Below are positions 1 to 27,239 of a stretch of 27,239 bases of DNA, piece after piece. The stretch lies in IMG/VR virus record IMGVR_UViG_3300037070_000230, positions 1 through 27,239 of that record; one strand, given 5' to 3'. Under the pieces are notes generated by a model. That model saw nothing but the letters and a program-made list of their open reading frames with translations, did not search any database and was not told the origin of the DNA. A program made the translations under genes and the position numbers. The first letter of the stretch is position 1, and each line of letters begins with the position of its first letter. Source of the DNA: a virus.

Positions 1-495
1 GAAAAAGGTGATCCCGGCGAGTCGATTGTCGGTGAACGCGGCGAAAAAGGAGATCCCGGCGAGTCGATCGTTGGCGATCGCGGCGAAAAAGGCGATCCCG
101 GCGAGCGTGGATTGCCCGGAGAATCGATCGTCGGCGAAAAAGGTGACAAGGGCGACCAAGGCGAACGCGGATTGCCCGGAGAATCGATCGTCGGCGAGAA
201 AGGCGATCAGGGCGAGAGGGGTCTACCCGGAGAATCGATAGTCGGTGAACGTGGCGAGAAGGGCGACCAGGGCGATCGGGGCGAGCAAGGCTTGCCCGGT
301 GAATCGATCGTCGGCGAGCGCGGCGAAAAAGGCGACCAAGGTGAGCGTGGCGAGCGAGGCTTGCCCGGAGAATCGATCAAAGGCGAGACCGGCGAGCGCG
401 GCCCGCCGGGTGAATCAATCAAGGGCGAGAAAGGTGACGCTGGCGAATCTATCAAAGGTGACAAGGGCGATCGCGGAGATCAAGGGCTTCAAGGT
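1..495 (+). repeat. Degenerate tandem repeats encoding collagen triplets
   Basis: Nine ESI-encoding units start at 19, 61, 121, 181, 232, 301, 370, 412 and 445. Unit lengths are 42, 60, 60, 51, 69, 69, 42, 33 and 51 nt, each equal to 15 nt plus a multiple of 9. Each unit therefore has one GESI(V/K) element followed by 2 to 6 Gly-X-Y triplets. Near-identical DNA (GAATCGATCGTCGGCGA) recurs, which should favour recombination and copy-number change. The array continues upstream of the window. Confidence 0.9.
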
Positions 496-987
496 GTCTT
501 TCGAGCGCCGGAACCGTGGTCGGATAAGGTCCACTACACGGGCGATCTGGTCTTCCATGCAGGCTCGACGTTTTGCGCTCAGTGCGATACGGCGCGCCAG
601 CCGCCACACGCGGACTGGGCGCCGGTTGCGTTGCGCGGCACGGACGGCCTGACCGGCGAACTGTGCGGCGCCTATGACCCGCAGCGGTCCTATTTCAAGA
701 TGGATAGGGTCTCCCAGAACGGCAGCGAATGGATTGCCAAGTTCGATGCCCCCGGCGAACTTCCAGGAGACGGCTGGATGCTCGGCGCGCGTGCGGGTTC
801 CCGTGGCCATCCGGGTAAAACCGGAGGACAAGGCTTGAAGGGTGATAGGGGTGACCCTGGGATCGGCTTCCTGAAAATCTCCCGTCAGGACTGGTCGTAC
901 GTGATCGAATTGACCAACGGCGATACCATCATGCTGGACATGGAACCGTTCTTCAGACGGTACGATGGGGAGACGCGCGGCGGATGA
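1..987 (+). CDS. Collagen-like phage structural protein (5' end missing)
   Basis: The frame is open from base 1 to a TGA at 985-987, so the start lies upstream of the window. About the first 165 codons are Gly-X-Y triplets interrupted nine times by a GESIV/GESIK element. Then come two short aromatic domains (about 512-644 and 673-795) with the spacing W..Y..GD.V...G..F.A....P...W, which resembles carbohydrate-binding CBM5/12-type folds. A second short collagen stretch (about 796-860) and a beta-rich tail of about 40 residues follow. Collagen-like phage proteins form trimeric fibres or decorations. Its place directly before the head-tail connector suggests a head or neck fibre rather than a tail-tip fibre; that is an inference. 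It overlaps the next gene by ATGA. The collagen call is sure; the structural location is not. Confidence 0.85.
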   Translation, partial: EKGDPGESIVGERGEKGDPGESIVGDRGEKGDPGERGLPGESIVGEKGDKGDQGERGLPGESIVGEKGDQGERGLPGESIVGERGEKGDQGDRGEQGLPGESIVGERGEKGDQGERGERGLPGESIKGETGERGPPGESIKGEKGDAGESIKGDKGDRGDQGLQGVFRAPEPWSDKVHYTGDLVFHAGSTFCAQCDTARQPPHADWAPVALRGTDGLTGELCGAYDPQRSYFKMDRVSQNGSEWIAKFDAPGELPGDGWMLGARAGSRGHPGKTGGQGLKGDRGDPGIGFLKISRQDWSYVIELTNGDTIMLDMEPFFRRYDGETRGG

Positions 988-1535
988 CCTACGAAGTTGT
1001 TGAGGTTGATAACGACACGCTGGCTAACGCTATGCTCGACATGGCGCGCTTTCATATGCGCGTCGATTTCTACGACGACGACGACCAGATCGTCGGCTTT
1101 CTGCAAGCCGCGATCGCGCTGTTCGAAAACCATTCCGGCTGGCGCGTGTCGACGGTCAAGATCGCGTGGGAACCGGAGGTCGGTCCCAGCACGGTGCGCC
1201 TCGCATGCCCGCTTCAGCCTGCCAGCGCCATAACGGTTATCGACAGCCTGATGGTCGATGTGACGAGCGAGTACAAGCTGTCCTCGAATGTCAACATGAC
1301 CTCCGCCGTCTATTTTTCGCGGGTGGACAGAATGGTCATTCCGGCCGGCCTTCAGGTGGCCTTGACCGTTGGCTATGACGATCCGTTCAAGGTGCCGCCG
1401 ATGGTGCGTAACTTGATTCTGCGGATAGCGTCCCATTTCTACGAGCACCGTGAGTCCGTCGATACGACTGGCATTTCAATCGTGCCCCAGTGGTTGAATG
1501 ACTTGCTACTGGCGCACTGGATTCCACGTTGCTGA
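984..1535 (+). CDS. Head-tail connector protein (gp6-like)
   Basis: The 183-residue product looks like the phage gp6-like head-tail connector (adaptor) family, which forms a ring under the portal and continues the DNA channel toward the tail. An acidic helical N-terminus with DFYDDDDQIVGFLQAA is followed by a segment typical of the family: a helix with LFENHSGW, a beta-rich middle (residues about 55-125), and a C-terminal helical region with a VPPMVRNLILRIASHFYEHRE helix. Length fits the family. The ATG overlaps the collagen gene stop (ATGA), indicating translational coupling. The next genes are other neck components in conventional order, which supports the call. Confidence 0.8.
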   Translation: MTYEVVEVDNDTLANAMLDMARFHMRVDFYDDDDQIVGFLQAAIALFENHSGWRVSTVKIAWEPEVGPSTVRLACPLQPASAITVIDSLMVDVTSEYKLSSNVNMTSAVYFSRVDRMVIPAGLQVALTVGYDDPFKVPPMVRNLILRIASHFYEHRESVDTTGISIVPQWLNDLLLAHWIPRC

Positions 1536-1538
1536 TTG

Positions 1539-2021
1539 ATGATCGATCACCGCAAAACCAAGACGCAGGTGATGATCGTGCCGAACCCGGATTTCCGTCC
1601 CGGTTTGCCCGAGAATGCGTCGAACCAGCGGCTGGCCAATGCGGTGGTCAATCTGCGTGAATCGTCTGTCGTGACGATGGCGGCGCGCGGCGTGCTGAAC
1701 GCTTCGCAAGTCGGCGCCGCGTTCAAGTTTCGCAACGCATGGGAAGTTGTCGAGGGCGCGCAGCGGCAATCGGTCGGCTTTGCCGAATGGGGCGACCACG
1801 GTGGCGGTGCACCTGCTTTATCAGAGCGTTACATGGCCGCGTCCGATGATTTGCGGCAATGCCGCAGCGTGCTTGGCCTGCACGGCTTCACGCTGGTTAC
1901 CCGCGTGTGCGGCGAAGGCTATTCGATCAATGATTTCTGTCCGTCGCGGCGGGCCAAGGACACCGCGACCGACATGCTGCGGGTCTACCTCGATCAACTT
2001 GCCCGGATGTGGGGCGTATGA
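1539..2021 (+). CDS. Small phage protein with DUF6456-like C-terminus
   Basis: The product is 160 residues from the ATG at 1539; a TTG directly before it (1536) would add one residue. The N-terminal half is not recognised. The last 65 or so residues have the pattern of DUF6456: an L..RY..A.DDLR helix, a GF.LV.RVC.EG core, then an R-rich helix ending in LRVYLDQLARMWG. That domain is usually found in alphaproteobacterial regulator-like proteins and has a helical, possibly DNA-binding, character. The gene sits between connector and head-tail adaptor, where such small proteins of unknown role occur in related phages. No Shine-Dalgarno is obvious, so expression probably depends on the preceding gene. 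The family link is from pattern memory only. Confidence 0.6.
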   Translation: MIDHRKTKTQVMIVPNPDFRPGLPENASNQRLANAVVNLRESSVVTMAARGVLNASQVGAAFKFRNAWEVVEGAQRQSVGFAEWGDHGGGAPALSERYMAASDDLRQCRSVLGLHGFTLVTRVCGEGYSINDFCPSRRAKDTATDMLRVYLDQLARMWGV

Positions 2022-2089
2022 TGGTTGATCGCGTGCATGGAATCTGCGATGTTTGGATATTCCCAGAAACCGTGAACCGAGATGCCTAA
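2018..2089 (+). CDS. Possible 23-codon linking ORF
   Basis: An ATG overlapping the previous stop (ATGA at 2018-2021) opens a 23-codon frame that ends at the TAA 2087-2089, past the start of the head-tail adaptor at 2082. It occupies the only gap in this part of the operon. It may simply carry ribosomes across the gap (termination-reinitiation) rather than make a functional peptide. No family is recognised. Confidence 0.2.
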   Translation: MMVDRVHGICDVWIFPETVNRDA

Positions 2090-2441
2090 TTACCGAGGCG
2101 GCGCAGGCCATTTCGATCATCGCTTCGCATTTGATGAGCGCGAAGTGATCGATGACGGCTACGGCAATTTGGTTGCTGGCGACTTCAAGGAACGGTTTCA
2201 GATGCGCGCCGACATGATCGTCATGAAAGGTGGCGAGGATGTTATGGCAGCGCGCCTCGAGGGCATACAGCCGATCATCCTGCGGGTCCGCGTATGCGGG
2301 GAATCGAAGCAGATTACGACCGACTGGCGGGCGCGCGATGCTCGCACCGGAGAACTCTACAACATCATGACGATCACCAAGGACGCTTACTCGGGCAGTG
2401 TATTCGAGATGTTCTGCCGCAGCGGTGTTGCGATCGGCTGA
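2082..2441 (+). CDS. Head-tail adaptor (head closure) protein
   Basis: This 119-residue protein matches the phage head-tail joining family (SPP1 gp16/HK97-type head closure). Hallmarks are a short N-terminus leading to a beta strand with F.ER.V.DDGYGN....F.ER, a middle strand around residues 40-60, and a C-terminal region where RVR..... and W.ARDARTGELYNI resemble the usual 'W rv...G..y.I..i' motif of the barrel. The protein closes the head channel below the connector ring. GAG lies just upstream of the ATG. Its stop overlaps the next ATG (ATGA-like TGATG at 2439-2443). Confidence 0.85.
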   Translation: MPNYRGGAGHFDHRFAFDEREVIDDGYGNLVAGDFKERFQMRADMIVMKGGEDVMAARLEGIQPIILRVRVCGESKQITTDWRARDARTGELYNIMTITKDAYSGSVFEMFCRSGVAIG

Positions 2442-2686
2442 TGGCCTGGGTTCGCTTCGAAAAGGATTTCGACTGGAAGCCGAAGCCCGCCGTCACGCTT
2501 GGCTATCTCAAAGGTATGGTCGTCAGCGTTACCCGAAGCTGCGCCGAACAGGCCGTTGCGCGCGGCGTGGCGGCCTACGTGAAATCGCCTACGAGGCAAG
2601 AGCGTCATGGCATTTACCGCGAAGTGGGAAAACCGGAACTCGGTGATGGCCCGCCTGCGGGCGGTCGGGCCGAACATCGAAGTTGA
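2441..2686 (+). CDS. Small conserved phage neck-region protein
   Basis: The 81-residue frame starts at the ATG that overlaps the adaptor stop. A longer upstream extension of the frame (from 2294) lies inside the adaptor gene and is not needed. The N-terminus (MAWVRFEKDFDWKPKP followed by V..GYLKGM...VT..CA..AVA.G.A) is a pattern I associate with short unnamed proteins at this position in alphaproteobacterial phages. The function is unknown. The last 80 nt overlap the next gene in another frame, so the Arg/Gly-rich C-terminus may be poorly constrained. Confidence 0.65.
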   Translation: MAWVRFEKDFDWKPKPAVTLGYLKGMVVSVTRSCAEQAVARGVAAYVKSPTRQERHGIYREVGKPELGDGPPAGGRAEHRS

Positions 2687-3080
2687 GATGGCGAAGGCGC
2701 AGTTGGAGATCGCCAAGTCGCTCGCGGAGAAGATGCGCAAGCGGGCGCCGGTCGGTCTGGCGAAATGGCGCAAGCCGGGACGCAGGCCGGGGCATTACCG
2801 GCGATCGATCGTCGGCAAGAGGCTGAAGCCAGAGGATCTGGGAAAGGGCGGAACGCTTAAGGGCATGAAGTCTGGAACGACAGATCCTTTTGCGACCGGC
2901 ATCTACGGGGAATTTATCTGGCACTGGATTGAATTCGGCGTGCGTAAATCGCCAGCGCGACCGCATATCTTCCCGACCTACCGGGCGGAACGAAAGTACT
3001 TCAAGCGTAAATTGCAGGCCGTCCTGAAGAAAGGTCTGAAGAAGGCCACGGCTCCTGTACCAGTGGCGGCTGCGGCATGA
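2607..3080 (+). CDS. HK97 gp10-like tail completion/neck protein
   Basis: This 157-residue basic protein looks like the HK97-gp10 family (tail-component, neck). It has an N-terminal helix (VEMAKAQLEIAKSLAEKMRKRAPV), followed by the characteristic 'RAPV...G...P G.YRRSI' strand, then G..GEF...W.EFGV....ARPHIFP near residues 95-120, and a basic C-terminal helix. The family sits at the head-tail interface. The start at 2607 is preceded by GAGGCAAG; the next ATG (2646) would remove a usual N-terminal strand. The gene overlaps the previous one by 80 nt and the next by ATGA. Confidence 0.85.
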   Translation: MAFTAKWENRNSVMARLRAVGPNIEVEMAKAQLEIAKSLAEKMRKRAPVGLAKWRKPGRRPGHYRRSIVGKRLKPEDLGKGGTLKGMKSGTTDPFATGIYGEFIWHWIEFGVRKSPARPHIFPTYRAERKYFKRKLQAVLKKGLKKATAPVPVAAAA

Positions 3081-3490
3081 GCATCGATTGCACGCTTGAA
3101 CTTCAGGGGGCGATCCTCGCCCATCTGAAAGCGGACCCGGCTGTTTCGGCTCTGGTCAACGGGCGCATCTACGACACGGTCCCGCCCGAAACGCAGTTTC
3201 CGTACATCAGCTTCGGGCCAGTCGATGACAACGAAGAGGATGCCGACTGCATCTACAGCAGCATGGTCTATCAGCAGATCGACGTGTGGTCGCGTGACGT
3301 CGGCTATCCCGAGGTCAAGCGCATCGCAGGCGCGGTGCGCGCCGCTCTGCACGACAAAGAGGTCGAACTGGCTCTGACGGAGAACGCTCTGGCCGATATC
3401 CGCCACCGGCAGACGACGACGGTCCGTGACCCGGACGGGCTGACCAATCACTCGATCATGGGGTTTGAGGCGCTGATCGAGCGCCGCTAG
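3077..3490 (+). CDS. Tail terminator protein (DUF3168 family)
   Basis: The 137-residue product has the DUF3168 pattern: an N-terminal helix (LQGAILAHLKADPAV), then ALVNGRIYDTVPP...FPYISFGP, a strand ending in YQQIDVWS, a helix EVKRIAGAVRAALHD, and a final strand in which G..ALIERR ends the protein. DUF3168 proteins are homologues of lambda gpU and SPP1 gp17: hexameric rings that cap the finished tail tube at the head end and stop its growth. The gene starts in an ATGA overlap with the gp10-like gene and is followed directly by the tube genes, as usual. Confidence 0.9.
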   Translation: MSIDCTLELQGAILAHLKADPAVSALVNGRIYDTVPPETQFPYISFGPVDDNEEDADCIYSSMVYQQIDVWSRDVGYPEVKRIAGAVRAALHDKEVELALTENALADIRHRQTTTVRDPDGLTNHSIMGFEALIERR

Positions 3491-3496
3491 CCATCG

Positions 3497-3502
3497 AAGG
3501 AG
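3497..3502 (+). promoter_or_regulatory. Strong ribosome binding site of tail tube copy 1
   Basis: AAGGAG lies 6 nt before the ATG at 3509. Copy 2 has an equivalent GAGGAG before 4247. Copy 3 (ATG 4955) has nothing comparable, which suggests that the first two copies are made in greater amount. Confidence 0.7.
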
Positions 3503-3508
3503 AAAGTC

Positions 3509-4219
3509 ATGGCTGTTCCCGTCACTGCGAAATTTGGCAAGATGAGGTTGTTGCTCGGGGTTTTTCCCGATGTGACGGCCCCTCTTCAGGCTACAACGAA
3601 CAGCAACCCGACGCGCTGCACGGTGCTGGTTGGCGACATCACCAAATTCAAGAACGGCAAGACGGTCGTTATCGCGGGTGTCACCGGCACCGGCATGACC
3701 GTGGCCAATGGCACCTGGACGATTACCAACGTCAACAATCCCGCCAACACGTTTACGCTGGTCGGTTGCAATACGGCTGGCGCGGCTACGCCTGCGGCGG
3801 TTGTCGGCAACGCGACAACCAAGAACGAAGCCGGTGTTGTGACCTACGCGACACCATGCGGCCTGACGTCGAAGAACGCCACGATCTCCAAGAACCTCGC
3901 CGAGGTTTCGATCCCAGACTGCACCGACGAAGATGCGCCGATCTGGCTGGGACGTGATGTGCAGAGCCTGTCCTGCACGATTTCGGGCGACGGCGTTGCC
4001 GCGGCGGAATCGGTTCCGGCGTGGGATGTCGCGGCACTGTCGACGGACTCCGTGCCGATGAAAGTGGAACTGGAATTCGGTGTCGGCAACAAGGTGATCA
4101 CCGGGCGCTTCCATGTCGACTCCGAGGCTTTCGCTGCCGACGCAGGAGGGCGCGTGACCCTTGCGATCAACGCGCAGAGCGACGGCGCCTGCACGGCTGT
4201 CTGGACCGCCACGCCTTAA
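3509..4219 (+). CDS. Major tail tube protein paralogue 1 with inserted FCCH-like domain
   Basis: The 236-residue product has two parts. The tube fold is split: residues 1-18 (TAKFGKMRLLLGV) and about 113-236 (TPCGLTSKN..ISKNLAEVSIPDC, WLGRDVQSLS, GRFHVDSEAFAAD.GGRVTLAINAQSDG). It matches short tail tube proteins of alphaproteobacterial siphophages, which form hexameric rings. Residues about 28-112 are an extra beta-rich unit with GKTVVIAGV, GTWTITNV and FTLVGC, the pattern of the FCCH domain that annotation pipelines report in many phage proteins (named after ubiquitin-activating E1). It would project from the tube surface; that is an inference. A strong AAGGAG site precedes the ATG. The C-terminal part is about 94% identical by eye to copy 2. 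Confidence 0.8.
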   Translation: MAVPVTAKFGKMRLLLGVFPDVTAPLQATTNSNPTRCTVLVGDITKFKNGKTVVIAGVTGTGMTVANGTWTITNVNNPANTFTLVGCNTAGAATPAAVVGNATTKNEAGVVTYATPCGLTSKNATISKNLAEVSIPDCTDEDAPIWLGRDVQSLSCTISGDGVAAAESVPAWDVAALSTDSVPMKVELEFGVGNKVITGRFHVDSEAFAADAGGRVTLAINAQSDGACTAVWTATP

Positions 4220-4246
4220 TCCAATCAAGCCATCGAGGAGAAAGTC

Positions 4247-4948
4247 ATGGCCGTCCCAACAACCGCCAAATTTGGCAAAATGCGTCTTCTGCTCGGGGTA
4301 TACCCCAATCTTGTCGTCAACCTTGTCACCTGCACGAATACCAACCCGACGCGCTTCACCGTGTCGGCGGGTGACATAGCCAAGTTCAAGAACGGCAAAC
4401 AGGTCACGATCGCGGGCATCATCGCGGCGGGCATGACCGTCGCCAACGGCACCTGGACAATTACCAACGTCAACAACCCGACTAACAACGTCACGTTGGT
4501 CGGCTGCAACACGGCGGCGGCGGGTGCTGCTTCCGGCGCGGTTGGCACTGCGACAGTCAAGGACGAGGCTGGCGTAGTCACCTACACGACGCCGTGTGGC
4601 TTGACCTCCAAGAACTGCACGATCAGCAAGAACCTCGCCGAGGTGTCCATACCGGACTGCACCGACGAGGACGCGCCGATCTGGCTTGGCCGTGACGTTC
4701 AAAGTCTATCCTGCACGATCTCGGGCGACGGCGTTGCCGCGGCGGAATCGGTTCCGGCATGGGATGTCGCGGCGCTGTCCACGGACAGTGTGCCGATGAA
4801 AGTCGAGATCGAGTTCCCGGTTGGAATGAAGACAATCACCGGGCGTTTCCATGTCGATTCAGAGGCATTCGCCGCCGACGCGGGAGGGCGTGTGACGCTT
4901 GCGATCAACGCCCAGAGTGACGGTACCTGCACCGCTGTTTGGGCATAA
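4247..4948 (+). CDS. Major tail tube protein paralogue 2 with inserted FCCH-like domain
   Basis: The 233-residue paralogue of the preceding gene has the same architecture: a tube N-strand (1-18), an FCCH-like insertion (about 26-110, with KQVTIAGI, GTWTITNV and VTLVGC), then the tube body. By eye only about 7 of the last 120 residues differ from copy 1, whereas about a third differ in the insert and N-terminus. GAGGAG stands 6-7 nt before the ATG, in a leader duplicated from copy 1. Which copy is the main tube subunit cannot be decided from sequence: both look intact and both have good translation signals. A mixed tube, or one copy used for a tip ring, is possible. Confidence 0.8.
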   Translation: MAVPTTAKFGKMRLLLGVYPNLVVNLVTCTNTNPTRFTVSAGDIAKFKNGKQVTIAGIIAAGMTVANGTWTITNVNNPTNNVTLVGCNTAAAGAASGAVGTATVKDEAGVVTYTTPCGLTSKNCTISKNLAEVSIPDCTDEDAPIWLGRDVQSLSCTISGDGVAAAESVPAWDVAALSTDSVPMKVEIEFPVGMKTITGRFHVDSEAFAADAGGRVTLAINAQSDGTCTAVWA

Positions 4949-4954
4949 TCCCTT

Positions 4955-5671
4955 ATGGCGACTCCCGTCACTGCCAAGTTCAGCAAGATGCGGATTTGGC
5001 TGGGCGCGTATTCCGATCTGGTTGTTCCAGTGGTCTCGGTGTCGAATACGCTCCCGGCGATCTGCACAGTCAGTGCGGCGAATATCCCCAAGTTCATCGA
5101 CGGCAATCAGGTGACCATTCTAGGCATCACTGAGCCTAACGCTATGGACATAGCCAACGGCACTTGGGTGATCGCTTCAGCTAATGTCCCGCCCAATACC
5201 TTCACGCTGACCGGCGTGGATTGTACGGGCGGTGCATACCCGGCAACGATCGGCATTACCGCGACAGTCAAGAACGTGGCTGGCGGCGTCACCTACATGG
5301 CACCGTGCGGCCTCGTCTCAAAAAACTGCACGATCAACAAGAATCTGTCGGAGCACGCCATTAAGAATTGCCAGAATCCATCCGCGCCAATGTGGCTCGG
5401 ACGAGAGGTTGAAAGCCTCTCCTGTTCGATTACGGGCGAAGGTGTCGCCGCTGCGGAATCCGTTCCCTACTGGCACACCGCCACGCTCTCGATCGCCAGC
5501 GTGCCGATGAAGGTCGAGGTGGAGTTCGCCATCGGCAGATCAACTATTACGGGGTTGTTCCACGTCACGTCGCAGGCGTTTGGCGCTGAAACCGGAGAGC
5601 GGGTTTCGCTCGGAATCAATGCGCAGTCGGACGGCGACTGCACCGCCGTATGGAGCACCACAGCCTTATGA
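4955..5671 (+). CDS. Major tail tube protein paralogue 3 (divergent) with FCCH-like insert
   Basis: The 238-residue third copy begins TAKFSKMRIWLGA and keeps the tube landmarks (PCGLVSKNCTINKNLSE, WLGREVESLSCSITGEGVAAAESVP, PMKVEVEF, GINAQSDGDCTAVW). It also keeps a diverged insert (about 28-112) with NQVTILGI, NGTWVIASA and FTLTGV. It differs at positions fixed in copies 1 and 2, for example the SIPDCTDEDAP loop is replaced by AIKNCQNPSAP. It lacks a Shine-Dalgarno and starts 6 nt after copy 2, so it is probably made by coupling at a lower level. That fits a minor or specialised ring, which is an inference. Its stop overlaps the chaperone gene (ATGA). Confidence 0.75.
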   Translation: MATPVTAKFSKMRIWLGAYSDLVVPVVSVSNTLPAICTVSAANIPKFIDGNQVTILGITEPNAMDIANGTWVIASANVPPNTFTLTGVDCTGGAYPATIGITATVKNVAGGVTYMAPCGLVSKNCTINKNLSEHAIKNCQNPSAPMWLGREVESLSCSITGEGVAAAESVPYWHTATLSIASVPMKVEVEFAIGRSTITGLFHVTSQAFGAETGERVSLGINAQSDGDCTAVWSTTAL

Positions 5672-6048
5672 GCCGCAGCGCTAAAATCACCGCGCCTTTC
5701 GCAGGCGAGGAACATGAATTCCGCATGGCCTTCGGCGATATCATGCGGCTTCAGGAGAAACTGGATCTTGGACCGTACGAGGTCGCCACACGCCTGCATG
5801 CCGGAACGTGGCGGGTTGAGGATGTGCGCGAAGTTATCCGCATCGGTCTGATCGGCGGCGGCATGGAGGTGCCGCGAGCAGCGCGAATGGTCAAGGATTT
5901 TGTCGAGGCCAATCCGATCCTCGAGAGCCTGGCGCTAGCCCAGGTCATCATGCAGGCAGGCCTTGTCGGCGCCCCGGATGAACCCGTGGGGGAATCGGCA
6001 GCGGCGGGAACACCGAACGAATCGACGATCTCCCAAACGGCAAATTAA
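5668..6048 (+). CDS. Tail assembly chaperone (GTA-gp10-like, zero-frame product)
   Basis: The 126-residue product matches the short tail assembly chaperone family represented by GTA gp10 (TAC-11-like). It begins with a strand (ITAPFAGEEHEFRMAFGDIMRLQEKLDLGPYEVATRL is diagnostic in outline: a small beta N-terminus, then R.....G...LE), continues with WRVEDVREVIRIGLIGGG, and ends in a helix and a Ser/Thr-rich tail. These proteins hold the tape measure protein while the tube forms around it. I chose the ATG at 5668, in ATGA overlap with the tube gene; the ORF is open six codons further upstream, within that gene. It is the lambda gpG equivalent, followed by a -1 frame extension. Confidence 0.85.
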   Translation: MSRSAKITAPFAGEEHEFRMAFGDIMRLQEKLDLGPYEVATRLHAGTWRVEDVREVIRIGLIGGGMEVPRAARMVKDFVEANPILESLALAQVIMQAGLVGAPDEPVGESAAAGTPNESTISQTAN

Positions 6049-6281
6049 GAGCCGCCGTTTTCTACGGCGGCGGTGCCGTTCTGGGGTTCTCGCCGCAGCA
6101 AATGGACGAGATGAGCATCTGGCAAGCCCAGACCGTGTTTGCGGGCTGGAACAAGGCGCACAACCCAGACGCCGAGAAGCCGGGTAACAAGCTGAGTGAG
6201 AAAGAAAAAGACGAAATTTGGGAATGGATGCAGGAAAAGGAAATAGACGACAACACCGTGCAAAACGGACGCATTCAATGA
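5668..6281 (+). CDS. Frameshifted tail chaperone fusion (gpGT-like)
   Basis: The -1 frame is open only from 5982 (after a TGA at 5979-5981) to the TGA at 6279-6281, and has no ATG, GTG or TTG before codon 6102. It encodes a typical chaperone T-domain: LGFSPQQMDEMSIWQAQ..F.GW, then a lysine/glutamate-rich helix and EIWEWMQE. Slipping at GGGGGAA (5988-5994) would give a protein of about 204 residues. In lambda, gpG and gpGT made by -1 frameshifting act together on the tape measure protein, and the upstream neighbour and order here are the same. A simple sequencing error is less likely because the zero-frame product also ends in normal fashion. Confidence 0.75.
5988..5994 (+). promoter_or_regulatory. 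Probable -1 ribosomal frameshift slippery site
   Basis: GGGGGAA in phase G-GGG-GAA with respect to the chaperone frame, six bases after the last stop in the -1 frame. The P-site tRNA re-pairs fully with GGG after slipping; the A-site pairing (GGA for GAA) is partial. It is the best run in the only interval where the shift can happen (5982-6048). Confidence 0.6.
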
Positions 6282-6379
6282 GGTTATCGGTCAACCCGGC
6301 GGTAACGCTCTTTTTAGGTCTCGCGCCGGGGCCAGGACCAAGAGGACCGATTAGGTGGCAACCGACTCTGAAAAACTAA
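6278..6379 (+). CDS. Possible 33-residue ORF between chaperone and tape measure
   Basis: An ATG overlapping the T-domain stop (ATGA) opens a 33-codon frame, MRLSVNPAVTLFLGLAPGPG..., which ends at the TAA 6377-6379, 25 nt into the tape measure gene. It fills the 73-nt gap that would otherwise be the longest here. A hydrophobic LFLGLAPGPGP stretch gives it a protein-like look. No family is recognised and no independent ribosome binding site is seen, so this is a low-confidence call. Confidence 0.35.
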   Translation: MRLSVNPAVTLFLGLAPGPGPRGPIRWQPTLKN

Positions 6380-9300
6380 TTTTAAGCATCTCGGCTGACG
6401 TCACCGCCGTCAAGCGTGCGCTCGCCAAGATGTCGACCGACACCACGACTACCACCGATGGCATGGTTCGTGATTTCAAGAAGGTCGATCTGGCAGTCAA
6501 GTACTTCGCCGCCAACACGAACAAGGTCGGCGCGGCTATGCGGGACACGACTCGGCAGACGCAGGCCGCGACCGTCAATCTCACTGCCCAGATGAACGAC
6601 ATTGCCCAGCAATTCCAGGCGGGCACGTCGATGTATACCATCATGGCCCAACAGGGCAGTCAGGTGACGCAGGCGTTGCAGGCCGCCGGCGGCGGCATGC
6701 TTGGGTTTGCCAAGACGATCGGCGGCGCTCTCATGGGCATGCTGTCGCCGATGAACCTTGTGTCGATGGGCCTGATCGCGGTTACCGGCGTTGCCGTCTC
6801 ATACTTCAAGGAGTGGATGGAAGGCGGCGAACTATCTGAAAAGGAGATGAAGAAGCAGGTCGATACGCTCTACCAGATAGCTGACGCTTATGGCGACCTG
6901 TTGCCCGCCGTCAAGAAATTCGCCGAGGCACGAAGAGAGGCGGATGCGGCTGCGGATAGAAAGCAATCGACCGAACTGGCGATCGCCGAGGATTACAAGA
7001 AGCTTCAGCCTATTATCGATAAGCTTACTGCGTCGGTTAACGATTTCAACGCCGAGGTCGCACGCGGCAGCACGTCTCCTCAAGCCAAAGCTGGTATCGA
7101 GTCGTACATCCAAAATGTGAATGAACTGGTCACGGCGTTTCAAACGCACACCTTGACCGTTGAGGATGTGCAGCAAGTCTACGATTCACTGAACGACTCG
7201 TACCTGTCGAATACCGATGCTGCCGCCGGTCTGCGTACACAGTTGAACGAACTGATGCTCGTTGCGCGAGCGCAGGCCGAAGCCGATGCAAAGGCGCGCG
7301 AAGAGGCATCAGAGATTAATATTGAACGGAAGAAGGCGGCGGAGGACTACAAGAAGGCTATGAAGGAGATGCAGGGCATCTCCAAAAGTACTGCGACCGA
7401 AGTCGAGCATATTTGGCAAGTCTTCATCGAGATGATCAACAAGGCGCGGACCGAGGCCGAGAAGCTGCGGGCCGAGATTGAGCGCGACTATGCACTGGGC
7501 CGGCTAAACACCGAGTCGTTGGGCAATTTGGCTAGGGCGCAAGTCAGCAACGACATGGACGAGTACACAAGGCTCGTCATGGGCGCTGAATCAGGTGGAG
7601 ATGCTAACGCTCAGAATGCCGTTTCGACAGCGAGTGGCCAGTTCCAGTTTCTGGATAGCACGTTCAAAAAATACATCCCGTATTTGCAATCGCTGCCTGA
7701 GTTCGCCGGGCTTACGGCGCAACAAATCATGGCGCAGAAAAACAACATCGCGGTCCAGAAGGCTGCGTTCGAGAAATTCACGCAGGACAATGTCGAGTAT
7801 CTCGACAAGCACAACATAGAGGTCAACAACGCTACCAAATATATGGCGCATGTTCTTGGCGCTTCGGGCGCGCGGCAGTTGATGACTGCGGCCCCCGGTA
7901 CGTCTGTCTCAAGCATCTTCGGCGCCAAGGCGGCGGGGGATAATCCCAGCCTGCTTGGCGACCGCACGGTCGAGCAATCGATCGCGGCGTTCTACAAGAA
8001 GATGCGGACCGAGGAAGCGACGATTACGACGAAGGCTTCGCAACAGCGTGTCGATGACGCGCGCCAAGATGCCGAAATCCAAGGCAAGATCACCGACGCC
8101 TATGACGAGCAAGCCGCCGCCGAAGCGCAAAAGCTGAAGTACGCCGAACTGCGCCGCAACCTCGAACGCGACATGGAGGAAAAGGGCAGGGTGCCCACGG
8201 CGGAGCAGTACAAAGAGATCGAGGCGATCGCCAAGAAGCACGGCGAGACGGTTGGCCGCGAGGAAGGTACGAAAGCCGCCGAGAAAGAAGCCGAGGCGAA
8301 GAAAAAGGCGGATGAACAATCCGCGAAAACGTTCGAAGGCGCGATGCGGCGGTGGAAGGAAGAGACCGATTCGATCAACGCGCAAGAAGAGGCCATCGGC
8401 AATCTCGGCAAGAACATAGACGAGACGACGCGGAAGCGCGAGACAGCGCAGGCGGAACAGGCGATCCTTGCCGCAGCGGCGCGCGACGGGACAGCCGCCA
8501 CCAAGGAAGAGGCCGCAGCGGCGAAAGAAGTCGCGGCGGCTTATGGTCTGGCGCAGGGAAAGAAGGAAGGTTTCAGGCTAGCGACCAAAGGGGCGGAGAC
8601 CAGCGAATCGACGTTCGAAAGCGCGATACGGAAATGGAAGGAAGAGACCGATTCGATCAACGCGCAGGAACAGGCGATCGGTAATCTCGGCGATGCCATA
8701 GACGAGGTGACACGCAAGCGAGAGGAAGCGCAGGCACTGACGGCGATCCTCGCAGCCGCTGCCCGCGACGGGACGGCGGCTACCGAGGAAGAGGCCGCAG
8801 CGGCGCGCGAGGTGGCAGCGGCTTATGGTCTGGCGCAAGGAGCCAAGGAAGGCTTCAAGGACAAGACCAAGGAGATGTCCACCGAACAGAAGGAATTTTT
8901 CACCTTCGTTGCGGATACCGCCAAGACGGCGCTTGGCGGGTTCATCAACGATCTGCGGGAAGGCGTCGATGCGGGCGAGGCGTTCTCGAATATGCTCGAT
9001 CGAATTGTTGATTCCTTGATCAACATGGCGATCGAAACGCTGTTCAGCAAAGAGATACTAGGCACGCTGCTTGGTGGTCTTGGCGGTATCGGCGGTGGTA
9101 TTGCCGCGCCTGGAGCGGCAGCGGGCGGCACGGTCGGCATGGCTAGCCACGGCGACGGCAGATCATTCGCCCCATCGACATGGGCCGGTGCGCGGCGCTA
9201 CGCGAAGGGTGGCATGGCGGGCCTGCGGCCAGGTGAAGTGCCGATCATCGCGCATAAGGGCGAGGTGATCATTCCGCGAGATATCGTGGATCGCAATCGC

Positions 9301-9627
9301 GGCAAAGTGGTCAACATGCTCGAGGAACTGTACCTGCGCAAGGGGTGGTCCGACGCACCGAAATTTGCGACCGGCGGCGTGGTAATGTCTTCACCGGGAG
9401 TGAATATGCCGACGCCTGCCGCAGGCAGCAACGCGGTTGTCGGCAGCACGATCGACAACAGTGTGCATCAGCAGAACAGCATGACGATCGACATGGCGCA
9501 GACCGGAGCGGTGGCGGCGAGCAACGAAGACGCCAAGATTTTCGCGCTTAGAATCCAGAAGCTTGTGCAACTCGAAATGGTTCGCGAGAGCCGACCAGGC
9601 GGTCTGCTCCGCACTGGGAGGACATGA
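6355..9627 (+). CDS. Tail tape measure protein with embedded lytic transglycosylase domain
   Basis: The 1,090-residue protein follows the chaperone pair and starts at GTG 6355, 8 nt after AGAGGA. N-terminal residues 1-110 resemble tape measure TMP_2-type proteins, with AMRDTTRQTQ and MNDIAQQFQAG...IMAQQGSQ. Residues about 112-156 are hydrophobic. Long coiled-coil, Glu/Lys/Ala-rich regions lie either side of a domain at about 401-560 with GAESGGDANAQNAVSTASG.FQF, the pattern of transglycosylase (SLT-like) domains; Glu412 is the likely catalytic residue. Residues about 659-846 are a duplication. The C-terminus (LGGLGGIGGG, RRYAKGGM..L.PGE.PIIAHKGEVI) is typical of tape measures. It sets tail length and can help penetrate the cell wall. 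Confidence 0.93.
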   Translation: MATDSEKLILSISADVTAVKRALAKMSTDTTTTTDGMVRDFKKVDLAVKYFAANTNKVGAAMRDTTRQTQAATVNLTAQMNDIAQQFQAGTSMYTIMAQQGSQVTQALQAAGGGMLGFAKTIGGALMGMLSPMNLVSMGLIAVTGVAVSYFKEWMEGGELSEKEMKKQVDTLYQIADAYGDLLPAVKKFAEARREADAAADRKQSTELAIAEDYKKLQPIIDKLTASVNDFNAEVARGSTSPQAKAGIESYIQNVNELVTAFQTHTLTVEDVQQVYDSLNDSYLSNTDAAAGLRTQLNELMLVARAQAEADAKAREEASEINIERKKAAEDYKKAMKEMQGISKSTATEVEHIWQVFIEMINKARTEAEKLRAEIERDYALGRLNTESLGNLARAQVSNDMDEYTRLVMGAESGGDANAQNAVSTASGQFQFLDSTFKKYIPYLQSLPEFAGLTAQQIMAQKNNIAVQKAAFEKFTQDNVEYLDKHNIEVNNATKYMAHVLGASGARQLMTAAPGTSVSSIFGAKAAGDNPSLLGDRTVEQSIAAFYKKMRTEEATITTKASQQRVDDARQDAEIQGKITDAYDEQAAAEAQKLKYAELRRNLERDMEEKGRVPTAEQYKEIEAIAKKHGETVGREEGTKAAEKEAEAKKKADEQSAKTFEGAMRRWKEETDSINAQEEAIGNLGKNIDETTRKRETAQAEQAILAAAARDGTAATKEEAAAAKEVAAAYGLAQGKKEGFRLATKGAETSESTFESAIRKWKEETDSINAQEQAIGNLGDAIDEVTRKREEAQALTAILAAAARDGTAATEEEAAAAREVAAAYGLAQGAKEGFKDKTKEMSTEQKEFFTFVADTAKTALGGFINDLREGVDAGEAFSNMLDRIVDSLINMAIETLFSKEILGTLLGGLGGIGGGIAAPGAAAGGTVGMASHGDGRSFAPSTWAGARRYAKGGMAGLRPGEVPIIAHKGEVIIPRDIVDRNRGKVVNMLEELYLRKGWSDAPKFATGGVVMSSPGVNMPTPAAGSNAVVGSTIDNSVHQQNSMTIDMAQTGAVAASNEDAKIFALRIQKLVQLEMVRESRPGGLLRTGRT
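8329..8892 (+). repeat. Tandem 282-nt (94-codon) duplication inside the tape measure gene
   Basis: Unit 1 (8329-8610) and unit 2 (8611-8892) are in frame. Both encode TFE.A.R.WKEETDSINAQE, IGNLG..IDE.TRKRE, AILAAAARDGTAAT.EEAAAA and VAAAYGLAQG. The offset of 282 nt is the same at both ends: ACGTTCGAA at 8329 and 8611, and GCTTATGGTCTGGCGCA at 8539 and 8821. DNA identity is high, so the duplication is young or under strong constraint. Each extra unit would be expected to lengthen the tail. Confidence 0.92.
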
Positions 9628-10016
9628 TGTTCGACGGCACCGTAGTATGCGCGGTTCCCGATACGCCGATTACGCGGGACGAAGAATGGCGGATCGATGT
9701 CGCGCAATTTGGCGATGGCTATGCCCAACGAATTCTCGATGGCATCAATGCGCTGAATGTAAAATTCAATGTGACTTTTGAGGAGCGGCCAGCGGACGTC
9801 ATCCAGTCGATGCTCGCCTATCTCCAGAACCAAAGAGGCAATAGTTTCCAGTTCAAGGAACCGGCAACCGGCGTCCTATACGATGTCTGGTGCGATAAGT
9901 GGTCGGTCAATTGGACGATCCGCCGCTGGGACCATGCCAACCCGCTTCTCCCTCAAGCGTACTACTACGGCACGCTGTCGGCGGAGTTCGTCCGTTCCTA
10001 TGGAGTGACCGGATGA
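9624..10016 (+). CDS. Minor tail protein, lambda gpM-like
   Basis: The 130-residue product matches the phage minor tail family of lambda gpM: VAQFGDGYAQRI.DGIN near residues 28-43, a mid region with MLAYLQNQRGNSFQFKEP, then a C-terminal strand set with W.VNWTIRRWDHANP and YGTLSAEFVR. In lambda gpM is part of the tail tip, added after gpL and gpK during initiator assembly; I infer the same here. The ATG overlaps the tape measure stop (ATGA), with a second ATG directly after it. The following L-K-I-J-type genes support the call. Confidence 0.82.
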   Translation: MMFDGTVVCAVPDTPITRDEEWRIDVAQFGDGYAQRILDGINALNVKFNVTFEERPADVIQSMLAYLQNQRGNSFQFKEPATGVLYDVWCDKWSVNWTIRRWDHANPLLPQAYYYGTLSAEFVRSYGVTG

Positions 10017-10717
10017 GCGTCAAATCCGATATTTCGCAACTGGCACCGATGTCGCTGGTGGAGATGTTCATCTACGACGATCGCGCGATCGGCGGGGGTA
10101 ACGTTTTGCGCTGGCATTCCGGCACCAAGCCGGTCGGCAATATGCCGATCGTCTGGCAGCGCGCCACCTATGAACCGTTCCCAATCGAGGCGTCGGGATT
10201 TGAAGCCAATGCCGCTGGCAAGCTGCCGCGCCCGACGTTGAAGGCGTCAAACATCGGCGGCACGCTCGGGGCTTATGTCCGGGATCTTCAGGACGCGCTC
10301 GGTGCCAAGATCATCCGCAAACGGACGCTCGGCAAATATCTGGATGCGGTGAATTTTCCGGGCGGCAATCCGTATGCTGATCCGAATACCTATTTCCCCG
10401 ACGAAATTTATTACATCGCCCGCAAGGCGACGGAGAACGCGATCTTCATCGAAATGGAGTTGGCGGTTCCGTTCGATGTCGAGGGGGTGAAGTTACCGAG
10501 GTATCAGGTTCTGGCGAGCACCTGCCAGTGGGTCTACCGCAGCGCCGCCTGTTCCTATGTCGGCGGGCCGGTGCAGGACATTGACGGCAATCCGACCGGC
10601 GATTGGGCCAAGGACGAATGCCGCAAAACCTTGGCCGCGTGCCGCGCCCGCTTCGGCGCGACCGGCACCTTGCGGACATCGGCTTTCCCCGCCTCGCTGA
10701 TCGCGCGGTATACATGA
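10013..10717 (+). CDS. Minor tail protein, lambda gpL-like (Fe-S cysteines)
   Basis: I chose the ATG at 10013, in ATGA overlap with the gpM-like gene; the upstream open extension lies inside that gene. The 234-residue protein begins with S.V.IFIYDD-like strands and has GALVRDLQDALGAKIIRKRT-like features in the middle, as in the gpL family. Its C-terminal domain has the conserved cysteines CQWVYRSAAC, EC and AAC followed by RFG. In lambda gpL these four bind an iron-sulphur cluster. The protein belongs to the tail tip, between the tape measure complex and the K-I-J group. Confidence 0.85.
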   Translation: MSVKSDISQLAPMSLVEMFIYDDRAIGGGNVLRWHSGTKPVGNMPIVWQRATYEPFPIEASGFEANAAGKLPRPTLKASNIGGTLGAYVRDLQDALGAKIIRKRTLGKYLDAVNFPGGNPYADPNTYFPDEIYYIARKATENAIFIEMELAVPFDVEGVKLPRYQVLASTCQWVYRSAACSYVGGPVQDIDGNPTGDWAKDECRKTLAACRARFGATGTLRTSAFPASLIARYT

Positions 10718-11421
10718 CGCCTGATGCCGCAACGATCACGGCAGCGCTCGAGCACGCCGCCGCCTGCCAGCCTATGGAAAGCTGCGGCGTAATCGTCGCG
10801 GACGGCGCGTTCCTGCCGGTTCCTAATCTGGCGAACGAGCACGGCCACTTCATCATGGACCGCCGTGCCTTCTGCCATATCAACATCAGCCGCAAGGTCA
10901 CGGCGATCGTCCATAGCCACGTCGCCTACCCGGCGGTGGCGGGCGAGACCGATCGCGTCATGTGTGAAAAAAGCGGTCTGCCCTGGATCATCGTTTCATG
11001 GCCGGACGGGCATTGGTGTTCGATCGAACCGGAGGGTTTTGAGGCGCCGCTTGTCGGGCGGGAATGGGCGTGGGGGTCTAACGATTGCTTCGGTCTGATG
11101 CGTGACGCGCTGAAGGCTTTCACGGGGATTGTGGTGCCGGATTACGATCGCGACTGGATGTTCTGGCGCGACGGCGGCAACGACATTGTCGAGAAGTTCG
11201 CGTCCACCGGCTATGTGGCAATGCCTAAAGGCACCAAGCCACGGCAGTGTGACGTGTTCGCGATGGCGTTCAGAGGCGACGTCGTTAACCATCTGGCGAT
11301 GTTCCTCGAGCCGGATAAGATCCTGCACCAGCTTTACCGCCAATTGTCGGTGCGCGAACTCTACGGCGGCGTGTGGCTGGAACGGACGCGGCTGCATCTG
11401 CGCCATGAGAGGCTGCTCTGA
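10714..11421 (+). CDS. Tail tip peptidase, lambda gpK-like (JAMM plus NlpC/P60)
   Basis: Starting at the ATGA overlap at 10714, the protein is 235 residues. Residues 1-110 are a JAMM/MPN domain: Glu in QPMESCG, HSH in VHSHVAYPAVAG, and a downstream TDR Asp. The usual Ser of the H-x-H-x7-S-x2-D motif is Gly here. Residues 115-235 are an NlpC/P60-like peptidase: catalytic Cys in SNDCFGL, Asp/Trp-rich middle, and His in VNHLAMFLE. Lambda gpK has the same two domains and is a tail-tip assembly peptidase, probably also acting on peptidoglycan at infection. The stop is directly before the I-like gene. Confidence 0.9.
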   Translation: MTPDAATITAALEHAAACQPMESCGVIVADGAFLPVPNLANEHGHFIMDRRAFCHINISRKVTAIVHSHVAYPAVAGETDRVMCEKSGLPWIIVSWPDGHWCSIEPEGFEAPLVGREWAWGSNDCFGLMRDALKAFTGIVVPDYDRDWMFWRDGGNDIVEKFASTGYVAMPKGTKPRQCDVFAMAFRGDVVNHLAMFLEPDKILHQLYRQLSVRELYGGVWLERTRLHLRHERLL

Positions 11422-12717
11422 ATGGGCAAGCTGGTCGCCGTTCATCTGCATGGCCCGTTGGCCGATCGCTTTGGCCCCTTGCATCATTTCGCGGTGCAGA
11501 ATCCACGCGAGGCATTATACGCGCTCGACGCCAACTATCCGGGGTTCATCGCGGCTTTTGCGGAGCATGAGCGCTACGGCGTTCTGGTCGACGACGATTG
11601 GCGCGAGGGCGAGAACGCAGCTATTTTGCCAGCGTCGAAAGAAATTCATTTTGTACCGGCGATAGAAGGCGAGGTGCCGTTCGTGGCGCTTGGCCTGACC
11701 GCTTTGTTTCCGGCTCTCAGCGCGACGGCGGCGACCATCATCGGAAGCTTGTTGGTGACGGGGTTGATGATCGGCCTCTCGTTGCTGTTCAGGCCGAAGA
11801 AGCCGCAGACAAAGGAAGCGGAGGAGATGGACGACAGCTACGTCTTCTCAGGCCCCGAAAACGTCAGTCAGCAGGGCGTGGCTGTACCGCTGATCTACGG
11901 TCGCGTGTACGCTGGCAGCGTGGTCGTGTCCGCCGGTCAGGACACTGTCGATGTGGCTACCACAACGCCTTCGTCGGGCGCGTCGAAGCCATCGTCCGGG
12001 AACAGCAGCAAACCGGCCTATAAAAAGCCGACCTATCGCGGAGGTCATGATGGACTGCTCCGCGCTCGGCGCGACATGATGACCGCGCCCATAACCTCCA
12101 CCAAGGCGACGAGGGGCGTGCCTGTAACGTCCAAGAGCCTGCGCGCGTTAACGTCCAAGAGCGCGCCCGTGGCCGCGCAGATGTCGTTCGTCACGGCTAG
12201 CGCCGCCGTCGTTCCTCGCCAGTATTCGGTACTGGGTGTCTACGCTGTCGATGAAGGCATGCGGAGTTACCTCTACGGCTCGCCGATAATGGCCGGTTAT
12301 ATGGTCGAGAATCCGGCATCGCATGTCGTCATCGAAGAGCCTTACGAGGACTGGCCGAATTTGCTTAACGATGGTGCCGGCGTTGAGCATCTGCGTCCTA
12401 CGCCGGTCGATGACTGGCCCGCGATCATCACCGACCCTGTCTATGGATTCAAACCTGAAGGCTGGGTTCCGGTTAAAACGATATGGGCTTCCGAAGAAGA
12501 CTACGCGAGCCGCAAGCAAGTCCTGGTTTGGCAACCGGACTATGAGACCGAGGACGCCGTCTACAACTGGAACATGGTTCGCGGCTTCTATGTGACCGAA
12601 CTTCCAATTGTAAATCCAGGCGGTGTTCCCGGCGTCTTGGTAAACATAGTGCAGGAGGAACCCGAATGGATCGCTGGTGCAGAAGTAGAAATTCCAATCC
12701 AGAATCCGGCACCATGA
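11422..12717 (+). CDS. Tail assembly protein, lambda gpI-like, with long C-terminal extension
   Basis: Residues 1-90 are a ubiquitin-like/beta-grasp N-terminus typical of gpI (LVAVHLHGPLADRFG..., VLVDDD, EIHFVPAIEGE). Residues about 90-130 are hydrophobic and may cross or touch a membrane (LFPALSATAATIIGSLLVTGLMIGL), and residues 140-175 (YVFSGPENVSQQGVAVPLIYGRVYAGS.VVSAG) close the usual gpI region. Lambda gpI is about 220 residues; this protein is 431. The extra 230 or so residues contain a Ser/Lys/Pro-rich linker (about 185-255) followed by an acidic Trp/Tyr-rich domain I do not recognise. The ATG follows the gpK-like stop directly, and the J-like gene comes next. Confidence 0.8.
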   Translation: MGKLVAVHLHGPLADRFGPLHHFAVQNPREALYALDANYPGFIAAFAEHERYGVLVDDDWREGENAAILPASKEIHFVPAIEGEVPFVALGLTALFPALSATAATIIGSLLVTGLMIGLSLLFRPKKPQTKEAEEMDDSYVFSGPENVSQQGVAVPLIYGRVYAGSVVVSAGQDTVDVATTTPSSGASKPSSGNSSKPAYKKPTYRGGHDGLLRARRDMMTAPITSTKATRGVPVTSKSLRALTSKSAPVAAQMSFVTASAAVVPRQYSVLGVYAVDEGMRSYLYGSPIMAGYMVENPASHVVIEEPYEDWPNLLNDGAGVEHLRPTPVDDWPAIITDPVYGFKPEGWVPVKTIWASEEDYASRKQVLVWQPDYETEDAVYNWNMVRGFYVTELPIVNPGGVPGVLVNIVQEEPEWIAGAEVEIPIQNPAP

Positions 12718-12727
12718 GCGCCTGAAA

Positions 12728-15700
12728 ATGGACGAAGAAAAAGACAATCTACGATCAAGGCAATACGCCCGGATTGTCGATTTGATCAGCGAGGGGCCGA
12801 TCAGGGGCGTCGTCAATGGCTTGCAAGGCGTCATCCTGGACGGCACCCCGCTGCAATCGGCAACGACCGGCGCGTTGGCTTTCAACAACGTCAACGTGCA
12901 ATTTGTCAACGGCTATCCGGCGCAACCTATAATGTCGGGCTTCTACTCGCAGGAAGCCGAGACCTCCGTAAATCTGCAATTGAAGCAGGCGACACCGTTG
13001 CTGCGCTCCATCACCGCGCTCGATGCCGATCGCGCCCGTGTCACGGTATCGGTTCCGGGTCTATCCAATACCAATACGAAGACCGGCGAGATCGACGGCA
13101 ATCAGGTGCAATATCGCATCGAGGTCGCGCCGAATGGTCTCGGTTTCCAGATGGTCGGCGATTTCACCATCAGCGGCAAGACGATGTCGAAATACCAGCG
13201 GGCGCATGTCTTCGGGCTACCGGGCGTCGGGCCGTGGCAGATCCGTCTTAGCCGGTTAACGACGGACGAGCATACATCCGACCGTGTCGAGGATACCTAC
13301 TGGGACAGCTACTCGACCATCATCGATGACCGCGTGAATTACACGCGCCGCGCTTGCGTCGGTCTTCAGATCGATGCCGAACAATTCGGTACGCTGCCTA
13401 AGCGGACCTATCTGACGGACGGTTTGCTGGTCCTGATCCCGAATAATTACGACCCCTTCGCGGCGGTCAACTATGGCCCCTGGAACGGTGTGTGGGCGTT
13501 CAACTGGACGAATAATCCGGCGTGGGTCTTTTACGACCTGGTTGTCAATAACCGCTACGGACTTGGCAGTTTCATCTCGCCTGACATGGTCGACAAGTGG
13601 GCGCTCTACAAGGTAGCGGTCTTCTGCGATCAGCGTGTGCCCGATGGCCGAGGCGCTTATGAGCGGCGCTTCACCTGCAACGTCCAGATCACCAGCCAAC
13701 AGGAAGCGTTCGATCTGTTGGGCGAGATCGCCAGCATCTTCCGTGGCTTTGCTTATTGGGCCGGCGGGCAACTCGTAGCCGTCGCCGACGCTCCCGCAGA
13801 TCCGATCGCCCAGTACTCCAACGCCAATGTTCTCGACGGTTCGTTTTCTTACGCCGGGGCTAACATTCGCGCCCGTCACACGCAGGCCTCGACCGCCTTC
13901 GCCGACATGACGATGCTAGGCGAGCAGCGCTTCGCAGTCGTTGAGAACCGCGCGCAGATGTCGCGCTTCGGCATCCAGTCGGCTGACGATCCGGGCTTCG
14001 GATCAACATCGGAAAGCCAGTCGATCAGGGCTGGAAAATGGGCGCTCTACACCGAGGAATTCGAATCCGAGGTTATCTCATTCAAGACCGGCTTGGACAC
14101 GGCATGGGTCAGACCGGGCGACATCATCCGGGTCTCTGACGTTACTATTGCCGGTGACCGGATGGGTGGCCGCGTCGTCGGCCTGCACGCGGTATACAAT
14201 ACCGTGGTCCTTGTCGATCAGCGACCGCCAATGGTCAACGACAAGCGCTATGTTCTGTCGTGCATCATCCCGTCCGGCAATACCACCATCATCGTTACGC
14301 GCGATGCTTATCTGTGGACCGGCGCGCCCAACGGCATCTATATCACCGCGCCGTTCCCGGCGCCGCCGCTTGCCGATTCCGTGTTTGTTCTGAACGATCC
14401 TGTCGGCTTGCAACCAACCTTGTGGCGGGTCATCACCACCAAGCAGATCGAAAACGACAAATACGAAATCGAAGCGATGCGTCACTTCCCCGAGAAGTGG
14501 GGCTACATCGAGTACGGCATCGCTTTCTCGACACCGGACATTACCAACATTCAGCGTAAGCCACCGGCTTGCACCAACCTCGTTGTCAAGGAATATTTGA
14601 TTCAGACGTCGCCGATATCGGTTGGCGTAAGGGCCAACTTTTCGTGGGAATCGAAATCGACGTCATTCGAAGTTGCGTACCGCAAGTCACCGGGAAACTG
14701 GACTGTCCAGCGCACTGACGGTCTGGCGATCGACCTCCCCGTGGTCGAGGGCATGCATGATTTCCGCGTCACCGCGATCTCGCGCATCGGCATCAAGGGT
14801 GACCCGGCGACGATCAGCAAGGAAATCATCGGGCGATTCGCCCTGCCCCCAGCGCCGAAGCAATTTAGAATCCACGTCATCGACGGCGTGGCCATGTTCG
14901 ACTGGTTACCCGTCACGGAACTGGACGTCATCATTGGTGGCTATTTTCAGTTGCGGCACACGGCGTCTCTGGCGGGTGCGACGTGGACGTCGGCGCAGGT
15001 CGTTATCCCGCGTGTTCCAGGTACGGCTACCAGTTGCGAAGCAACCTACCAGCCCGGTACGTGGATGCTGCGGACCTACGACATCGTGGAACGCGCTTCG
15101 GCGACGTGGGCGCTGATCGTCGGCGTTCAGGAAGATACCCGCTACGTCCAGTGGGCGCGCATCTGCGAGAATCCCGACTGGCTGGGAAATCATAACAACA
15201 CCGACATCCGCATGCCGCAGGAGTGGCTGACGATCAAGACGGTCAACAGCGGTTACGTTGACGACCAGTTGGCCATGATCGACACCTGGACGGATATCGA
15301 TAACACACCGATTCCTCCGGGGCAGGAGCCGGGACCGAACAACGGTGTCTATAGTTTCGTTGAACCGTTTGACGCGGGTTCGAATTTCTCGGTGCGGTTG
15401 AGCGCGGACATTCTGGCTTTTCCGTTCGCGGACCCCGGCGACTGGTTCGATGATCGCATGACCTACGCGGATACCTGGTCGAATTGGGACGATCTTGAAG
15501 GTGACTATGAAGGTCAGGTTAGCCTTCAGTTACGCATCACGAGTAACGATCCAACCGATCCAAATGCGCAATGGGGCGATTGGGTGTCGTTCACGTCCGG
15601 CGAGCATTACGGGCGCGGCTTTGAATTTCGCGCGCTGCTATCGGCACCGCCGGGGCAGAATCTCGGTGTCGAGACGCTCTGTATCCTTGGGGATTTCAAG

Positions 15701-15937
15701 AGCAAATACGATGAAGGCGGCGACGTTCCTTACCCCGGCGCTGATGTGATCATTTACTACCGCATCAAGTTTTTCAATGTCCCGGCGGTGGTCATCACGG
15801 TGCAGGACGCAATGGATACCGACCGCATCTGGCTGGTCGAAAAGGAGCGGGACTATTTCATCCTGCGCATAACCGATAACGCCGGGGTTCCTAACCAACA
15901 GATACGTTCCTTCGACTGGCACGCCAGCGGCTACTGA
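12728..15937 (+). CDS. Central tail fibre / host specificity protein, lambda gpJ-like
   Basis: The 1,069-residue product has the gpJ opening (DLISEGPIRG, then LDGTPLQ) and a long conserved body (VNNRYGLG, FDLLGEIASIFRGFAYWAGGQL, MSRFGIQSADDPGFGS), i.e. the hub region of phage tail tip proteins. From about residue 610 there are two fibronectin III-like segments (VVEGMHDFRVTAI, PPAPKQFRIHVIDGVAMFDW). The last 250 residues diverge, as expected of the receptor-facing part. The protein forms the trimeric hub and central fibre at the tail tip and decides adsorption. The ATG at 12728 has only a weak ribosome binding site (GAAA). The gene closes the M-L-K-I-J series. Confidence 0.95.
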   Translation: MDEEKDNLRSRQYARIVDLISEGPIRGVVNGLQGVILDGTPLQSATTGALAFNNVNVQFVNGYPAQPIMSGFYSQEAETSVNLQLKQATPLLRSITALDADRARVTVSVPGLSNTNTKTGEIDGNQVQYRIEVAPNGLGFQMVGDFTISGKTMSKYQRAHVFGLPGVGPWQIRLSRLTTDEHTSDRVEDTYWDSYSTIIDDRVNYTRRACVGLQIDAEQFGTLPKRTYLTDGLLVLIPNNYDPFAAVNYGPWNGVWAFNWTNNPAWVFYDLVVNNRYGLGSFISPDMVDKWALYKVAVFCDQRVPDGRGAYERRFTCNVQITSQQEAFDLLGEIASIFRGFAYWAGGQLVAVADAPADPIAQYSNANVLDGSFSYAGANIRARHTQASTAFADMTMLGEQRFAVVENRAQMSRFGIQSADDPGFGSTSESQSIRAGKWALYTEEFESEVISFKTGLDTAWVRPGDIIRVSDVTIAGDRMGGRVVGLHAVYNTVVLVDQRPPMVNDKRYVLSCIIPSGNTTIIVTRDAYLWTGAPNGIYITAPFPAPPLADSVFVLNDPVGLQPTLWRVITTKQIENDKYEIEAMRHFPEKWGYIEYGIAFSTPDITNIQRKPPACTNLVVKEYLIQTSPISVGVRANFSWESKSTSFEVAYRKSPGNWTVQRTDGLAIDLPVVEGMHDFRVTAISRIGIKGDPATISKEIIGRFALPPAPKQFRIHVIDGVAMFDWLPVTELDVIIGGYFQLRHTASLAGATWTSAQVVIPRVPGTATSCEATYQPGTWMLRTYDIVERASATWALIVGVQEDTRYVQWARICENPDWLGNHNNTDIRMPQEWLTIKTVNSGYVDDQLAMIDTWTDIDNTPIPPGQEPGPNNGVYSFVEPFDAGSNFSVRLSADILAFPFADPGDWFDDRMTYADTWSNWDDLEGDYEGQVSLQLRITSNDPTDPNAQWGDWVSFTSGEHYGRGFEFRALLSAPPGQNLGVETLCILGDFKSKYDEGGDVPYPGADVIIYYRIKFFNVPAVVITVQDAMDTDRIWLVEKERDYFILRITDNAGVPNQQIRSFDWHASGY

Positions 15938-15946
15938 GGAAGCGCG

Positions 15947-16795
15947 ATGTCTCAACATGATATGGTCCTCGACAACAACCCCGGCGCGACGTTCCGGGCT
16001 GATGCCAATGCCGCGCTGCTGGCGCTGGTGACGGTCAGTTCTGGCGCGACGGAGCCGCCGACCAAACGCGCCGGGATGTTCTGGCTCGATACGAGCATCA
16101 CGCCGGATGGCCAATTGCGCATGCGCAATCAGGCGAACAGTGCATGGGTGGCACCACCCGGCACCATTGGTTCCAACATGAAGCGGACGATCATTACGAC
16201 GTCGCAGACATGGACCAAGCCTCCCGGTTTAAAGTGGCTGGACGTAATCGTCATCGGTGGGGGTGGTGGGACAGGCGCACCGCCGCTGACCGCAGCCGCG
16301 CAAGGGTCCGGCTATTCAGGCGGTGGTGGTGGCGGTGTTAGTACCAAGCTGTATGCGGCTTCCGCGTTGGGTGCGACGGTATCCATTACGGTCGGCCCCG
16401 GCGGCGCCGTGACACCCGCCGCAGGCAGTGCGTCGATCTTCGGCGGGCAGAATGGCGGTGGTGGTGGCGCGGGGATTCTTCTTGCGGCTGGCGTTCAGGG
16501 AGCCGCTGGCGGTGGTGCCGGTGGCTCGGCGAGCGGCGGCGATGTCAATATTCCTGGTTCAGCCGGGGGGATCGCATGGCGTCTCCTGACGGCGGCGTAT
16601 TCGACTGGTGGCGATGGCGGCTCAAGTGCCTTAACCAATACGCTGGTAGGGAATATCACGACGACGACGGCACCTGGCACTGTCGGAACGTTTCCGGGTT
16701 GCGGGGCGCGCGGCGGGTGCAACGCCGCTAGCCAAGCCGCCGCCGTAGGCGCGGTCGGCGGTGCCGGGGCGGTTATCCTGATTGAATACTATTGA
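15947..16795 (+). CDS. Glycine-rich tail fibre/adhesin with shared N-terminal anchor
   Basis: The 282-residue product starts with a 68-residue module (MSQHDMVLDNNPGA..., FWLDTSITPDGQLRMRNQANSAWV) also found in the fibre gene at 17004. A TKPPGLKWLDVIVIGGGGGTG strand leads into a glycine-rich domain with runs of Gly (about residues 100-205) and ends ...AVILIEYY. Glycine-rich domains with 'W..VIVIGGGGGG' occur in phage receptor-binding proteins, including T-even-type gp38 adhesins, where Gly loops contact the receptor. GAGGAAG precedes the ATG. The role as a second or alternative adhesin is inferred. Confidence 0.75.
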   Translation: MSQHDMVLDNNPGATFRADANAALLALVTVSSGATEPPTKRAGMFWLDTSITPDGQLRMRNQANSAWVAPPGTIGSNMKRTIITTSQTWTKPPGLKWLDVIVIGGGGGTGAPPLTAAAQGSGYSGGGGGGVSTKLYAASALGATVSITVGPGGAVTPAAGSASIFGGQNGGGGGAGILLAAGVQGAAGGGAGGSASGGDVNIPGSAGGIAWRLLTAAYSTGGDGGSSALTNTLVGNITTTTAPGTVGTFPGCGARGGCNAASQAAAVGAVGGAGAVILIEYY

Positions 16796-16805
16796 GGAGA
16801 AGAAC

Positions 16806-16997
16806 ATGGCACGGTGGGCGATGGTACACACCGAATCTGGTTTCGTGGCTAATATGGTCGAGTGGGACGGCAACGTGAAAACCTGGAAGCCGCCACCCGG
16901 CTTCACGATGATCGAGGATAAGGAAGCCTATGCCGGTCCCGGCTTCCGTTACGAGGACGGCAAGTTCACACCGCCCCCCGGCGGCGTGGTGGAGTAA
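16806..16997 (+). CDS. Small tail-fibre-associated protein
   Basis: I place the start at ATG 16806 because GAGGAGA (16794-16800) precedes it; a longer frame from 16782 runs into the previous gene. The 63-residue product has the pattern VANMVEWDG...W.PPPGF, then GPGFRYEDGKFTPPPG. This W-D-G / F-x-PPP signature recurs in small proteins beside phage tail fibre genes and in fibre-assembly proteins. It lies between two fibres that share an N-terminal module, so a role in folding or attaching one of them is plausible but unproven. Confidence 0.65.
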   Translation: MARWAMVHTESGFVANMVEWDGNVKTWKPPPGFTMIEDKEAYAGPGFRYEDGKFTPPPGGVVE

Positions 16998-17003
16998 AAT
17001 AAG

Positions 17004-17900
17004 ATGGCCCAACATGACCTAGCGATTGATAATGGGCCAGGCGTGGCGGTGCGTGTCGATATGGTGGCCGCGCTTCAAGCGCTGGTCACCATCTCTAGTG
17101 GTCCGCTTGAGCCGACGACCATGTTCGCCGGGATGTTGTGGCTCGACACGTCGGTCACGCCTAACGGCTCGATCAAGATGCGGAATCTGGCCAACACCGC
17201 TTGGACGTTTCCGTCGATCTATGGTGACGATCGCGTCGGTGAGATCGCCTACTACGCGCGCCCGACGCCGCCAGCCGGATGGTTGAAGGCGAACGGCGCG
17301 ATCGTTTCGCGAACAACCTACTCTGCTTTGTTTGCCGCGATCGGCACGCAATTCGGCATCGGAGATGGCGTCAATACGTTCCAGCTACCGGATTTGCGCG
17401 GGCGCTTCGTCCGGGCGTGGGACGATTCCGCCGGCGTCGATCCGTCGCGCGCCTTCGGTTCCACGCAGACCGACGACGTCAAGCATCACTCGCATACGGT
17501 GACCGTGACGGTGAACTCTGGTGGCGCGCACGCCCACACCGCCACGACGGTAGCGGGAGGATCGCACGCGCACACCGCCTATACTGACGCGCAAGGCAAC
17601 CACGGCCACAGTATCTTCGGTCCTTATTGGACAGGCAGCTATCTTGAACACGATGCGTCCGATGAAAGCGATCGTGGCGTTCACTCAACTTCTTATACCC
17701 ACGGCTCCAGTGCTGCGGGCAACCACGGGCACAACATTACCGTTAACGCGGGCGGTTCACATTCGCACACCCTGACGACGTCTACCGATCCTGGGCACGC
17801 CCATACCGCGTCGGCGTCCGTACCGGCTAGCGGGGGCGTTACCGGCACCGAGACGCGCCCGACGAATGTCGCGATGCTCGCCTGCATTCGCTACGCCTGA
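17004..17900 (+). CDS. Tail fibre with collar-type domain and His-rich repeats
   Basis: The 298-residue product opens with the N-terminal module shared with the gene at 15947 (MAQHDLAIDNGPGV..., MLWLDTSVTPNGSIKMRN). Residues about 78-150 form a phage tail collar domain (GEIAYYARPTPPAGWLKANGAIV..., QFGIGDGVNTFQLPDLRGRFVRAWD). From residue about 155 it is a His-rich region with at least seven H-x-H motifs (HHSH, HAH, HGH, HSH), followed by the closing motif ETRPTNVAMLACIRY. Such H-x-H arrays bind iron or zinc in T4-type fibre tips. Only a weak ribosome binding site is seen. The role is receptor binding in a trimeric short fibre. Confidence 0.85.
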   Translation: MAQHDLAIDNGPGVAVRVDMVAALQALVTISSGPLEPTTMFAGMLWLDTSVTPNGSIKMRNLANTAWTFPSIYGDDRVGEIAYYARPTPPAGWLKANGAIVSRTTYSALFAAIGTQFGIGDGVNTFQLPDLRGRFVRAWDDSAGVDPSRAFGSTQTDDVKHHSHTVTVTVNSGGAHAHTATTVAGGSHAHTAYTDAQGNHGHSIFGPYWTGSYLEHDASDESDRGVHSTSYTHGSSAAGNHGHNITVNAGGSHSHTLTTSTDPGHAHTASASVPASGGVTGTETRPTNVAMLACIRYA

Positions 17901-17911
17901 TAGGTGGTCCA

Positions 17912-18160
17912 ATGGAACTCAAGACCGGCGAACTGCAACCCAAGACAGGCGAAGAACCACTGTTCAAGCTTGGCGACCATGTTGAGAGTAATCCAGAAAT
18001 AGTTAACAGCGGGGGGATCGGTACGATCATTGATATTAGGAGCATCCGGCAAGTCGAAGGCCCCGACGAGATCACGTACCTGGTTATGTATGACGGCGGC
18101 AGCGGCGAGAAAGCCTGGTGGCCGGAACTCACGCTGACACTGACGGGCGACATAATCTAA
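17912..18160 (+). CDS. Small SH3-like barrel protein A
   Basis: The 82-residue acidic protein has FKLGDHVESNPEIVNSGGIGTI, an IRSIRQVEGPDEITYLVMYDGG strand pair, and AWWPE near the end. The GD.V.....GG.GTI....-YLV.YD.G.W.PE pattern suggests a small SH3/KOW-type beta barrel. A second protein with the same pattern lies at 19828-20106, so the two are probably paralogues. AGGTGG is upstream of the ATG at 17912. Function is not recognised; possibilities are a fibre-associated cap or a binding accessory. Confidence 0.65.
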   Translation: MELKTGELQPKTGEEPLFKLGDHVESNPEIVNSGGIGTIIDIRSIRQVEGPDEITYLVMYDGGSGEKAWWPELTLTLTGDII

Positions 18161-18178
18161 CCGCACGAAAGCTGACCG

Positions 18179-19504
18179 ATGGCAAACTGGTATGTCTGGT
18201 CTGGAGCGACCGCAGGCGGTCTTACGGGCGTCGATTGGGCCAACGCCTATATCTCGTTGGAAACGGCGGTGACCGGCAAGGTGGCTGGCGATGTTTTCTG
18301 GATTGCGCACGATCACATCCAGACGCAAGCATCGGCAGCGCTGACCATTACTTTCCCCGGAACAGCAGCGGCTCCGTGCAAAGTCTACTGCGTCAATCGT
18401 GCTGGATCGGTGCCGCCGGTTTCCGCCGATCTCAGGACGACGGCGCAGATCAATACGACTGGGACCGCTACGATCACCGTAACGGGTACTCTCAGCGAAT
18501 TCTATGGCGTCCGCTTTTCAGCGGGTACTTCCACCGGCACCTCCTCGCTTAGTTTGATCGGGGCCAGCTTTCTGGGGGTTTTCCGAAACTGTCATTTCCG
18601 GCTAGCTGGCACCTCAGTCTCGTCGCGCATCACCTGCGGGACCAGTTCCGCGTCCATGTGCGTTCTGGACAATTGCACGGTTCAATTCGGCAGTACGTCT
18701 CAGCGGATGGCGTCCAGCGGTCGGGCTTACTGGTTCAACACGCCTGTCTCTACGGCGCTTCAAGGCTCGGTTCCGATATTGGGCCTGTTCGCTAGTTCAG
18801 GAAACGGTACGTGGCATGTCGAAGGCGTCGATCTAAGCGTCCTTGGCGCGAACAAGCTTGCCGATGGCACATCCGCTTTCGCTGGAAACATCTTCATAAA
18901 GGATTGCAAGCTAGGTTCCGGGGGCGCTCTGGCTGCGGCCATACCGAGTTACGGCGCGCAGGAAGTCTATATAATTCACAGCGATAATGGCGACAGGAAC
19001 TATCGCAACGAGAAACACAGCTACGCATGTTCGCTGACCACCGAGACGGCTATCGTCAGGGCCGGTGGTGCATCGGACGGCACCACGGCGATCGCGTGGA
19101 AATTCGTCACGGTGGCGACCGCTATCAAGGAAGCGGCGTTCATGTCCATACCGATCACGTTCTGGAACGATTCGACGGGGGGCGCGCCACGGATCATCAC
19201 TATTGAAGGGGTCTGGGACGACGCCGCGACTCCGCTAAACACGGATATCTGGCTCGAGGTGTCGTATCTCGGCACGAACGGTTTCCCGCTGGCAAAGTTT
19301 GTGTCGACCACGCTGGCGGATAATCTCGCTACGAGCGCCACGAATTATCCGCCAGGTGACGGAACGTGGACCGGCGGCATGATAATGACGTTCGCTATGT
19401 CGGTGACGATCACACCGATGGAGAAAGGCCCGGTCACCATTTACGTGCGCGCCGCCAAGCCATCGGCTACGTTCTACATCGATCCGCGACCAATCGTGAC
19501 CTAG
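18179..19504 (+). CDS. Tail-spike-like protein, probable right-handed beta-helix
   Basis: The 441-residue protein opens with NWYVWSGATAGGLTGVDWANAYISLETAV, the 'YV...A.G..G.SWANA' entry of many pectate-lyase-fold phage and secreted proteins. The middle is Ser/Thr/Gly-rich with short repeated strands (ITFPGT, ITVTGTL, SEFYGVRFSAG, GVFRNCHFRLAG, CVLDNCTVQFG) that would stack as a solenoid. The C-terminal third (TIEGVWDDAATPLNTDIWLEVSYLG...) looks like a separate beta-sandwich. Active-site residues cannot be named. A capsule-degrading or binding role is likely but not shown. The ATG has a weak ribosome binding site; the gene ends right before a strong one at 19503. Confidence 0.7.
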   Translation: MANWYVWSGATAGGLTGVDWANAYISLETAVTGKVAGDVFWIAHDHIQTQASAALTITFPGTAAAPCKVYCVNRAGSVPPVSADLRTTAQINTTGTATITVTGTLSEFYGVRFSAGTSTGTSSLSLIGASFLGVFRNCHFRLAGTSVSSRITCGTSSASMCVLDNCTVQFGSTSQRMASSGRAYWFNTPVSTALQGSVPILGLFASSGNGTWHVEGVDLSVLGANKLADGTSAFAGNIFIKDCKLGSGGALAAAIPSYGAQEVYIIHSDNGDRNYRNEKHSYACSLTTETAIVRAGGASDGTTAIAWKFVTVATAIKEAAFMSIPITFWNDSTGGAPRIITIEGVWDDAATPLNTDIWLEVSYLGTNGFPLAKFVSTTLADNLATSATNYPPGDGTWTGGMIMTFAMSVTITPMEKGPVTIYVRAAKPSATFYIDPRPIVT

Positions 19505-19510
19505 GAGGAA
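19503..19510 (+). promoter_or_regulatory. Strong ribosome binding site (AGGAGGAA)
   Basis: A full-length Shine-Dalgarno lies 4-5 nt before the ATG at 19515 and overlaps the preceding stop. It is among the best in the window, so the following small gene is probably well translated. Confidence 0.7.
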
Positions 19511-19514
19511 AGGA

Positions 19515-19835
19515 ATGAAGATAAACTTCGGAGAGACCATTACCCAGTACGACGGCTCGCCTGTCATCGATCAGGACGGCAAGCCGGTGACACTCAGCAC
19601 CATCACGGTCAACGCGATGTCGCAGGTCAAGGAGGGCATGAGCGCCAATGACAAACTCAGGAACGCGCGGCTCGCCGAAAAAGCTTACGATGCTGAAGAG
19701 TGTGAAATGACCCCGGAAGAGGTGACAATCATCCGGGCTGCTATCGGCGAGATGTACCCGCCGCTGGTCGTGCTCAAATCTTTCCGGTTACTCGGCGGCG
19801 AACCTTCGCTGCCCAAGGCGGTGGCAAATGGTTGA
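19515..19835 (+). CDS. Conserved small phage protein of unknown function
   Basis: The 106-residue product begins with a beta hairpin (YDGSPVIDQDGKPVTLSTITVNAM) and continues with helices (SANDKLRNARLAEKAYDAEECEMTPEEVTIIRAAIGEMYPPLVVLKSFRLL is the outline). I associate this pattern (DGKPV.DQDG.PVTL...A, then a KY.L-like helix, and IG..YPPLVV..A..LL) with an unnamed protein family widespread in proteobacterial phages. A strong ribosome binding site precedes it and it overlaps the next gene by 8 nt. No enzymatic motif is visible. Confidence 0.7.
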   Translation: MKINFGETITQYDGSPVIDQDGKPVTLSTITVNAMSQVKEGMSANDKLRNARLAEKAYDAEECEMTPEEVTIIRAAIGEMYPPLVVLKSFRLLGGEPSLPKAVANG

Positions 19836-20106
19836 CTCTAATGACTATCCTGACATCCCTGAAATCGTGACGCAGTGGAACGTCGGCGATCGCGTCGAAC
19901 TCGCCAACAATCCAACCGGATCGACTGGCGGGACGGTACTGGAAATTGCCAACATCATGCGCGGCGAGAACACATTCGAAATCAGCTACCGTATTCAATA
20001 CGATGAAGGTGGCGAGGGCTGGCATCCCGAAGGCGCGCTAGTTGCCGATGACGACGACACTCCTCCGCCCCCGGAAGGCGGGGAGGACGAACCACCGCCT
20101 GAGTAA
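19828..20106 (+). CDS. Small SH3-like barrel protein B with acidic, proline-rich tail
   Basis: The 92-residue product has WNVGDRVELANNPTGSTGGTVLEI, an ISYRIQYDEGG strand, and GWHPEGALV, the same order of elements as the protein at 17912. It adds a low-complexity tail (DDDDTPPPPEGGEDEPPPE). It overlaps the preceding gene by 8 nt. The shared fold is my inference from pattern; the function is unknown. GC-rich Pro/Glu codons at the 3' end give an atypical composition. Confidence 0.65.
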   Translation: MVDSNDYPDIPEIVTQWNVGDRVELANNPTGSTGGTVLEIANIMRGENTFEISYRIQYDEGGEGWHPEGALVADDDDTPPPPEGGEDEPPPE

Positions 20107-20108
20107 CG

Positions 20109-20588
20109 ATGACCGAACAACCGCCCCAACCTCCCGTGCCGCAACAGCCGCCGGAAGGTTGGGTCGCGACCGTCGCTCATTTTGTCACCCACATGTCTTT
20201 GACGCAGGTGCTGATTCTGGCCTTGCTCATGGCCATCCTGATTCCGTCATATCTGGTTTGGAGAGCGCTGAACGATCCGGCCATGCTAGGGCGGTTTCTC
20301 TCGTCCTATGAGGAAATCACCAGCGATAAGATCCCATGCATCTTGAGGATTGCTAGCCTGCAAGGCGGCGGCGATCAGTTCGCAATCTCTTCCGGCTTCG
20401 CGGCGCAGGGATCGGATCAGTGGGTGGTGTCCGTGATTATGGATCGAAGGCCCAGTGAAACCGAGATCGCGTCGTACTGCGAAACTATTCAATTGCTGAT
20501 CGATTACATGCGAAGACCAGACGCCCCGGCACCGACCTTCCCGGACAGTGAAGATCCGATGATATGGCGATATCCGCCACCGCCGTGA
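20109..20588 (+). CDS. Single-pass membrane protein of unknown function
   Basis: The 159-residue product has an 18-residue Pro-rich N-terminus, one clear transmembrane helix (about residues 31-52, LTQVLILALLMAILIPSYLVW), and an unrecognised soluble domain of about 100 residues with VVSVIMDRRPSETEIASYCETIQLLIDYM near the end. It has no lipobox or enzyme motif. Its position just before two small secreted proteins and two holin-like membrane proteins suggests a lysis or envelope role, which remains a guess. The start codon is 3 nt after the previous stop. Confidence 0.65.
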   Translation: MTEQPPQPPVPQQPPEGWVATVAHFVTHMSLTQVLILALLMAILIPSYLVWRALNDPAMLGRFLSSYEEITSDKIPCILRIASLQGGGDQFAISSGFAAQGSDQWVVSVIMDRRPSETEIASYCETIQLLIDYMRRPDAPAPTFPDSEDPMIWRYPPPP

Positions 20589-20776
20589 GGGTTGTGATCG
20601 TGACGCTGGCGATGATGATTCCAGGCAATTCGGAAGAGCCGGTGACTTTCACTGCCAGCCAGTGCCGCTTCCTACGTCAGCACGGCGTGGATGTGACGGA
20701 CATCTGTTCACCGACAGAACCAGTGTCAAAACAGGATCGGCCAAGACCGCCGCCTAAGAAACCACCGAAGCGATGA
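20585..20776 (+). CDS. Small secreted protein with QCRFL...IC motif
   Basis: I prefer GTG 20585, which overlaps the previous stop (GTGA) and gives MRVVIVTLAMMIPG, a short signal-like N-terminus parallel to that of the next gene; an ATG at 20564 in the same frame would add seven residues. The 63-residue product continues ...TASQCRFLRQHGVDVTDIC and ends in a basic, Pro-rich tail (RPRPPPKKPPKR). The two cysteines, 19 residues or so apart, recur in the following lipoprotein. The proline-rich tail recalls outer-membrane spanins, but no other spanin feature is seen. Function is unknown. Confidence 0.55.
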   Translation: MRVVIVTLAMMIPGNSEEPVTFTASQCRFLRQHGVDVTDICSPTEPVSKQDRPRPPPKKPPKR

Positions 20777-21300
20777 GATACCTGATCGTGCTGGCGTTGC
20801 TCGCTGGCTGCACGACGCCCGGTGTCGAACTGAGCGATGCGCAGTGCCGGTTCTTGCAGCGGCGCGGCATTAATACGAACATCATATGTCGGCGTCATCC
20901 CGGCGCCACGCGAACGAAAGAGGCGGCAGCGGCAGCGCCGGAAAGAGGTGGCGCGCCGGTCACGCCGACAGGAGGGTCAGGTGGACGGTCTGCCGACAGT
21001 GGTGGCGGTGGTTCTGGTAGCGGCGGTGGTTCTGCTGGCGGTGGTTCTTCTGGCGGGAGCGGGGGCGGCAATCCGGGAGGCGGTGGCGGCTCGGGTGGTG
21101 GTGGTAGCGGAGGCGGTGGCGGAGGCGGAGGCGGCGGGGGTGGCGGCACGCCTGGCGGCGGTGACGGCGGCAACAGCGGTCACAACCCAGACGGCTCCAC
21201 GGGGAGACCGGGTAATCCGGGGCAAGGAAACAAACCGGATGCCAATCCGGGTCATCCCTCTGACGGCGACAAACCCGGCAACGGCAAGGGGCGAAAGTAG
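20773..21300 (+). CDS. Gly-rich lipoprotein with QCRFL...IC motif
   Basis: The 175-residue product starts MRYLIVLALLAGC: a short signal peptide with lipobox LAGC, so Cys13 would be lipidated. Residues 22-40 (SDAQCRFLQRRGINTNIIC) match the preceding gene's motif. A basic Ala-rich linker follows, then more than 60 residues that are mostly Gly with Ser/Asn (about 75-135), and a Pro/Gly/Asp/Lys-rich C-terminus. The ATG overlaps the previous stop (ATGA). Likely periplasmic or outer-membrane anchored. The long flexible tail could span the periplasm; whether it is a spanin, a superinfection factor or something else is open. Confidence 0.6.
   Translation: MRYLIVLALLAGCTTPGVELSDAQCRFLQRRGINTNIICRRHPGATRTKEAAAAAPERGGAPVTPTGGSGGRSADSGGGGSGSGGGSAGGGSSGGSGGGNPGGGGGSGGGGSGGGGGGGGGGGGGTPGGGDGGNSGHNPDGSTGRPGNPGQGNKPDANPGHPSDGDKPGNGKGRK
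20986..21176 (+). repeat. Poly-glycine-encoding G-rich tract
   Basis: GGT/GGC-dominated simple sequence (GGTGGCGGTGGTTCTGGTAGC and variants) encoding the lipoprotein's glycine tail. The + strand has many runs of two to six G, which could form G-quadruplexes and is prone to replication slippage. The reverse strand reads as a false poly-proline ORF. Confidence 0.8.
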
Positions 21301-21498
21301 GTGAGCGATGATCTTGCTCGAGGCCTCATCGTGGTCCTGCTTATCGGCTCCTTCATCGCGCTCATGGCCACCGTTCTGATGGGCATGATCAAGATTGAAA
21401 ATCCTGAGATCGCTAAACTTATCGGCGCAGTTTTCGGTTATGTTACCGGGATGTTGTCCGCCGTGTTCGCGCATTATTTCCGCAAGAACGGAGTTTGA
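21301..21498 (+). CDS. Small two-helix membrane protein, holin candidate
   Basis: The start is GTG 21301, directly after the previous stop; no other start suits the frame. The 65-residue product has two transmembrane helices (about 8-29, GLIVVLLIGSFIALMATVLMG, and about 38-57, LIGAVFGYVTGMLSAVFAHYF) separated by a short charged loop (IKIENPEIA) and ends in a basic tail (RKNG). Size and topology suit a class II holin. No muralytic enzyme lies beside it, so the lysis role is tentative. Confidence 0.65.
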   Translation: MSDDLARGLIVVLLIGSFIALMATVLMGMIKIENPEIAKLIGAVFGYVTGMLSAVFAHYFRKNGV

Positions 21499-21501
21499 CA
21501 G

Positions 21502-21714
21502 ATGCTCTCCGCCATTATCACCCTGACCCTCTACATCGTCGTCCTCCTGATCCTGTGGTGGCTGATCGACTACCTGCTGAAGTCGATTCCAGTTGCAGAT
21601 CCACCCGCTCGGTTTATCCGAATCGGGGCGACCGTCGTGTTCACGCTGATCGTCGTGCTGCTGATCCTGAGATTGCTGGGAGTCGGCGATATCCCCATGC
21701 CTCGCCTAGCCTGA
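21502..21714 (+). CDS. Small two-helix membrane protein (Thivi_2564-like)
   Basis: The 70-residue product has two transmembrane helices (about 5-26, IITLTLYIVVLLILWWLIDYL, and about 41-61, IGATVVFTLIVVLLILRLLGV) joined by a loop with KSIPVADPPARFIR. It resembles short Thivi_2564-type membrane proteins found in proteobacteria and phages. It lies 3 nt after the preceding holin candidate; the two could be a holin/antiholin pair. The start ATG at 21502 overlaps nothing and has no strong ribosome binding site. Confidence 0.65.
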   Translation: MLSAIITLTLYIVVLLILWWLIDYLLKSIPVADPPARFIRIGATVVFTLIVVLLILRLLGVGDIPMPRLA

Positions 21715-21729
21715 CGGAGGAACTCAGCC

Positions 21730-22083
21730 ATGATGCCCGGTAATTTCCCGCTGACAATCTACCGCAGCGACACGGCTCGCTGGTCATTCACCTTGTGGTC
21801 CGATGCCGCGAAAACCATCCCAACGGATCTGACCGGCGCTACAGCGGCGGCGCATATTCAGCAGGCCAACACTTCACTGAAACCGCCTGTCGTGCTGACC
21901 TGCACGATCGCACCGCCGAACACCATCAATATGATTCTGGTGTCCGACGTGACAGTCGGCACGCCAGCGCGCGGCCATCAGGGCCGATGGGACATGCAGG
22001 TAACCTTCCCGAACGGTGAGGTGCAGACGGTGCTCGCGGGTACGGTCGACATCGTCGGTGACGTTACGAGGATCGCGTCATGA
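21730..22083 (+). CDS. BppU-like N-terminal domain baseplate/fibre protein
   Basis: The 117-residue protein begins with YRSDTARWSFTLWSDAAKTIPTDLTGATAAAHI, a pattern seen in small phage proteins with the immunoglobulin-like N-terminal fold of BppU. The latter half ends HQGRWDMQVTFPNGEVQTVLAGTVDI, typical of the same family. GGAGG at 21716-21720 supports ATG 21730 (a second ATG is at 21733). It directly precedes, with ATGA overlap, the very large fibre and is probably its mounting or assembly partner; that is an inference. Confidence 0.65.
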   Translation: MMPGNFPLTIYRSDTARWSFTLWSDAAKTIPTDLTGATAAAHIQQANTSLKPPVVLTCTIAPPNTINMILVSDVTVGTPARGHQGRWDMQVTFPNGEVQTVLAGTVDIVGDVTRIAS

Positions 22084-25000
22084 ACCAAATCACGGTCATC
22101 GAGACCAATGGCGCAGAGGCGATCTACGTCGAGGCTTTCGATATGGTGGACGGCGTCGTTCGCGTCGATGTCATCTACCCGCCGCCCGCGATCAGTTTCG
22201 TTGAAATTCAGGTTCCCGGCATTCAGGGACCGCAGGGACCGCCCGGTGAAAGCGATCTGCACAACGCGAAGCTGACCGGAATATCGACGCTCTACAGTGA
22301 TGATCCCGGTGCGCTAGGCGTACAGCAGGACATCTTCCACGATTCAGAATCGCCTGCCGTTAACGATATTCCGTATCAGCAGACGCTCTATGTCCGCGAC
22401 GACGCTGGCACCAAGCTGCCGATGGGCGGGATTAAATATACGTATTCCTGGGTCGAGGCGGGTTTTGCCGGCGGTTACTGGACCGTCCAGAGTGGCGACG
22501 GCATGGGCGGTCTGATCGACAGCGTCATGTTCGATTCGAGCGGCGTCTGGGCCAAGGGGAAAAACACAATCGGTCAGCCGGAATTTCATCTGTGGAAAGA
22601 TGTCGCGCCGACGAACAACATGCTGATCGGCAAGATGATCTGGAAGACGCAGAAACTTGCCAGCCCGACGACTATTCAGGTTTACACCGAAATCCACGGC
22701 AAGATCGAGAGCACTGTAGCGGGGCTGGAAAAGGGTGTCCTTGTCTTTCGAGCGGCTGGCGGTACAAACGGTCTACCCGGCGATTTCGCCAGTTTCAGCC
22801 GGACGCTAATCCGGTTCTGGGATGCACCGCTTACCATCGAATCGACGGACGCAGGCGCGACGGCGCTGCCTAATTTCACTATCTATCGAAACTCGGCCTC
22901 GCCTCTTGCCGCCGATCTGCTCGGTAATATCCTGTTCACCGGCAAGACCAGCACGGCGGCGGTCACCACTTACGCTTCGATCGACTCCAAGGCGCTGGTC
23001 GTCACCAACGCCGCGCAGGATGGCGAACTGCAATTAAAGACGGTGGCGGCGGGCACGCTCACCGCACAGCTTACGATCAACAAGACCAGCGTGCTGGTCA
23101 ATCCAAAGCTGGTGACCAAGCTGTCGGCGACTACCGCCGCCGGATTGAATCTGCCGCACGGCGCGGCGCCGTCCGCGCCTGTCGATGGCGATGTCTGGAC
23201 GACGACCACTGGCGTGTACTGGCGCGTCAACGGGGCTACGCTCGGTCCTATGGCGGGCCTGCCGATCGCGCAGTCCAACGTGACAAATCTCGCCACGGAT
23301 CTTGCTGCGAAAGCCAACGTCGCCGGTCAGGCATTCACTGGGCGCGTAACCGTTCCGCCGCATTCCGGGACGACAGCCTCGTTTTGCATAGGTCCGGGTT
23401 CCGGTTCGCCTTCGGCGCTTATCGATGGCGATCTCTTCATAACGACCGCCGGTAATTTCCTCTATCGCGCAAACGGCGCGACCCAGTTCGTCGCCAACCT
23501 TGGGCAGACGCAGACGTTCACGGGCGCGAAAACTTTCAGCCTGAAAACGACATTCGCTACGCCGACGACGGCGATCGCGTCGTTCAACACGCCGCATGGC
23601 GTTGCGCCTTCGGCTCCTGTCGACGGCGATGTGTGGACGACGACCGCCGGAATATACGTTCAGATCAACGGTGCGCCGGTCGGACCGCTTGGCCGATCCG
23701 GCATAGCGGACTGGGCGGACATAACGAGCAAGCCAGCCACGTTCCCACCGACGCTTCCAATCCCCTCGAGCGGCATTACCGGCCTCGACGCGGCGCTGGC
23801 CGGAATGGTGCTGAAGGCCGGGGATACGATGACCGGCAAGCTGACCACGCCGCCAAGCACGGCAGCGGGCGCGGGCTTCAACTGGGGGCAGGGTAATTCG
23901 CCAGCTACCATTGTTGACGGTGATGTTTGGCAAGTCGGCGCGACGGTTCGCTATCGCGCTTCCGGCGTGACCAACGAACTGGTGAACCTCGCCAGCGCGC
24001 AGACGATCACCGGCATCAAGACGTTCAGCGCCAAACCGATCTTCGTGGCCAGCACGACGGCCACGGCGTCGATCAACATTCCGCTCGGCGCTACGCCAAC
24101 GACGCCGGTCAACGGCGATGTCTGGTTCGTCGGCAATCAGTTCTTCATCAAGGGTTCGTCGGCCACAGCGTACGAGTTGGCCACGGTTAACGGCACGCAG
24201 ACGATCACCGGCATCAAGACGTTTTCGAATAAGACCACCTTTGTCGCCAGTGCGACGGGGCAGGCATCGATCCTGATTCCTCCGGGTGTCACGCCTTCAT
24301 CTCCCGCCGATGGTGATATCTGGACGACATCGGTCGGCATGTACGTCCGCATCAATGGCGTTGTGGTCGGACCGCTCGCCGCTTCCGGCGGAGCGGTGGA
24401 CTGGACCGTGGTGACAGGCAAGCCCGTGACGTTCCCACCGTCGCTGCCTATCGCGCAGTCGGGCATCACCAATCTGGAAACCGATCTTGCGCTGCTGGCT
24501 CCCTTGGCCTCTCCGGTCCTCACTGGCACGCCTACCGTGCCGACTGCGGCTCCAGGCACCAGCACCACGCAGATCGCGTCCACGGCCTTCGCAGCCGCCG
24601 CAGCGACAGCCGCCGCGACGGGAGTCGCGAACAGCGCCGTGCTCAAAGCCGGTGACACGATGTCCGGCGATCTGATCATTGCCAAAGCCACGCCGTTTCT
24701 GAGTCTCGACAAGGCGGCAGCGGGGCAGGAAGCCGGTATCTTCATAAAGACCGGCGGCGTGACGCGCTGGAGCATCACATCGAATACCGCCGCCGAGGCT
24801 GGCAGCGATGCGGGTTCTAATCTCGCTATCAATTATCATGCCGACAACGGAACGGTGAAAGGCACGATCAACTTCACCCGCGCCGATGGCAAATTCACCG
24901 CCAAGAACATCTCGTCTGCGGGCTACATTCAAAGCACCCCAACGTCGGGCAGCGCCAATTTCTACCTCGATCGAATTGCGGGGCAGAGCGGCCTTATCAA

Positions 25001-27239
25001 CTTTAGAACCGTGGCATCGGCACGCTGGCAGATCAATTGCAGCAACGCCGCCGAGAGTGGCGCTGATGCTGGTTCTAATTTCCAGATTATCAGGAGCAGT
25101 GACGCTGGAACGCAGATCGACACGGTGATCGATCTCAACCGCGCCACCGGCTTGGCTACAGTCAAGGCGTTGACGGCGACTGGCAAGGTGACCGTGCCTG
25201 CCAGCACGACGGCGAGCGCTGGTCTGAATGTCGGAGCATCCGGCACCGCGCCGAGTGCGCCAGTGTCGGGCGATATATGGGTGACCGCCACCAATCAGTT
25301 GTGGTTCAGGGGCGGAAACTCCTACGAAGTGGCGACGGTCAACGGCGGGCAGACTTTCACCGGGGCGAAGACCTTCGGCACCAAGACGACGTTCTACACG
25401 TCTGCTACGGGCAACGCTTCGATCCTCCTGCCGCACGGCGTAGCGCCGTCAGCGCCGATCAACGGCGACGTGTGGACGACGACGCTCGGCATGTACGTCC
25501 AGGTCAACGGCGCCACGGTCGGGCCGCTTGGCGTAGGTGGGGGCGGCGTGGCGGACTGGGATCTGATCATCGGCAAGCCGCTGACGTTTCCGCCGGACCC
25601 GCATGTTCATCCGCAGAGCGACATCGCCGGTCTGGTGACCGATCTCGCCGGTAAGGCCGCGACGGTTCACACGCATGCGCAGGCCGACATCACCAATCTC
25701 GTCGCCGACCTTGGACTGAAGGCCCCCCTTGCTTCGCCGACGTTCACCGGAACGGTCACGGTGCCCGCTGGCTCGGCCACAATACCGTCGCTCACGGTCG
25801 GCGCAACGGGCTACGGGCTTTATCAATCGGCTTCGACTCTTTCGCTTACGGTCGGCGCCGCAGCGCGGTTCATTGTTTCGACGTCGAATATCACTTCGAT
25901 GCTGCCCCACAATTTCCAATACGGCACTGCTGCGGCTCCCGGCATCAAGTGGCAGAACGACACTGATAGCGGCTTCTGGGGCGCGGATGGCCTCATTCAC
26001 GTAGCCATCGCTGGCGTCACCCGCGTCTCGTTCAAGGCCGGCGACACAACGTTCCTGACGCCGATCATCCTGCCGGCCAGCGTGACTGGCAGCATGAGTC
26101 TTCGCATACCGCATGGCGTCGAGCCGTCCGCGCCTGTCGATGGCGATCTGTGGACAACGACCGCCGGGTTGTACGTGCGGGTCAACGGCGGCATCGTCGG
26201 ACCGCTCGGCGCGGCAGCGGATTGGTCTACGATCACGGGCAAGCCCGCGACGTTTCCACCCACCGTCCCTATCGCGCAAAGCGACATTACCGATCTGACG
26301 ACCGACCTGACGGCGCGTGTGCTCAAGGCCGGCGACACCATGACCGGCAATTTGACGGTGCCGCTCGGCACGACGGCACTGCCTTCGATCAACTTCGAAG
26401 GCAACCCAACCGTAGGGTTATCGTCTAGCGGCTCTTACGTTTACCTTTCGACGGCGGGTACAGCACGCCTCGCGGCAGGTTCGATCCTTCGTGCCTATGT
26501 CGCGATGCGCTACGAGTACGGCACCGCCGCCGCGCCAGCGATGGAGTGGAACAGCGACACCGATACCGGCATCTGGGGTGCGGCATCGACTATTAATTTC
26601 TCGACCAGCGCTACCAATCGTGTGTCGATTACCGATGCGAGCACAACGTTCTACAACACTGTTGCTGTACCGGCAGGAACAGCGGCACTACCGTCAATTA
26701 ACTTTGCGGCCACACCCGGCACCGGCATCTTCGGCACGGCGACGGGTGTTTCCGTTTCAACGTCGGGTGCTGTTAAATTTACAGTAGGCTTAACTACTTC
26801 ATCGTTCGCTACGGCGCATCTGCTGATCACTGCCGCAAGTTCCGCGACCCGCGCGGGGCTTAATCTGCCGCATGGTGCTGCGCCTACAACTCCAGGCAAC
26901 GGTGATTTTTGGACAGAGACCACCGGGTTCTACGGGCGCGTCAACGGCGTGACGATCGGTCCTTTTAGCGGCGTCACGGACTGGGCGACGATCACAAGCA
27001 AGCCAGCGACGTTCGCACCGGACCCGCATGTCCATCCGCAAAGCGAGATCACCAATCTGGTGACCGATCTTGCTGGTAAAGCCGCGTCGGTCCACACCCA
27101 TGCACAGGCCGATGTTACCAGCCTTGTAACCGACCTCGCGGCTAAGGCACCTCTTGCCAGCCCAACCTTCACAGGTGTGCCCGCAGCGCCTACCGCAGCC
27201 GCGCTGACGAGCACGACGCAGCTTGCGACAACCGCCTTC
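22080..27239 (+). CDS. Very large modular tail fibre protein (3' end missing)
   Basis: Reading from ATG 22080 (ATGA overlap) the frame has no stop through base 27239, giving at least 1,720 codons. Residues 1-45 form a small anchor, followed by a short collagen-like GPQGPPGES (residues about 48-57). A unique domain lies at about 60-360. From about residue 355 a module repeats: a 'PHG.APSAPVDGDVWTT..G.Y.R.NG...GP' element, often followed by 'DW..IT.KPATFPP' and 'PIAQS.IT.L.TDLA', and by fibre elements such as 'PLASPTFTG.P..PTAA..TSTTQ.A.TAF' and 'HTHAQADI'. Such repeats are typical of long phage side tail fibres. The receptor-binding tip lies beyond the window. Confidence 0.9.
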   Translation, partial: MNQITVIETNGAEAIYVEAFDMVDGVVRVDVIYPPPAISFVEIQVPGIQGPQGPPGESDLHNAKLTGISTLYSDDPGALGVQQDIFHDSESPAVNDIPYQQTLYVRDDAGTKLPMGGIKYTYSWVEAGFAGGYWTVQSGDGMGGLIDSVMFDSSGVWAKGKNTIGQPEFHLWKDVAPTNNMLIGKMIWKTQKLASPTTIQVYTEIHGKIESTVAGLEKGVLVFRAAGGTNGLPGDFASFSRTLIRFWDAPLTIESTDAGATALPNFTIYRNSASPLAADLLGNILFTGKTSTAAVTTYASIDSKALVVTNAAQDGELQLKTVAAGTLTAQLTINKTSVLVNPKLVTKLSATTAAGLNLPHGAAPSAPVDGDVWTTTTGVYWRVNGATLGPMAGLPIAQSNVTNLATDLAAKANVAGQAFTGRVTVPPHSGTTASFCIGPGSGSPSALIDGDLFITTAGNFLYRANGATQFVANLGQTQTFTGAKTFSLKTTFATPTTAIASFNTPHGVAPSAPVDGDVWTTTAGIYVQINGAPVGPLGRSGIADWADITSKPATFPPTLPIPSSGITGLDAALAGMVLKAGDTMTGKLTTPPSTAAGAGFNWGQGNSPATIVDGDVWQVGATVRYRASGVTNELVNLASAQTITGIKTFSAKPIFVASTTATASINIPLGATPTTPVNGDVWFVGNQFFIKGSSATAYELATVNGTQTITGIKTFSNKTTFVASATGQASILIPPGVTPSSPADGDIWTTSVGMYVRINGVVVGPLAASGGAVDWTVVTGKPVTFPPSLPIAQSGITNLETDLALLAPLASPVLTGTPTVPTAAPGTSTTQIASTAFAAAAATAAATGVANSAVLKAGDTMSGDLIIAKATPFLSLDKAAAGQEAGIFIKTGGVTRWSITSNTAAEAGSDAGSNLAINYHADNGTVKGTINFTRADGKFTAKNISSAGYIQSTPTSGSANFYLDRIAGQSGLINFRTVASARWQINCSNAAESGADAGSNFQIIRSSDAGTQIDTVIDLNRATGLATVKALTATGKVTVPASTTASAGLNVGASGTAPSAPVSGDIWVTATNQLWFRGGNSYEVATVNGGQTFTGAKTFGTKTTFYTSATGNASILLPHGVAPSAPINGDVWTTTLGMYVQVNGATVGPLGVGGGGVADWDLIIGKPLTFPPDPHVHPQSDIAGLVTDLAGKAATVHTHAQADITNLVADLGLKAPLASPTFTGTVTVPAGSATIPSLTVGATGYGLYQSASTLSLTVGAAARFIVSTSNITSMLPHNFQYGTAAAPGIKWQNDTDSGFWGADGLIHVAIAGVTRVSFKAGDTTFLTPIILPASVTGSMSLRIPHGVEPSAPVDGDLWTTTAGLYVRVNGGIVGPLGAAADWSTITGKPATFPPTVPIAQSDITDLTTDLTARVLKAGDTMTGNLTVPLGTTALPSINFEGNPTVGLSSSGSYVYLSTAGTARLAAGSILRAYVAMRYEYGTAAAPAMEWNSDTDTGIWGAASTINFSTSATNRVSITDASTTFYNTVAVPAGTAALPSINFAATPGTGIFGTATGVSVSTSGAVKFTVGLTTSSFATAHLLITAASSATRAGLNLPHGAAPTTPGNGDFWTETTGFYGRVNGVTIGPFSGVTDWATITSKPATFAPDPHVHPQSEITNLVTDLAGKAASVHTHAQADVTSLVTDLAAKAPLASPTFTGVPAAPTAAALTSTTQLATTAF
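23140..26965 (+). repeat. Dispersed repeat modules in the large tail fibre
   Basis: The 'APSAPVDGDVW' element recurs around 23151, 23591, 24079, 24277, 25232, 25429, 26106 and 26866, with diverged forms near 23386 and 23890. Spacing is not uniform (about 200 to 760 nt). DNA similarity between copies is clear in places, for example GCGCCTGTCGATGGCGAT at 23176 and the same string near 26128. Recombination among copies could reshape the fibre. Confidence 0.8.

Follow-up and report, generated by a model that had tools for sequence, protein, structure and literature searches.

A close precedent for the architecture analysed here is already known from the tail tube protein gp41 of Escherichia phage T1. 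According to the published description of this tail (PMC11945409), the beta-sandwich of gp41 is formed by residues 2-15, 95-113 and 135-218, with a beta-hairpin at 114-134, and residues 16-94 form a domain that extends outside the tube and was named Ig-like by the authors; the tail comprises approximately 34 rings. The tube protein of the Rhodobacter capsulatus GTA (RcGTA) is presented in a review as the simplest major tail protein (PMC8718954), and in this particle a long loop links successive rings (PMC7296036). According to the same review, the beta1-beta2 loop of the lambda tube touches the external Ig domain, and that of a type VI tube touches the sheath (PMC8718954). It also reports that removal of the tube decoration decreased the activity of lambda approximately 100-fold and had no cost in SPP1 (PMC8718954). 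As these outcomes differ, either is possible for the phage considered here.

We analysed a stretch of 27,239 nucleotides of an uncultured bacterial virus (record IMGVR_UViG_3300037070_000230, positions 1-27,239; hereafter the window) with three adjacent tail tube genes. With a probability of about three in four, they encode siphophage tail tube subunits, each with a second domain of the FCCH type inserted into the beta1-beta2 loop, where T1 gp41 has its external domain.

The tube gene triplet

Three full-length tube ORFs lie consecutively on the plus strand and exactly fill positions 3509-5671: copy 1 (3509..4219, 236 aa, P0001), copy 2 (4247..4948, 233 aa, P0002) and the diverged copy 3 (4955..5671, 238 aa, P0003). 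In alignment A1 copy 1 is 82% identical to copy 2 and 57% identical to copy 3. All three match the Pfam family PF06199 Phage_tail_2 (59.5, 62.3 and 42.3 bits, respectively; cut-off 23.8 bits), as well as PHROG major tail protein families. The PF06199 match is confined to approximately residues 104-229, and thus the N-terminal hundred or so residues would consist of the first strand and something extra. The upstream regions of copies 1 and 2 are alike, both with GGAG, in copy 1 located 5' of the ATG. Six bases separate the stop codon of copy 2 from the start of copy 3, for which there is no evident ribosome-binding site.

The neighbouring genes are also of the tail type. An HK97-gp10-like gene and a tail terminator or completion gene (3077..3490, plus strand; PF11367, 122 bits; PHROG 176, tail terminator) lie upstream of the triplet. 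Downstream there is a single-copy gene of the tail assembly chaperone type (5650..6048, plus strand; PF11836 Phage_TAC_11 (GTA-gp10), 78 bits; PHROG 8985) and an ORF of 1090 aa (6355..9627, plus strand), taken as the tape measure from its position and length. The order is terminator, three tubes, chaperone and long tape-measure-like ORF, with the first three identified by families and the last by position.

The presence of three neighbouring diverged tube paralogues in one phage looks unusual, and this is the less ordinary part of the locus, worth following. The core profile was searched in 95 sources among the matches listed (the window, viral loci and L029); the flanks of the loci do not exceed 4 kb per side and are often shorter. 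A single tube gene was detected in 92 of these sources. The three others are the window and two further IMG/VR assemblies, which share the triplet and agree with the window at every one of the 8,699 bases compared; these may stem from related samples and are not fully independent of it. All twelve matching phage records have one tube place. The record IMGVR_UViG_3300045936_000063, with L007 and L061 at its two ends, was considered as a carrier of two tube genes; blast suggests that these are strain alleles on overlapping ends of one contig and probably not two copies, and this candidate was set aside. PF06199 was found at E <= 1e-5 in 76 of 398 sampled Pseudomonadota genomes and in two of 14 controls, and no intact adjacent PF06199 pair was observed among the matches listed in the 398-genome sample; genome G274 has two adjoining pieces resembling one broken gene. 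Among the PHROG 584 matches, two neighbouring PHROG 584-like genes are listed for genome G392, and thus tandem tubes are not unique. No paper on tandem tube genes was found by title among the matches listed.

Most of the divergence between copies 1 and 2 is in the insert: their cores are 94% identical and their inserts 63%, and 33 of the 42 differing positions fall in residues 18-106. The core of copy 3 is 64-67% identical to those of copies 1 and 2. For whole genes, dN and dS are 0.132 and 0.974 between copies 1 and 2, 0.364 and 1.542 between copies 1 and 3, and 0.343 and 1.606 between copies 2 and 3; the dS distances are near saturation and thus rough. For the insert, dN ranges from 0.25 to 0.55 and dS from 0.94 to 1.47 among the three copies. 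Judging from these substitution rates, all three copies are under purifying selection, the insert included. This bears on the possibility that the extra copies are redundant duplicates heading for decay. Such a scenario would fit the 92 sources and the twelve phage records where one tube gene suffices, this phage being the exception. However, the whole-gene dN/dS ratios (approximately 0.14, 0.24 and 0.21) are well below 1, none of the copies has a stop or a frameshift, and dS of approximately 1.0-1.6 means that the duplications are old, making decay very improbable.

The inserted domain

In uninserted relatives of 148-150 aa the sequence MAQPTTAKFGKMLIEIGD is followed, after approximately five residues, by VYSAPCGFTSK, and the first and second strands are separated by a short turn; the window tubes have approximately 90 residues at this place. 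DSSP applied to the AlphaFold2 model of copy 2 assigns beta1 to residues 12-18, the insert to approximately 19-107 (positions 4301-4567, plus strand, also approximate) and beta2 to 112-117/119-135. In copy 1 the insert covers approximately residues 18-107 (about 3560-3829, plus strand). Judging by the model, the empty sites and the limits of the T1 domain, the insert sits between beta1 and beta2, as in T1-type tubes. The earlier note had proposed that the tube core is split after its first strand by an internal beta-rich insert, and the PF06199 span, the empty sites and the model of copy 2 bear this out. Its limits, residues 18 and 113 for the break in the core and 28-112 for the insert, hold within a few residues, except that by DSSP the domain starts nearer 19 than 28.

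Only copy 2 was modelled, with 34 aligned sequences for the whole protein and 13 for the insert alone. The whole model has a mean pLDDT of 85.3 and pTM of 0.67, and in residues 21-110 eight of nine ten-residue blocks average at least 90 and the remaining one 83. Its core aligns with the RcGTA tube chain 6toa_G (Z 14.8, 130 residues, 4.0 A), that is, it has the tube beta-sandwich fold. The insert folded alone, in a slightly wider stretch (4295-4585, plus strand), gave pLDDT 86.8 and pTM 0.74. It is hardly credible that the segment is simply a part of the tube barrel, for which we found nothing beyond its position within the gene: it folds on its own, and the uninserted relatives retain the tube sequence without it.

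Residues 20-106 of copy 2 superimpose on residues 212-292 of human UBA6 (Z 11.0, rmsd 2.1 A over 79 residues, 19% identity). We take the latter to be the FCCH domain of UBA6, in agreement with the Pfam E1_FCCH matches in the corresponding region of relatives. In the Foldseek search with the insert alone, E1 enzymes fill the whole of rows 1-18 (best E 9.1e-4, the sole row below 0.001), followed by chain 9jlf_E of phage FCWL1 in row 19 (E 0.017) and T1 chain 9l0f_G in row 34 (E 0.075). VIA-align scored UBA6 at Z 10.6, residues 11-101 of 9l0f_G at Z 9.1 and 9jlf_E at Z 8.7, on a background of approximately Z 7 for clearly unrelated rows. Taken together, matches of the insert models to UBA6 have rmsd 2.1-2.6 over 79-83 residues and Z 10.6-11. 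Parts of the endosialidases of phi92 (4HIZ, 255-338) and an NF mutant (3GVJ, 424-506), which are enzymes, match the insert model at Z 7.2-7.8; this is near the background, as riboflavin synthase attains a comparable score (Z 7.0-7.2). No Ig domain occurs by title among the 50 Foldseek or 50 VIA-align rows for the insert, where absence from a list is no exclusion.

With the whole copy 2 model, the top three Foldseek matches are phage chains: 9jlf_E (by PDB title, FCWL1 head-to-tail interface), 9l0f_G (T1 tail tube) and 9lbn_L (phiXacJX1 connector and proximal tail). They align over 235-236 columns with rmsd 14-15 A, a value to be anticipated where each of the two domains matches but is differently oriented relative to the other. 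From the titles and the match, the FCWL1 and phiXacJX1 chains are probably tube proteins. Thus the models support the existence of an independent beta-rich domain, predicted to have the E1 FCCH fold, which follows strand 1 within the tube fold. The likeness to E1 FCCH domains noted earlier is supported at the level of the predicted fold (Z 10.6-11 for UBA6), with the sequence below the Pfam cut-off. Prediction of one subunit and Foldseek comparison, a part of the check proposed at that time, yielded a separate domain with E1 enzymes in rows 1-18, and neither a segment built into the barrel nor a lack of matches to FCCH or any separate domain was observed.

On the sequence level the similarity is weaker. 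The curated cut-off of Pfam E1_FCCH (PF16190) is 29.5 bits, and none of the inserts searched alone reached it. The best score was 25.5 bits in the relative L004 (E 1.4e-5); L006 had E 7.3e-5, and the FCCH-like stretch of window copy 2 (4298..4579, plus strand) 13.1 bits and E 0.1. The inserts of L003 and L005, searched alone, had no E1_FCCH match, nor had the three whole window proteins, and among the whole inserted tubes scanned E1_FCCH appeared in three of 12, below the cut-off. The window insert is not located within an E1 enzyme. Given the scores below the cut-off and the lack of an E1 context, the insert is FCCH-like in fold and not a member of Pfam E1_FCCH, and no link to ubiquitin is implied. 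In NCBIfam there were solely below-cut-off matches, among them those of two relatives to the ubiquitin-activating enzyme E1 family TIGR01408 (E 0.006 and 0.02). PDB sequence searches for the insert, with A6 and A4, yielded nothing credible.

In the literature searched, no paper pairing FCCH with the tail tube was found; by title and abstract start, the matches for FCCH domains and phages concern ubiquitin or SUMO enzymes. No binding activity was found reported there for any FCCH-like phage domain. We found no paper on phiXacJX1, and the match for FCWL1 and tail tubes concerns another phage. FCCH-like stretches occur elsewhere in the sampled genomes. Judged by eye, they lie in phage-like ORFs (L119, 426 aa, and L122, 659 aa) and in an ORF of 659 aa (L121) with the look of a surface or pilus-type protein. 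Since they are found in other proteins, the FCCH-like domain may be a general add-on module.

Distribution of the insert and its T1-type counterparts

Relatives were collected in four viral scans (23, 4, 50 and 79 loci, the last from the best 80 of 116) and one genome scan (one locus), with a large overlap. Tube genes were extracted by a pattern from 66 sources including the window and by a profile from 28 loci, L070 being in both; L021 and L023, whose genes are cut off, and L027, the second locus on the L003 contig, were left out. Among the matches listed, with identical sequences merged, 13 of 77 distinct tube proteins have the insert and 64 lack it, which is not a natural frequency, as the search queries were themselves insert-bearing. 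The insert-bearing phages number 11 among the matches listed, the three copies of the window counting as one phage. In relatives the whole unit is either there or missing. Chance as the source of the insert is not credible, given its presence in 11 phages, the all-or-none pattern and the purifying selection that acts on it throughout the window triplet. The single relative found in the genome scan with alignment A3 lacks the insert, and copy 1 had no match in plasmids.

A tree of the 77 tubes among the matches listed was constructed from 148 columns; columns less than 60% filled, and hence the insert, were removed. It needs four changes of insert presence, three of them forced by the starred branches, and the mean for shuffled data is 12.3. 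The window triplet is monophyletic (98/94) and groups with 19 uninserted tubes (100/97). The number of columns is small in relation to that of the rows, and the branch of copy 3 is long (0.61). The simplest reading of the tree would be that the insert was gained or lost several times, and that the triplication occurred in the window lineage after the insert was present.

The T1-type tubes are represented by PHROG 584, which T1 gp41 matches with E 1.2e-96. Residues 24-110 of copy 3, that is, its insert, match positions 21-99 of this profile (E 2.3e-4), and copies 1 and 2 are unlisted at E <= 1, so that none of the window proteins has a full-length match. In the relative L032 the match extends over residues 19-214 of 218 (E 3.3e-9). 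Direct comparison of the profile of inserted tubes (A4) with T1 gp41 gave a weak match in the insert only (probability 6%, E 0.0058). A tblastn search of 50,697 phage records with the first 110 residues of the L004 tube protein found a weak match to a "phage stabilization protein" (E 0.3) and a match to beta1 only; thus single-sequence search does not tie the insert to T1, and PHROG profiles and structure are needed.

At E <= 1e-8, PHROG 584 was found in 31 of the 398 sampled Pseudomonadota genomes and in one of 14 controls (Caulobacter vibrioides). Twenty of the 35 rows, in 19 genomes, extend over the greater part of the profile; the remaining rows are limited to the insert part or the core part. 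T1-type tube proteins are thus fairly common in the sampled Pseudomonadota genomes. Pfam analysis of ten proteins of this set (T1 and nine from the sampled genomes) detected E1_FCCH at E <= 1 in five (L112, L113, L114, L116 and L100), none above the cut-off; T1 gp41 itself had no E1_FCCH match at E <= 1. The earlier expectation that an internal tube decoration would be distinctive has to be abandoned: T1 gp41 has the same arrangement, YSD1 another internal domain, and T1-type proteins are fairly common.

Both tube cysteines are present in all 77 tubes among the matches listed, copy 3 included. An inter-ring disulfide like that of T1 was considered and rejected. Members of the T1 family (L099, L100, L101, L107 and L110) lack both T1 cysteines, so the similarity is at most convergent.

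Arrangement in the tail

The insert should face outwards, in view of its position: the T1 gp41 domain is outside, and the beta1-beta2 loop makes external contacts in lambda and the type VI tube. The model of copy 2, at pTM 0.67, does not fix the orientation of the insert relative to the core. The beta-sandwich parts would stack as hexameric rings, with the inserts studding the outer wall of the tube. The T1 tape measure ORF (19547-22420) encodes 957 aa; scaling the 34 rings of T1 to the 1090-aa ORF gives an estimate of approximately 39 rings, that is, roughly 230 subunits and as many inserts, in the tail of this phage.

The triplet suggests that the tube is a mixed polymer of the three paralogues. 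Copies 1 and 2 should co-polymerise and present two outer faces, as their cores are near-identical and their inserts differ. Copy 3 would probably be a minor or end-ring subunit, given its diverged ring-to-ring loop and the lack of a clear ribosome-binding site. One can go further and assign copy 3 to a special ring, such as one beside the terminator or the distal tail protein, outside the tube body. Compared with copy 2, 16 of the 39 positions in residues 107-145, the stretch including the ring-to-ring loop, are changed in copy 3, and in a 38-residue stretch it has three acidic residues instead of six; the long branch and the lack of an evident ribosome-binding site point the same way. However, its core is still close to those of copies 1 and 2, and the two cysteines are kept, so that this assignment is possible but rather doubtful.

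As for the role of the insert, weak multivalent contact with the host surface or environmental polymers is a real possibility, a little short of even, and host binding by the inserts is plausible. Bracing of the tube wall is a comparable candidate. In that case the insert would need no ligand: it would pack on the neighbouring subunit or ring and stiffen the tube, like domain2 of YSD1, which according to the review embraces the next subunit, or the Ig domain of lambda gpV, which touches the beta1-beta2 loop of the neighbour (PMC8718954). Against such a structural function, which we rate slightly below even odds, close relatives lack the insert, the T1 domain projects from the tube according to its authors (PMC11945409), and copies 1 and 2 hold the core and vary the insert, a pattern that suits a surface exposed to shifting demands better than an interface for packing. 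The differences between the inserts of copies 1 and 2 do not cluster in loops: they affect 14 of 41 loop positions and 19 of 48 positions in strands or helices, which is weak evidence either way on packing or surface. Adhesion and bracing are about level, and we lean to adhesion, inferring the role in both cases.

The most elaborate possibility is that the tail is a deliberate heteropolymer of interchangeable ring subunits from the three genes, whose diversified FCCH-like outer domains would give a single virion an adhesive surface that is mixed or patterned, copy 3 being placed at one end of the tube, and that the outer domain of T1-type tubes in general also has the FCCH fold and not the Ig fold. 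As a whole, this is less likely than not.

The locus is of interest in several respects. At least two tube families, PF06199 here and PF08813 in T1, accommodate an entire domain in the beta1-beta2 loop. The FCCH-like assignment may better name the T1 domain that is now called Ig-like. As the insert is present or absent as a unit in related phages, its clean removal could reveal an effect on adsorption or stability. Three co-maintained tube paralogues provide a natural test of siphophage tubes as mixed polymers.

Compared with known systems, the window tubes share their core fold with the RcGTA tail tube protein Rcc01691 (PDB 6TOA/6TBA; Z 14.8 over 130 residues), whose chains of 130-134 residues, in contrast, have no insert. 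The insert has the same predicted fold as the FCCH domains of the E1 enzymes UBA6 and UBA1 (PF16190), but occurs outside the E1 context. Lambda gpV, T5 pb6 and the long form of SPP1 gp17.1 also have an extra tube domain, described in the review as a C-terminal Ig/FN3 domain (PMC8718954). Domain2 of YSD1 is internal, but lies between alpha1 and beta4 (PMC8718954), whereas the window insert lies between beta1 and beta2. The most similar is T1 gp41 (PDB 9L0F), a tube subunit of approximately 220 aa that likewise has a domain after the first strand, in this case of approximately 79 residues, aligned with the window insert at Z 9.1 over 87 residues (3.6 A). The core of gp41 belongs to a different family, PF08813 Phage_tail_3 instead of PF06199, and T1 has one annotated major tail protein, whereas the window has three tube genes.

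The tube-plus-chaperone segment and tube-like sequences elsewhere

When the related loci L007 and L008 are compared with L060, L061 and L074, the flanks are ~99% alike, whereas the tube-plus-chaperone segments are just 78-79% alike. On the pattern of sequence identity, it looks as if this cassette had been swapped between strains.

A bacterial genome (G392) contains two neighbouring tube-like matches (C19:56752-57117 and 57133-57531), where PHROG 584, the family of T1 gp41, was matched over the core part only. Stretches resembling PHROG 584 or FCCH, a domain of E1 ubiquitin-activating enzymes, were also observed in the non-tube genes L119, L121 and L122, and at G004:C1:8753-9058 and 7058-7264, in the record from which the PHROG 584-matching relative L032 comes. 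One of the non-tube carriers resembles a bacterial surface or pilus-type protein.

Collagen-like, lipoprotein-like and fibre-like products

Window positions 112-987 encode a collagen-like protein with numerous GxxGE-type repeats; in L124 (15686-17335) it has 549 aa. The gene is flanked by a portal-like gene, judged by eye, on one side and head-tail connector genes on the other. The small ORF at 20773-21300 begins like a lipoprotein (LLAGC) and then runs through a long low-complexity stretch rich in glycine and serine. A repetitive fibre-like ORF of at least 1720 aa (22080-27239) continues past the window end; its repeats are centred around PSAPVDGDVWTT.

The conserved cysteine pair

One cysteine of the second tube protein copy, P0002, lies in beta2 (residue 117, window 4595-4597) and another in the long loop (residue 138, window 4658-4660). 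Both are retained in all 77 distinct tube proteins. By comparison, the five aligned T1-family members (L099, L100, L101, L107, L110) lack the cysteines of T1 gp41, which itself has exactly two (103 and 121), in the sandwich and hairpin parts; the T1 paper reports an inter-ring disulfide in gp41 (PMC11945409).
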